Below are positions 1 through 49,676 of a stretch of 49,676 nucleotides of DNA, piece after piece. Within the stretch, counting starts at the first letter, position 1, and each line of letters opens with the position of its first letter. Made by a program: the position numbers and the translations under genes. The stretch is taken from assembly GCA_007126375.1 (NCBI GenBank), contig SLBI01000085.1, positions 1-49,676 on the forward strand. Reading direction: 5' to 3'. The notes under the pieces were generated by a model, which worked only from the letters and a program-made list of their open reading frames with translations, ran no database searches and was not told the origin of the DNA. Source of the stretch: Paracoccaceae bacterium (lineage in GTDB: Bacteria; Pseudomonadota; Alphaproteobacteria; Rhodobacterales; Rhodobacteraceae).

Positions 1-188
1 ACGACACGCCCTTTCCGGCGCTGCCGCCGGCCGAAGGCCCGGTGCCACCCCGCGGCTGCGCCTTTGCGCCGCGCTGCGTGCGGGTGCAGGCGCGCTGTCG
101 GGCCGAGGATCCGGTGCTCGAGGCGATGACGCGTCCGGGAGCGCCGGTGCGGGCGGCCTGTTTCAATCCGGTTCCCGGGGCGGCATGA
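1..188 (+). CDS. Oligopeptide/dipeptide ABC transporter ATP-binding protein, C-terminal end only (DppD-like)
   Basis: The frame is open from the window edge to a TGA that overlaps the next start codon by four bases (ATGA). The visible 61 residues contain a Cys-Ala-Phe-Ala-Pro-Arg-Cys stretch and later cysteines, the pattern of the small C-terminal domain (oligo_HPY) found on DppD/OppD and DppF/OppF ATPases. The nucleotide-binding domain lies outside the window. With the following ATPase it would form the ATP-hydrolysing pair of a peptide-type importer; the permeases and binding protein are presumably upstream. The substrate is not deducible. Confidence 0.8.
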   Translation, partial: DTPFPALPPAEGPVPPRGCAFAPRCVRVQARCRAEDPVLEAMTRPGAPVRAACFNPVPGAA

Positions 189-1174
189 CGGAGCTCGCGC
201 TCAACGGCATCTTTCGCAGCTTCGGTCCGCGCGGCGCCGAGGCGCGGGCGCTCGACGGTGTCGACGTGACCCTGAGCGCCGGCGAGACGGTGGCGCTGGT
301 GGGCGAGAGCGGCTCGGGCAAGACCACGCTCGCCCGCATCGCCATCGGCCTCGACCGGCCGGACCGGGGTAGCGTGTTGCTGGACGGCCGACCGCTGGCC
401 GACCGGCGCGGCCGCATCGCCCATGCCGACCGTGCCCGGGTGCAGATGGTGTTCCAGGATCCGCTGGCGAGCTTCAACCCGCATCGCAGCGTTGCCGCGT
501 CGGTCGCGCTGCCGCTGCGGCTGCACGGCGGTCTGTCGCGCGCAGCGCGCCGGGACAGGGTGCTGGATCTGCTCGCCGCGGTCGGTCTGGATGCCGATCT
601 GGGAGCGCGGGCGCCCGCTGCGCTTTCCGGCGGCCAGCTGCAGCGCGCGGCCATCGCACGGGCCCTTGCAACCGATCCCGCGCTGCTGATCTGCGACGAG
701 CCGGTGGCCTCGCTGGATGTTTCGGTGCGCGCACAGGTGCTGAACCTGTTGGCCCGGCTGCGGCGCGACCGCGGGCTGGGCATCCTGTTCGTCAGTCACG
801 ACCTCGGTGTGGTGCAGCGGATCGCCGATCGGACGCTGGTGCTTTTCCACGGCCGCGTGGTCGAGGAAGGGGTTGGCCCCGGCCTGTGGCGGGTCGCCCG
901 CCACCCCTACACGCGGGCGCTGGCCGCCGCCGTGCCCGATCCCGCCGTGCCCTGGCGCGACCGGCCTCGGGCCCTGCCCGCCGCGGTAGCCGCGGGTGCA
1001 GAGGCCGCGGGTCCTTTCGCGATACCGTCCGGGTGCCGCTATCGGCTCCGCTGTCCACATGCGGTGCCGGTCTGCGCCGAGACCGACCCGACGCTGGAAC
1101 CCGTCGGCGCGCCCGGTCAACGCGTGGCCTGCCTGCGCGCCGGGGATCCCGCCCTGGCACCGCCGCAACCGTGA
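185..1174 (+). CDS. Oligopeptide/dipeptide ABC transporter ATP-binding protein (DppF-like)
   Basis: This 329-residue protein is a complete ABC ATPase. It shows a Walker A motif GESGSGKTT (residues 40-48), a Q-loop in VFQDP (about 89-93), the signature LSGGQ (about 147-151), Walker B LLICDE (about 167-172) and the switch histidine in VSHD (about 205). The C-terminal 60 residues carry the CRYRLRCPHAVPVC pattern of the oligo_HPY domain, placing it in the DppF/OppF group. The ATG overlaps the stop of the previous ATPase, so the two are probably translationally coupled. It would power uptake of peptides or of another substrate taken by this family, such as opines or nickel complexes. Confidence 0.92.
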   Translation: MTELALNGIFRSFGPRGAEARALDGVDVTLSAGETVALVGESGSGKTTLARIAIGLDRPDRGSVLLDGRPLADRRGRIAHADRARVQMVFQDPLASFNPHRSVAASVALPLRLHGGLSRAARRDRVLDLLAAVGLDADLGARAPAALSGGQLQRAAIARALATDPALLICDEPVASLDVSVRAQVLNLLARLRRDRGLGILFVSHDLGVVQRIADRTLVLFHGRVVEEGVGPGLWRVARHPYTRALAAAVPDPAVPWRDRPRALPAAVAAGAEAAGPFAIPSGCRYRLRCPHAVPVCAETDPTLEPVGAPGQRVACLRAGDPALAPPQP

Positions 1175-1405
1175 AAGGCGCCGCGCAGGCATCCTGCGGC
1201 AGGGGACGCGCCCGCCATGCTCAGGCGGTGGCGCCGACGGCTGCAGGGGCGCCGGCTCCCGGCGGGGTGACCGACGGTTGCGCCCTGCCAGGACGGTTGC
1301 GCCGCAGGTGCAGGCGCCGGACCGCCAGACGGTTTGCAAAGGGTCGGGACCGGCGCGGCAGGACGGCCGCAGGGCCGTCGGCGTGGTGGCCGGTCTGTCC
1401 GGCGT

Positions 1406-2254
1406 TTACCTCGGGCGCGGCACGGCACGGGCGACGTCGCCGATCGCCTCGACGCGCTCGTCCATCTCGGGAAAGCACAGGATGCGGCAGGGGCAGGCCT
1501 CCAACCCCTCGTACCGCCAAGGGAAGGCGCCGATCACCGCGCGGCGGTTCAGCATCAGCTCGATGTCGCCGCCGACGTTCTCGGCATGGATCAACCCTTC
1601 CTGAAAGGCGTAGGCGTGGAACGGGAACATGTCCTCGGTCACCTTGCGACCGCTCTTCTTGTGGACATAATCGTATTCGCCGAAGAACTCTGCGCAGCTC
1701 ATGCCCACCTTCGCCTCGAAGCGGCGGGCGAGGTCGGGGCGCATCAGCCGGATCGAGGTGTTCATGGCATGATCGCCCGAGCCGCAGTCGATGCCGAACC
1801 ACCTGATCTTTCGCGCCAGCATCCATTCCAGCAGCTCCATCTTGCCGCCCGGATGCATGCAGAAATAGCGCACGAGATCCTGCTGCGGCTGGCCCTCCCA
1901 GTAGCGGTGCCAGCCGGTGTGGATGATCAGGATGTCGCCGTCGCGGATCTCGACCGGGGCCTGTTCGAGCATCTCGGGCGTGATCACCGCCCAGTCCTCC
2001 ATGTGTTCCGAAACATCCACGACAGCGCCGGGGCCGACCAGGAAATCCATCGGATACGAGGCCATGTCGCCCATGCCGTCGGTGCCGTGCATCGCCCCGT
2101 CGATATGGGTGCCGACATGCAGCGCCGTATCGATCCTCTGCGCGACGATCATCTTCGTCTGCAGGTTCTGGGCGTAGTACATCTTGTTGCCGGCATAGCC
2201 GACCCAGCCGGGCGTATGCACGTTCATCAGATGCGAGAGGTCGACGATCTTCAT
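1406..2254 (-). CDS. Cyclase-family metal-dependent hydrolase (kynurenine formamidase/isatin hydrolase fold)
   Basis: The 282-residue protein has the metal-binding signature of the cyclase family, His-x-Gly-Thr-His-x-Asp-x3-His at residues 46-56, and a second conserved stretch GIDCGSGDH in the middle. Known members, such as bacterial kynurenine formamidase and isatin hydrolase, use Mn or Zn to hydrolyse an amide bond, often in a ring or an N-acyl aromatic. It is the last gene of the operon that begins with the molybdenum hydroxylase at 10633, 46 bp after the CoxG-like gene. The inferred role is opening or deacylation of the hydroxylated product. The substrate is unknown. Confidence 0.9.
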   Translation of the reverse strand: MKIVDLSHLMNVHTPGWVGYAGNKMYYAQNLQTKMIVAQRIDTALHVGTHIDGAMHGTDGMGDMASYPMDFLVGPGAVVDVSEHMEDWAVITPEMLEQAPVEIRDGDILIIHTGWHRYWEGQPQQDLVRYFCMHPGGKMELLEWMLARKIRWFGIDCGSGDHAMNTSIRLMRPDLARRFEAKVGMSCAEFFGEYDYVHKKSGRKVTEDMFPFHAYAFQEGLIHAENVGGDIELMLNRRAVIGAFPWRYEGLEACPCRILCFPEMDERVEAIGDVARAVPRPR

Positions 2255-2300
2255 GTCGGGGCTCCTGGGATGGGGCGCGTGGCGCCTGTGTGAAGGAGGG

Positions 2301-2918
2301 TCAGGCCCTGCCGCCGAAGAGCGCCCGCAGACGCGCCCAGAGGGCCCGGAAGATCAGGCCGAAGCCACCCACCGGTGCGGCGGGCGACGTCTCGGGCGCC
2401 GGCGCCGCAGTGCGATCCTCGGCGGCTGCCGCGGCGTCGGGTGCGTCGTCGGAGCCGGGCGCCGAATCGTCTCTCCGGGACAGTTCGGCCTCGGCATTGC
2501 GGACGAAGTCATCGATCAGCAGGTTGGCGACCTCGGCGATCAGACCGGTCCGGCCGAACTGGGCGATGCTGCCCGAGAGCTGGACATCGGCATCGACCGC
2601 AACCGCGGTCGCGCCTTCGACCTCGGACAGGGTGCAGGTCATGCGCATCTTGCCGCGGCTCGCGCCCTTGCGGTCCACCCCCTTGCCCTGCATCTCGATC
2701 CGCCCGGCGTCGGCGTCATAGGAGACATCGGCCTCGCCTTCGAAACTGGCCTGGAACGGTCCGATCCGTGCCGAGACCCGGCCACGGTGCCGGCCCCCGT
2801 CGCTCGGTCCGTCATACTCGGCGCCGGGGAGGCAGGCAGCGACGGCGGGAATGTCCTGAAAGAAGTCCCAGACCCGCGGCAGGGGTTGGGCGACGGTGAA
2901 GGCACGTTCGATCTTCAT
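2301..2918 (-). CDS. CoxG-like SRPBCC protein with a C-terminal amphipathic tail
   Basis: Residues 1 to about 150 have the look of the SRPBCC/CoxG fold, starting with MKIERAFTV and a Pro-Arg-Val-Trp-Asp-Phe-Phe segment typical of polyketide cyclase/CoxG domains. A 35-residue linker rich in Ala, Pro and Asp follows. The protein then ends in about 20 residues of alternating hydrophobic and basic character (FRALWARLRALFGG). Known CoxG proteins accompany CO dehydrogenase-type molybdenum hydroxylases, and a role in passing electrons to membrane quinone has been proposed for them. The tail fits a peripheral membrane anchor. It lies in the same operon as two Mo subunits that lack the CO dehydrogenase active-site loop. 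Confidence 0.85.
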   Translation of the reverse strand: MKIERAFTVAQPLPRVWDFFQDIPAVAACLPGAEYDGPSDGGRHRGRVSARIGPFQASFEGEADVSYDADAGRIEMQGKGVDRKGASRGKMRMTCTLSEVEGATAVAVDADVQLSGSIAQFGRTGLIAEVANLLIDDFVRNAEAELSRRDDSAPGSDDAPDAAAAAEDRTAAPAPETSPAAPVGGFGLIFRALWARLRALFGGRA

Positions 2919-2981
2919 GGGCGGTCCTTTCCTCGGCGGCGTCGCAACGGACGGCGGCGCGGCCCTGCGGGCACCCTGCAG

Positions 2982-3830
2982 CTAGAGCAGCCGGTCACCG
3001 ATCCGCAATGCATAGACATCGGTGCGCCGGTCGCGGCGCGGCATGATCCGCTCCGAGCGACGCTGGGCGGCACGGCTCAGGGCAGGGTCGATGACGGCCT
3101 GGGCGATTGCCTGATCCTCTTCGCCCAACGGCCCGGCCAGAAGATTGCCCCATGGATCGACGATCATCGAGGATCCCAGAAAGCGTTTGCCCGTCGCCGC
3201 GCCGGCCTGCGAGGCGCAGAGCAGGAACAGCTGGTTCAGATTGGCCTGAACGGCGGCGCCGCGGGCCTGGCCGATCATGCCGGTGGCATCGCGAGGCGCC
3301 GGGTCGAAGCCGCCGACCCAGGCGGTCGGCACCACGACGACCTCGGCATCCTGCAGCGCCAGTGCCCGCAACACCTCGACGAAACGCAGGTCGTAGCAGA
3401 CGCAGAGGCCGATCCGGCCCAGCGGGGTTTCGGCCACCGGCAGACCCAGATCGCCGGGGGTGAACACGAGCTGCTCGGCGTCGAAAAGATGCAGCTTTCG
3501 GTAGTGCAGCACCAGCCCGTCGGGGCCGACCAGCACCGCACTGTTGAACAGCGCCGTGCCCTGCCGCTCGCAGAAACCGCCGGCGATCAGCGCGTCATGC
3601 TCGGCTGCGACGGCCCGCCATGCCGCCAGGCTGGGGCCGTCAAGCGGTTCGGCGGCCGCCGCCAGCAGATCGGGATCGGTGGTGTAGCCGGAAACGGCGA
3701 GTTCCGGCAGCACGATCAGCCGGGCGCCGCTTCTGGCCGCAGCCTCGGTCTGCGCCACCGTCGCCGCGCGGTTCTCGGCGGCGGCGCCAGGGCGTCCGGT
3801 CATCTGCACGATCGCCGCGGCGAAGCTCAT
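2982..3830 (-). CDS. Carbon-nitrogen hydrolase (nitrilase superfamily)
   Basis: The 282-residue protein has the full Glu-Lys-Cys catalytic set of the nitrilase superfamily: Glu43 in LPELAVSGY, Lys112 in HYRKLHLF and Cys145 in GLCVCYDLRF. The length and the CYDLRF context fit the amidase branch (omega-amidase, N-carbamoyl amino acid amidohydrolase or Nit-like) rather than true nitrilases. Its ATG overlaps the stop of the upstream cupin by four bases. In this operon it most plausibly cleaves an open-chain amide or ureido compound released after ring opening. That is inference; the exact substrate is unknown. Confidence 0.9.
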   Translation of the reverse strand: MSFAAAIVQMTGRPGAAAENRAATVAQTEAAARSGARLIVLPELAVSGYTTDPDLLAAAAEPLDGPSLAAWRAVAAEHDALIAGGFCERQGTALFNSAVLVGPDGLVLHYRKLHLFDAEQLVFTPGDLGLPVAETPLGRIGLCVCYDLRFVEVLRALALQDAEVVVVPTAWVGGFDPAPRDATGMIGQARGAAVQANLNQLFLLCASQAGAATGKRFLGSSMIVDPWGNLLAGPLGEEDQAIAQAVIDPALSRAAQRRSERIMPRRDRRTDVYALRIGDRLL

Positions 3831-4225
3831 TGCGGGGCGTGCGCGTCCGCGGGCAGCGCGCCGACCGCCTTGAGCAGGGTCACATCGGCCGGGCAGGGGC
3901 CGCCGACGCTGATCAGCCCCTCGCCGCGGTCGGCACAGACCGCATGCTTGACGCCGATGGGCACATGCACCGCGCAGCCGGCATGAAAGGGCAGTGCGAG
4001 GTCGTGGTCATAGTCGCGCACCGTGCCACGGCCCGAGAGGATGAAGATGGTATCCTCCGACGCGGCATGGACATGGGGCACATTGGCCTCGCCGGGTTCG
4101 AGGCAGACATAGTTCATGTTGGCATACCAGGCCCCGGTGCCCGGCCAGATCACGAAGCGTGCGTCCTTCGAGATCAGCGGCAGGCGCAGGGTGGGGTGGT
4201 CGCGATGAAAGACACGGATCGCCAT
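3827..4225 (-). CDS. Cupin-domain protein with an intact metal site
   Basis: This is a 132-residue single-domain cupin. The start chosen is the ATG whose T is shared with the stop of the upstream cupin. A longer upstream frame exists but only shadows that neighbour. Cupin motif 1 is complete: Gly-x5-His-Val-His-x3-Glu in GEANVPHVHAASE (about residues 45-57). Motif 2, PIGVKH, supplies the last histidine. The protein also has VIWPGTGA near the start and GGPCPAD near the end, and both signatures recur in the adjacent cupin. It could be a small metalloenzyme or a ligand-binding partner. No specific function can be assigned. Confidence 0.85.
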   Translation of the reverse strand: MAIRVFHRDHPTLRLPLISKDARFVIWPGTGAWYANMNYVCLEPGEANVPHVHAASEDTIFILSGRGTVRDYDHDLALPFHAGCAVHVPIGVKHAVCADRGEGLISVGGPCPADVTLLKAVGALPADAHAPQ

Positions 4226-4620
4226 CACACGTTCTCCTTCGAGGCGAGACCGGCATAAAGCGCAGGGTCTGCCGGGCAGGATCCGCCAAGGACGGTCATC
4301 CCGGCGGCGGCATCGGCCTCGAGCCGGTAGCCGTCGCCGGCGTCGATGTGGATCATGTTGCCCTCGCCCAGCGCCTGTGCCGCCGCGTTGTCGAGATCGA
4401 CCACCCGGCCGGCGCCCGTTATCACGTAGTAGACGCAGTCCGCGGGGTGGCGCATGTCGATGCTGCTGGCGCCGGGGCCCAGTTCGATGAGCTGAAAGCT
4501 GCGATGGGCCGCGCCATTGCCGGGCCAGATGACCGCCCGCGCCTGGCCCTGCCCCCTGACCAGCGGCAGGGGCGGGCAATCGATCGCGCTGTCGATGACC
4601 CGGACGGTTTCGGTCGGCAT
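4225..4620 (-). CDS. Degenerate cupin-fold protein, paralogue of its neighbour
   Basis: The 131-residue protein aligns end to end with the next cupin and shares the VIWPG-GA and GG-CPAD signatures. Three of the four expected metal ligands are lost: the first His of HxH is Met, the Glu is Cys, and the last His is Tyr in GDGYRL. It is therefore probably not a metalloenzyme, and may be a structural or regulatory partner of the intact paralogue. The start ATG has a purine-rich AGGGGG ribosome-binding site at suitable spacing. The 43 bases between it and the molybdenum subunit hold a palindrome and could contain an internal promoter. Confidence 0.82.
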   Translation of the reverse strand: MPTETVRVIDSAIDCPPLPLVRGQGQARAVIWPGNGAAHRSFQLIELGPGASSIDMRHPADCVYYVITGAGRVVDLDNAAAQALGEGNMIHIDAGDGYRLEADAAAGMTVLGGSCPADPALYAGLASKENV

Positions 4621-4650
4621 GGCAGCCCCCTATTTTACCCAGAAGGAAAC

Positions 4651-4665
4651 GACTTTAATGTAGTC
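4651..4665 (-). promoter_or_regulatory. Short palindrome upstream of the cupin genes
   Basis: GACT and AGTC flank a seven-base centre (TTAATGT) in the AT-richest stretch of this region, just upstream of the cupin start. On the minus strand a TTGACT hexamer overlaps it, and TAAAAT follows closer to the gene, but the spacing between the two (24 bases) is too long for a standard promoter. It may be an operator or part of an internal promoter. The evidence is weak. Confidence 0.3.
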
Positions 4666-6973
4666 AAATTGTTTTGGGGGCGCAACGGCGCATTGGAACA
4701 TCGCCGCGGCTCCGGTCTGCCTGCAGCCAGCGGTGCAGCCGGTCGGGCGAGACCGGCAGCGCCCGTACGAGCCCCGGGCGGGCAAGGGCGTCGTCGATGG
4801 CGGCGGCGATCGCGGCTCCGGCGGCGGTGAGCCCGCCCTCGCCGGCACCTTTCACGCCCAGCGGGTTCTGCGGGCTGGGGGCATCCTCACGGATCAGCAC
4901 CTCGACTGCGGGCATCTCGGCCGCGCTGGGCATCAGGTAATCCGCGAGGCTGGCCGCCAGCGGCTGGCCGTCGGGAGAATAGACGAACTCCTCCATCAGC
5001 GCGCCGCCGATGCCTTGTGCCGCGGCTCCGACGATCTGGCCCTCGACGAGCATCGGATTGACCGCCCGGCCAACGTCATAGGCAACCGCGTAGCGCTCCA
5101 CCGTCACGCCGCAGGTCGCCCGGTCGACCCGGACCCGGGCGATGTGAACGCCATAGGGATAGTTCATGTGATCGGCGTCGAAGACGCCCTCGCTGAACAG
5201 CCCGTCGCCGGCATGCGCGGCGATCTGGGCGAGGCTCACGGTGGCGCCGCTGTCGGGCCGGATCACGGTGCCACCGCCGAGGCAAAGCGCCTCGGGCGGG
5301 CTCTGCAGCATCTCGGCGGCCACGGCCAGCGCCCGGTCGCGCAGGGTGCGGGCGGCGATCTGCATCGCCGTGCCTGCCATCACCGTGACCCGCGAGGCAA
5401 ACGCGCCCATGCCATAGCCGATCCGCGCGGTCTGTCCATGCACGACGCGGATGCCGGTGATCGGCAGGTCGAGCTCCTCTGCCGCGATCTGTGCGAGCAC
5501 GGTCTCGACCCCCTGGCCGATCGAGGCGACGCCGGTCACCGCCTCGACCGTGCCGTCGTCGAGCACCCGCAGATGCACCACGTCGCGCGGGCCGAGGCCG
5601 CTCTTCTCGACAAAGAGGGCGACGCCCACCCCAACCGCCTCGCCGGCGGCGCGGCGGGCGGCGGCCTCGGCGCGAAGACCTCCGAGATCGAAATGTGCCT
5701 CGGCCCGGTCGAGGAGATCGGCGTAGTCGCCGCTGTCATAGACGAGGGGCGTGCCCAGCGCGTCGATGCCGCGATCATGCGGCATCGACGCTGCCGGGAT
5801 CAGGTTGCGCCGGCGCACCGCCAGCGGATCGTGCCCCAGCCGCCGGGCGATCGCGTCCATCAGCCGCTCGCGCGCGAAAGTCGATTCGAAGCGGCCCGGG
5901 GCGCGATAGGTGCCGGCCGGGGTCTTGTTGGTCAGCCGGATGTGCCCGGTGGCCCGGTATGCAGGGATCAGATAGGGCCCCGGCAGCATCGCCGCCGAGA
6001 GATCGGTGACGGTGCCGCCATGGGTGCGGATATAGGCCCCCTGATCGGTGATGAACTCGGCCTCCAGACCGCGGAGGAAACCGTCGCCGTCCACCGCCGC
6101 GCGCAGCCGATAGCGCTGGTCACGGGCGTGGTTGGCGGCCATCAGATGCTCGCGCCGGTCCTCGACCCATTTCACCGGGCGGCCGAGGCGGAGTGCGGCG
6201 GCGCAGACCAGCACATCCTCGGGATAAAGCTCGCCGCGGATGCCGAAGCCACCGCCGACATGGCCCTCCGAGAGCTGGATCGTGGCCGGGTCGCGGCCCA
6301 GCATGCGGGCGATGGCGTCGCGGTTGTAGTGAGGCACCTTTGCGGCGCCGTGCAGCACCAGCGTTTCGCCCTCCCCTGGCACCGCGAGGGCGCCGCGCGT
6401 TTCCAGCGGCACGCCGCTGTGCCGGCCGACGCGAGCCTCGACCTCGATCACCGCATGCGCCCCGGCAAAGGCGGCGTCGAGATCGCCATAGGCCTTGGTC
6501 ACCGTTGCGGGTTCGCCCGACAGGGGCTCGTCTGTCGTGGGGAACGCGCCGGGCCCGTCGGCGGGATCGAGCCGGGGCGCCATCTCGTCGATGTCGCAGA
6601 ACACCGCCTCTGCCGCATCCTCGGCGGCATGCGCGCCGTCGGCGAAGACCAGCGCGACCGGCTCGCCGACGTAACGTACGAAGTCGCGTGCCAGCAGCGG
6701 CTGGCGATAGGCTTCCAGCCCGGCGATGCGGGTCATCCGGAAGTCCACGGGGGGCAGCGTGGCGATGTCGGCGGCGGTCCAGACCGCGACCACGCCCGGC
6801 ATCGCGGCGGCGTCCACGGTATCTATCTCGCCAAGCCGGCCCAATGCGACCGGCGCGCGGACCACCCGCATGTGCAGCATTCCGGGCACCTGGAGATCGG
6901 CCAGGAAACGGCCCTGTCCGGTCAGCAGTGGCGGGTCCTCGATCCGCGGCAGGGGCTTCCCGATCACCGTCAT
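4664..6973 (-). CDS. Xanthine dehydrogenase-family molybdopterin-binding subunit (second in operon)
   Basis: The 769-residue protein has the aldehyde oxidase/xanthine dehydrogenase layout: an N-terminal hammerhead domain, then the molybdopterin-binding region with VGGGFG (about 239-244), a GQG loop, and the base-catalyst glutamate in GAGEGG (Glu712). The loop where CO dehydrogenase has AYRCSFR reads TYRAPGRF, so it is not a true CoxL. The start ATG overlaps the stop of the 2Fe-2S gene by four bases. Together with the small subunits it should hydroxylate an N-heterocycle or aldehyde with water as oxygen donor. It has exactly the same length as the other Mo subunit of the operon. Confidence 0.93.
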   Translation of the reverse strand: MTVIGKPLPRIEDPPLLTGQGRFLADLQVPGMLHMRVVRAPVALGRLGEIDTVDAAAMPGVVAVWTAADIATLPPVDFRMTRIAGLEAYRQPLLARDFVRYVGEPVALVFADGAHAAEDAAEAVFCDIDEMAPRLDPADGPGAFPTTDEPLSGEPATVTKAYGDLDAAFAGAHAVIEVEARVGRHSGVPLETRGALAVPGEGETLVLHGAAKVPHYNRDAIARMLGRDPATIQLSEGHVGGGFGIRGELYPEDVLVCAAALRLGRPVKWVEDRREHLMAANHARDQRYRLRAAVDGDGFLRGLEAEFITDQGAYIRTHGGTVTDLSAAMLPGPYLIPAYRATGHIRLTNKTPAGTYRAPGRFESTFARERLMDAIARRLGHDPLAVRRRNLIPAASMPHDRGIDALGTPLVYDSGDYADLLDRAEAHFDLGGLRAEAAARRAAGEAVGVGVALFVEKSGLGPRDVVHLRVLDDGTVEAVTGVASIGQGVETVLAQIAAEELDLPITGIRVVHGQTARIGYGMGAFASRVTVMAGTAMQIAARTLRDRALAVAAEMLQSPPEALCLGGGTVIRPDSGATVSLAQIAAHAGDGLFSEGVFDADHMNYPYGVHIARVRVDRATCGVTVERYAVAYDVGRAVNPMLVEGQIVGAAAQGIGGALMEEFVYSPDGQPLAASLADYLMPSAAEMPAVEVLIREDAPSPQNPLGVKGAGEGGLTAAGAAIAAAIDDALARPGLVRALPVSPDRLHRWLQADRSRGDVPMRRCAPKTI

Positions 6974-7446
6974 CGGCGCATCTCGGACGCCGCGGCGCGC
7001 ACCGCCTTCACGATGTTCTGGTAGCCGGTGCAACGGCAGAGGTTCGACGACAGCGCCTCGCGCAGTCCGGCATCGTCGATGTCCGGGGTCTCTTCCAGAA
7101 CGCCTGCGGCGAGCATCAGGAAGCCCGGGGTGCAGAAGCCGCATTGCAGCCCGTGATGCTCCTGAAAGGCGCGCTGCAGCGGGTGCATCCGGTCGCCCTC
7201 GGCCAGCCCCTCGACGGTGCGGACGGTGCGGCCTTCCGCCTGCACCGCGAACATCAGGCAGGCGCGCACCGCGGCGCCGTCCACCAGCACCGTGCAGGCG
7301 CCGCAGACACCGTGCTCGCAGCCCAGATGCGTGCCGGTCAGCCGGCATTCCTCGCGCAGGGCATCGGCCAGCGTGCAGCGCGGCTCTACCGCGATGGCAT
7401 GCTCGGTGCCGTTCACGGTCAAGACGATGCGGCGTTTCTCGGTCAT
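6970..7446 (-). CDS. (2Fe-2S)-binding subunit of a molybdenum hydroxylase
   Basis: The 158-residue protein carries both iron-sulfur clusters of the family. Cys43, 48, 51 and 63 form the plant-ferredoxin-type site (GCEHGVCGAC), and Cys102, 105, 137 and 139 form the helical-bundle site (CGFCTPGF, CRCTGY). It relays electrons from the Mo subunit to FAD. It sits between the two molybdenum subunits, its start shares one base with the stop of the upstream one, and its stop overlaps the start of the downstream one by four bases. It is the only 2Fe-2S subunit in this operon. Confidence 0.94.
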   Translation of the reverse strand: MTEKRRIVLTVNGTEHAIAVEPRCTLADALREECRLTGTHLGCEHGVCGACTVLVDGAAVRACLMFAVQAEGRTVRTVEGLAEGDRMHPLQRAFQEHHGLQCGFCTPGFLMLAAGVLEETPDIDDAGLREALSSNLCRCTGYQNIVKAVRAAASEMRR

Positions 7447-9755
7447 CACGTTCCTCCGGTTGCGGCGCGGATCGCCGCGCGGATGCGCTCCGGCGTGGCC
7501 GGAACCCTCTCGATTGCGGCGCCCAGCGGCGCCAGCGCGTCGTTGATGGCATTGAGCACGGCGGCCGGCGCACCGATGGTGCCGCCTTCGCCCACGCCCT
7601 TGGCGCGGGTTTCGCTGGCGTCGGTCCGGGTTTCCAGATGGGCGATCTCGATATCCGGGATCTCGGCCAGCGTCGGCACGAGGTAGTCTGCCAAAGAAGC
7701 GGTCAGCAGATTGCCGTCGGCATCGTAGATCACCTCCTCGTAGAGCGCATTGGCGATGCCCTGGGCGACGCCGCCGTGGATCTGGCCGTCGACGATCATC
7801 GGATTGACGAGCAGTCCCGCATCCTCGACCACGAAGAAGCGCTCGATCACGACCTGGCCGGTGTCGATGTCCACCTCCACCAGTGCGATATGGCAGGCAT
7901 TCGAGAAGGTGCCGGCGGGATCGTAGCTTGCGGTCTGGCGGAGCCCGCCCTCGGCTTCGGGAAAGCGGTGGCTCTGGTGATAGGCGGCGCGGGCGATCTC
8001 GCCGATGTCGAGCACCCGGTTCGACGCCTCCGACCGCGCGGTGCCGTTTTCCAGCGTGACGGAGTCGGGCTCGACCTCCAGCATTCGCGCGGCAACGCCG
8101 CGCAGGCGGGTGGCGATGCCGGCCGAGGCGCGCTTGCAGGCCCCGCCCGAGATCACCATGGAGCGGCTGGCGAAGGTGCCCCAGCCGTAGGGCACCGCGT
8201 CGGTGTCGCCCGAAATCACCCGCACCCGGTCGGGGGTGAGGCCCATCTCGTCGGCCACCAGCTGCCCGAGGCTGGTCTTGAGCCCCTGCCCGTGCGGCGA
8301 GGCGCCGATGCGCAGTTCGACATGGCCCGAGGGGTCCATGCTGCATTCCACCGTTTCGTAGCCCGGCACGATCTCCATCGCGCGGGCGGCGAAGGCGGGG
8401 GTGCCATAGCCTGCGCGTTCGCTGAAGACCGAGAGGCCGAGGCCGAGATGCCGCCCCTCGGCCCGCGCCGCCTGCTGCCGCGCGCGGAAACCCGGCGCAT
8501 CGGCGATCTCGAGCGCGAGGTCCATCGCCGCGACATAGCTGCCCTCGTCATGGACGAGCCCGGTGGGCGAACGGTGCGGAAAGGCGGTGACGAGGTTGCG
8601 CCGCCGGATCTCCTCGGGCGCGAGACCGCAGGCAGAGGCGGCGCGCTCCATCAGCCGCTCCATCGCCAGCGTCAGGTTGGGCCGCGACACGCCGCGGTAA
8701 GGCGCCATCATGCAGCTGTTGGTGGCCACCCCGCGCGAGCGCACGCCGTATTCCGGCACCCGATAGGGGCCGGGTAGCTCGGCGAAGGCCATCAGCGGCT
8801 CCACACCGCAGGTGACCGGATAGCAGGAGAAGGCGCCGACATCGCTGCGCAGATCGGCGTCGAGGCCCAGCAGCCGGCCCTCGGCGTCGAATGCGCCGCG
8901 CACGGTGAAGGCCTGGTCGCGGCCATGGGCGGCAGCGAGGAAGTTCTCGCGCCGGTCCTCGATCCAGGCGACATCGGTGCGCAGGTGGCGGGCGAGCCAG
9001 ACCAGCGCGGGGTATTCCGGAAACAGCGACATCTTCTGGCCGAAGCCGCCGCCGACATCGGGCGCGATGACCCGCAGATCCGCCTCGCGCATGCCCAGCG
9101 TGTCGGCGATGCCGGTGCGCAGCATCTGCGGCATCTGCACCGAGGCGTGCAACGTCACCCGCCCGGTGGCGGCATCGAAGCGGGCGACGCCGCCGCGGCC
9201 CTCCAGCGGCATCGCCGACTGCCGGCCCGAGCGCAGATCGACCTCCAGCACATGGGCGGCGGCAGCGAAGGCGGCGTCGAGCCCCGGACTGCGCATCTGC
9301 CCTTCCACAAGGACATTGCCGGGCGCCTCGGGGTGCACGGGGCGGGCGTCCGGGGCGAGCGCGGCGTCGAGGCCGATGACCGGATCCTCCGGCTCGATGT
9401 CGAGAAAAACCTGCTCGGCCAGATCCTCGGCCGCGGCGGCGGTTTCGGCCACCACCATCGCCACCGCCTGACCCGAGAAATGCACCCGGTCCGCGGCGAG
9501 CACCGGCTGGCCGACGGCGACATAGTCGGGACGGAAGAGCCGCGGCCGGATCGGGCGTATATCGCCCATCTCGGCCAGCGTATAGACCGTCACCCCCTCG
9601 GGTGCCTCGATGCCGAGGATGCGGCCGCAGGCCAGCGGGCTGCGCAGGAAGGAAACGCGCAGCGCGCCGGCGGCGAGATCGGCGGTGAAGCCGCCCTGAC
9701 CGCGCAGCAGCGCCGGATCCTCGATCCGCGGGAGCGACCGACCGATCCAGTTCAT
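7446..9755 (-). CDS. Xanthine dehydrogenase-family molybdopterin-binding subunit (first in operon)
   Basis: The 769-residue catalytic subunit contains the hammerhead region followed by the molybdenum-cofactor domains. Visible motifs are VGGGFGQK (about 234-241), HGQG, and the catalytic glutamate in KGVGEGG (Glu723). The active-site loop reads PYRGVSRP, not the CO dehydrogenase form. It follows the FAD gene with a four-base overlap and precedes the 2Fe-2S gene with a one-base overlap. Its N-terminus (IGRSLPRIEDPALLRGQG) closely resembles that of the second Mo subunit, which suggests an old duplication. The substrate is unknown; N-heteroaromatic hydroxylation is the family norm. Confidence 0.93.
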   Translation of the reverse strand: MNWIGRSLPRIEDPALLRGQGGFTADLAAGALRVSFLRSPLACGRILGIEAPEGVTVYTLAEMGDIRPIRPRLFRPDYVAVGQPVLAADRVHFSGQAVAMVVAETAAAAEDLAEQVFLDIEPEDPVIGLDAALAPDARPVHPEAPGNVLVEGQMRSPGLDAAFAAAAHVLEVDLRSGRQSAMPLEGRGGVARFDAATGRVTLHASVQMPQMLRTGIADTLGMREADLRVIAPDVGGGFGQKMSLFPEYPALVWLARHLRTDVAWIEDRRENFLAAAHGRDQAFTVRGAFDAEGRLLGLDADLRSDVGAFSCYPVTCGVEPLMAFAELPGPYRVPEYGVRSRGVATNSCMMAPYRGVSRPNLTLAMERLMERAASACGLAPEEIRRRNLVTAFPHRSPTGLVHDEGSYVAAMDLALEIADAPGFRARQQAARAEGRHLGLGLSVFSERAGYGTPAFAARAMEIVPGYETVECSMDPSGHVELRIGASPHGQGLKTSLGQLVADEMGLTPDRVRVISGDTDAVPYGWGTFASRSMVISGGACKRASAGIATRLRGVAARMLEVEPDSVTLENGTARSEASNRVLDIGEIARAAYHQSHRFPEAEGGLRQTASYDPAGTFSNACHIALVEVDIDTGQVVIERFFVVEDAGLLVNPMIVDGQIHGGVAQGIANALYEEVIYDADGNLLTASLADYLVPTLAEIPDIEIAHLETRTDASETRAKGVGEGGTIGAPAAVLNAINDALAPLGAAIERVPATPERIRAAIRAATGGT

Positions 9756-10633
9756 GCCGCAGCGTCCTGCGGCAGCGACTGCAGCGCCTGCCGCAGCGCC
9801 CGTTCCAGCACCACGCCGCACAGATCGCGCCGGTAAGCGGCCGAGGCGTGGATGTCGTCCGAGACCTCGACCAGCGCTCCGGCACCGGCAGCAACCTCGC
9901 GCAGCAGGTCCGGGCCGGGCAACTCGCCCCGCAACCCCGCCTCCAGAGTCGTCAGCCGCAGCGGCCGGCCGGCGACGCTGCCCAGCGCCAGCCGCGCCGC
10001 GGTGATGCGGCCGTCGCGCCCGATCTGCAGCGCGGCGCCAGCCATAGCCAGCGCATAGTCTCCGGCCCGGCGGGCGAATTCGTAGAATCCGACATGCCAG
10101 TCATTGCCCAACAGGGGCAAACGCACCTCGGTCAGCAATTCGTCCGGGGCGGCGTCGGTGGTGAAGCTCGCACGGAAGAACCCGTCCGCCGGCACGCTGC
10201 GGACGCCGCGCTGCGAGTGCATCTCGACCTCGGCGTCGAGCAGAACCGCGATCAGGCACCATTCCGCGGCCGGGTCGGCATGGGCGAGGCTGCCGCCGAA
10301 GGTGCCGCGCTGGCGGATCGGATAGTGCGCGATATACGGCACCGTCCGCGCAAGCAGGCGGCCCAGCGGCCCGTCGGCGACCGGCAGGTGAAAGGCCGCA
10401 TGGCGCACCAGAGCGCCGATGCGGAGCCTGTCGCCGTCGGCCTGCACCCGGTCGAGTCCAGGCAGGGCGTTGGCATCGAGCAGCACCGCGGGGCGCAACA
10501 GGCGGAAGTTCATCGCCGGCACAAGGCTCTGCCCGCCGGCCAGCACGCGGGCCTCCGGGCCGTGCTCGGCCAGCCGCGCAAGCATCTCGGCGGTATCGGC
10601 CGGCCGGTGATAGTCGAAGGCGGCGCATTTCAT
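9752..10633 (-). CDS. FAD-binding subunit of a molybdenum hydroxylase (CoxM/CutM-like)
   Basis: The 293-residue protein has the two FAD-contact motifs of the family, AGGQSL (32-37) and TFGGSLAHAD (111-120). The ATG at the start of MKCAAFDYHRP was chosen because it has a GGGGAGA ribosome-binding site and matches where family members begin; the frame stays open further upstream. It is the first gene of the operon. The divergent XRE-cupin gene lies 188 bp away and is the likely regulator. Confidence 0.92.
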   Translation of the reverse strand: MKCAAFDYHRPADTAEMLARLAEHGPEARVLAGGQSLVPAMNFRLLRPAVLLDANALPGLDRVQADGDRLRIGALVRHAAFHLPVADGPLGRLLARTVPYIAHYPIRQRGTFGGSLAHADPAAEWCLIAVLLDAEVEMHSQRGVRSVPADGFFRASFTTDAAPDELLTEVRLPLLGNDWHVGFYEFARRAGDYALAMAGAALQIGRDGRITAARLALGSVAGRPLRLTTLEAGLRGELPGPDLLREVAAGAGALVEVSDDIHASAAYRRDLCGVVLERALRQALQSLPQDAAA

Positions 10634-10670
10634 GAGTGTCTCCCCGACATTCGGCTGTGAGCGGGCGTGC

Positions 10671-10690
10671 GAGGCCGGACGCGGCCGGAC
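10671..10690. promoter_or_regulatory. Tandem 10-bp direct repeat in the divergent promoter region
   Basis: Two consecutive ten-base units differ only in their second base (A or C) and share GGCCGGAC. They lie between the divergent FAD-subunit gene and the XRE-cupin regulator gene. One-helical-turn spacing would put both copies on the same DNA face, so they are a candidate binding site for that regulator. A chance repeat in GC-rich DNA is equally possible. Confidence 0.25.
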
Positions 10691-10821
10691 AGGACATTGC
10701 ATGGCCCCCGGCGTCGCACTGGCCTTGGTGGCCATGGTTTGCTAGAAGCTGTGTCATTTGCAAGCAGGGCCTGTGGCGCTCCGTCGCCCGGAGAGGCCGC
10801 AGCGAGAGCGAGACATGTCCC

Positions 10822-11424
10822 GTGAACAGGCAGACGGCCCTGAAGTCTTCCGACGCCTTCGCAGAAACCGCCGCCAGCACCATCGCCGCGATCGGCGCCC
10901 GCATCCGCGAGTTGCGGCTGGAGCGGTCGATGACGCTGCAGGCGCTGGCCGAGGCGACCGGTCTCAGCCCGTCGCTGATCAGCGTGGTGGAGCGCGGACG
11001 TTCCTCGCCCTCGATCGGCTCGCTGATCGTGATCGCCGAGGCGCTGGATGTGCCGATGTCCGAGCTGATCGCGGTGCGGGTCCGCTCGGAGGAGGACATC
11101 GTGGTGCGCCCGGAGTCGCATGAGGTGATCGAGACCGCCCGCCATGTCGTCCGCCGGCTGATCCGCGAGGACCGCAGCCGCGGTGTCAGCGTGGCGCTGA
11201 ACGAATACGCGCCCCACACCGGCAGTGCCGAGCGCCCGATCACCCATGAGGGGTTCGAATACGGCTATGTGCTGGAGGGCATCCTGACGGTGGAGGTGGA
11301 CGGCGTGGCGCATGTGCTGGAGGAGGGCGACCTGATCGCCTACAGTTCGCAGCGACGGCACCGGATCTGGAACCATGGCGAGGCCCGGGTGCGCACGCTC
11401 TGGTTCAACTTCGGCAGGAGCTGA
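10822..11424 (+). CDS. XRE-type transcriptional regulator with a C-terminal cupin sensor domain
   Basis: A 200-residue regulator is read from a GTG start with a GAGAGCGAG purine stretch upstream. The frame continues 62 codons further 5-prime, but that part has no family similarity I can see. Residues about 24-82 form an XRE helix-turn-helix (IRELRLERSMTLQALAEATGL followed by SLISVVERG). Residues about 125-195 form a small-molecule-binding cupin (EYGYVLEGILTVEVDG). Proteins of this build commonly regulate adjacent catabolic operons. Its position opposite the FAD-Mo-FeS-Mo operon makes that operon the likely target. Confidence 0.9.
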   Translation: MNRQTALKSSDAFAETAASTIAAIGARIRELRLERSMTLQALAEATGLSPSLISVVERGRSSPSIGSLIVIAEALDVPMSELIAVRVRSEEDIVVRPESHEVIETARHVVRRLIREDRSRGVSVALNEYAPHTGSAERPITHEGFEYGYVLEGILTVEVDGVAHVLEEGDLIAYSSQRRHRIWNHGEARVRTLWFNFGRS

Positions 11425-11450
11425 TCCGGCAGGACCGGTCGGCGTGCACA

Positions 11451-12749
11451 TCATCCGTACCATGTGACCAGCCCCGGAAACAGGATCACCAGTCCGATCA
11501 CGATCGCATCGCAGATCAGGAAGGGGATGCAGGCGGTGTAGATCTCGCGCATCCCGGTGCCGGGCGGCGCCACCCCCTTCATCACGAACAGCAGCAGCCC
11601 GAAGGGCGGCGTGGTCAGCGCCATCTGCAGGTTGATCAGCATCAGTATGCCGAACCAGATCGGATCGAATCCGAGCTGTACCACCACCGGCACGAGGATC
11701 GGCAGGGTGATCAGCATGATGGCGATCTGTTCCATGAAGGTGCCGAGCACCAGCACCGCCAGCATGATGACCAGGATCACCACGATCGGCGCCACCGGCA
11801 ACCCGGTGACCCAGTCGATCAGCCCGCGTGTGGCGCCGGTGAAGGCGAGGATCTGGCTGAATCCGACCGCGCCCACCAGGATCGCGAAACACATGGCGCT
11901 GACGAGGATTGTGCCGCGCAGCGCCGCCACCATCGCCTCGCGGCTCAGCGCGCGATAGGCGGCGACGATCAGGACCGTGCCGAGGCAGCCCATCGCGGCG
12001 GATTCGGTGGGCGTGGCGATTCCCAGGACGATCAGCCCGGTGACCAGAAACACGATCAGCCCGACCGGAAGCAGATAGAGCGCGCAGGCCCGCAGCACTT
12101 CGGGCCAGGGCGGGCGGTGCACCTCGGCCGGTGGCGCCAGGCCTGGCTGCAGCTTGCAGCGCAGCACGATGTAGCCGATGTAGAGCGCCGCCATGATCAG
12201 CCCCGGCAGCATCGCGCCGATCAGGATCTTGCTGATCGACATTCCCCCCAGCGACGCGAGGATCACGCCCAGCGAACTGGGCGGGATCATCATCGCCAGA
12301 CCGCCACTGGCCATGATCGGCCCGATCGACATCGACCGGGCATAACCCCGCCGGTCCATGTCGGGCAGCATCATCGTCCCGAGGATCGCCGTGTTCGCCA
12401 TGGTCGAGCCGCTCAGCGTGGAGAACACCGCGCCGGCAAAGACCGTCAGCACCGCCTGCCGGCCGACCACCCGACCGAGCAGCATGTCGAGGGTGCGCAG
12501 CATCTTCTCGGCCAGCTTCGAATGCCACAGCAACTCGCCCATCAGGATGAACAGCGGGATCGGCACCAGTGTGAAGGAGGCAACCGAGGAGTACATCGAG
12601 TTGGCGATCTGCTGGAACGCCATGCCGCCGCCCTGCAGGATCAGGATCCCCACGACGATCACGATCAGAAAGGCGAAGGCGACCGGAACCCCGATCAGGA
12701 GCAGCGCGGCGAGGCCCGACAGGATGTAGAGGAACGGCTCCCACCACAT
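11451..12749 (-). CDS. TRAP transporter large permease (DctM family)
   Basis: The 432-residue protein is almost entirely hydrophobic, with about a dozen membrane segments, and shows DctM-type sequence such as MIPPSSLGVILASLGGMSISKI and GTFMEQIAIMLITLPIL. It forms the ion-coupled translocation subunit. It follows the small permease by 2 bp and is the end of the Rieske-DctPQM gene run. It meets the XRE-cupin gene tail to tail with only 26 bp between the stops. Confidence 0.93.
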   Translation of the reverse strand: MWWEPFLYILSGLAALLLIGVPVAFAFLIVIVVGILILQGGGMAFQQIANSMYSSVASFTLVPIPLFILMGELLWHSKLAEKMLRTLDMLLGRVVGRQAVLTVFAGAVFSTLSGSTMANTAILGTMMLPDMDRRGYARSMSIGPIMASGGLAMMIPPSSLGVILASLGGMSISKILIGAMLPGLIMAALYIGYIVLRCKLQPGLAPPAEVHRPPWPEVLRACALYLLPVGLIVFLVTGLIVLGIATPTESAAMGCLGTVLIVAAYRALSREAMVAALRGTILVSAMCFAILVGAVGFSQILAFTGATRGLIDWVTGLPVAPIVVILVIMLAVLVLGTFMEQIAIMLITLPILVPVVVQLGFDPIWFGILMLINLQMALTTPPFGLLLFVMKGVAPPGTGMREIYTACIPFLICDAIVIGLVILFPGLVTWYG

Positions 12750-12751
12750 CC

Positions 12752-13249
12752 TCAGCGCGGCCCGTCGCTGCGCGTGAAGGCCGCCCGGGCAAGTTCGATC
12801 GCGGTGAGCGCGAGCCCGACGGCGATCAGTGCCGAGAAGACATAGCGGGGGGCGGAATGGATCGACACGGTCATCGAACCGCGGGCGAACTGGGTCATCG
12901 CGGTCAGTGCCGCGAAATGGGCGCAGGCGGCGCAGATGCCGGCAGCGACCAGATTGCCCAGTGCCGTCACCCAGCGTCGCGGCCCGTCCGAAAGGGCATT
13001 GAGCAGCAGGTCGATGCGGACATGTCCGTTCTGCCGCACCAGCCAGGCCATGGCGAGAAATGTCATCGCCACCAGGCCGTATTCGGAATAGTCGATCGGC
13101 CAGCCCAGCGGGCGCCGGAAGGCATAGCGTGCGATCACGTCCACGCAGACCGACAGCGCGATCAGAAGTATGATCGCCGCGGCCACAGCCGCAAGCGCCC
13201 CGACAAACCAGTCATAGCCACGCAGCAGCGCGCGCAGGACCTTGCTCAT
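12752..13249 (-). CDS. TRAP transporter small permease (DctQ family)
   Basis: The 165-residue membrane protein has four predicted hydrophobic helices. The first is close to the N-terminus (VGALAAVAAAIILLIALSV) and is followed by the family-typical DVIARYAFRRPLGWPIDYSEY region. It pairs with the large permease directly downstream. It is separated from the binding-protein gene by 110 bp containing a strong hairpin. Confidence 0.9.
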   Translation of the reverse strand: MSKVLRALLRGYDWFVGALAAVAAAIILLIALSVCVDVIARYAFRRPLGWPIDYSEYGLVAMTFLAMAWLVRQNGHVRIDLLLNALSDGPRRWVTALGNLVAAGICAACAHFAALTAMTQFARGSMTVSIHSAPRYVFSALIAVGLALTAIELARAAFTRSDGPR

Positions 13250-13311
13250 GTGCCCCCCGGATGATCGGTGCCGGACGATCGGTCGTTGCCGGCCACGCTG
13301 CGCCGGAACGG

Positions 13312-13340
13312 CGGCAGAGGCGGCTCGGCCGCCCCTGCCG
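13312..13340 (-). terminator. Strong stem-loop between the TRAP binding-protein and permease genes
   Basis: On the transcribed strand this folds as CGGCAG-G-GGCGGC, loop CGA, GCCGCC-U-CUGCCG, a 13-pair stem with one G-U wobble, about 20 bases after the binding-protein stop. There is no U run. It may be a partial terminator or an mRNA-stabilising element that lets the periplasmic protein be made in excess of the permeases. Confidence 0.55.
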
Positions 13341-13359
13341 GCAGAACGATGCGCCGCAC

Positions 13360-14358
13360 CTACTGCGGTGTCGAGAGCTCCCGCAGACGTTCTGCCACCT
13401 CCTCGCCGGCGCGGCCGGCGACATCGGCCCAGCCGGCGTCATAGGCGCCCGCGGTAAAGCGTTCGGCTTCCGCCTCGGGGAAGGTCAGGAAGGTGACGCC
13501 GGCATCGGCCAGCGCCTCGTTGTCCTCGGCGTTGACCTCGGCGAAGTAGCTCACGCTCCACTGCTCCACCTCCTGCGCGATGCGCTCGAGATCGGCCTGG
13601 ATGTCCTCGGGCAGGCTGCGCCAGCGGGCCCCGTTCATCAGGATGTTGCTGTTCACGGAGAAGAACGGGTGCTCGATCACATGCCGCATCACCTCGTGCC
13701 AGCCATAGCTGACCGTGCCGCAATATGGCCAGCCGAAGCCGTCCACGGTGCCGCGCTCCAGAGCGGTATAGATCTCGCCCGGCGGCATCACCACGGCGCT
13801 GCCGCCGAAGTGCTCCACCACCGCCCGGGTCGCCCCGGACACGCGCATCCGCTTGCCCGAGAAGTCGCCGCTGTCCATCTCCTGGTTGACGTAGAGGCGG
13901 AAGGCCTGACCGGCCGCGCCGCCGAGCATGGCCAGGAACTCGACATCCGCCTTGTCACGATGGATCTCGCGCATCAGGTCATAATAGCCCGAGGCGCGCA
14001 GCGCCGCCGGGTCCATCTGCACGTAGAGCTGACTGAGCGCCTCGGGGATCTGGCCGTCGTAATAGGAGGTTACGCCGAGGATCACATCGACCACCCCGTT
14101 CTGCAGTGCCTCGAACTGGTCGAAGGGGCCGATCACGTCGCCATGACCGAGATAGTCGATCTGCACCCGGCCCTCCATCTCGGCGTTGACCCGGTCGCGG
14201 AACTCGAAGATCGGCGTCGTCCAGCAGTCCGAGGCAGGCCAGGGCGAGACCGCGCGCAGGGTGATCGGGTCTGCCACCGCCATCGATGGCAGGCCGACGG
14301 CCAGAGCAAGAATGGCAGTGGCGGCAAGGCGCCGCCCGGGGTCAGCGATGTCGGACAT
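13360..14358 (-). CDS. TRAP transporter periplasmic substrate-binding protein (DctP family)
   Basis: The protein has 332 residues from the ATG that follows a good AGGAGG site. A signal peptide covers about the first 30 residues (LAATAILALAVGLPSMAVA). The mature part has DctP features, including GKRMRVSG, whose arginine usually binds the carboxylate of the ligand, and a WPYCGTVSYGWHEV segment. The ligand is therefore probably an organic acid. The gene lies 133 bp downstream of the Rieske oxygenase gene, which suggests the transporter imports that enzyme's substrate. Confidence 0.92.
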   Translation of the reverse strand: MSDIADPGRRLAATAILALAVGLPSMAVADPITLRAVSPWPASDCWTTPIFEFRDRVNAEMEGRVQIDYLGHGDVIGPFDQFEALQNGVVDVILGVTSYYDGQIPEALSQLYVQMDPAALRASGYYDLMREIHRDKADVEFLAMLGGAAGQAFRLYVNQEMDSGDFSGKRMRVSGATRAVVEHFGGSAVVMPPGEIYTALERGTVDGFGWPYCGTVSYGWHEVMRHVIEHPFFSVNSNILMNGARWRSLPEDIQADLERIAQEVEQWSVSYFAEVNAEDNEALADAGVTFLTFPEAEAERFTAGAYDAGWADVAGRAGEEVAERLRELSTPQ

Positions 14359-14491
14359 GAGAGAGAACCTCCTCTGTATTGTTTCCGCCGCCCCGCAGAT
14401 GGGCCGCAGATGCCGGGGCGCCCCGCCGCCGAAGGGCAGACCCGGGCGCCTTTGACAGCCTACAGGACATTTCAACCATGTGCTACGGTTT

Positions 14492-15541
14492 TTAATGTGA
14501 CTGTTTCCTCGGGGCCGGTGCACGGGCCGGCAGTTCCGGTCCTGCTGCATCGTTGGCAGGACGGGCGTAATCGTGCATGAGCCGTCGATAGGCCATCGCG
14601 GCCGCATCCGGGACCAGCACGTAAAGCTCCTCGCGCAGATCGGGCGGGATCAGCTCGGGCCGCTGCGCCTCGACGATGACGCGGTCCTGTTCCATGATGG
14701 TGTCGAAGCCCGCGGCGAAATCGGCGTCCTGCGCCTGCAGCGAATGATTCCGCCCGACGAAGGCGTAGATGCGGGTGCGCACCGCATCCATCGGCTGCGC
14801 GATGAAGGTCAGGATGGTGACGTCGCCGGCCCGCGATCCGCCCGACTCGGACCATGTCACCCCGCCGTCGGGGTCGATCACCCGCTTGCGGTCATGCACG
14901 ACGAACGGGAAGTGCAGCGTGTATTCCCGCCGCAGCTTCCCATCCTCGTAGACATATGCAAGCCCGTCCGCGGTGGGTTCGACCTCGTATGGCTTGATCT
15001 GCGGGCCATCGGCCAGTTCCGTGTAACCCTTGTGCACGAAATTGAAATGCGAGAAGTCGAGCACGTTCTCGACCACCCGCCAGGCCGCCGCGTTCCACTC
15101 GTATGTGCCAGCGCAGAACACCCTGTAGCCCGGGTCGGTCCAGGCATCGTCGGGCCAGCCTGGAAACGGGGCTTCGGGCTCTTCGAGGGCGACCCACACA
15201 AGGCCGTATTCCTCGCGCACCGGATAGGCCCATGCGCGGGCGCGTTTCGGAATCACCGCGCCTTCGGGCAGGGCGGGAATGTGCACGCAGGCGCCGGTTC
15301 GGTCATAGGCCCAGCCGTGATAGGGGCACACCAGCTTGCCGTCGTCGATGCGCCCCTGCGACAGCGCTGCACCGCGGTGGATGCAAAGGTCGCGGAAGAC
15401 CGAGGGCGCACCGTCGACCCGGAAGGCCACAAGGGCCTCGCCAAGCAGGCTGAAGGCTGCGGGATCCTCGCCGATCTCGTCCGAGCGTGCGATCGGGTGC
15501 CAGAAGCGCCGCAGGTCGTGTGTGGTGTCTTGCTGGATCAT
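14492..15541 (-). CDS. Rieske non-heme iron oxygenase, aromatic ring-hydroxylating or O-demethylase type
   Basis: This is a 349-residue oxygenase subunit. The Rieske cluster motif is complete: Cys53, His55 (CIHRGAAL), Cys72 and His75 (CPYHGW). The mononuclear iron site is visible as Asp162, His165 and His170 in LDFSHFNFVHKG. Single-component oxygenases of this length include vanillate O-demethylase and phthalate-type enzymes. No reductase gene is adjacent, so one must come from elsewhere. The ATG at MIQQDTTH was chosen for its AAGGAGG ribosome-binding site. The gene faces a divergent IclR regulator and runs into the TRAP genes. Confidence 0.92.
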   Translation of the reverse strand: MIQQDTTHDLRRFWHPIARSDEIGEDPAAFSLLGEALVAFRVDGAPSVFRDLCIHRGAALSQGRIDDGKLVCPYHGWAYDRTGACVHIPALPEGAVIPKRARAWAYPVREEYGLVWVALEEPEAPFPGWPDDAWTDPGYRVFCAGTYEWNAAAWRVVENVLDFSHFNFVHKGYTELADGPQIKPYEVEPTADGLAYVYEDGKLRREYTLHFPFVVHDRKRVIDPDGGVTWSESGGSRAGDVTILTFIAQPMDAVRTRIYAFVGRNHSLQAQDADFAAGFDTIMEQDRVIVEAQRPELIPPDLREELYVLVPDAAAMAYRRLMHDYARPANDAAGPELPARAPAPRKQSH

Positions 15542-15578
15542 GCCGGGCCTCCTTGCTGCGTGCAATTTCTATCACATT

Positions 15579-15650
15579 GAAACCGGCAACAACAGCAGCG
15601 ATGCAGAACCGCGGGCCGCGCAGGCCGCATGTCGGCCCATTGCCGGTTTC
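15579..15650. promoter_or_regulatory. Perfect 11-bp inverted repeat between the IclR and Rieske genes
   Basis: GAAACCGGCAA (15579-15589) and its exact reverse complement TTGCCGGTTTC (15640-15650) lie 50 bp apart in the divergent promoter region. The left arm also overlaps an imperfect 17-bp palindrome, TTTCTATCACATTGAAA (15566-15582). Paired arms facing the two promoters fit binding of the IclR protein with repression or looping. This is inferred from position and symmetry only. Confidence 0.5.
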
Positions 15651-15675
15651 GCCGGTATGCGGTGGCTGCTATGGT
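15647..15675 (+). promoter_or_regulatory. Candidate extended -10 promoter of the IclR gene
   Basis: TGCTATGGT forms an extended -10 element about 30 bp before the chosen IclR start. A poor -35 candidate, TTTCGC, lies 17 bases further upstream and overlaps the right arm of the 11-bp inverted repeat. If real, binding of a regulator at that arm would block this promoter, giving autoregulation. Confidence 0.3.
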
Positions 15676-15704
15676 CAGCATATTTCGTCTGGCAGCGAGA
15701 CAGC

Positions 15705-16619
15705 ATGCACCCGGACAGCCCCGTGCCCCGCGAAAAGCCGACCGGCGGACGGATCGAGGATCCGCCCACCGTAGAGGGCGTGGTGCCGACCAGATCCGCC
15801 GCGCTGGCGGCGATGCCGCCGGGTGGCAGCCGGCCGACCGGTCTGAGCGATCCGGGCAGCGACCGCCGGCAGGGGCTGGAACGTTCCTTTGCCGTGCTCG
15901 ACCTGATCGCCGCGCAGCCCTGCCGCGTGGTGGATGTCGTGCGCGGGCTCGACATCCCCTGGGCCACCGCACATCGTACGGTAAAGAAGCTGGAGAAGGC
16001 CCGCCTGCTGATGTTCAACGCCGAGACCTCGCGTTACGAGATCGGGCCGCGGTTGTGGCACATCGGCTCGTCCTACCTGGCCAACAGCAAGTTCCTGAAG
16101 GCGGCGCTCGCATATCTCGCGCGCGACCGGTCGATCCGCGACGTCGATGTGCAGGTGGTCGAGCGGATCGGCACCTATTCCGTGGTGATCCACGCCGAGA
16201 AGCGGCAGGTGACGGAGATCTCCAAGGCGCAGTACGGCCATCACATTCCGCTGCATGCCGGGTCCAAGGGCCATGTGCTGCTGGCGCATGAGAGCCCAGA
16301 GTTTCTCGACGCCTACCTAGCCCGTCCGCTGGAGGCGCTGACGCCGCAGACGTTGACCGATCCCGTCGCGCTGCGCGCCACGCTGGCGCAGGTGCATGCG
16401 CAGGGCCATGCCGTGACCGAAGCCGACGTACAGGGCTTCACCGGTTCGATCGCCGCGCCCTGTTTCGCCGGAGACGGGCGTATGGTGGGCTGCATCTGCT
16501 TCGTCTACATGAAGACGCTCGCCCGTGATGCGCACCGGCTGGATGAACTGCGCGACGCCCTGCTGCTCATGGCGCACAGCATATCGGCGGAACTGGGCTG
16601 CGCCGAGGGGCGTGGCTGA
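15705..16619 (+). CDS. IclR-family transcriptional regulator
   Basis: The protein has 304 residues from the chosen ATG. The open frame extends further upstream, and the true start could also lie downstream because the first 55 residues are low-complexity. A winged helix-turn-helix (LERSFAVLDLIAAQPC to AHRTVKKLEKARLL, about residues 58-105) precedes an IclR effector domain ending in FTGSIAAPCFAGDGRMVGCI. Such proteins usually control a neighbouring aromatic-acid or sugar-acid operon in response to a small ligand. The divergent Rieske-TRAP operon is the obvious target. Confidence 0.9.
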   Translation: MHPDSPVPREKPTGGRIEDPPTVEGVVPTRSAALAAMPPGGSRPTGLSDPGSDRRQGLERSFAVLDLIAAQPCRVVDVVRGLDIPWATAHRTVKKLEKARLLMFNAETSRYEIGPRLWHIGSSYLANSKFLKAALAYLARDRSIRDVDVQVVERIGTYSVVIHAEKRQVTEISKAQYGHHIPLHAGSKGHVLLAHESPEFLDAYLARPLEALTPQTLTDPVALRATLAQVHAQGHAVTEADVQGFTGSIAAPCFAGDGRMVGCICFVYMKTLARDAHRLDELRDALLLMAHSISAELGCAEGRG

Positions 16620-16653
16620 GCGGCCCGGCCGCGAACGACCGGCGCCGGCAGGG

Positions 16654-17433
16654 TCAGTCGCGCTGCTGGTACGAGCCGGAGAGATTGCGAAACGTCTCCT
16701 CCAGCGCATCGATCACCGCGGCGATGGTAGCATGCCCCATTTCGGCACTCGCCTTCGTCGGATCCCCGAAGATCGCGGCATGCCCGGCTGCCGGGCGGGG
16801 GCGGCGGGTATAGGTGCGGGTGGGGTTGGTGGGCGCGACGAGATCCCAGCCGACCGGCCCCCAGGTCGCGTTGGCGAGGCGCTCCATCTTCACCAGTTCG
16901 GGCCGCACCGCGAGCTGGAACGAGGTTTCCATCTCGCAGCCATGCCCCATCCCGCCCTCGACCGACTTGCGCATGGCGTGAATCTGCCCGGCCGCCGGTT
17001 CCCAGTAGCTGACCGCCGAGACCTTGAAGTCGTGGTCGCCGTCGAGCGTGTCGATCAGGTGCCGCGCCACCTGGTCGTTGGCGGTGCCGCTGGGCCGGTT
17101 GCCGTTGAGCAGGATCAGATGCCCGAACCCCTGCCGGATCAGCGCCGCCCCGATCTCGTAGAGCATTGCCTGAAAGGTCGGGATCGACAGCGAGATGGTG
17201 CCGGGGAAATGCTCGAAGGTCATCGATACGCCATAGGCTACCGGCGGCGCGACCAGCGCGCCCAGCCGTTCCGCCAGCATAACGGCGATATGCTCGGCCT
17301 GATGGGTGTCGGTATCGACCGGCATGTGCGGGCCGTGCGCCTCGGTGGCGCCAACGGGCAGGATGACGGGGCGGCCGGCGGCGATGGCCTCGGCGATCTC
17401 CATCTGGGTCATCTCGGACAGGCGGACGATCAT
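16654..17433 (-). CDS. Creatininase-family protein with an altered metal site
   Basis: The 259-residue protein has the N-terminal creatininase signature (GATEAHGPHMPVDTD: Glu31, His33, Asp42) and the late GCEMETS motif (Glu169). The central NGHGGN or NGHYEN motif, whose His is a metal ligand in characterised members, reads NGNRPSG (residues 110-116). One metal site may therefore be lost or rebuilt. The ATG follows a GCAGGAG ribosome-binding site, 40 bp after hyuB. By family it should be an amidohydrolase acting on a cyclic or linear amide, possibly on the HyuAB product, but the altered motif makes this uncertain. Confidence 0.85.
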   Translation of the reverse strand: MIVRLSEMTQMEIAEAIAAGRPVILPVGATEAHGPHMPVDTDTHQAEHIAVMLAERLGALVAPPVAYGVSMTFEHFPGTISLSIPTFQAMLYEIGAALIRQGFGHLILLNGNRPSGTANDQVARHLIDTLDGDHDFKVSAVSYWEPAAGQIHAMRKSVEGGMGHGCEMETSFQLAVRPELVKMERLANATWGPVGWDLVAPTNPTRTYTRRPRPAAGHAAIFGDPTKASAEMGHATIAAVIDALEETFRNLSGSYQQRD

Positions 17434-17473
17434 GCGGGCACTCCTGCGCTGTGGCCTCGAGGCGTGGCGGGGA

Positions 17474-19378
17474 TCACTCGGCGGCCATGTGATCGACCGC
17501 ATCCCAGCCGGCATCGGGATCGGCCCAGCCCTCGGGAAAACGGACCATCCCGCGGGCCTTGAGCGCTGCGTGGGCGGAGCCGCGGTCGAACATCGGCGGG
17601 CGGCCGCGGCTGGTAGCCATGCGGGCGCGCCGGTCGGCGGTGGCGGCCGGGTCGTGGCGCCAGTGCCGGCCCTCCAGCCGGACGTCGACCCCGTAGATTT
17701 CCCGCGCTGCGGTTTCGGTGATCAGTCCGCATTGCAGGTCGTAGACAACACGCGCAGGCTCGCGCAGCAGAGGATCGCCCCAGCCGCCGCCGCCGCTGGT
17801 GACCACCCGGACGCGCTCGCCCGGGCGCACGGTGACGGTGTCGGACATGCCGGGATGAACCGTCTCGGTGCCGTCCACGTCGATGACGGAGATGCCGTAG
17901 CTGCCCCCGGCCAGGCCACCGTTGACCCCATAGCAGCCGAGGATGGAGCGGTCGGCGTTCGAGATCAGCCGGCATTCCACAAGCGCGCGGATGCGCTTGT
18001 CATAGCCGAAGCCGCCGCGGCGGAAGCCGGCGCCACCCGAATCCCGCTTCAATGCCAGTTGCTCCACCAGGATCGGATAGCGTGTTTCCGAGAACTCCGC
18101 CGGCAGATTGCGCGAATTCGGCACGATGTGCACCACGTCCGAGCCGTCGGCCCAGGGCCGGCCGGGGCCGCCGCCGCCCAGCACCTCGCGGAACAGGAAG
18201 AACTCCTCGCGCGTCTGACCGCCGGTGAGGCCCCAGATCCGGATGGTCTCGTGATCCGCCGGCATCCGGCCGCCGGTAGCCTTGGACAGACAGGCCGCGA
18301 ACACGCCCAGCGAGCGCAGCATCAGGAAAAAGCGCATGCCGGTCGGCTTGCCGTAGCGCGGCGTGATCAGTGTGCCCTTGTCGGGGAACTTCACGTCGAT
18401 CACTTCGAGCACGCCCTCGTTCGAGTCGATCTCGGCGGCGCGCTCGGGGCTGGCGGCCAGCGAGCGCAGCACCGGGGCAAGCCATTTGCGGAAATACCGC
18501 CCCTCCACCTCGTCAAGCGCCCAGTTGATCGGGCCCTTGGCCTCGGGGTCGGTGCCGGTGAAGTCGAGCAGGATCTTCTCGGGCGTCTTGGTCATCGTCA
18601 CGCGCAGCGCATGCAGCTTGTCGGGCTCGACCCCGTCGGCCTCGATGTAATCCTCGTAGGAATAGACGCCATCGACGATATTGGGGAGGATCTCGCGCCG
18701 GAAGATCTCGGCAGTGTTGGCGAGAATCTGCTCGAACGCCGCCTCCAGCGTCTCCACCCCGTAACGTTCCGCCAGCGCGACGATACGGCGCGAGCCCAGC
18801 GTCGCCGCGCCGATCTCGGCATCGAGATCTCCGGCGAGGTGGTCCTCCAGCCGCGAGTTGCGGGTGATGATGCGGAACGCCGCCTGGTTCAGCCGGCCGC
18901 GGTCGTAGAGCTTGATCGGCGGGATCAGCACGCCTTCCATCCAGCTGTCGGTGGCGTGGACCGGCAGAGAGCCGGGCACCGACCCGCCGATGTCGTCGTG
19001 ATGACCGAAGACCTGGCTGAAGCCGATCAGCCGCTCGCCGTGGAAGATCGGCAGCGTGGTGCACAGATCCGGCACATGGCCGATGCCACCGCAGGAGTTG
19101 TAGGGATCGTTCCAGAAGAACACGTCGCCGGGGTGGATGTCGTCCGCGCCGAAGTATTCGAACACCGGCTCGACGATGGCGGAATAGGACCGTCCCGTCA
19201 GCTTGCGCCCCTTCGCGTCGAACAGCGCCACGCGATAATCGTGCTGGTCGCGGATCATCGGCGAGCGCGCGGTGCGTTCGACCGCCGCCTCGATCTCCAG
19301 TTCGGCGGCGCGGATGGTGCCGTGGATCACTTCGAGTTCGATCGGGCCGAGCGCCCGGGGCTTGCGCTGAACGTTCAC
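17474..19378 (-). CDS. hyuB: Hydantoinase B/oxoprolinase-family subunit
   Basis: The protein has 634 residues from a GTG start that overlaps the hyuA stop (GTGA). Features of the HyuB family are the early LEVIHGTIRAAELEIE region, the FFWNDPYNSCGGIGHVPD segment and the glycine-rich VTSGGGGWGDP near the C-terminus. With HyuA it forms an ATP-dependent enzyme that opens cyclic amides. Family members include N-methylhydantoinase, 5-oxoprolinase, caprolactamase and acetone/acetophenone carboxylases. The last group usually has a third small subunit, which is absent here, so a ring-opening hydrolase is favoured. Confidence 0.92.
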   Translation of the reverse strand: MNVQRKPRALGPIELEVIHGTIRAAELEIEAAVERTARSPMIRDQHDYRVALFDAKGRKLTGRSYSAIVEPVFEYFGADDIHPGDVFFWNDPYNSCGGIGHVPDLCTTLPIFHGERLIGFSQVFGHHDDIGGSVPGSLPVHATDSWMEGVLIPPIKLYDRGRLNQAAFRIITRNSRLEDHLAGDLDAEIGAATLGSRRIVALAERYGVETLEAAFEQILANTAEIFRREILPNIVDGVYSYEDYIEADGVEPDKLHALRVTMTKTPEKILLDFTGTDPEAKGPINWALDEVEGRYFRKWLAPVLRSLAASPERAAEIDSNEGVLEVIDVKFPDKGTLITPRYGKPTGMRFFLMLRSLGVFAACLSKATGGRMPADHETIRIWGLTGGQTREEFFLFREVLGGGGPGRPWADGSDVVHIVPNSRNLPAEFSETRYPILVEQLALKRDSGGAGFRRGGFGYDKRIRALVECRLISNADRSILGCYGVNGGLAGGSYGISVIDVDGTETVHPGMSDTVTVRPGERVRVVTSGGGGWGDPLLREPARVVYDLQCGLITETAAREIYGVDVRLEGRHWRHDPAATADRRARMATSRGRPPMFDRGSAHAALKARGMVRFPEGWADPDAGWDAVDHMAAE

Positions 19379-21441
19379 GACTGCACCTCTTCTGCGGTCC
19401 TGGTCAGGATCAGGTTGCGATGGGCATCGGCGGCACAGTCCCATCCGGCGGGGACCACAACGGTGGAACCGTATTCCTCGACGATGCAGGGGCCGGCGAC
19501 GCTCTGGCCGGGGGCAAATTCGTTGCGGTGGTAGAGCGGGCAGTCCGTCCAGCCGGTGCCGCGCCAGTAGACCGGCCGGGTGCCGAAGGGCGCGGCCGGC
19601 GGGCGGCCGCTGTCGGCCGGGGCGAGCGGCGGGCGTGCCTGCCGGCCGACCGCCTGCACCCGGAGATTGACCATCTCCACCTCCTGGCGGCCCTCGTAGT
19701 GAAAACCGAACGAGCGATCGTGGACGCCGTGGAACGCCTTCCAGGCATGGGCGAGGGCCTCCGCGCCGGACAGCCCTTCCGGGATCGGAACCTGCACCTC
19801 GTGGCCCTCGCCGAAATAGCGCATGTCGGCGATGCGGTTGATCGCGATCCGGTCCGGCGCGATGCCTTCGGCGAGGATGTCGGCGCGGCCGCGCTCGGCC
19901 AGCCCCTCCCAGGCGGCGGCGATCTCTTCTGCCTCCGCCTGCGACTGCAGCCGGACCATGGTGGTGATGTAGTCGCGCCGCACGTCCGAGACATGCAGGC
20001 CCAGCGCGCAGAGATTGCCCGGATCGGGCGGCGAGATCACCGTGCGCATGCCGAGGAAATCGGCGACATCGGTGCCGAAGAGCCCGCCGGCGCCGCCGAA
20101 GGCGACCATGGCATAGGCACCGGGGTCGCGGCCGCGGGCGGTGGTGACGCGGCGGATGCCGAAGACCTGGTTGGCGGCGGCGATCTCCAGAACGCCGGCG
20201 GCGATCTCCTCGGGCGACATGGCATGCGACCCGGCCAGCCGGCCGAAGGCCGCCTGCGCCGCTTTCCGGTCAAGTTGCAGTGCGCCGCCGATCAGCGCAT
20301 CGGGCAGCCGGCCCAGCACCATGGCGGCGTCGGTCACGGTTGGCTCGGTGCCGCCGCGGCCATAGCATATCGGCCCGGGGTCGGCGCCGGCGCTCTGCGG
20401 GCCGACCTTGAGGCTGCCATAGGAGTCGGTCCAGGCGATGGAGCCGCCGCCGGCACCGATGGTGACGATATCGAGCATCGGTGTCTTGACCGGATAATGC
20501 TCCACCATGGCCTCCGAAGTGAAGGCGGGGGTTCGGTCCTCGATGATCGCGACATCGGTCGAGGTGCCGCCGACATCGAAGGTCAGTATGTCGTCATGGC
20601 CGGCGAGCTGGGCCATGTGAATCGCGCCCTGGATGCCCGCGGCGGGGCCGGACAGCAGCATCGTCACCGGTTTCTCGCCGGCGGTGGCATGGGTCACCAC
20701 CCCGCCGTTCGACTGCATGATGAGAAAGGGGAGCTCATTCGGACCTTCGCTCAGCCGGGCCGCCGCCTCGCCGAGATAGGTCTTGCAGTAGGGCTTCACC
20801 AGCACGTCGATCAGCGTGGTCATGGCGCGTTCGTATTCGCGGTACTCGGGCAGGACCACCGACGAGAGCGAGACGAAGAGATCGGGATACCGTTCGGCGA
20901 TCAGCCGGCCGATGGCGGCCTCGTGGGAGTCGTTGGCATAGGCATGGAGCAGGCAGACGGCGATGCAGCGCACCCCGTCCTCGACCAGTTCCGCCACCGC
21001 CTGCAGCGTCGCCTCGGGGTCGATCGGTTCCAGCTCGCTGCCGTCGGCGAGGATCCGGCCCGGCACTTCGTGGACCAGATGCAGCGGTACCAGCCGCGGC
21101 GGCTTCACCCAGAAGAAGGAGTTGCCGTAGCCGTCCGGGACCGACTGGCGGGCGATCTCGATCATGTGACGAAAGCCGCGGGTGACGATCAGGCCCAGCC
21201 CGTCGAACCTGTGTTCGAGCACCGCGTTGGTGGCGACGGTGGAGCCGTGCAGCAGCATGCGCAGGTCGCCCGCCGCATGGCCCGATTCCGCGAGCGCCCT
21301 GCCGACGCCTTCGATCAGGCTCTGGCTGGGGTCGCGGGGGGTCGACGGGACCTTGAGTGCGGTGCTCTGCCCGGTGCGATGGTCGATCGCGACCACGTCC
21401 GTGAAGGTTCCGCCGGTATCTATCGCCACAGTCAGGCCCAT
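19375..21441 (-). CDS. hyuA: Hydantoinase A/oxoprolinase-family ATP-binding subunit
   Basis: The 688-residue protein opens with the nucleotide-binding loop DTGGTFTD (residues 8-15) and has a second GGTSTDVA motif, both diagnostic of the HyuA actin-like ATPase fold. The start has a GGAGGAG ribosome-binding site. A sequence almost identical to one in front of the upstream molybdenum hydroxylase operon lies 13-38 bases before the ATG. HyuA activates the lactam or hydantoin oxygen with ATP before HyuB-assisted hydrolysis. The neighbours (BMP importer and molybdenum hydroxylase upstream, amidohydrolase-fold protein downstream) point to degradation of a heterocycle. Confidence 0.93.
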   Translation of the reverse strand: MGLTVAIDTGGTFTDVVAIDHRTGQSTALKVPSTPRDPSQSLIEGVGRALAESGHAAGDLRMLLHGSTVATNAVLEHRFDGLGLIVTRGFRHMIEIARQSVPDGYGNSFFWVKPPRLVPLHLVHEVPGRILADGSELEPIDPEATLQAVAELVEDGVRCIAVCLLHAYANDSHEAAIGRLIAERYPDLFVSLSSVVLPEYREYERAMTTLIDVLVKPYCKTYLGEAAARLSEGPNELPFLIMQSNGGVVTHATAGEKPVTMLLSGPAAGIQGAIHMAQLAGHDDILTFDVGGTSTDVAIIEDRTPAFTSEAMVEHYPVKTPMLDIVTIGAGGGSIAWTDSYGSLKVGPQSAGADPGPICYGRGGTEPTVTDAAMVLGRLPDALIGGALQLDRKAAQAAFGRLAGSHAMSPEEIAAGVLEIAAANQVFGIRRVTTARGRDPGAYAMVAFGGAGGLFGTDVADFLGMRTVISPPDPGNLCALGLHVSDVRRDYITTMVRLQSQAEAEEIAAAWEGLAERGRADILAEGIAPDRIAINRIADMRYFGEGHEVQVPIPEGLSGAEALAHAWKAFHGVHDRSFGFHYEGRQEVEMVNLRVQAVGRQARPPLAPADSGRPPAAPFGTRPVYWRGTGWTDCPLYHRNEFAPGQSVAGPCIVEEYGSTVVVPAGWDCAADAHRNLILTRTAEEVQS

Positions 21442-21453
21442 GGGCTCCTCCAG

Positions 21454-21479
21454 AATATCCGCTGATCGGATGTTGTATC
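21454..21479 (-). promoter_or_regulatory. Operator-like site in front of hyuA, matching the one at 30241
   Basis: The 26 bases match the site at 30241-30266 at 20 positions, with no gap. Both have three half-sites at identical spacing (TATCC, seven bases, GGAT, five bases, TATC). The common core approaches a 17-bp palindrome, TATCCGCTNAGCGGATA. Read on the minus strand, both continue into GGATATT and then CTGG, so the site may overlap a -10 element. The CCGC-N3-GCGG core resembles sites I recall for some IclR regulators. Confidence 0.55.
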
Positions 21480-21531
21480 CATTTTCGTTTCGGCCAGACC
21501 GGCGCGAAGGCCGCGCCCGCCGGTATTGGTG

Positions 21532-22464
21532 CTAGCGCCGTTCCTCTCGCAGGAAGGGATCGCCCAGGGCGGCCGGCCCGCCGCCCCGGCCACGCCGGGC
21601 AAGCGAACTCCAGACCATCACGCCGAGCGTCAGAAGATAGGGAAGCATCAGCAGGAAATGCTGCGGCACCCAGAAGCCGGTCGCAGCGAGACGCGGGATG
21701 ACCGCCTCGATCCCACCGAACAGTACCGCCCCGGCCAGGGCCGCCAGCGGTTGCCAGCGGGCGAAGATGACCAGCGCGATGACGATCCAGCCGCGGCCGC
21801 CGGTGATGTTGTCCACCCAGATGTTCGAGATCACCACGGTCAGATAACCGCCCGCGAGCCCCATCAGCGCCGCCCCCAGCACCACTGCGCCGAAACGGTA
21901 AAGCGCCACCGGGATGCCGGCGGCGTCGGCTGCCTCGGGGTTTTCGCCGACGCTGCGCAGCCGCATGCCGACATGGGTGTTGCGCAGCGCCCAGGCGGCG
22001 AAGACGATCAGCACGAGGGTGAGGTAGAACACCGGATCCTGCGAGAACAGGATGCGCCCGACCCATGGCAGGTCGGAAAGCCAGGGGATCTCGATCCGAG
22101 GCATGCCGGAGAAGGACCGGCTCGTCCATCCCTGGGTGCGCCCCAGAAGGCTGGTCAGCCCCTGCGCGAGAAACACGATGGCAAGGCCAGAAATCACCTG
22201 GTTTACCCGCAGCGCGATCACCATGACGGCGAAAAGCAGCGACAGCGCCGCCGTGGCCAGCATGGCGATGCCCAGCGCCGCGGCGGGCGACGCGCCTGCC
22301 GACAGGATCGCGCCGACGCCCGCGAGCGCGCCCACCAGCAGAAAGCCCTCGGCGCCGAGGTTCAGCACGCCCGATTTCTCGCAGATCATCAGGCCCAGTG
22401 CCGCCAGCGCATAAGGCACCGCGAAGGGCGGGATATTCGCGAGCCAGTTGAACAGGAAATCCAT
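21532..22464 (-). CDS. BMP-type ABC transporter permease (second permease)
   Basis: The 310-residue membrane protein has about eight to nine hydrophobic helices and family-typical stretches such as KSGVLNLGAEGFLLVGAL near the N-terminus. This is the permease group that works with BMP lipoprotein-type binding proteins, including nucleoside importers NupQ/YufQ. It lies 13 bp after the first permease. A 90-bp gap with an operator-like site separates it from hyuA. Confidence 0.9.
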   Translation of the reverse strand: MDFLFNWLANIPPFAVPYALAALGLMICEKSGVLNLGAEGFLLVGALAGVGAILSAGASPAAALGIAMLATAALSLLFAVMVIALRVNQVISGLAIVFLAQGLTSLLGRTQGWTSRSFSGMPRIEIPWLSDLPWVGRILFSQDPVFYLTLVLIVFAAWALRNTHVGMRLRSVGENPEAADAAGIPVALYRFGAVVLGAALMGLAGGYLTVVISNIWVDNITGGRGWIVIALVIFARWQPLAALAGAVLFGGIEAVIPRLAATGFWVPQHFLLMLPYLLTLGVMVWSSLARRGRGGGPAALGDPFLREERR

Positions 22465-22477
22465 CGCCGCCGCCTCC

Positions 22478-23599
22478 CTAGCGCACCAGCCGCAGCCGGT
22501 AGCGGATCAGGAACTCCGACGCTGCGGCGCAGATCACGATGATCGCCTGGATCAGCAGCACCATGGAGGAGGGTATCTGGTAGAACACCTGCAACCCCTG
22601 ACCGGCAACCATCAGCACCGCGATCAACGCCGCGAAGAACACCACAAGCACCGGGTTGTTGCGGGCGAGGAAGCCGATGAGGATGCCGGAGAAACCGTAG
22701 CCGACGAAGAACGACTGCGTCATCCTGTTGTCGATCCCGGCCGAGATCACGAAGCCCGCCACGCCCGCAAGCGCCGCCGAAACCAGCGCCGCCGACAAGA
22801 CCAGCACCGCCACCCGGACCCCCATGGCGCGCGCCATCTTCGGATTTGCATGCACGAAGTTGAGCAGGAAGCCGAAGCGGCTGACCACCAGCAGCAGGAA
22901 ACAGCCGACCGCAAGCGCGAAGGCGAGATAGATCGAGGTATCGACGTTGAAGAAGCCGATCCGGGTCAGCCGTTCGGCGGCGTCGTACATCTTGGAATGG
23001 GGGAACGCGCTCTGCGGATCCTTCCACGGCCCGTAGAGCAGGAACAGCAGGAAGTTGAAGGCGACGTAGTTGAGCAGCAGCGTGCTGATGATCTCGTTGA
23101 CCTCGAGCCGCAGCTTCAGCAGCGCCGGAACCAGCATCCAGACCATGCCGGCAAAGGCTGCGGTCGCGGCCATGAGATAGAGCCGCGCCCCCTCGGGGCC
23201 GATATCGTGGTTGGCGATCAGCGTCGCGCCGATCGCGCCGAAGATCATCTGCCCCTCGATGCCGATGTTCCAGAAACGCGCCCGGAACGCGACCGCCGCG
23301 GCAAGTCCGACGATGACCAGCGGCGCGGTATAGACGAGGACATTGGCGAGGTTGCGCGGACGGGTGAAGATCGAGATGACGAACTCGTCCAGCAGATTGC
23401 CGGCCGGAACGCCGGCGGCGACGAGGACAAGCGTCGAGATGGCGATGCCGGCCACAAGGCTCGCGCCCAGCATCAGCGCCTGCTGCGGCCCCGGCATGTG
23501 CTGACGGACCTCCAGTGCCAGATGCGGCCAGCGCCCCCGCCGACGGCCGGTGGCGGGGGCGGCCGCGGCGCGGCCGGGGAGGTCCTGGGCCTCAGTCAT
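22478..23599 (-). CDS. BMP-type ABC transporter permease (first permease)
   Basis: The 373-residue protein has a basic, probably cytoplasmic N-terminal 45 residues, then multiple membrane helices. FWNIGIEGQMIFGAIGA is characteristic of NupP/YufP-type permeases. It overlaps the end of the ATPase gene by eight bases and pairs with the following permease to form the channel. The family imports nucleosides and related compounds, so a purine-like or other heterocyclic substrate is reasonable but unproven. Confidence 0.9.
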   Translation of the reverse strand: MTEAQDLPGRAAAAPATGRRRGRWPHLALEVRQHMPGPQQALMLGASLVAGIAISTLVLVAAGVPAGNLLDEFVISIFTRPRNLANVLVYTAPLVIVGLAAAVAFRARFWNIGIEGQMIFGAIGATLIANHDIGPEGARLYLMAATAAFAGMVWMLVPALLKLRLEVNEIISTLLLNYVAFNFLLFLLYGPWKDPQSAFPHSKMYDAAERLTRIGFFNVDTSIYLAFALAVGCFLLLVVSRFGFLLNFVHANPKMARAMGVRVAVLVLSAALVSAALAGVAGFVISAGIDNRMTQSFFVGYGFSGILIGFLARNNPVLVVFFAALIAVLMVAGQGLQVFYQIPSSMVLLIQAIIVICAAASEFLIRYRLRLVR

Positions 23600-25133
23600 G
23601 GCCCACCATCGCCCGCCCGATCGTCCGGCGGTCGGTGCCGCCGGGGAACTCGGCCACGATCCGGCCGCTGCGCATCACGCCGATCCGGTCGGCGAGCAGC
23701 AGCACCTCGTCGAGATCTTCCGAAATCAGCAGCACCGCGGCCTTGCGGTCACGGGCGGCCCGGAGATGGCCGTGGACGGCCGCGGCGGCACGCACATCCA
23801 GCCCACGGCTGGGCGAATGCGCCACGATCACCGAAGGCGCCCCCGAGAACTCGCGCGCGATGACCAGTTTCTGGGCATTGCCGCCCGACAGCAGCCCTGC
23901 CTTCTGGCGCGCGCTGCGCACCCCCATCACCTCGAAATCCCGCACCGCGGCAGCGGCGGCCTCGGCCATGGGCTTGCGGCGGACTGCAAGCGCGCCGCCG
24001 AAGCGGCCGGCGAGAACCCCGCCGATGGCGAAATTCTCGGCCACCGTCAGGTCGCCGGCCAGCGCCTGCCCCTGCCGGTCGGACGGGATGCAGGCCAGCC
24101 CCAGCCGGCGCAGCCGGTCCGGGGGCAGGCCGGTGACCTTACCATGCCCGGCAAGATCGATCCGGCCCGCATCGGGCGGGACCAGCCCGGTGAGCGCTTC
24201 GACCAGTTCGGTCTGGCCGTTGCCGCCGATCCCGGCGAGGCAATAGATCTCGCCCGCGTGCAGGTCGAGAGTCACGCCGCGCAGCCGCACCACCCCGCCA
24301 GCGTCGGTCAGTTCCAGCCCCGAGACGGTCAGCACCGGCGCGCCCACATGCTCGGACGGTGCGGGCTTCTCGACGATGCGGGTGCCGACGATCAGCTCCG
24401 TCAGCGTGTCGGCGTCGACCTCCTCGGGGTGCGCCGTGCGAATCCTGCGACCGCCCCGCATCACGGTGATGCGGTCGGCATAGCTGAGCGCCTCGGACAG
24501 GCGGTGGGTGACCAGCACGACGCTGTTGCCGATCTCGGCCAGTCCGCGCATCGCAGCAAAGAACTTCTGCGCCTCGGCGTCGGTCAGCACCGCGGTCGGC
24601 TCGTCGAGGATGATGATCGAGGCGCCGGCGATCAGGATCTTCATGATCTCGACGCGCTGCTGTTCCGGCACCGACAGCCGGTCCATTCGCGCGTCCAGAT
24701 CGACACGGAAGCCGAGCTTGTCGGCGGCATCCGCGGCGGCCGTCCGGACCGCCGTGCGGCTCTGGCGGAAGCTGCCGCGGGGGTTGAACAGCATGATGTT
24801 CTCGAGCGCGGTGAAGCCGCCCACCAGCTTGTAGTGCTGGTGCACCATGCCGATGCCCAGCAGGCGGGCATCCTGCGGCCCGCTGATCCGGACCGGTGTC
24901 CCCTGCACCTCGATATCGCCGTGGTCGGGCGCATAGAGCCCGGCCACGACATTCATGAGGGTCGATTTGCCGGCGCCGTTCTCGCCCAGCAGGGCGTGGA
25001 TCTCGCCATTGCGCAGATCGAAATCGACCTCGTCGAGCGCCACGAAATCCCCGAAGGTCTTCGTGATGCCCTTCATCCGCAGGGCCGGTGCGCCCGCTTC
25101 CGCGGGTGCTCTGGACCGTGCGGCCTGGCTCAT
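23592..25133 (-). CDS. ABC transporter ATP-binding protein with two ATPase domains (NupO/YufO-like)
   Basis: The protein has 513 residues from the ATG that overlaps the binding-protein stop by four bases. The first domain has a standard Walker A (GENGAGKST, 50-58) and an LSVPEQQRVEI signature. The second domain has a degenerate Walker A (GIGGNGQTE) but a clear LSGGNAQK signature. This asymmetric double build is normal for sugar and BMP-type importers. It energises the two permeases encoded downstream. Confidence 0.93.
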   Translation of the reverse strand: MSQAARSRAPAEAGAPALRMKGITKTFGDFVALDEVDFDLRNGEIHALLGENGAGKSTLMNVVAGLYAPDHGDIEVQGTPVRISGPQDARLLGIGMVHQHYKLVGGFTALENIMLFNPRGSFRQSRTAVRTAAADAADKLGFRVDLDARMDRLSVPEQQRVEIMKILIAGASIIILDEPTAVLTDAEAQKFFAAMRGLAEIGNSVVLVTHRLSEALSYADRITVMRGGRRIRTAHPEEVDADTLTELIVGTRIVEKPAPSEHVGAPVLTVSGLELTDAGGVVRLRGVTLDLHAGEIYCLAGIGGNGQTELVEALTGLVPPDAGRIDLAGHGKVTGLPPDRLRRLGLACIPSDRQGQALAGDLTVAENFAIGGVLAGRFGGALAVRRKPMAEAAAAAVRDFEVMGVRSARQKAGLLSGGNAQKLVIAREFSGAPSVIVAHSPSRGLDVRAAAAVHGHLRAARDRKAAVLLISEDLDEVLLLADRIGVMRSGRIVAEFPGGTDRRTIGRAMVGHD

Positions 25134-26215
25134 TGCGCGATCACACCCGGCAGGAACCAGTCCATGCCCCACAGATCGCCGTCGCCGATCACCTCGCCGG
25201 CGGCGACGCGCTCGACCCCGTCGCGATCGACCAGCGGCCCGGCGTAGATCTGCTTGCCGTCGAGCAGCGCCTGCCGTTCCTCCATGATGCGCGCGACGGC
25301 TTCCTCGGGCACGGCGTCGCCGCAGCAGACGATGTCGGTGCCACCTTCGGCGATCGAGGCGAAGGCCCCCCAGGGCGAGGGTTCCCAGGTGCCGGCGACG
25401 ATGCTCTCGATCTCCGGGATCAGGTAGCGGTCCCACACCCACACCGAGGAGCATTGCGTCGCGTCGCTGAACTCGGAAAGGTCGCGGTGATGGCCGGTTG
25501 CGTAGATGCCCAGTTCGCCGGCGACGATGGGCGGGGTCGGTGTGTCGACATGCTGGCCGATAACGTCGATGCCCTGTTCGGCCAGCGCAATCACCGCCTC
25601 CCGCTCGCGCACGGGATCGTTCCAGGCGCCGGTGAAGACGGCCGTCACGGTTGCGTCCGGATTGATCTGTCGCGCGCCCAGCAGATAGGCGTTGATGGTC
25701 CAGTTCACCAGGCCGAAGGGGTTGGCGCCGACGAAGCCGAGCCGGCCGGTCTCGCTGACCGCGGCGGCGGCCATGCCGCAGAGATACTGGCTCTGATAGG
25801 TGCGGCCGTAGATCGACTGAAGGTTGGCGGCGTTGGTGGTGCCGGCCGGGTTCATGAAGGCGACGTTGGGGTATTCCTCGGCCAGTTCGAGAAAGGTGTC
25901 GGAATATCCGAAGGCCGAGCCGACGATGATGTTGGCGCCGCGGTCGATGAGCAGTTCGACCGCCGGCCGGATCGCGCTGGCGCTCTCGGGCACATTCTCG
26001 ACATAGGGAATCCGCAGGCCGAAATGGTCCTCGACGCGCTGGCGCGCCTCGTCGAGCGCCTGGCTCCAGCCACCGTCGTTGACCTGCGAAAAGATGACGA
26101 ACGCCGGCGCGGGATCGCCGTCGAGCTGAAAGGGTTCGGCCGTGGCGGGACCTGTCAGGGGCGCGAGCAGCACCGCTGCCAGCGCGCCGGCGGAGATGGC
26201 GGCAGGGGATCGCAT
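25130..26215 (-). CDS. BMP-family ABC transporter substrate-binding protein
   Basis: The 361-residue secreted protein starts at the ATG after an AGAGGA site, with a signal peptide of about 26 residues (ISAGALAAVLLAPLTGPATA). The mature sequence matches the BMP/Med family, with FVIFSQVNDGGWSQALDEAR at the start and IIVGSAFGYSDTFLELAEEYP in the middle. Known relatives bind nucleosides or purines. There is no lipobox cysteine, so it should be periplasmic. It follows the molybdenum hydroxylase subunit after 97 bp that contain a hairpin, and is probably in the same transcript. Confidence 0.92.
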   Translation of the reverse strand: MRSPAAISAGALAAVLLAPLTGPATAEPFQLDGDPAPAFVIFSQVNDGGWSQALDEARQRVEDHFGLRIPYVENVPESASAIRPAVELLIDRGANIIVGSAFGYSDTFLELAEEYPNVAFMNPAGTTNAANLQSIYGRTYQSQYLCGMAAAAVSETGRLGFVGANPFGLVNWTINAYLLGARQINPDATVTAVFTGAWNDPVREREAVIALAEQGIDVIGQHVDTPTPPIVAGELGIYATGHHRDLSEFSDATQCSSVWVWDRYLIPEIESIVAGTWEPSPWGAFASIAEGGTDIVCCGDAVPEEAVARIMEERQALLDGKQIYAGPLVDRDGVERVAAGEVIGDGDLWGMDWFLPGVIAQ

Positions 26216-26275
26216 GGTGTCATTCCTCTCTGTTGTTGGCCGCGGCGGTGGCCGCCGTCGTGTTCGGGTGGCCGA

Positions 26276-26295
26276 GGCCCCGGCGCCGCGGGGCC
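26276..26295 (-). terminator. GC hairpin between the molybdenum subunit and BMP genes
   Basis: GGCCCCG and CGGGGCC form a perfect seven-pair stem around a six-base loop, about 18 bases after the upstream stop. No U run follows. It may partly terminate transcription or protect mRNA ends, changing the ratio of enzyme to transporter. Confidence 0.4.
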
Positions 26296-26312
26296 GCAGC
26301 AGTCTGATCGGC

Positions 26313-28700
26313 TCATGCCGTGCCGAGGTTCTCCAGGATCGCGCTGGGGGTGATGGGCACGGCATCGAACCGGCCGCCGCCACGATGCCGCAGGGCATCC
26401 TCCACGGCGGCGGCGATGGTCGGGCCGACGGCGATGCAGCCGGCCTCGCCCACGCCCTTGACCCCGAGCGGGTTCAGGGGCGATGGCGTTTCCAGATGGG
26501 CGATCTCGACATCCGGAATCTCGGTGGCGTAGGGAATGAGGAAATCGACGAAGTTGGCGTTGGTCGGGTTGCCCTCGGCGTCATACTCGATGCGCTCGTA
26601 AAGCGCGCCGCCGATGCCCTGGGCCAGCCCGCCCATCACCTGCCCCTCGACAAGCGTCGGGTTGATCATGTTGCCGCAGTCGTGGACGCAGACGTAGCGG
26701 TGGATCTTCACCTGCAGCGTCGCGCGGTCCACTTCGATCACCGCGGCGTGCACGCCATAGGCCCAGGTGGCGCATTCCGGGCTGAAATAGGCCGCGGCCT
26801 CGAGCCCGGGATGCTGATCGTCCTGCAGCGCCGGGCCGTCGTGGCGGCTGGCGGGCGCGAACTGCGTCGCCGCCTGCGCGGCCTCGTTGAATGCGTAGCG
26901 CAGCGGGTTCGATGCGGTGGCAATCGCCGCAAGCGGCACCTTGCGGTCGGTGCCGGCGACCCAGGCATGGCCGTCGCGCAGCTCGACGTCGGCCTCCTGC
27001 ACCTCCAGCATGTTGGCCGCCGCGCGAACGGTCTTGTCGCGCACCAGTGCGGCGGTCTTGTGGATCGCGTTGCCCGAGACCACCGCGGCGCGGCTGGCGA
27101 AGGTGGCCACGCCCCAGTCATAGGCGGCGGTGTCGCCCTGCACGAGGATCACGTCGGTCACCGGCACGCCCAGCTGGTCGGCGACGATCTGGGCAAAGAC
27201 GGTGTCATGACCCTGACCCTGCGCGGTCAGCCCGGTGTTCACATAGACCTTGCCGGTGATCGGGTGGATGCGGACATGTCCCCCCTCATAGGGGCCAAGG
27301 CCGGTGCCCTCGACATAGAAGGCCAACCCGATGCCGAGATCGCGCCCCTCGGCCCGGGCCGCCGCCTGCTCGGCGGCGAAACCGTCCCAGCCGATGCGGT
27401 CGCAGACGAGGTCGAGCGCCTTGTGATACTGGCCGCTGTCGAGGCTGACGCGCAGTCCGTCGGCGAACAGCAGCCCCTCGCGTGCCCAGGGAAACTCGTC
27501 GTCGGCGATCAGGTTGCGGCGGCGGATCTCGCGCCGGTCGATGCCCAGCTCGTCGGCCAGCTTGTCCATCGCCCGTTCGATGGCAAAGCAGCTCTGCGGG
27601 CGACCGCAGCCGCGATAGGGGGTGACCGGCACGGTGGGAGTATACACCGCGCGAAAGCGGACCTCGATGTTGGGGATCCGGTATGGCCCGGCGATCGAGG
27701 TCGAGGCGACCTGCGCCACGGCGATGCCGTAGGGGATGAAGGCGCCGGTGTCGTGCAGGAACTCGTCCTTCAGCGCCAGGACCTCTCCGTTCTTCGTGGC
27801 GTGCAGTTCGATCCAGTGGATCTGCGTGCGCTCCTGGTTCGACCCGATGAAGTTCTCGCGCCGGTCCTCGATGTACTTGACCGGCCGGCCGATCTCGATG
27901 GCGGCGAAGGGCACCAGAAGCTCGTCGGGATAGGGGAACATCACCTTCTGGCCGAAGCCACCGCCGACGTCGGGCGCGATGACACGCACCTTGTGTTCGT
28001 CCAGCCCGAAGATCGAGGCAAGCCCGCCGCGCACCCCGATCGGCGCCTGGGTGCCGTCCCAGACCACAAGCTCGCCGCTGGCGGCATCGAACCGGGCGGC
28101 AACGGTGCGGCATTCCATCGGCGCGGCGGTGGAGCGATCCACCTGCACGCGGATGCGGGTGACATGTTGGGCCGCCGCCATGGCGGTTTCCGGGTCGCCG
28201 CTGACCTGCGTGAAATCGGCTGCGACATTGTCGGGGTGGGTGGTATGCACCGCCGGCGCGCCGGGCGCCACCGCGCGTTCGAGGTCGAGTTCCACCGCGA
28301 GCTGATCATAGTCCACATCGATGGCGAGCGCCGCATCCTCGGCGACGTAGCGATCGGCGGCGACCACCATCGCCACCGCCTGACCGACGTAATGCACGTC
28401 GTCGCGGGCCAGCGGACGCTGGGTGCGGGCGTCGCGCATCGACGGGTGCGGGATCAGCAGCGGCAGCGCCTGATCCAGATGGCCGATGTCGTCGCAGGTA
28501 TAGACGGCTACCACCCCCGGCATCGCGCGGGCGGCGGCGGTGTCGATCGAGAGGATCCGCGCCCTGGCGAAGGGGCTGCGCACGAAGGCCGCATGCAGCG
28601 CCCCCGGCAGCGGGATATCGTCGGTGAAGGCGCCCTCGCCGCGCAGAAGTCGCGGATCGATGTTGCGCTGGACGCGGCTTCCGAACTGGCGTGTGGACAT
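26313..28700 (-). CDS. Xanthine dehydrogenase-family molybdopterin-binding subunit (second system)
   Basis: The 795-residue catalytic subunit has the hammerhead domain, VGGGFGQK (about 246-252), AQGQG, and the catalytic glutamate in KGVGEAG (Glu752). The active-site loop is PYRGCGRP with Cys365, close to but not the same as the AYRCSFR loop of CO dehydrogenase, so CO oxidation is unlikely. It is the third gene of a FAD-FeS-Mo set and is followed by a BMP importer and HyuAB. The expected activity is hydroxylation of a carbon next to ring nitrogen or of an aldehyde. Confidence 0.93.
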   Translation of the reverse strand: MSTRQFGSRVQRNIDPRLLRGEGAFTDDIPLPGALHAAFVRSPFARARILSIDTAAARAMPGVVAVYTCDDIGHLDQALPLLIPHPSMRDARTQRPLARDDVHYVGQAVAMVVAADRYVAEDAALAIDVDYDQLAVELDLERAVAPGAPAVHTTHPDNVAADFTQVSGDPETAMAAAQHVTRIRVQVDRSTAAPMECRTVAARFDAASGELVVWDGTQAPIGVRGGLASIFGLDEHKVRVIAPDVGGGFGQKVMFPYPDELLVPFAAIEIGRPVKYIEDRRENFIGSNQERTQIHWIELHATKNGEVLALKDEFLHDTGAFIPYGIAVAQVASTSIAGPYRIPNIEVRFRAVYTPTVPVTPYRGCGRPQSCFAIERAMDKLADELGIDRREIRRRNLIADDEFPWAREGLLFADGLRVSLDSGQYHKALDLVCDRIGWDGFAAEQAAARAEGRDLGIGLAFYVEGTGLGPYEGGHVRIHPITGKVYVNTGLTAQGQGHDTVFAQIVADQLGVPVTDVILVQGDTAAYDWGVATFASRAAVVSGNAIHKTAALVRDKTVRAAANMLEVQEADVELRDGHAWVAGTDRKVPLAAIATASNPLRYAFNEAAQAATQFAPASRHDGPALQDDQHPGLEAAAYFSPECATWAYGVHAAVIEVDRATLQVKIHRYVCVHDCGNMINPTLVEGQVMGGLAQGIGGALYERIEYDAEGNPTNANFVDFLIPYATEIPDVEIAHLETPSPLNPLGVKGVGEAGCIAVGPTIAAAVEDALRHRGGGRFDAVPITPSAILENLGTA

Positions 28701-28712
28701 GCGACGTTCCCT

Positions 28713-29246
28713 TCAGCTGCGGCCGGACAGCTCGGCGGCGCGCCGCACCGCCACGACTATGTTCGCGTAGCCGGTGCAGCGGCAGAGGTTGCCGGCGATC
28801 ATCTCGCGGATGCCCTCGTCCGAAAGATCGAGGGGATCGCCGGATTCGAAATGCTCGGTCAGCGCCATCAGGAAGCCGGGCGTGCAGTAGCCGCACTGCA
28901 GCGCATGACTCTCGGCAAAGGCCTGCTGCAGCACCGACAGCCCGGCATCGCCATCGGCCAGCGCCTCGACGGTGCGCAACTCCGCCCCGTCGGCCTGCAC
29001 AGCGAGGGTCAGGCAGGACCGGGCGGACACCCCGTCGATCAGCACCGTGCAGGCACCGCAGACGCCATGCTCGCAGCCCACATGCGTGCCGGTAAGGCCC
29101 AGTTCGTGGCGGATGAAATCCGAAAGCAGCATCCGCGGGCTGACCTCGCGGCTGACCTCGACGCCGTTGACCGTCAGCGTCACCGCATGGCGCGGGTCTG
29201 CCGAGTTGACCGGGATCTGCGGCCGCGGAAGGGCTCTGGCGTTCAT
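28713..29246 (-). CDS. (2Fe-2S)-binding subunit of the second molybdenum hydroxylase
   Basis: The 177-residue protein has an extra 20-residue N-terminal stretch compared with the first system. Both clusters are complete: Cys58, 63, 66 and 78 (GCEHGVCGAC) and Cys118, 121, 155 and 157 (CGYCTPGF, CRCTGY). The start ATG overlaps the stop of the FAD gene by four bases. It transfers electrons between the Mo and FAD subunits. Confidence 0.94.
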   Translation of the reverse strand: MNARALPRPQIPVNSADPRHAVTLTVNGVEVSREVSPRMLLSDFIRHELGLTGTHVGCEHGVCGACTVLIDGVSARSCLTLAVQADGAELRTVEALADGDAGLSVLQQAFAESHALQCGYCTPGFLMALTEHFESGDPLDLSDEGIREMIAGNLCRCTGYANIVVAVRRAAELSGRS

Positions 29247-30118
29247 TCTGTTCCCCTTCTGGCGCGGGCGGCGGCCTCGGCCACAACCCGCTCGGTGAGG
29301 GCCGCAACGAGATGGCGGCGGTAGGCGGCCGTGGCGATGCTGTCGTCGGCGGCATCTACATGCGTGGCGGCGGCCCGGCCGGCCTCGGCGGCCGCTGTCG
29401 CATCGGCGGTGCCGCCGGCAAGCGCGGCCTCGGCCCGGCCCAGGCGGACCGGCTTGCTGGAGATACCGCAGGCGGCGAGGCGGGCCCGCGTTATCCGGCC
29501 GCCGGCGTCGCACTGGACGATCGCCCCGACGGCGGCGATGGCGTAGTCGCCCTTGCGCCGGGCGAATTCGGCAAAGGCCCAGCCGGCATCGGGCGGCAGG
29601 GCCGGAAAGACGGCACGGGTCGCCAGTTCGTCGGAGGCGCGGGCGGTGGTCAGATGCATCCGGAAGAACTGCTCTGCCGGTATCCGGCGGTTGCCGCCTG
29701 GCCCTTCCAGTTCGACCCAGCCGTCACACAGCAGAAGGACCAGGGGCATCTCGGCCGCGGCATCGGCATGGCAGAGGCTGCCGACCACCGTGCCCCGGTT
29801 CCGGATCGGAACATGGGCGACATGCGCCTGCGCTGCGCGGATCAGCGGGTTGACGGCATGGGCGCCATCGTGGCGCTCCAGCGTGCGGTGTCGCACGGCG
29901 GCACCGACGGCAACACCCTCGGCTGTCACCGCGATTCGGTCGAGATCCGGAATCCGGGTTATGTCGATCAGGCGCGACGGCGCGGCGAGGCGGAAGTTCA
30001 TCGCGGCAACAAGGCTCTGACCGCCAGCAAGGATCATCGCTCCCGGATCCTCGGCAAGCAGATCGACGGCCTGCGCGACGCTGGCGGCTCTGTGGTATTC
30101 GAAAAGCGCTGGCTTCAC
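29243..30118 (-). CDS. FAD-binding subunit of the second molybdenum hydroxylase
   Basis: The protein has 291 residues from a GTG start (VKPALFEYHRA) that has an AGGGAGGA ribosome-binding site five bases away. The frame is open upstream, but the preceding 50 codons are not family sequence. FAD contacts are AGGQSL (31-36) and the VGSLCHAD motif near residue 110. It is the first gene of the long minus-strand run that ends with the creatininase-family gene, and an operator-like site lies about 120 bp upstream. Confidence 0.92.
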   Translation of the reverse strand: MKPALFEYHRAASVAQAVDLLAEDPGAMILAGGQSLVAAMNFRLAAPSRLIDITRIPDLDRIAVTAEGVAVGAAVRHRTLERHDGAHAVNPLIRAAQAHVAHVPIRNRGTVVGSLCHADAAAEMPLVLLLCDGWVELEGPGGNRRIPAEQFFRMHLTTARASDELATRAVFPALPPDAGWAFAEFARRKGDYAIAAVGAIVQCDAGGRITRARLAACGISSKPVRLGRAEAALAGGTADATAAAEAGRAAATHVDAADDSIATAAYRRHLVAALTERVVAEAAARARRGTE

Positions 30119-30240
30119 CCCGTCCTCCCTGTCGGCCCGTTGCCGGGCTGAAACGCGGTGCCGGATCGACACCCTGGCTTGGGCGCCGGTTGCCCCGGCG
30201 ATGCTTGCGGGCGCTGCGGAGGTCGCCGCCCGAACCCAGT

Positions 30241-30266
30241 AATATCCACTCAGCGGATACGGTATC
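30241..30266 (-). promoter_or_regulatory. Operator-like site upstream of the second molybdenum hydroxylase operon
   Basis: TATCC and GGATA flank CTCAG in a 17-bp palindrome (30243-30259) with one mismatched pair. It overlaps a second, perfect 11-bp palindrome, GATACGGTATC (30256-30266). The whole block recurs in front of hyuA with 20 of 26 bases identical and the same spacing. It lies about 120 bp before the GTG of the FAD gene and about 190 bp before the divergent promoter. A shared regulator for both promoters is the simplest reading. Confidence 0.6.
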
Positions 30267-30455
30267 ACTCAAATGGATTAACAAGTCCGAACTCCGTGTT
30301 GTCAACGCCGATGTTGCGCGTTCTCCCCGACAGGACCTGCGAGCCGGGTCACCGCCGCCCGCAAACCGCGCAGTTGACCAATTCCTGTGCAGGCAGCGCT
30401 CCTGTTGTTCGACATCTTCCCGCGGCCGCGCGCGCTCTGCGCAGATGCAATCAAT

Positions 30456-30483
30456 TTGAAGATCGCATGATTCATGTTAAAAT
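30456..30483 (+). promoter_or_regulatory. Sigma70-like promoter of the isochorismatase-fold gene
   Basis: TTGAAG and TAAAAT are 16 bases apart in a locally AT-rich stretch. The -10 hexamer has one mismatch and the -35 hexamer keeps TTGA. The predicted transcript would start about 30 bases before the ATG, leaving room for the GGAG ribosome-binding site. Confidence 0.5.
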
Positions 30484-30521
30484 CACAGTCTGGATGCAGC
30501 GACTGCTTCGGGGGTGGAGCG

Positions 30522-31226
30522 ATGGAAGGTTACGTCTATGGCAAGCGGCGCCGGATGCCCGACGCGACATCCGCCTTCGGAGATCCAGCGCTTTCCGCCA
30601 TCGTCTCCATTGACATGCATGAAGGCCATCTTGCGGATACGCCCGACTGCCCCTGTCCGGCGCCGCGTGCCCGGGAAATCGTCGCGCCCATCGATGCCTT
30701 CCATGACCGTGTGCGCAGCCTGGGCATTCCGCTGATCCATGTCGGCACGGTGCTGCGCAAGGGCGGCGTGGACGATGTGCGCGGCAATCCCTCGGCCTGG
30801 CGCACCTTCTTTCCGCTGCATGTGGGCGAGATCCCGAACGCCGATCAGCATGCCATCGAGGGCAGCCGCTGGACCCGTTTCGTCACGCGGGTCGAGGACG
30901 GCGACATGGTGGTGAACACCAAGAAACGGCTTTCGGTCTTCTATCCCACCGATCTCGACTTCCTGCTGCGCAACATCGGTGCACGGACGCTGGTGTTCAA
31001 CGGCGGGTTCACGGATTGCTGCGTGCTCAATGCCGCCTTCGAGGCCAGCAACATGGGCTACAACGTCGTGGTCCTTCGCGATCTCGTGCGCGGTACCGAC
31101 GAGAGGCTGGAGGCGGCGGCGCTCGACATCGTTTCCCTGCACCTCGGTCTCGTGACCGACAGCGCCGATCTTCTGGCGGAGTGGGACGCGCGCTGCGCAC
31201 CGGCGGCACGGGCGTCCGCCCGCTGA
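30522..31226 (+). CDS. Isochorismatase-fold cysteine hydrolase
   Basis: The 234-residue protein has the catalytic triad of the family: Asp31 in SIDMHEGHL, Lys134 in NTKKRLSVFYPTDL, and Cys167 in GGFTDCCVLNAA. Family members hydrolyse amides and carbamoyl groups (N-carbamoylsarcosine amidase, maleamate amidase, nicotinamidase, biuret hydrolase) or isochorismate. In this setting, divergent from a molybdenum hydroxylase/HyuAB operon, an N-carbamoyl or amide hydrolase is the better guess. The ATG was preferred to an upstream one because of the GGAG site and the promoter position. Confidence 0.9.
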   Translation: MEGYVYGKRRRMPDATSAFGDPALSAIVSIDMHEGHLADTPDCPCPAPRAREIVAPIDAFHDRVRSLGIPLIHVGTVLRKGGVDDVRGNPSAWRTFFPLHVGEIPNADQHAIEGSRWTRFVTRVEDGDMVVNTKKRLSVFYPTDLDFLLRNIGARTLVFNGGFTDCCVLNAAFEASNMGYNVVVLRDLVRGTDERLEAAALDIVSLHLGLVTDSADLLAEWDARCAPAARASAR

Positions 31227-31381
31227 GGCGACGTCACTTCCGGTGCCGTGCTGCGCGCCGGGGCCGGTCCCTCCGGCAGCGCTTACTCCCTGCAGGACAT
31301 GCGGTGCCAGCGATGCCTGCCTGAAACCGGCTGCCCACGCCATCGCGCCGTCAGTTGCGTCCGGGCTTCTGCCCGGCAGCA

Positions 31382-31398
31382 TATGCATTCTCTGCATA
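31382..31398. promoter_or_regulatory. Palindrome upstream of the TauD-family gene
   Basis: TATGCA and TGCATA flank a five-base centre, 75 bp before the TauD-type dioxygenase start and within the 247-bp gap after the hydrolase gene. It is a candidate operator, perhaps for the LysR protein encoded two genes downstream. No other copy was found by eye. Confidence 0.35.
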
Positions 31399-31473
31399 CC
31401 CCTGGCAAGCAATCATCGTCGGTTTGGGCCGACAGGGCGGATATGGTGGAAAAGCAAACAGCGGAGGAGCAGC

Positions 31474-32367
31474 ATGGCCATCGAGATACTGCATCAGGAT
31501 GCCCCGCTCGGGCATGAGATCCGTGGGGTCGATCTGTCCGGCGCGATCGACGACGCCACCTTCGCCGAAATCGAGGCCGCGTATGACCACTACGGCACCA
31601 TCGTCTTTCGTGACCAGGCGCTCACGCCCGAGCAGCAGCTTGCCTTCAGCCGCCGGTTCGGCCCGCTCGACCGCTACGTGCTGGACCGCTACAACCACAA
31701 GACGTGGCCGGAGATCTTCGTCATTTCCAACATCATCGGCGAGGATGGCGAACCGATCGGCATGTCGGACGCGGGGCGTTACTGGCACACCGACATGTGG
31801 CTGACCCACAACCCCTCGCGCGGGTCGATCCTCTATGCGCTGGAGGTGCCGGTGCAGGGCGACGAGCCGCTGGGCGACACATATTTCGCCAGCACCGGGG
31901 CGGCCTATGACGCGTTGCCCGCCGACTTGCGCGCGCGGCTGGACAAGACGCAGGCGGTCTTCAGCAAGCGCAAGTATTTCGAGTTCCGGGCGCGGACCAA
32001 CAAGGATATCGACAAGGCCAGCGGGCAGGCCTCGCAGCAGGCGCTGGCCGATCTGGGCGACGAGGACATCGTTCATTCCATCGTGCGGCGGCATCCGCGC
32101 ACCGGGCGCAAGTGCCTGTATCTGTGCGAGGGCGTGATCAGCCGCCTGATCGGCTGGGACGAGCCGGAGTCCGACGCCATGATCGCGTTTCTGGAGCGTC
32201 ACGCGACCAGCCCCGAGTTCGTCTATCGGCACCGCTGGCGGGTGGGCGATCTGGTGATGTGGGACAACTCCGCCTGCATCCACAAGGCGACCGGCGATTT
32301 CGAACTGCCGCTGCGGCGGCACATGCACCGCACCACGCTGGCAAACGCCGCAGGTCCGCGGCCATGA
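31474..32367 (+). CDS. TauD/TfdA-family Fe(II)/2-oxoglutarate dioxygenase
   Basis: The 297-residue enzyme has the iron-binding facial triad His105, Asp107 (RYWHTDMW) and His270 (SACIHKATGD), with Arg286 to hold 2-oxoglutarate. Relatives oxidise sulfonates, phenoxyacetates and other small acids by hydroxylation. The ATG follows a GGAGGAG site. The stop overlaps the start of the enolase-superfamily gene by four bases, so the two steps are probably consecutive. It is distinct from the second TauD-type gene at 37190. Confidence 0.91.
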   Translation: MAIEILHQDAPLGHEIRGVDLSGAIDDATFAEIEAAYDHYGTIVFRDQALTPEQQLAFSRRFGPLDRYVLDRYNHKTWPEIFVISNIIGEDGEPIGMSDAGRYWHTDMWLTHNPSRGSILYALEVPVQGDEPLGDTYFASTGAAYDALPADLRARLDKTQAVFSKRKYFEFRARTNKDIDKASGQASQQALADLGDEDIVHSIVRRHPRTGRKCLYLCEGVISRLIGWDEPESDAMIAFLERHATSPEFVYRHRWRVGDLVMWDNSACIHKATGDFELPLRRHMHRTTLANAAGPRP

Positions 32368-33461
32368 AGATCGCGCGGGTCGAGACCCATCTCGTCGCAA
32401 CGCCGCTGGATCCGCCCATCGTCCACCCTTTCCTGGGTGCGCGGACGCGGTTCGTCAGCCTCGTGGTGGAGGTGCACACCCGCAACGGCCCCAGCGGTTT
32501 CGGCTATGTCACCGGCGAGAGCCCGGGGCAGATGGCCGCCGTGGGCCGCATCGTCGAGGATCTGGCCGTCCGTCTGATCGACAGCGGGATCGACGCGCGG
32601 CAGAGCGCGGCCATTCACGAGCGGATGTGGAACTGGACGGTCGATCTGCTGCACGAGGGGGCGGCCACGCTCGCGCTCGCGGCCATCGACATCGCTCTGT
32701 GGGACATCAAGGGCAAGGCCGCGGGCGAGCCGCTCTGGCGGCTGCTGGGCGGGGCGCGCGACAGCGTGCCGGCCTATGCCAGCGAGACGCTGTGGCGGCA
32801 CATGTCGCTGGCCGAGATCGAGGCGGCGGGCGCGGCACTGGTGGCGCGCGGTTTCGATGCGATGAAGCTGCGCCTCGGCAACCGGCCATGGCGCGAGGAC
32901 GTGGCGCGCGCCGTGGCATTGCGTCGCGCGGTCGGGCCGGATGCGAAGATCATGACCGATGCGCTCTGGGCGATGCGGGCCGACGAGGCGATCCGCCTCG
33001 CCCGCGCGCTGGCCGACAGCGAGGCCGACATCTACTGGTTCGAGGAGCCGGTGCGCGACGGCGACTGGGCCGGGCTGGCGCGGGTCCGCGATCAGGGGCT
33101 GCTGACGGTCGCGGGCGGCGAGCGGGTCTCGGCGATCACGCAGATCCCCGAACTGGTGCGCGCGGTCGATCATGCCATCCTCGACGTGCACCACATCGGC
33201 GGGATCACCCCCTGGCTGAAGGCGGCCGCCATGCTCGATGCCGCCGATCTGCCGATCTCGGTGCATATCGTGCCCGAGGTCCAGGCCCATCTGGTGGCGG
33301 CGCAGCGCACCGGGGCCTGGGTGGAATACATGCCCTGGTGGGATGCGCTCTACGAGGAGCCCTTGCGCGCGCGGGCCGGGCGGCTGACACTGACCGAAAC
33401 GCCGGGGCTGGGGCTGAACCTGTCACGCAGCGCCCTGCGGGAGCTGCATGTCGCGGGCTAG
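32364..33461 (+). CDS. Enolase-superfamily enzyme, mandelate racemase/muconate lactonizing type
   Basis: The 365-residue protein shows the superfamily barrel residues: Lys168 in MKLR (K-x-R in place of the usual K-x-K), metal ligands Asp199, Glu227 or Glu228 in FEEPV, and Glu253 in GGERVS. An Asp274/His301 pair (LDVHH, SVHIVPE) is of the mandelate racemase kind. Such enzymes abstract a proton next to a carboxylate, giving racemisation or dehydration. Because no cofactor-using partner other than TauD is coupled to it, an acid-sugar or hydroxy-acid dehydratase or racemase is likely. The substrate is unknown. Confidence 0.9.
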   Translation: MKIARVETHLVATPLDPPIVHPFLGARTRFVSLVVEVHTRNGPSGFGYVTGESPGQMAAVGRIVEDLAVRLIDSGIDARQSAAIHERMWNWTVDLLHEGAATLALAAIDIALWDIKGKAAGEPLWRLLGGARDSVPAYASETLWRHMSLAEIEAAGAALVARGFDAMKLRLGNRPWREDVARAVALRRAVGPDAKIMTDALWAMRADEAIRLARALADSEADIYWFEEPVRDGDWAGLARVRDQGLLTVAGGERVSAITQIPELVRAVDHAILDVHHIGGITPWLKAAAMLDAADLPISVHIVPEVQAHLVAAQRTGAWVEYMPWWDALYEEPLRARAGRLTLTETPGLGLNLSRSALRELHVAG

Positions 33462-33491
33462 GCGGCCGGTCCGGCCCGGAACGGTCCGCCG

Positions 33492-34412
33492 ATGACGCCC
33501 GAAGACCTGCGCAGTTTCCTTGCCGCGTATGAAGCCGGCAGCCTGCAACGCGCGGCGGCCGGCCTCGGACTGTCGCAGCCGACGCTGAGCCGGAGGTTGC
33601 AGAGGCTGGAGGATGTGCTGGGCGTGCGGCTGTTCGCGCGCAGCCACCGCGGGCTGGAGCCTACGAGCTATGGCCACGCGCTGGCGCGCCGCGCGCGGCT
33701 GATCGTCGAGGAACTGGAGCTGACGCGGCGCGAGATCGCCCGGATCAGCACCGCCATCGGCGGATCGGTGCTGTTCGGTGCCAGCCCCGGGGTGGCGGCC
33801 GGGCTCCTGCCCGAGGTGGCCGCGCGGCTGGAAGTGGCGCACCCCGATCTGCACATGACCATCGTGGAGGGCGTTTCGGAGAGCCTGGTCGATCAGGTGA
33901 TCGAGCGGCGGGTCGATTTCGCCGTCTGCACCGCACCGCACGAAGCCTCGGCGGATCTGGCGGTGGAGGTGCTGGGCACCGATCCCTTCGTCGTCGCCTG
34001 CGCCGAGGGCCACAGGCTGCGCGCCACCCCCGGGCCGGTGCCGCTGGAGGTTCTGTCACGCCAGCCCTGGGTGATGCCCACCTTTCGCGGCGCGGTCCGG
34101 CACTGGCTGGAAACGCGCTTCGTCGCGGCCGGGCTGGCGCCGCCGGTGCCGCGGATCGAAACCTCGTCGATGCTGCTGCTCAAGCCGCTGCTGGCCGATT
34201 GCCGGCATCTGTCGTATCTGCCGGCGCGGCTGGTGGCGGCGGATTTTCCCGGGGTGGTGGCGCTGCCCTGCGCGCCCTCGCTTGTACTGATGCGGCAGAT
34301 CGCGGTGATCCGGCTGTGTCAGCGCAACCTCAGCCCGGCCGCCGAGCGGGTGATCGCGGCGCTGCGCACGGTCGCAACGGCGCCACCGCCGATCCGGCTC
34401 ACGGGCCTCTGA
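33492..34412 (+). CDS. LysR-family transcriptional regulator
   Basis: The 306-residue regulator has an N-terminal winged helix-turn-helix (LRSFLAAYEAGSLQRAAAGL, SQPTLSRRLQRLE) and a periplasmic-binding-like effector domain. It lies 30 bp after the enolase-family gene in the same direction and probably controls that short operon. Its 3-prime end overlaps the convergent membrane-protein gene by 14 bases. Confidence 0.92.
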   Translation: MTPEDLRSFLAAYEAGSLQRAAAGLGLSQPTLSRRLQRLEDVLGVRLFARSHRGLEPTSYGHALARRARLIVEELELTRREIARISTAIGGSVLFGASPGVAAGLLPEVAARLEVAHPDLHMTIVEGVSESLVDQVIERRVDFAVCTAPHEASADLAVEVLGTDPFVVACAEGHRLRATPGPVPLEVLSRQPWVMPTFRGAVRHWLETRFVAAGLAPPVPRIETSSMLLLKPLLADCRHLSYLPARLVAADFPGVVALPCAPSLVLMRQIAVIRLCQRNLSPAAERVIAALRTVATAPPPIRLTGL

Positions 34413-35508
34413 CGAAGCGCAGCGCAAGCGGCGAAAGCGGCATGATGATGAACAGCCGGACGATGTGGAAGGTGGTGACCAGCGCCACACCGAGCCCCAT
34501 TGCCTCGGCCGTCAGCGACATCTCGGTGACGCTGCCGGGTGCGGCGGCAAGCACCAGCGTCGGCACCGGCAGATCGTCGATCACCGCGATCGCCCAGGCC
34601 AGAGCCGAGCAGCCGGCGATGGTCAGCAAGGTGACCAGCGCCGAAACCGCGACGAAACGCGGGGCGCCGCGCAGCAACGCGCGCCGGAAACTGAGGCCGA
34701 GCGAGACGCCCAGCAGCAACTGGCCGGCCCATGTCAGCGCCCGCGGCCAGTCCACCGGCGTGTCCAGTGCCATCGACAGGAACGAGACTGCCGCCAGCGG
34801 GCCGAGAAAGAACGGGCTCACCAGCCGGGCGCGTCGAAAGATCTGTCCTGCCGCCACCGCAAGCGCCAGTGTCGGCAGGGTCAGCGCGCCGAAGGCGAAA
34901 AGCTCCTCCGGGCCGGAGGGCGCCAGAACCACCGGCACGCCCGAGAGTTGCAGTGCCGCCGGCACCAGCAGCACGACAAGGGCGATCCGCAACCCCTGCA
35001 CCAGCCCCACCAGCGGCCCGTTGCCGCCACCGCGATCTGCCAGTTGCGCCATCTCTGCCGGGCCGCAGGGCACGCAGGCAAAGAAGGCGGTGGCCTTGTC
35101 GGCCGGCGTCAGCCGATAGAGGAGCGGCGCGAGGCCGATCGCCAGTGCGGCACTGCCGATGGTGATGACCAGCATCTCCGGCACCATGCCCGAGACAGCC
35201 ACCACACCTTCCCATGTGAGTTGCAGCCCGACCGTGGTGGCGACGATTGTCTGCCCGATCGCCCGGGTCTGGCGCGGGATCGGCACCTCGACACCGCTGA
35301 CGCCGAACACCGTGGCGACCAGCATCGGACCGATCATCCAGGCCAGCGGTACACCGATCCAGGCCGCCAGTTGCGCCCCGGTCACGGCGAGAACGAGCAG
35401 CGCGCTCCCGCGCAGCAGCGCCGCTGGCCACGACCGTCGCGAAATCGCCGGTTCCGGCGCCGGATCCCCTTCCGCTCCGGCGCCCGGCTCAGATCGCGGA
35501 TCGGCCAA
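34399..35508 (-). CDS. AbrB-family integral membrane protein
   Basis: The 369-residue protein has about ten hydrophobic helices in two similar halves. Each half contains a short motif of the AbrB duplication family (for example IGVPLAWMIGPMLVATVFGVSG early on and VLAAAPGSVTEMSLTAEA late). The name comes from an E. coli protein linked to aidB expression; the family's biochemical role is unknown and transport has been suggested. It is the last gene of its run and overlaps the dehydrogenase gene by 20 bases. Confidence 0.85.
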   Translation of the reverse strand: MADPRSEPGAGAEGDPAPEPAISRRSWPAALLRGSALLVLAVTGAQLAAWIGVPLAWMIGPMLVATVFGVSGVEVPIPRQTRAIGQTIVATTVGLQLTWEGVVAVSGMVPEMLVITIGSAALAIGLAPLLYRLTPADKATAFFACVPCGPAEMAQLADRGGGNGPLVGLVQGLRIALVVLLVPAALQLSGVPVVLAPSGPEELFAFGALTLPTLALAVAAGQIFRRARLVSPFFLGPLAAVSFLSMALDTPVDWPRALTWAGQLLLGVSLGLSFRRALLRGAPRFVAVSALVTLLTIAGCSALAWAIAVIDDLPVPTLVLAAAPGSVTEMSLTAEAMGLGVALVTTFHIVRLFIIMPLSPLALRFVRGP

Positions 35509-36511
35509 GCTCGATCACCACCTTGCCCACATGCGCTCCGGAGCGCAGATGGCGATACGCCTCCGGCGCTGCCTCGAAGGCAAAGACCCGGTCGATCACC
35601 GGGCGGGAGCGGAAATGCGCCAGTGCCCGGTTCATTGCCAGGAACTGGCTGCGCGAGCCGACATAGATACCGCGCATCGTGATGTTGCGCCGCCGTACCT
35701 CGGTCGGGTCGATGCCGCCCTTTGCCTGGGCGCCGATCAGATGCACCTGGCCGCCGTTGCGCGTGGCCTGCACCGCGCCATCCACATTCGAGCCGCCCAC
35801 CACCTCGACGACATGATCGACGCCGCGACCCGCGGTCAGATCGCGCACCGCCGCCGGCCAGTCGTCGGATTCGGGCAGCACGATCACCTCGTCGGCGCCA
35901 AGCTCCAGCGCCCGTGCCCGTTTTTCCGGCCGCGTCGTCACCATGATCGTGCGCGCACCGGCCATGCCGGCGAAGGCCAGCGCAAAAAGCGATACACCGC
36001 CGGTGCCCTGCAGCAGCACATCCTCGCCCGGCAGCAGCGGGCGGCCGCCGAAGAGCGCGTTCCAGGCGGTCAACGCGGCGCAGGGCAGGGTGGCCGCCTC
36101 GGGCTGGCTGAGGTGGTCGGGAACCGCCACCAGCGCCTCCTGATCGAACAGGACCTGTTCGGCCAGCACACCGTCGCGCCCACCGCCCAGCGCGTCGGCG
36201 CCATAGCGTTCTTCATAGGGGCCGCCCAGCCAGCGCGGCATGAACAGCCCGGCCACACGGTCACCCACGACGAAACGGTCCACCGCGTCGCCAACCGCGA
36301 TCACCTCGCCGGCGCCGTCGGAACAGGGCACCAACCCTTCGGGCACGCCGCCATGGGCATAGCGGCCATCGAAGACCATCAGGTCGCGATAGTTCAGCGA
36401 CACCGCGCCCATGCGCACCAGCACGTCGCGCGGGCCGGGCTGCGGATCGGGGGCCTCGGTCAGCCGAAGCCGGTCGTCGCCGGCGGGTCCGTGCAACCGA
36501 TAGAGCCTCAT
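35489..36511 (-). CDS. Medium-chain dehydrogenase/reductase (zinc-type alcohol dehydrogenase family)
   Basis: The 340-residue protein has the two-domain MDR build: a GroES-like N-terminal half and a Rossmann domain with QGTGGVSLFA. Where catalytic-zinc enzymes have a His/Cys context it reads VPCSDGAGEV, and no four-cysteine structural zinc loop is visible, so it may act like quinone oxidoreductases or enoyl reductases. The ATG overlaps the stop of the flavin reductase gene by four bases. It probably oxidises or reduces an alcohol, aldehyde or enone in the same pathway. Confidence 0.88.
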   Translation of the reverse strand: MRLYRLHGPAGDDRLRLTEAPDPQPGPRDVLVRMGAVSLNYRDLMVFDGRYAHGGVPEGLVPCSDGAGEVIAVGDAVDRFVVGDRVAGLFMPRWLGGPYEERYGADALGGGRDGVLAEQVLFDQEALVAVPDHLSQPEAATLPCAALTAWNALFGGRPLLPGEDVLLQGTGGVSLFALAFAGMAGARTIMVTTRPEKRARALELGADEVIVLPESDDWPAAVRDLTAGRGVDHVVEVVGGSNVDGAVQATRNGGQVHLIGAQAKGGIDPTEVRRRNITMRGIYVGSRSQFLAMNRALAHFRSRPVIDRVFAFEAAPEAYRHLRSGAHVGKVVIELGRSAI

Positions 36512-37128
36512 CGGATCACCCGCCCGGGATCGGTGGGGCGCAGCAACTCGAACAGCTCCGTCACAGCGGCATAGTCGCGGTAGCCGCAGCGCCCGAGGGG
36601 CTGCGCCCCGGCGGTATCGAAGCGGCCCTCCCGCAGGAAATCGTCATGCACATAGGTGGCGACCACCTGGCCCACCACCCACCAGCGGTCGGTGGGCTTG
36701 CCGTCGAGATCGTGCAGCTCGGTGCAGGATATCAGCTTGCATTCCAGGGCCGCCGGGGCGGCGGCAACCCGCGGCGGCTGCACCAGACGCGACGGTGCGG
36801 CCGCGAGTCCGGCAAGCTCGAATTCGTCCACGCCGTCCTCGACCTCCTCGGAGGTGCGGTTCATCTGTTCCAGCAACGGCAGCGTGGCGAGGCTGAAGAC
36901 GAACTCGCCGGTGTCGCGGGCATTTCGGGGCGAATGCTTGAAGCTGTCGCTGGAGAAGCCGATCATGTTCGGCCGGCTGGAGACGGCATTGAAGAAGCTG
37001 TAGGGCGCGAGGTTGCGACGTCCCTGCAGATCCATCGTCGAGATCCAGCCGATCGGACGCGGCGCGATGATCGCCTTGAACGGATCGAAGGGCAGCGGCG
37101 CATGGCCCTCGTCTTCGGTATAATGCAT
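36508..37128 (-). CDS. Flavin reductase-like domain protein (FMN-binding split barrel)
   Basis: The 206-residue protein matches the flavin reductase-like family, with IAPRPIGWISTMD and NLAPYSFFNAVSSRPNMIGFSS in the first 60 residues. Members supply reduced flavin to monooxygenases or reduce small molecules themselves. No two-component flavin monooxygenase is in the window, so it may have its own catalytic role or supply a partner elsewhere. It is coupled to the dehydrogenase gene by a four-base overlap. Confidence 0.87.
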   Translation of the reverse strand: MHYTEDEGHAPLPFDPFKAIIAPRPIGWISTMDLQGRRNLAPYSFFNAVSSRPNMIGFSSDSFKHSPRNARDTGEFVFSLATLPLLEQMNRTSEEVEDGVDEFELAGLAAAPSRLVQPPRVAAAPAALECKLISCTELHDLDGKPTDRWWVVGQVVATYVHDDFLREGRFDTAGAQPLGRCGYRDYAAVTELFELLRPTDPGRVIR

Positions 37129-37189
37129 GAAGCCTGATCCCGGGACGGACCGGAAGACCCGGAAGCGCGCGCCTCCGGGCCGGTCCGGC

Positions 37190-38110
37190 TCAATGGTGTT
37201 CGAAGAAACGCTGCTCGGCCCCGGTTTTCCGGGCGGACTCAGAATGCAGCACCATGTCGGCCATCGCCTGGCAGCGCTTGATCAGGCGCGGTTCGTCCGG
37301 GCGATAGTCGGCCACGGCGTTGTGGATCGTGCAGATGTTGTCCCACACCAGAACGTCGCCCGGGGTCCAGCGATGCGTCGCCTGGTATTTCGGGTTCAAC
37401 TGGTGGCGGAACAGGAAATCGAGCAGTTCGTCGCTTTCCGTCCGGCTCAGCTCGTTCACCCGCTCGGTATAGCCGGGGTTGGCATAGAGCACCTTGCGCC
37501 CGGTGATCGGATGGATCAGCACCAGAGGATGGACGACGGGCGGTTTCTTGGCGCGTTGCTCGGGCGTCAGCGGCGGGCGCGTGCTGCCCTTTTCGCGGCG
37601 CATCATCTCCCAGAACTTGTTGAAGTCATGGGTCGCGGTCAGGGTCTCGATGCGGTGCTTCACGTCCTGCGGCAGGTCGTCATAGGCGGCATACATGTCG
37701 GCGAAGGAGGTGCCGCCCAGCGGCTTGCCGTCGCGCACCGGGATGCGGATGCCGTAGAGCACGTTCACGAAGGAGATCATGTCGCTGTAGGACATGTCGG
37801 TATGCCAGTCCTGACCGGCATCGGCGATGCCCATCGGTTTGCCGTCCTCGACGATGTTCGACAGGATCATCACCTCGGGGATGCCCGGCTCCTGGAAGGA
37901 GCCGGCGACATTGACCTCCAGCGTGCCGAAGCGGCCGGCAAAGCCCTTGAGGTCGCCGGCCTCGAGCTTCTGGTCGGGAAAGCAGATGTAGCCATGCTTG
38001 CCGAGCGCCGCGAGGACCTGCGCGAACGCCTCGTCGCTGAGCGGTTTCGAGACGTCGACGCCGTGGATGCGGGCACCGATGGCTTGATCGAGTGGTTCGA
38101 CGCGGATCAT
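37190..38110 (-). CDS. TauD/TfdA-family Fe(II)/2-oxoglutarate dioxygenase (second copy)
   Basis: The 306-residue enzyme has the triad His103, Asp105 (DWHTDMSY) and His263 (ICTIHNAVADY), with Arg279 as the likely 2-oxoglutarate ligand. Sequence between the motifs differs greatly from the other TauD-type protein, so the substrate is probably different. The ATG has a GAGGAGA site and follows the dehydrogenase-family gene by 10 bp. It belongs to the TRAP-FAH-dehydrogenase run, which suggests oxidation of an imported organic acid. Confidence 0.91.
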   Translation of the reverse strand: MIRVEPLDQAIGARIHGVDVSKPLSDEAFAQVLAALGKHGYICFPDQKLEAGDLKGFAGRFGTLEVNVAGSFQEPGIPEVMILSNIVEDGKPMGIADAGQDWHTDMSYSDMISFVNVLYGIRIPVRDGKPLGGTSFADMYAAYDDLPQDVKHRIETLTATHDFNKFWEMMRREKGSTRPPLTPEQRAKKPPVVHPLVLIHPITGRKVLYANPGYTERVNELSRTESDELLDFLFRHQLNPKYQATHRWTPGDVLVWDNICTIHNAVADYRPDEPRLIKRCQAMADMVLHSESARKTGAEQRFFEHH

Positions 38111-38120
38111 GTCGTTCTCC

Positions 38121-39272
38121 TCAACTGGGTTGCGGATCGGGGTTGGGGTCACGGCCGGCAGCAGCCGCCGCGCCGTCGAGCAGGAAGGGCACGCCGAGGT
38201 CGGCGGCGATCTCCCGCAGCCGGGTGACGAGGTTCGCTGCAAGCGGCACGCCGCGGGCCAGACGTTCCTGCCGCATGCGTTCCTCGATATCGCCGGGCAA
38301 CAGCACCGGCCGCGCCGGATCGGCCGTGGGGGTTGCCCGCAGCGAGCTTTCCACATCGCCGACATCGCCGAGAAAGTCGCCCATGTCGCGGAACGCCGCC
38401 GGATCGATGGCGAGGAAGAAATGGCCGATGTTGTCACCCTCGCCCTGCGGGTGATCCGGATTGCGCGAGCCGGCAAAGCGACCGCCGGGCAGCGTGCCGC
38501 CGAGGAAATGCACCATGAGTGCGAGGCCGTATCCCTTGTACGCGCCGAGCACCGGCGTCGCGCCCAGGGGTGTCAGCCCGCCCGGACCGGGCTCGTAGAC
38601 GAGTTGGCTGGCGACGGCCGGGTCGGTGACCGGCTGGCCCTGGCCGTCGACCACCCAGCCCTCGGGTACGGGCGTGCCGTCGAGCTGGTGCAGCCGCACC
38701 TTGTTCCCGGCGGCGGTGGAGGTGGCCATGTCGAACACGATCGGCTCACCGGTATCGCGCGGGATGCCATAGGCCAGCGGATTGGTGCCCAGCACCGGCT
38801 CGGCCGCGCCGGGGGGCACGACGCAGACCACCTTGGTCGAGGTCGCGACCATGCTGACGACGCCCAGCCGGGCGGCGATCCGGGCATAGTAGCCCGCTGC
38901 GCCGAAATGATGCGAGTTGCGCACGGTCACGGCGGCGACGCCCCGCGCCTTCGCCTTTTCGGCGGCCATCTCCGCGGCGCGGACGGAGACGGCGAAACCG
39001 AGCCCGCCGCGCGCGTCCAGCAGCGCGGTATTCGGCCCTTCGCGGACGATCTCGGCCGTTGCCGCGAGTTCGAAACCGCCTTCGGCGATCCAGCCGGCAT
39101 AAAGGGCGAGCAGCGAGATGCCGTGCGTGTCGATGCCGCGCAGATCGCAATCGAGCAGTGCGTCGGCGGTGGCCTCGGCATCCGCGCCCGCCATGCCCCA
39201 GCCATGCAGGATGGCCAGTGTCTGGGCGCGGATCGTCTCGGCGCTGAAGGTCGGTCTGGCTAGCGTGTTCAT
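38121..39272 (-). CDS. Malate/L-lactate dehydrogenase-family NAD(P)-dependent oxidoreductase
   Basis: The 383-residue protein has the family landmarks GIDTHGISLL, VRNSHHFGAAGYYA and GAYKGYGLALMVHFLGG. This fold covers ureidoglycolate dehydrogenase, 2,3-diketo-L-gulonate reductase, sulfolactate dehydrogenase and imine reductases, all acting on 2-hydroxy or 2-oxo acids. It lies 24 bp after the FAH-family gene and 10 bp before the dioxygenase gene. The exact substrate cannot be told from sequence. Confidence 0.91.
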   Translation of the reverse strand: MNTLARPTFSAETIRAQTLAILHGWGMAGADAEATADALLDCDLRGIDTHGISLLALYAGWIAEGGFELAATAEIVREGPNTALLDARGGLGFAVSVRAAEMAAEKAKARGVAAVTVRNSHHFGAAGYYARIAARLGVVSMVATSTKVVCVVPPGAAEPVLGTNPLAYGIPRDTGEPIVFDMATSTAAGNKVRLHQLDGTPVPEGWVVDGQGQPVTDPAVASQLVYEPGPGGLTPLGATPVLGAYKGYGLALMVHFLGGTLPGGRFAGSRNPDHPQGEGDNIGHFFLAIDPAAFRDMGDFLGDVGDVESSLRATPTADPARPVLLPGDIEERMRQERLARGVPLAANLVTRLREIAADLGVPFLLDGAAAAAGRDPNPDPQPS

Positions 39273-39296
39273 GGTCTCCGGTCGTGTCGGTCGGTG

Positions 39297-40217
39297 TCAG
39301 GCAGGGTCCTGCACCGGGTTTTCAAGAGTGCCGATGCCGGCGACGAAACAGGCGACCCGGTCGCCCGGCCGCAGATAGATCGGCGGCTTGCGGAAATGGC
39401 CCACGCCCGCGGGCGTGCCGGTGGCGATCACGTCGCCCGGCTCCAGCGTGGCGAAGCGCGAGATGTAGGCAAGGATCGTGGCACAGTCGAAGATCATGTC
39501 TGCGGTGTTGCCGTGCTGGACCTCGGTCCCGTTGACCTCGCAACGCACCTCGACATCCTGCGGATCGCCGAAGACGTCGGCTGTCACCAGCACCGGCCCC
39601 ATCGGCGTGAAGCTGTCGTGGCTCTTGGCGAAGGTGGTCTGCGGCGGGCTGACGTCGAACTGGAACTCGCGGGCCGAGATGTCGTTGACGATCGTGTATC
39701 CGGCGACGAAGGACAGCGCCTCGGCGGCGGTTACATTCCGCATCGGCCGGCCCACCACCACCGCAAGCTCCACCTCCCAGTCCAGTTGGCGAATGCCGGC
39801 CGGGCGAATCACCGGTGCGCCGGGTCCGATCACCGAGGAGGAGAACTTGGCAAACAGCCGGGGTTGTTCCTGTCCGGCCAGCCCTCCCTCGGCGGCATGG
39901 GCGCCGTAGTTGCGGCCGACCCCGATCACCTTGCCCGGCCGCGGCAGCGGGGCGCAGAGCGTTACCGCCCCGGGCCGCTGATGCGCCGCGGGGGGCGCAG
40001 CGGCAAGCGCTTCGGTGCAGAGCGCGAAATCGTTCGCGCTGCGCGCCAGAAAGGCCGTCATGTCCGCCGGCACCAGCCACGAGGCTTCGGCGGCCGCGTC
40101 GCCGCTGCCGCGTGCGGAGAGCAACGCCCGCACCGCATCCCGGAGATCGAGGATGCCCTCGGCGGTCTCGGCACCGATCCGACGTTCGCCGGTGGTCTCA
40201 TAAGTCACGAGGCGCAT
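39297..40217 (-). CDS. Fumarylacetoacetate hydrolase-family protein
   Basis: The 306-residue protein has a variable N-terminal region and the C-terminal FAH domain, with metal ligands Glu148 and Glu150 (WEVELAVVVG) and Asp179 (IVNDISARE). Members hydrolyse or decarboxylate acylpyruvates, isomerise 2-hydroxy-4-dienoates, or dehydrate acid sugars such as 2-keto-3-deoxyarabinonate. It lies 46 bp after the TRAP large permease gene, so it probably acts on the imported acid or a product of it. Confidence 0.91.
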   Translation of the reverse strand: MRLVTYETTGERRIGAETAEGILDLRDAVRALLSARGSGDAAAEASWLVPADMTAFLARSANDFALCTEALAAAPPAAHQRPGAVTLCAPLPRPGKVIGVGRNYGAHAAEGGLAGQEQPRLFAKFSSSVIGPGAPVIRPAGIRQLDWEVELAVVVGRPMRNVTAAEALSFVAGYTIVNDISAREFQFDVSPPQTTFAKSHDSFTPMGPVLVTADVFGDPQDVEVRCEVNGTEVQHGNTADMIFDCATILAYISRFATLEPGDVIATGTPAGVGHFRKPPIYLRPGDRVACFVAGIGTLENPVQDPA

Positions 40218-40263
40218 CTCAGCCCTCCCTTTTCATGGCTCGGCCTCGCTGTCGCCACGGGCA

Positions 40264-41568
40264 TCAGCGCGCCCCCCGGATCAGGTCGGGGATGAACAGG
40301 ATCAACTCGGGGAAGGCGATGATCACCCCGAGCACGAGGAACTCGGCGATCAGGAAATAGAGCACCCCGCCAAAGCCCTTGCGGGTCGTCACCCCGGTCG
40401 AGGCCGACGCGATGAAGATGTTGAGCCCCAGCGGCGGGGTGATCAGCCCGATCTCGGCGGTCTTGACGATCAGCACGCCGAACCAGATGCCGTCGAACCC
40501 CAGGCCGGTGATCAGCGCGTAGGAGATCGGGACGGTCAGTACGATGATCGCGAACTGATCCATGAACATGCCGAGCACGAGGTAGAAGGCCACCACGAGC
40601 AGCAGCACCGTCATCGGCGACAGGCCGGATTGTTCGATCCAGGCCAGCATCGCCCCCGTCATCTGCGTGAGCGACATGAAATAGCCGAACATCAAGGCGC
40701 CGAAGATGATCGTGACGATCATCGTCGAGGTGCGCAGCGTGTTGGCGACGGCGATGGCGAACGGCCGGGGCGAGATCCGTCTCAGCGCAATGCAGATCAG
40801 GATCGCCCCCAGCGCGCCCAGCGCGCCGATCTCGGTGGGCGTGGCGACGCCGCTGTAGAGGGCGGCCATGATCAGCACCACCAGCAGAACCACCGGCCAG
40901 ACCCGGCCTGTCTGCTCCAGTCCGGCGAGCGCCGCCTTGGCCGCCCGCGCCTGCACCGCCGGCGCCAGATGCGGAAACAGGCGGACCGCGACGGCGATGG
41001 TCACGATATAGCCCACCGCCGTCAGCAGGCCGGGGATCAGCCCGGCCATGAACAGCCTGCCAATCGATTCCTCGGTAATGATGCCGTAGACCACGAAGGC
41101 GATGGACGGGGGGATCATGATCGCCAGCGTCCCGGCCATGGAGATCGTGGCAACGGAAAAGCCGGTGTCGTAGCCGAGCCGCTTCATCGTCGGAAAGGCC
41201 GCGCGCGACAGCGTGGCCACCGAGGCGGTGCTCGATCCGGACGCCGCGGCGAGGACGGAACCGGCCAGCACGCAGGCCATGGCAAGCCCGCCGCGGATGC
41301 GCCGCATCGCGCGATTGCAGGCCACCATCAGGTCCTGGGCGATGCCCGAGGCGGCCAGCACCTCGGAGATCAGCACGAACATCGGGATCGTCAGGATGAC
41401 GTAATTGGCGACCGTGTGATGCACGACCTGGGCCATCAGCCCGTAGATCATGTTCATCGGCACCAGCAGCATCAGGCTGAGCACACCGGCGACGCCGAGC
41501 GCGAAGCCGACCGGCATCCCGATGATGATCAGGCCGAGCAGGATGGCCAGGCCGTAGAAGACTTCCAT
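40264..41568 (-). CDS. TRAP transporter large permease, second system (DctM family)
   Basis: The protein has 434 residues starting at MEVFYGLAILLG, an ATG near the end of the small permease. It has about twelve hydrophobic helices with DctM landmarks (MAGTLAIMIPPSIAFVVYG, LGMFMDQFAIIVLTVPI). It is the translocating subunit of the second TRAP system and leads into the FAH/dehydrogenase/dioxygenase genes on the same strand. Confidence 0.92.
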   Translation of the reverse strand: MEVFYGLAILLGLIIIGMPVGFALGVAGVLSLMLLVPMNMIYGLMAQVVHHTVANYVILTIPMFVLISEVLAASGIAQDLMVACNRAMRRIRGGLAMACVLAGSVLAAASGSSTASVATLSRAAFPTMKRLGYDTGFSVATISMAGTLAIMIPPSIAFVVYGIITEESIGRLFMAGLIPGLLTAVGYIVTIAVAVRLFPHLAPAVQARAAKAALAGLEQTGRVWPVVLLVVLIMAALYSGVATPTEIGALGALGAILICIALRRISPRPFAIAVANTLRTSTMIVTIIFGALMFGYFMSLTQMTGAMLAWIEQSGLSPMTVLLLVVAFYLVLGMFMDQFAIIVLTVPISYALITGLGFDGIWFGVLIVKTAEIGLITPPLGLNIFIASASTGVTTRKGFGGVLYFLIAEFLVLGVIIAFPELILFIPDLIRGAR

Positions 41569-41581
41569 CTGCGCGGATCCG

Positions 41582-42100
41582 TTATTCGTGGGCGGCGCCG
41601 ATCGGCCGCAACTTCGGCGCGATCGCATCCATGAAAAGCCGTGCCGAGAGCAGGCCGCAGCCGACGGGTATCCATACCCAGGACAGGCTGACGGGCCAGT
41701 CGAGCACGCCCATCACCACCTCGTTGCGATCCAGCGCGCGGGCGAAGATGAACCAGCTTCGCCAAGCGAGAAAGGCCATGTAGACCGAGGCGGTGAGAAG
41801 AAAGGCCCGGGTGAGCGGATTGACGATCCACCAGGGCAGGAGAACCAGCAGCAGGCTGATCTGGATCGTTCCGCCGTTCCGGTAGCCCCAGGCCAGTCCC
41901 ATCATGAGCGCGGCCGGGAGCAGGTAGAACTCGGTCACATGCAGCTGGAAGGCGAGCGGCGCCGCGAAGAGATAACGCATCAGCGCGTCGGCCGAAACGA
42001 GGAGCATGGCGGCGATGACGGCAACCCCGCCGATCACCACCGCCAGATCCTCGATGCGACAGAGCACCCAGTCGATGCCCGCATGAAGCCTGGAGAGCAT
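41582..42100 (-). CDS. TRAP transporter small permease, second system (DctQ family)
   Basis: The protein has 172 residues from the ATG at MLSRLHAG. An in-frame TTG seven codons upstream is an alternative start. There are four hydrophobic helices, with DALMRYLFAAPLAFQLHVTEF marking the DctQ family. It lies 13 bp before the large permease and 27 bp after the binding-protein gene, so unlike the first TRAP operon there is almost no intercistronic space. Confidence 0.88.
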   Translation of the reverse strand: MLSRLHAGIDWVLCRIEDLAVVIGGVAVIAAMLLVSADALMRYLFAAPLAFQLHVTEFYLLPAALMMGLAWGYRNGGTIQISLLLVLLPWWIVNPLTRAFLLTASVYMAFLAWRSWFIFARALDRNEVVMGVLDWPVSLSWVWIPVGCGLLSARLFMDAIAPKLRPIGAAHE

Positions 42101-42127
42101 CTGCCGCCCGCCTTTCCGCAAGGCCCC

Positions 42128-43165
42128 TCAGCTGCCCGACTGCTCGGCCATGATGGACTGATAGACCTCCAGCACATCGCGCGCCGGCAGGCCGCGGGCC
42201 TCGAGCCGGCCGACCCAGTCGTCCTTCACCGCGTCGAGCCGGGCGTTGATCTCGGCTGCCGCGGCCTCCTCGAACTCGAACACATCGATGCCGAGCGCGG
42301 CGAATTCCTCGGCCAGCGTGACCGCCTCGGCATCCATCCGCGCGGCGATCGAGCGCTCCACCTGAAGGCCGCAATCGGCCATCACCTGCTGAACATCGCC
42401 GGGCAGGCCGTTCCAGAAGTCGCGGTTGATCGAGAAGACGTTGGTGAAGGTGCCGAAGGCGCCGTTGGTGCTGACGCTCTGCATGATCTCCTGGAGGTTG
42501 TAGGGCTTCACGCTGGCCAGCCCCGAAATGGTGGAATCCACCACGCCCCGCTCCATCGACACGTAGAGATCGGCCACCGTCACCTCGGCCGGGGCGGCCC
42601 CGAGGGCCTGGATCGCAAGCGTCATCGTGCCACCGGCGGAACGGACGACCTTGCCCTGAAAGCTCTCGATCCGATCCATGGCCGGTCCCATGGAAATGAT
42701 CTGATAGGGCGGGAAGCCCATTGCCCAGATCGGCACGGCATTGGCCTCGACGAATTCCTCGCCAAGGGCATCGATCTCGCGAATGGCGCGGGAATAGGAG
42801 CCGATGACCTCCTGTGCGGATGTGCCCATGCCGGGCAGCATCGAAACATTGTTCAGGGGCATCCGGTCCGAGGCATAGCCGATCGGAATCGGCACGGCAT
42901 TTGCCACGCCGCTTTCCAGCCCCGCCTGCAGTTCGCGCAATGCGACGAGCTGGCCGGACGGGAAATAGTTGAAGTTGATGCCGTCGCCCAATGCGTCCTC
43001 GACGCAGGCCATCCACGGTTCCACGCCGCCGTCGGAGATGATGTGCCCCGGCGGGCTGCCGGTGACGACGCTCATCGTTATGGTCTGGGCACTCGCCGAC
43101 AAGGCCAGCACACTGCTGGCGGCGGCGAGACAGCCGAGCGACAGTCGACGCTTGGTGATGCGCAT
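42128..43165 (-). CDS. TRAP transporter periplasmic substrate-binding protein, second system (DctP family)
   Basis: The protein has 345 residues from the ATG after a GGGAGGAG site, with a signal peptide of about 26 residues (LGCLAAASSVLALSASA). DctP features include FQGKVVRSAGG, with the ligand-binding arginine, and ADLYVSMERGVVDSTI. The first and second DctP proteins are not close to each other, so different ligands are expected. An organic acid is likely. Confidence 0.91.
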   Translation of the reverse strand: MRITKRRLSLGCLAAASSVLALSASAQTITMSVVTGSPPGHIISDGGVEPWMACVEDALGDGINFNYFPSGQLVALRELQAGLESGVANAVPIPIGYASDRMPLNNVSMLPGMGTSAQEVIGSYSRAIREIDALGEEFVEANAVPIWAMGFPPYQIISMGPAMDRIESFQGKVVRSAGGTMTLAIQALGAAPAEVTVADLYVSMERGVVDSTISGLASVKPYNLQEIMQSVSTNGAFGTFTNVFSINRDFWNGLPGDVQQVMADCGLQVERSIAARMDAEAVTLAEEFAALGIDVFEFEEAAAAEINARLDAVKDDWVGRLEARGLPARDVLEVYQSIMAEQSGS

Positions 43166-43208
43166 GTGGGTCTCCTCCCTATGACGCTGGTGGTCTTGTT
43201 CATCGGAT

Positions 43209-43247
43209 CGGGCCGGCCGCCTCCCTGCGGCGCAGCCCGTCGGCCCG
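43209..43247 (-). terminator. Nested hairpin between the GST and TRAP genes
   Basis: An inner stem (GCCGC and GCGGC, loop CTCCCT) sits inside outer arms CGGGCCG and CGGCCCG, immediately after the GST stop codon. There is no U run. It may end the GST transcript or separate its expression from the TRAP operon. Confidence 0.4.
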
Positions 43248-43248
43248 G

Positions 43249-43872
43249 TCAGTCGCCTGTCCAGCTCAGGTGCCTGCCGGGTGCCGTATGACGCATCGAA
43301 TCCCTTTTGGCGAACCGTTCCTGCCAGGCCGCAAGCGAAGGCCGCGGGCCAAGCCAATCGGTATCGGGGTGGCGGAACATCACCCAGTCGATGCAGCAAC
43401 CCGCCGCGATCGTGCCCAGGTCCGGCGTGCCGTCGCATCCGCCCAGCAGCGTCTCCAGCCGGTCGAAGCCACGGTCTGCCGTCGCCATCTGCTTGGCCAT
43501 GTCGGCGGGCGAGCGTTCGGACCCGGGGCGCATCAGTTCCAGCCGCACCAGCATGGCGGCATCCATGATGCCGTCGGCCAGCGCGGCGAGGGTGCGTGCC
43601 TGCCAGGCCGTGCGCCCGTCGCCGGCGACAAGCCGGCGGTCGCCGAATTCCTCGGCCAGGTAATCGCAGATTACCGGGCTGTCGAAAAGGACGGTGCCAT
43701 CGTCGGTTTCCAGCGCAGGGATCTTGCCGAGCGGATTGGTTTTCCAGAATCCGCCGGCGGGATCGCGCGGATTGGTATCGATCAGCTCGATTCGGTCCGT
43801 GATTCCCAACTCCAGGGCCATTACCCGCGGCTTGCGGGCGTAAGGCGAATTTGCAGAGCAGTACAATTTCAC
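43249..43872 (-). CDS. Glutathione S-transferase family protein
   Basis: The protein has 207 residues from a GTG start. An in-frame ATG 20 codons upstream has no ribosome-binding site, whereas the GTG has GCGAGGG and gives VKLYCSANSPYARK, the usual N-terminus of the family. The thioredoxin-like half has NPLGKIPALE and DSPVICDYLAE, the glutathione-binding segment, and a helical C-terminal half follows. It may conjugate or isomerise an intermediate of the adjacent TRAP-linked pathway, or give general protection. Confidence 0.88.
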   Translation of the reverse strand: MKLYCSANSPYARKPRVMALELGITDRIELIDTNPRDPAGGFWKTNPLGKIPALETDDGTVLFDSPVICDYLAEEFGDRRLVAGDGRTAWQARTLAALADGIMDAAMLVRLELMRPGSERSPADMAKQMATADRGFDRLETLLGGCDGTPDLGTIAAGCCIDWVMFRHPDTDWLGPRPSLAAWQERFAKRDSMRHTAPGRHLSWTGD

Positions 43873-43981
43873 GAGCCGCCCTCGCTTGTTCCGGCCGGAT
43901 CCCATCGGAAAATAGTTACCTTCAGACTCCATTTAACACAATGTGGAAGTTCTGATGTATCAATCAGCGGGGCCGATCAGT

Positions 43982-44031
43982 GCGATCGGCGCGATCAGCA
44001 TATCATATCAAAATGCGATGGCGCCGATCGC
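43982..44031 (-). terminator. 11-bp inverted repeat around an AT-rich loop after the SDR gene
   Basis: GCGATCGGCGC (43982-43992) and GCGCCGATCGC (44021-44031) are exact complements 28 bases apart, starting five bases after the SDR stop. The loop is AT-rich and contains TATGAT on the minus strand, so the element might combine an end signal for the SDR with a promoter or operator for the GST gene. Confidence 0.4.
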
Positions 44032-44036
44032 CACGG

Positions 44037-44792
44037 CTAGCGCCCGCCGCCGACCCGCAGCACGGAGCCGACGATGTAGCTGGCCGTATCTGACATCAGA
44101 TAGAGGATTGGCCCGGCAATCTCTTCCGGCGTTGCGGCACGGCCGACGGGGATCGTACGCGCCAGTTCCTCAAGGCCCTGGTTGCGGCCGCTGCTGCGGT
44201 GGATATCGGTCGCCGTGACGCCCGGAGAGATGCAGTTCACCCGGATTCCCTCGGCGGCGACCTCGGCAGCGAGACCCCGGGTAAAGGCCTCGACCGCCGC
44301 CTTGGCGGCCCCGTACCAGACATAGGTGAAGGGCGCGCCGGTTGTCGCCGCCCCGGAGGAGACATTCACGATGGCGCCACCGACGCCGCCGCGGCCGGTG
44401 GCCATGCGCGCCGCGGCCGCGCGACAGCAGTCCATCATCCCGGTCACGTTCACCCGCAGCACGGAGTCGATGGTGGCGCGATCGGTGTCCATGAATCGGC
44501 CGGCCGGGCCGGTGATGCCGGCGTTGTTCACCAGCGCGTCAAGCCGGCCGAACCGGGCGTCGATCGCGGCAAAGAGCCGGTCCACATCCGCCTCCAGCGC
44601 CACATCGGCACGCAGGGCCATTGCCGTGCCGCCGCCGGACTCGATCTCGGCCACCAAACCCGCCGCTGCAGCGTCATCGGCGAGATAGTTGAAGGCGACG
44701 CGATAGCCGGCCCTTGCCGCAGCGAGGCAGGTTGCACGGCCGATGCCGCGGGCACCGCCGGTGACAAGCACGGTCTTTTGCATTCCGGTCAT
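44037..44792 (-). CDS. Short-chain dehydrogenase/reductase
   Basis: The 251-residue classical SDR has the nucleotide loop TGGARGIG (11-18), NNAG (89-92), and catalytic Ser145 or Ser146, Tyr160 and Lys164 (YGAAK). Its length and the final VGSVLRVGGG segment are typical of FabG-like NAD(P)-dependent reductases. It is coupled to the upstream LysR gene by a four-base overlap, an arrangement in which the regulator is in the same transcript as its possible target. Confidence 0.92.
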   Translation of the reverse strand: MTGMQKTVLVTGGARGIGRATCLAAARAGYRVAFNYLADDAAAAGLVAEIESGGGTAMALRADVALEADVDRLFAAIDARFGRLDALVNNAGITGPAGRFMDTDRATIDSVLRVNVTGMMDCCRAAAARMATGRGGVGGAIVNVSSGAATTGAPFTYVWYGAAKAAVEAFTRGLAAEVAAEGIRVNCISPGVTATDIHRSSGRNQGLEELARTIPVGRAATPEEIAGPILYLMSDTASYIVGSVLRVGGGR

Positions 44793-45745
44793 GCCGTTCC
44801 CTTCTGCACGGTCTGTTCAAGGCCCAGTGCCGGCCCCTCGCGGGCGGCGGTTTCCTTCAGCGCACTGACAAAGGCGGCGACGGGCGGCGCGAAGGCCTCG
44901 CCCCGCCGTGTGATCAGCCCGACGCTGCGATGCAGCCGCGCATCGCGGAAGGGCAGGGCGCGAAGGTTCAGCGCGGCGAGCAGGTTCAGGTCCACCAGCG
45001 GCATCACTGCACAACCGAACCCCGAGGCCGCCAGCGCGAAGAGCGTGGGATACTGCAGCGCCTCGAAGCGCGTGTTCACACTGATGCCTGCCTCGCGCAG
45101 CGCCTGCTCCAGCACCATCCGCGCCGTGGTGCCGATGGAGGAACACAGCACGTCCAGATCGGCCAGATCGGCGACCCGCACCGTGTCACGGTTCGCGATC
45201 GGGTGGTCGGCACGCAGGATCAGGAAGAATTCCTGATCGAAGAGCGGCTGGAAGTCGAGCGCCTCGGGCACGTTGGCGTAGGGGCCGATGCCGATGTCGG
45301 CCTCGGCGCTCTGAACCGCGTGAAGCATGTCGGGGCCCAGTTCCTCGCGCAGCTGGACACGGATGCCGGGATAGTCCGCCACGAAGGATTGCAACACCCG
45401 CGGCGTCAGGCTGACGGCGATGGTGGGCGAGAAGGAGGCGACGACCAGCCCGCTCAGCAGCCCCGCCTGGGACTGCATGTCGCCTACCAGCCGGCGCGTC
45501 TCGTTGAGGATCTTCTTGCCACGGTCAAGCAGTTCGCTGCCGGCACTGGTCAGCCGGACGCGGCGGGTGTTCCGCGACAGGAGCGCGACGCCGAGATAGT
45601 CCTCGAGTTGACGGACATGCGCGCTGATCGCCGGCTGCGACCGCCCGACGATCTCGGCTGCCTGTCGGAAGCTGAGTGTTTCGGCCACCGCGACGAATGT
45701 GGCGAGTTGCCCGATCAGTTGTTTCGGAAGCGGTCTTTCGGTCAT
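44789..45745 (-). CDS. LysR-family transcriptional regulator
   Basis: The 318-residue protein has an N-terminal helix-turn-helix (LATFVAVAETLSFRQAAEIV, SQPAISAHVRQLEDYL) followed by the LysR effector domain. It is placed immediately upstream of the SDR gene in the same direction. A divergent target would lie in the long gap to the right, but no divergent gene exists there, so the SDR, and perhaps the GST/TRAP genes beyond, are the better candidates. Confidence 0.91.
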   Translation of the reverse strand: MTERPLPKQLIGQLATFVAVAETLSFRQAAEIVGRSQPAISAHVRQLEDYLGVALLSRNTRRVRLTSAGSELLDRGKKILNETRRLVGDMQSQAGLLSGLVVASFSPTIAVSLTPRVLQSFVADYPGIRVQLREELGPDMLHAVQSAEADIGIGPYANVPEALDFQPLFDQEFFLILRADHPIANRDTVRVADLADLDVLCSSIGTTARMVLEQALREAGISVNTRFEALQYPTLFALAASGFGCAVMPLVDLNLLAALNLRALPFRDARLHRSVGLITRRGEAFAPPVAAFVSALKETAAREGPALGLEQTVQKGTA

Positions 45746-46352
45746 CGCGTCGTCTTTCGCTTCGGCTGCCGCCTGCAGGGGCTCAGGGCGGGCTCAATGC
45801 AATGATCGCCGCCCGGGTGACGCCGTGGCAACCGCAAACGCCATGGACTGTGCCTGCCCGCGGGGTGCAGCACCGGCGCGCGCGCCCCCAGGCCGTGCAT
45901 CAGGGCGACCCTGACGACAGCAGCCGTTCGGCGTCGCACACACCGGGCCGGAGAGAGCTGTCCGGCGCGGGGTGGCCGGGCCGCTGGTGCCGGCCCAGGT
46001 CCTGGCGTTCCGGTGCCCGCGCCGCGGCGAGCGGGGCGACACGACGCAGTGCCTTATCCTGCGGCGGTTCCGGTCTCGGCCGGCACGGTTCTCGCAGTGC
46101 CGGCCGGCGCCGGTCCGCTGCCGTCCGGTCGCCTTGCCCCCCCGGCGGCAGTGGGCCGAGGTGCCGCGCCGAGTTCACGTGGCCGAACCGCAATCCGCCG
46201 CCGGGACTCCTGCTCCTGTGGCGGCCCTCCGAACCACGTCACGCGATCGAGTCGGCCTGACGGCCTCGGCTATGGGCTTGCCCGGCCCGGAACGCTGATC
46301 GGCCTTCCGATGAACTCCGCCGCGCGCTCGTCGGCGCGGCGGAACCCGTGAA
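45746..46352. other. 607-bp gap without a recognisable gene
   Basis: This region lies between the start of the LysR gene and the end of gap. Open frames on both strands (for example 46013-46351 plus and 45900-46193 minus) are arginine- and proline-rich, lack ribosome-binding sites and look like chance frames in GC-rich DNA. The only clear structure is the hairpin next to gap. The LysR promoter should lie at the left edge. Confidence 0.6.
46316..46343 (-). terminator. Hairpin at the end of gap
   Basis: TCCGCCGCGC and GCGCGGCGGA form a perfect ten-pair stem with an eight-base loop, starting about ten bases after the gap stop codon. The following bases are not U-rich, as is common in very GC-rich genomes. 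Confidence 0.6.
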
Positions 46353-47354
46353 TCACAGCCGGCCCAGCGCGGCAGCGGTGTCGAGCATCCGGTTGGAGAA
46401 GCCCCACTCGTTGTCATACCAGGTCAGGATGCGGCACATCCGCCCCTCCAGCACCTTGGTCTGGTCGAGGTGGAAGATCGACGAGCGCGGATCGTGGTTG
46501 AAATCCATGCTGACGTTGGGCTGGTCGGTGACGCCGAGGATGCCCTTCAGCGGCCCCGCGCCGGCGGCGGCGCGCATGGCGTCGTTGATCTCCTCGGCCG
46601 TCGTGTCACGCGCGGCCTCGATGGTGAGGTCCACCACCGAGACGTTAGGCGTCGGCACCCGTATCGCCACACCGTCGAGCTTGCCGGCGAGTTCCGGCAG
46701 CACCAGGCCCACCGCGCGGGCGGCGCCGGTGGAGGTGGGGATCATGTTCATTGCCGCCGCGCGGGCGCGGTATAGGTCCTTGTGGAAGGTGTCGAGCGTG
46801 GGCTGGTCACCGGTGTAGCTGTGGATGGTGGTCATGAAGCCGCGGGCGATGCCGACCGTATCGTTCAGAACCTTGGCCACCGGGGCGAGGCAGTTGGTGG
46901 TGCAGGACGCGTTCGACACGATCTTGTCGGCGGCCTCCAGCACGCCCTCGTTCACGCCGTAGACGATGGTCTTGTCCGCGCCCTTCGAGGGGGCCGAGAC
47001 CAGCACCCGCGTCGCGCCGTTCTCCAGATGGATCGCCGCCTTGTCGCGGTCGGTGAAGATGCCGGTGCATTCCATCACCACATCGACGCCCGACCAGGGC
47101 AGTTCGGCCGGATTGCGGATCGCCGTCACCTCGATCTTGCCGCGGCCGACATCGATGCCGGACCCCGCGACCTTCACCTCGCCCGGAAACCGGCCGTGCA
47201 CCGAGTCGAAGCGACAGAGATGCGCGTTAAGCTCCACCGAGCCGAGGTCATTGATCGCCACCACCTCGATGTCGCGGCGGTCCGCCTCGATCAGCGCGCG
47301 CAGCACGTTCCGCCCGATCCGGCCGAAGCCGTTGATCGCAACCTTGACAGCCAT
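46353..47354 (-). CDS. gap: Glyceraldehyde-3-phosphate dehydrogenase, type I
   Basis: The 333-residue enzyme converts glyceraldehyde 3-phosphate, NAD and phosphate to 1,3-bisphosphoglycerate in the cytoplasm. It has the Rossmann start INGFGRIGR, the acidic residue of NDL (Asp36) that favours NAD over NADP, the catalytic Cys151 in [12 protein letters not shown] and His178 in IHSYTGDQ. The ATG follows a GAGAGGAGG site. It is the only recognisable central-metabolism gene here and marks the edge of the catabolic region. Confidence 0.97.
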
Positions 47355-47447
47355 GAAGTCCTCCTCTCGCCGGCGGCGACGTCGCGTGAATACCCTGCGG
47401 GCGACTGACCCCATCGCGGCGGGCGCGTCAACCGGGCAGGCGAAATG

Positions 47448-47591
47448 TTAGCGCCAGAAGGCCATATATTCGATCAGCCGTGACAGCCCGCGGCCGAGGT
47501 GCACGGGCAGGTCCCAGCCCAGCCAGAGGTGATCGGCGAGCAAGAGCGCCGCAAGCGCCGCCGCCAGCGCCAGGGCGACCGGGGTGGTCAC
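47448..47591 (-). CDS. Small membrane protein of 47 residues ending in LIEYMAFWR
   Basis: A GTG start overlaps the stop of the creatininase-family gene by four bases (GTGA). The encoded peptide has one hydrophobic helix (residues 4-19, VALALAAALAALLLAD), then an HLWLGWDLPVHLGRGL stretch and the ending LIEYMAFWR. From memory, small proteins with this ending are found beside gap in Rhodobacterales, which supports both the gene and the taxonomic guess. Its function is unknown. It ends 93 bp before gap on the same strand. Confidence 0.75.
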   Translation of the reverse strand: MTTPVALALAAALAALLLADHLWLGWDLPVHLGRGLSRLIEYMAFWR

Positions 47592-48382
47592 GCGGGGCCC
47601 GGCCGGGGGGCGATGCCCTCCAGCGGCAGGGCGGCAAGGTCGCGCAGCAGCCCGACCACCCCGGCAGCCTGATGCGCAGCCGTCGCACGGCCCTTCTCGG
47701 CCGTGGCCAGATGCGCCTCGCCCATCACGCCCGCGGGATTGAGGTCCGAAGCCACCCAGGCCAGCGCAGCGCCGCCCACCGGCGGGATCGGCGCCGTCTC
47801 GGCGGCCGAGGGGAAATCCGCCGCCGCTGCCATCTCCACCGTCCCGGGCCGGAAATGCAGCATCAGCGAGGTCTCCATGTCCCCGCCATGAATGCCGTAG
47901 GTCAGTTCACGCGGCGAATACATCCCCTCCGGCGCGCCGAAACCGGCCCAGTGCGCCCGCACCGCCAGCATCCCCGCCTGCACCCGCAATTCGCGCGCGA
48001 CGATGGCGACGAGGTCGGCATTGCCGCCATGGCTGTTCAGGATCAGGATCTTGCGCACGCCGGCGCGGGCCACCGAAAGGCCGATCTCCACCCAGGCCCT
48101 CAGCGCCGTCTCGGCCGAAAGCGTGAGCGTGCCGGCGGCCCAGAGATGCTCGTTCGATTTGCCCACCGCCTGTACCGGCAGGATGCGCAGGTCGATGTCC
48201 CCGGGGCAGATTTCCCGCAACGTCGCCAGCATGCCTTCGGCGATCATCGCATCGACCCCGAGCGGCAGATGCGGTCCGTGCTGCTCGATGGCGGCGGTGG
48301 GCAACAGCGCGACGGTGCGCATCGGGTCGATGGCGGCAAGTTCCGGGGCGCGATACTCGGCCCAGTCGAGGCGACGCATCAT
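47588..48382 (-). CDS. Creatininase-family amidohydrolase with a complete metal site
   Basis: The 264-residue protein has AAIEQHGPHLPLGVDA (Glu33, His35, Asp44), LNSHGGN (His118) and GIHGGDMETS (His165, Glu170), all the conserved residues of the creatininase family. Characterised members hydrolyse the ring of creatinine or cleave small amides and peptides in cofactor synthesis. Its ATG overlaps the stop of the flavodoxin-fold gene by four bases. It provides an intact comparison for the altered protein at 16654. Confidence 0.91.
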   Translation of the reverse strand: MMRRLDWAEYRAPELAAIDPMRTVALLPTAAIEQHGPHLPLGVDAMIAEGMLATLREICPGDIDLRILPVQAVGKSNEHLWAAGTLTLSAETALRAWVEIGLSVARAGVRKILILNSHGGNADLVAIVARELRVQAGMLAVRAHWAGFGAPEGMYSPRELTYGIHGGDMETSLMLHFRPGTVEMAAAADFPSAAETAPIPPVGGAALAWVASDLNPAGVMGEAHLATAEKGRATAAHQAAGVVGLLRDLAALPLEGIAPRPGPA

Positions 48383-49005
48383 GCGGGTTCCTTGTTGCGG
48401 GCAGGCGGGGGGCCGATCAGCCGCGCCATGGCGCGGTCCACGCGGGCCAGATGCGCCGCGCGGCTCTCGGGGGTGGAGCTGTCCATCAGGTAATGCGCGG
48501 CAAAGGCGGTGCGGCAACCCCTGGCGCAGAGAAAGCGCACCCCGCGCAGGATCGTGCGCTTGCCCGGCGCGCCGACAAGGAAGGTCAGCCAGCGCGAGGC
48601 GCCGCAGGTGGTGAACACGCCCAGCCGGGCGACATGGGTCAGGCCGGGCCGGATCGTCTCGCCCTCGGCCTGCGGCATCAGGAAGGCCACCTCGGGCAGC
48701 AGCACACGGTCGAGCCAGCCCTTGAGCATCGCCGGCAAGCCATACCACCATGTCGGATAGACGAAGATCAGCGTGTCGCACCAGGCCAGGTCTTCGGTCT
48801 CGCCCGCCACCGGCACGCGGTTGGCGGGCGTCTCCAGATAGCCCTTCCATTCGGCCGGGCTCAGGACCGGCGCGAAGCCCGTGGCGTAGAGGTCGTGCAT
48901 CCGCACCTCGGCGCCGGCATCCACCAGCCGCGCCAGCACGCGGTCGCGCACGGCGGCGGTGAAGCTCTCCGGATCCGGGTGGCAATAGATCACGAGGGCA
49001 CGCAT
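48379..49005 (-). CDS. NAD(P)H-dependent oxidoreductase, flavodoxin-like fold (first paralogue)
   Basis: The 208-residue protein matches the NQO1/KefF/MdaB-type family. It begins ALVIYCHPDPESFTAAV, the flavin phosphate-binding loop, and has FVYPTWWYGLPAMLKGWLDRV in the middle. It should bind FMN or FAD and reduce quinones or similar compounds. A related gene lies 10 bp upstream. The pair may reduce a quinone or azo-type intermediate or form a heterodimer. Confidence 0.9.
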   Translation of the reverse strand: MRALVIYCHPDPESFTAAVRDRVLARLVDAGAEVRMHDLYATGFAPVLSPAEWKGYLETPANRVPVAGETEDLAWCDTLIFVYPTWWYGLPAMLKGWLDRVLLPEVAFLMPQAEGETIRPGLTHVARLGVFTTCGASRWLTFLVGAPGKRTILRGVRFLCARGCRTAFAAHYLMDSSTPESRAAHLARVDRAMARLIGPPPARNKEPA

Positions 49006-49014
49006 CGGGGTCTC

Positions 49015-49596
49015 TCAGAATAGGTCCATCTCGCGCCGGACCCGGGCGAGGAATGCCGCCCGCGTCGCTTCGCCGGCACGGTTCATGTCGTAAAGGGCGA
49101 GATACCGCAGCTTGTCGGGGCGCGTCACATGCCACAGTGCCCGTCGGACCACATGCCGCGGCGGATCGCCAGACAGCACCGCCCGCAGCCGCGAACCGCC
49201 ATAGGTGGTCACCGCGGCCAGCCGGCGCAGATGCGTCAGGTTGGGCTTCACCAGCCCGCCTTCCAGCCGGAACGATACTCCGGGCAGGAAGACGCGATCG
49301 AAGTATCCCTTCAGGATCGCAGGGAAGCCGAAGTTCCACACCGGATAGACGAGCACCAGCGCCTGTGCCGCGCGCAGCCGCGCGACATGCTCCGAGACGG
49401 GGTGAAGGTTGGTCTCCACGTCGTGGTAGTTGCGGCGTTCCTGCTCCGTCAGAACCGGCTGGAAACCTTCGGCGTTCAGGTCGCAGTCGTCCACCTCCCA
49501 GCCACGCGCGGTCAGAACCTCCACCACCGACCGGTGGAGCGCGGCCGAGAAGCTGTCCGGCACCGGATGGGCGAAGAGGACGAGCGCGCGGGTCAC
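49015..49596 (-). CDS. NAD(P)H-dependent oxidoreductase, flavodoxin-like fold (second paralogue)
   Basis: The protein has 193 residues from a GTG start. The family pattern is ALVLFAHPVPDSFSAAL at the N-terminus and VYPVWNFGFPAILKGYFDRVF in the middle, matching the first paralogue at many positions. The GTG overlaps a TGA in another frame, which supports the start and suggests coupling to a gene entering from the right edge. The substrate is unknown. Confidence 0.9.
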   Translation of the reverse strand: MTRALVLFAHPVPDSFSAALHRSVVEVLTARGWEVDDCDLNAEGFQPVLTEQERRNYHDVETNLHPVSEHVARLRAAQALVLVYPVWNFGFPAILKGYFDRVFLPGVSFRLEGGLVKPNLTHLRRLAAVTTYGGSRLRAVLSGDPPRHVVRRALWHVTRPDKLRYLALYDMNRAGEATRAAFLARVRREMDLF

Positions 49597-49676
49597 GGGA
49601 TGTCTCGAAGGGTGTCGGCGGTTGGCCGCCTCGGCGCGGTGTCGGCCGGGCGGTCGGGGGCTGTCGGGCGGCGCCT
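49593..49676 (-). CDS. Possible C-terminal end of an upstream gene
   Basis: On the minus strand one frame is open from the window edge to a TGA that overlaps the GTG of the next gene by four bases, the same junction type seen throughout this run. The 27 visible residues are rich in Arg, Pro, Asp and Thr and give no family. It may be the tail of a real protein or chance. Confidence 0.4.
   Translation of the reverse strand, partial: RRRPTAPDRPADTAPRRPTADTLRDIP

Follow-up and report, generated by a model that had tools for sequence, protein, structure and literature searches.

A conserved bacterial four-gene operon encoding one FAD/2Fe-2S pair and two divergent molybdenum hydroxylase catalytic subunits

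Introduction

FeS subunits of the xanthine oxidase family (L/M/S type) carry eight cysteines, which correspond to two 2Fe-2S clusters. Usually, an FAD/FeS pair goes with a single catalytic subunit. This was also the assumption of an earlier sequence-only reading of the locus described here, and it holds as a description of the common case, but not without exception. In Sulfolobus tokodaii, the enzymes GAOR2 and GAOR3 have two different L subunits on one M (FAD)/S (FeS) pair, as seen by N-terminal sequencing of the purified enzymes (PMC4726530). Their substrate specificities differ, with glyceraldehyde oxidised by both; the L genes are far from the M and S genes, and the L-L' contacts in GAOR2 are wide (PMC4726530). 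Another relevant enzyme is 6-hydroxypseudooxynicotine dehydrogenase (Kdh), which hydroxylates the ring for the second time when nicotine is broken down; its crystals contain a dimer of heterotrimers (PMC8305194).

Here, we describe an operon from a Paracoccaceae bacterium in which one FAD gene and one 2Fe-2S (FeS) gene are encoded together with two catalytic molybdenum subunits, Mo1 and Mo2. We call the FAD/FeS pair the relay and the catalytic subunits the heads. The window is the whole stretch of DNA analysed, 49,676 nucleotides long.

The operon and its subunits

The four genes are the following:

9752..10633, minus strand: FAD subunit, 293 aa, with FAD_binding_5 and CO_deh_flav_C (ORF and Pfam; nearest solved chain 7dqx_B, then 1t3q_C)
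7446..9755, minus strand: Mo1 catalytic subunit, 769 aa, loop PYRGVSRP (ORF and Pfam; nearest to the quinoline 2-oxidoreductase large subunit)
6970..7446, minus strand: FeS subunit, 158 aa, eight cysteines (ORF, Pfam and alignment)
4664..6973, minus strand: Mo2 catalytic subunit, 769 aa, loop TYRAPGRF (ORF and Pfam; nearest to the 6-hydroxypseudooxynicotine dehydrogenase large subunit)

The order FAD-Mo-2Fe-2S-Mo, with overlaps of one to four bases at every junction, had been read from the letters alone and is borne out by the coordinates: the FAD/Mo1, Mo1/FeS and FeS/Mo2 junctions overlap by 4, 1 and 4 bases, and none of the four window genes has an internal stop. The description of two 769-residue Mo subunits that share the VGGGFG and GxGE motifs and differ in their loops, PYRGVSRP at residue 352 of Mo1 and TYRAPGRF at residue 355 of Mo2, likewise agrees with the sequences.

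Pfam domains match expectation in all four subunits. Both heads have MoCoBD_1/MoCoBD_2 and the GxGE catalytic glutamate, and the small subunits are an FeS protein with eight cysteines and an FAD protein with FAD_binding_5, as in the xanthine oxidase family (L/M/S). The one-to-one ratio of catalytic subunit to FAD/FeS pair, from which this operon departs, is not essential for family membership. In the loci retrieved, a single Mo, FeS and FAD gene made up 58 gene strings. Mo subunits standing alone were frequent, with 49 strings, many of them from loci that are short or cut.

Several more specific identities were considered and rejected. Aerobic CO dehydrogenase (form I) was set aside because the active-site Cys in the loop YACSFR of CoxL (8uem) aligns to Gly in Mo1 and Ala in Mo2; as to the name, Mo1 and Mo2 fall short of the curated cut-offs, with 422 and 375 of 991 bits against TIGR02416 and 542 and 555 of 950 bits against NF040766. 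Scores against NCBIfam glyceraldDH_alpha (532 and 536 of 790 bits) are below the cut-off for glyceraldehyde dehydrogenase. Mo2 is not Kdh itself, the KdhL substrate residues Glu345 and Trp551 being Gly/Ala at 319 and Phe/Tyr at 525. A split catalytic subunit as in nicotinate dehydrogenase was ruled out, as Mo1 and Mo2 each match full-length large subunits.

Conservation of the gene order

The genome search proposed in the sequence-only reading found both Mo subunits together, in the order FAD-Mo1-FeS-Mo2, in 32 of 39 distinct Mo1 loci, a co-occurrence biased by a Mo2-based search that kept the best 80 of 125 loci. Where several locus ids stood for one place, the duplicates were removed before counting, and the order was read by score and distance thresholds. 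The other Mo1 loci comprise three with Mo1-Mo2 lacking small subunits in the string, one FAD-Mo1-FeS locus and three cut by contig ends. In the less biased set of loci retrieved via Mo1 only, the order is present in 10/10, with Mo2 cut by the contig end in two. Because the order recurs in this way, the arrangement is not due to chance; it is a conserved unit, found in distant bacteria too. Its hosts are Alphaproteobacteria and MAGs titled Acidimicrobiia or Actinobacteria, and MAGs make up 7 of the 20 four-gene loci with named records, including every actinobacterial one. Across loci not all junctions overlap, and gaps reach 40 bases, although single values can be off since gene starts were chosen by script.

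Mo1 is absent in Bradyrhizobium sp. CSA207 (L029) and in a Burkholderiales MAG (L036), so the Mo1 step can be dispensable or replaced. Mo2 is split over two ORFs in L097, a draft genome.

Two divergent catalytic subunits

Mo1 and Mo2 share 38% identity across 720 residues. We aligned the window with 23 further loci, leaving aside L167 and L169-L171, which were added afterwards, and L035, L060, L097, L105 and L168, which are cut or broken. In these 24 rows the loops are kept without exception as PYRGV[SA]RP in Mo1 and TYRAPGR[FY] in Mo2, as are the GxGE glutamate (24/24 in each head) and the FeS cysteines 43, 48, 51, 63, 102, 105, 137 and 139 (24/24). Over seven close pairs, one of which (L144-L145) is Mo1-Mo2 without relay genes, dN/dS is 0.08-0.11 for Mo1 and 0.07-0.13 for Mo2; judged by these values, both heads are under purifying selection.

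These results bear on the proposal that one of the Mo subunits is a duplicate in decay, or else relies on a separate FeS partner encoded elsewhere. The loci lacking Mo1 and the divided Mo2 of L097 would fit such a reading. Decay of one head, which the sequence-only reading had itself named as evidence against sharing, was looked for and not found, given the invariant active-site residues and the low dN/dS in both heads. Taken with the FeS matches described below, this makes the proposal very improbable.

The nearest solved chains are 1t3q for Mo1 (E 2e-147) and 7dqx for Mo2 (E 1e-168). On the strength of these matches, Mo1 is related to quinoline 2-oxidoreductase (Qor) and Mo2 to 6-hydroxypseudooxynicotine dehydrogenase, and the closest solved chains are azaarene hydroxylases. 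In a plasmid collection, all 179 records matched at E 1e-100 have less than 60% identity to Mo1.

Probable sharing of the relay

Each four-gene operon has one FeS gene. One-head operons also exist: FAD-FeS-Mo2 in 12 loci and FAD-Mo1-FeS in one (L141). In quick LG+G4 trees, without bootstrap and built prior to L167-L171, a single FeS clade of moderate support (47 of 100 rows, SH-aLRT 93) takes in the FeS proteins of 26 four-gene loci, of L141 and of every one of the 12 FAD-FeS-Mo2 loci. Because three-gene operons with Mo2 only and with Mo1 only carry this FeS lineage, each head can probably pair with it. The earlier suggestion that the small subunits serve two Mo subunits is thus supported at the level of gene content, from which we infer that Mo1 and Mo2 share the relay in the cell.

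In the four-gene genomes (33 genomes searched), the second-best FeS among the matches listed is at most 63% identical, G511 and G588 excepted; their extra FeS copies belong to other FeS-Mo2 or FAD-Mo1-FeS operons. As for a dedicated FeS gene elsewhere, also named beforehand as contrary evidence, none above 63% identity was found outside this lineage's operons among the matches listed, although weaker matches (63% or less) do exist, mostly without operon placement.

Three genomes, G505, G510 and G534, have Mo1-Mo2 strings without a FAD or FeS gene. There, the FeS closest to the window's (69-70%) sits in a separate FAD-FeS-Mo2' operon, which we count in favour of our main reading. Additionally, G505 and G510 have a divergent FeS-Mo-FAD operon, its FeS from a different lineage, ~3.5 kb from Mo1-Mo2, and G534 has a Mo-FAD pair ~5 kb away. 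Mo1-Mo2 therefore has more than one candidate relay donor in these genomes, and we count these nearby genes against our main reading.

The heads might instead be joined in a mixed complex, Mo1-Mo2-(FeS)2-(FAD)2, with a Mo1-Mo2 heterodimeric core, two FeS and two FAD subunits. The distance correlation of Mo1 and Mo2 is the best of six subunit pairs (0.955), but these are the longest proteins and therefore give the least noisy distances. Mo1 and Mo2 are adjacent even where FAD or FeS is missing from the string (L041, L046, L100), and the wide L-L' contacts of GAOR2 (PMC4726530), together with the dimer of heterotrimers in the Kdh crystals (PMC8305194), would suit such a core. Set against this, each head occurs alone with this FeS lineage, and the equivalent of the GAOR2 L-L' contact loop is different in the two heads, and its length is variable among Mo2 sequences. 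We consider a mixed complex unlikely.

Neighbouring genes and substrate

The genes around the operon include the following:

4225..4620, minus strand: small cupin A, a frequent neighbour
3827..4225, minus strand: small cupin B, a frequent neighbour (start read from sequence; queries used 3827-4219)
2982..3830, minus strand: carbon-nitrogen hydrolase (nitrilase superfamily), a neighbour in some loci
2301..2918, minus strand: CoxG-like protein, a neighbour in some loci
1406..2254, minus strand: PF04199 cyclase-family protein, a frequent neighbour
10822..11424, plus strand: XRE-type regulator containing a cupin domain, here oriented divergently from the FAD gene (searched as 10816-11424, the exact start being uncertain)

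NCBIfam at cut-off gave no name for the cyclase, cupins, CoxG, nitrilase, isochorismatase or binding protein, and no solved relative of the PF04199 protein was found at E 1e-10. A report of isonicotinate or citrazinate with molybdenum was not found in the open-licence PMC literature. The substrate class would be an N-heterocycle, and the locus a putative N-heterocycle catabolic cluster.

Discussion

We propose, with a probability of about 0.65, that one FAD/FeS relay docks to either Mo1 or Mo2, giving two homotypic enzymes that act on successive intermediates of one N-heterocycle. The cluster probably serves two distinct oxidations during breakdown of a nitrogen-containing ring. In this xanthine-oxidase-family hydroxylase system, the enzymes would most likely be (Mo1-FeS-FAD)2 and (Mo2-FeS-FAD)2. 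Each head would hydroxylate a carbon adjoining a ring nitrogen and pass electrons to FeS and on to FAD, after which hydrolases of the neighbouring genes may open the oxidised ring. Reaction order and oligomeric state are likewise what we infer.

A rather doubtful variant is that the heads are substrate-switched isozymes, drawing on a common FAD/FeS pool for two different growth substrates rather than for two pathway steps. It recalls GAOR2 and GAOR3 with their different substrate specificities (PMC4726530), and fits the existence of one-head operons for both Mo1 and Mo2; a single string with overlapping or nearly touching gene ends suits simultaneous need better than a switch.

The principle of two L subunits on one M/S pair is already known from Sulfolobus tokodaii (PMC4726530). 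What is new, as far as our searches reach, is that a four-gene operon carrying two divergent heads is conserved in bacteria; no description of an operon with a second large/Mo subunit was found in the part of the open-licence PMC matches covered (titles and abstract openings). One relay pair can stay long with two divergent catalytic subunits in one bacterial operon. The loci with both heads, either head alone, or heads without relay are natural test cases for which surfaces allow exchange of the catalytic part in molybdenum hydroxylases. Annotation that assumes one large subunit per enzyme would overlook one oxidation step of the pathway. If the mixed complex were true, a ring would be hydroxylated twice by one asymmetric particle with two different sites and one kind of relay.

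Comparison with known systems

GAOR2/GAOR3 resemble the present system in having two Mo subunits per FAD/FeS pair, seen there in purified enzymes and here in gene content and one-head operons. They are archaeal with remote L genes, whereas here both heads and the pair lie in one bacterial operon, and Mo1 and Mo2, at 38% identity to each other, are nearer to the azaarene hydroxylases. Among solved structures, Qor (1t3q) stands closest to Mo1 and to the FeS subunit, but it has one catalytic subunit and the loop AYRGVG (PMC8305194) in place of PYRGVS in Mo1. Kdh (7dqx), which too has one catalytic subunit, is the closest solved structure for Mo2 and for the FAD subunit. Mo2 retains the counterparts of Kdh Phe269, Arg383 and Glu748, whereas Glu345 and Trp551 are replaced. 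Nicotinate dehydrogenase of Eubacterium barkeri (3hrd) also combines two polypeptides that bind Mo with a single FeS chain and a single FAD chain, but these polypeptides, of 425 and 330 residues, match the two halves of Mo1 or Mo2 and amount to one split catalytic subunit, whereas here each head is complete.

Organization and distribution of the four-gene unit

The unit consists of four open frames with the expected domains, encoded as follows.

10633-9752, minus strand, FAD subunit
9755-7446, minus strand, molybdenum subunit Mo1
7446-6970, minus strand, 2Fe-2S subunit (FeS)
6973-4664, minus strand, second molybdenum subunit Mo2

These coordinates bear out the order FAD-Mo-FeS-Mo and the short overlaps described in the sequence-only reading (4, 1 and 4 bases at FAD/Mo1, Mo1/FeS and FeS/Mo2). 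Mo1 and Mo2, the two catalytic 'heads', have 769 residues each and align with 38% identity over 720 residues. The source assembly comprises 401 contigs and is 75.7% complete.

Loci from a species-genome scan with Mo2 (best 80 of 125 used) were pooled with those found by Mo1 in other genomes, and gene order, called by script, was FAD-Mo1-FeS-Mo2 in 32 of 39 distinct Mo1 loci. Twenty-eight of the 32 are complete, 3 reach a contig end and 1 has Mo2 in two ORFs; the remaining loci are 3 Mo1-Mo2 strings without a small subunit, 1 FAD-Mo1-FeS and 3 cut by contig ends. All 10 loci retrieved by Mo1 but not Mo2 (genomes G467, G588, G679, G772, G558, G896, G901, G1114, G948 and G946) show the four-gene order, with Mo2 running off the contig in G467 and G901. 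The recurring order that had been proposed as a check is seen in both sets; for co-occurrence of the heads, the loci retrieved by Mo1 alone are the less biased set.

Searches for Mo1 orthologs in family, class and genus genome sets reveal a sporadic distribution: 2/295 genomes in the window's family (>1000 bits; own genome included), 5/385 in its class (own included), 3/39 in the family of G588 (G588 included) and 9/195 in the genus of G490, a Bradyrhizobium, where 6 of the 9 were already known from Mo2. Complete Mo1 copies score above 900 bits and cut copies 767 and 504 bits; the next-best Mo subunits in the same searches reach about 610 bits, and a single Embleya protein falls in between at 694 bits. 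In a phylum sample, 3/199 other genomes gave Mo2 matches at E 1e-120, and these scored no more than 428 bits. Hosts by record title include Bradyrhizobium, Bosea, Methylobacterium, Chelatococcus, Bauldia, Methylobrevis, Acetobacteraceae and Acidimicrobiia, and the actinobacterial hosts are MAGs in every case. The MAG titles 'Bifidobacterium breve' (locus L052) and 'Devosia equisanguinis' (L037) look doubtful for those contigs; L052 clusters with actinobacterial loci in trees.

State of the two heads

Across 24 aligned loci (the window and 23 others), Mo1 keeps the loop PYRGV[SA]RP and Mo2 TYRAPGR[FY], in line with the different loops noted earlier; every locus also retains the GxGE glutamate and eight FeS cysteines. 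Invariant positions near the active site include Ser310, Pro313 and Trp525, specific to Mo1, and Arg316, His318 and Thr321, specific to Mo2. For seven close pairs, dN/dS is 0.08-0.11 (Mo1) and 0.07-0.13 (Mo2). Decay of one head, which the sequence-only reading had considered, is not seen in these data, and judging from the retained active-site residues and low dN/dS both heads are live. The four-gene unit is real and conserved, and plausibly functional.

A probable common relay for the two heads

The window FeS was used as a query in 33 genomes. In the four-gene genomes, its best match is the operon's own FeS; among the matches listed, second copies above 63% identity occur only in G511 (71% and 66%) and G588 (67%). 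These copies sit in another FAD-FeS-Mo2 operon, in the FAD-Mo1-FeS operon L141 and in an FeS-Mo2 string. A quick FeS tree (100 rows) places the FeS proteins of 26 four-gene loci, all 12 FAD-FeS-Mo2 loci and L141 together in a 47-row clade (SH-aLRT 93), along with that of an Embleya operon (L161, FAD-Mo1like-FeS).

In the Mo2 tree, the FAD-FeS-Mo2 locus of Bradyrhizobium sp. CSA207 (L029) is nested among four-gene Bradyrhizobium loci, and that of a Burkholderiales MAG (L036) groups with L049 and Mo1-Mo2 loci. L049, like L143, lies at a contig end in genome G512, and the two are probably pieces of a single four-gene locus. A search for a Mo1 ortholog elsewhere in the genomes of L029 and L036 found none; because these loci, both without Mo1, fall at separate places in the tree, at least two losses of Mo1 are probable.

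Genomes G505, G510 and G534 have a Mo1-Mo2 string without a FAD or FeS gene. Their FeS closest to the window's (69-70%) belongs to a separate FAD-FeS-Mo2' operon; G505 and G510 also have a divergent FeS-Mo-FAD operon of a different FeS lineage about 3.5 kb from the string, and in G534 a Mo-FAD pair sits about 5 kb from it. Either source could therefore supply the relay, the FAD and FeS subunits. Such one-head and no-relay variants would be expected of a relay common to both heads and able to dock with either. The proposal that the small subunits serve two heads gains from the recurrence of one FeS clade in one-head and four-gene operons, and on this genomic evidence relay sharing by Mo1 and Mo2 is likely; the accompanying idea that both heads catalyse successive steps is possible.

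Mo2-type subunits without an adjoining FAD or FeS gene also occur at L042:7956-10253 and L067:6470-8791, each adjoining another lone Mo subunit and a protein that we take to resemble UbiD-type decarboxylases. Members of this family may more commonly borrow their relay subunits. At L041:10173-12486, a CoxE-like VWA protein and an AAA ATPase, presumably with a maturation role, are convergent to a Mo1-Mo2 pair without small subunits.

The heads could form separate enzymes, (Mo1-FeS-FAD)2 and (Mo2-FeS-FAD)2, which the one-head operons favour. A Mo1-Mo2 heterodimeric core is a possible alternative: it would fit the Mo1-Mo2 distance correlation of 0.955, the highest of six pairs, and the adjacency of the heads even without small subunits. 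The loop matching, by alignment, the L-L' contact of glyceraldehyde oxidoreductase GAOR2 (Phe546-Asp553, PMC4726530) differs between Mo1 and Mo2, a difference that favours neither arrangement.

Gene neighbours and possible chemistry

Neighbours were counted, as lower bounds, at 25 loci (21 four-gene loci plus L029, L036, L144 and L146). The commonest are two small cupins (at least 16 each), a PF04199 cyclase (at least 16) and an XRE-cupin regulator (at least 13), followed by CoxG (at least 10), a BMP-type binding protein (at least 7), a nitrilase (at least 6) and an isochorismatase (at least 5); the last two show only a weak likeness to enzymes that act on carbamoyl and ureide compounds. We infer that an N-heterocycle would be taken up and oxidised stepwise to a cyclic amide or ureide, which would then be hydrolysed. 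The window also contains the following.

11451-15565, minus strand, TRAP transporter (DctPQM) and VanA-type Rieske oxygenase, adjoining the unit
16654-21441, minus strand, genes for a creatininase-family protein and hydantoinase A/B, located between the four-gene unit and the Mo3 operon
26313-30268, minus strand, another Mo hydroxylase operon, encoding FAD3, FeS3 (near 28731-29189) and Mo3

Beside other four-gene loci, the matches listed include one weak hydantoinase A match only (L053). Mo3 scores above the NCBIfam CODH_aero_grp5 cut-off (1019 vs 950 bits) and adjoins a BMP-type ABC transporter; Bradyrhizobium sp. CSA207 has a close Mo3 relative (1327 bits; L158) that likewise neighbours a transporter of this type.

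Comparison with known systems

Among solved chains, Mo1 and FeS are closest to the large and small subunits of quinoline 2-oxidoreductase (1t3q), and Mo2 and the FAD subunit to the large and FAD subunits of 6-hydroxypseudooxynicotine dehydrogenase (7dqx). Mo2 retains the cofactor and catalytic residues of the latter's large subunit, KdhL, but lacks the substrate residues Glu345 and Trp551, so its substrate differs from KdhL's.

Other two-head layouts are FAD-FeS-Mo-Mo in a Rokuibacteriota (L063:7986-12035; the contig ends within the second head) and Mo-Mo-FAD-FeS in an Acetobacteraceae (L102:5584-11115), each with one TYRGPGRF head; given these two, the pairing of two heads with one FAD/FeS pair may have arisen more than once. 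The literature searched (titles and abstract beginnings; open-licence papers) yielded no description of a bacterial operon encoding both heads and one relay. The principle itself is already known, since GAOR2 and GAOR3 of Sulfolobus tokodaii combine one common M/S pair with two L subunits that are encoded far away from it (PMC4726530).
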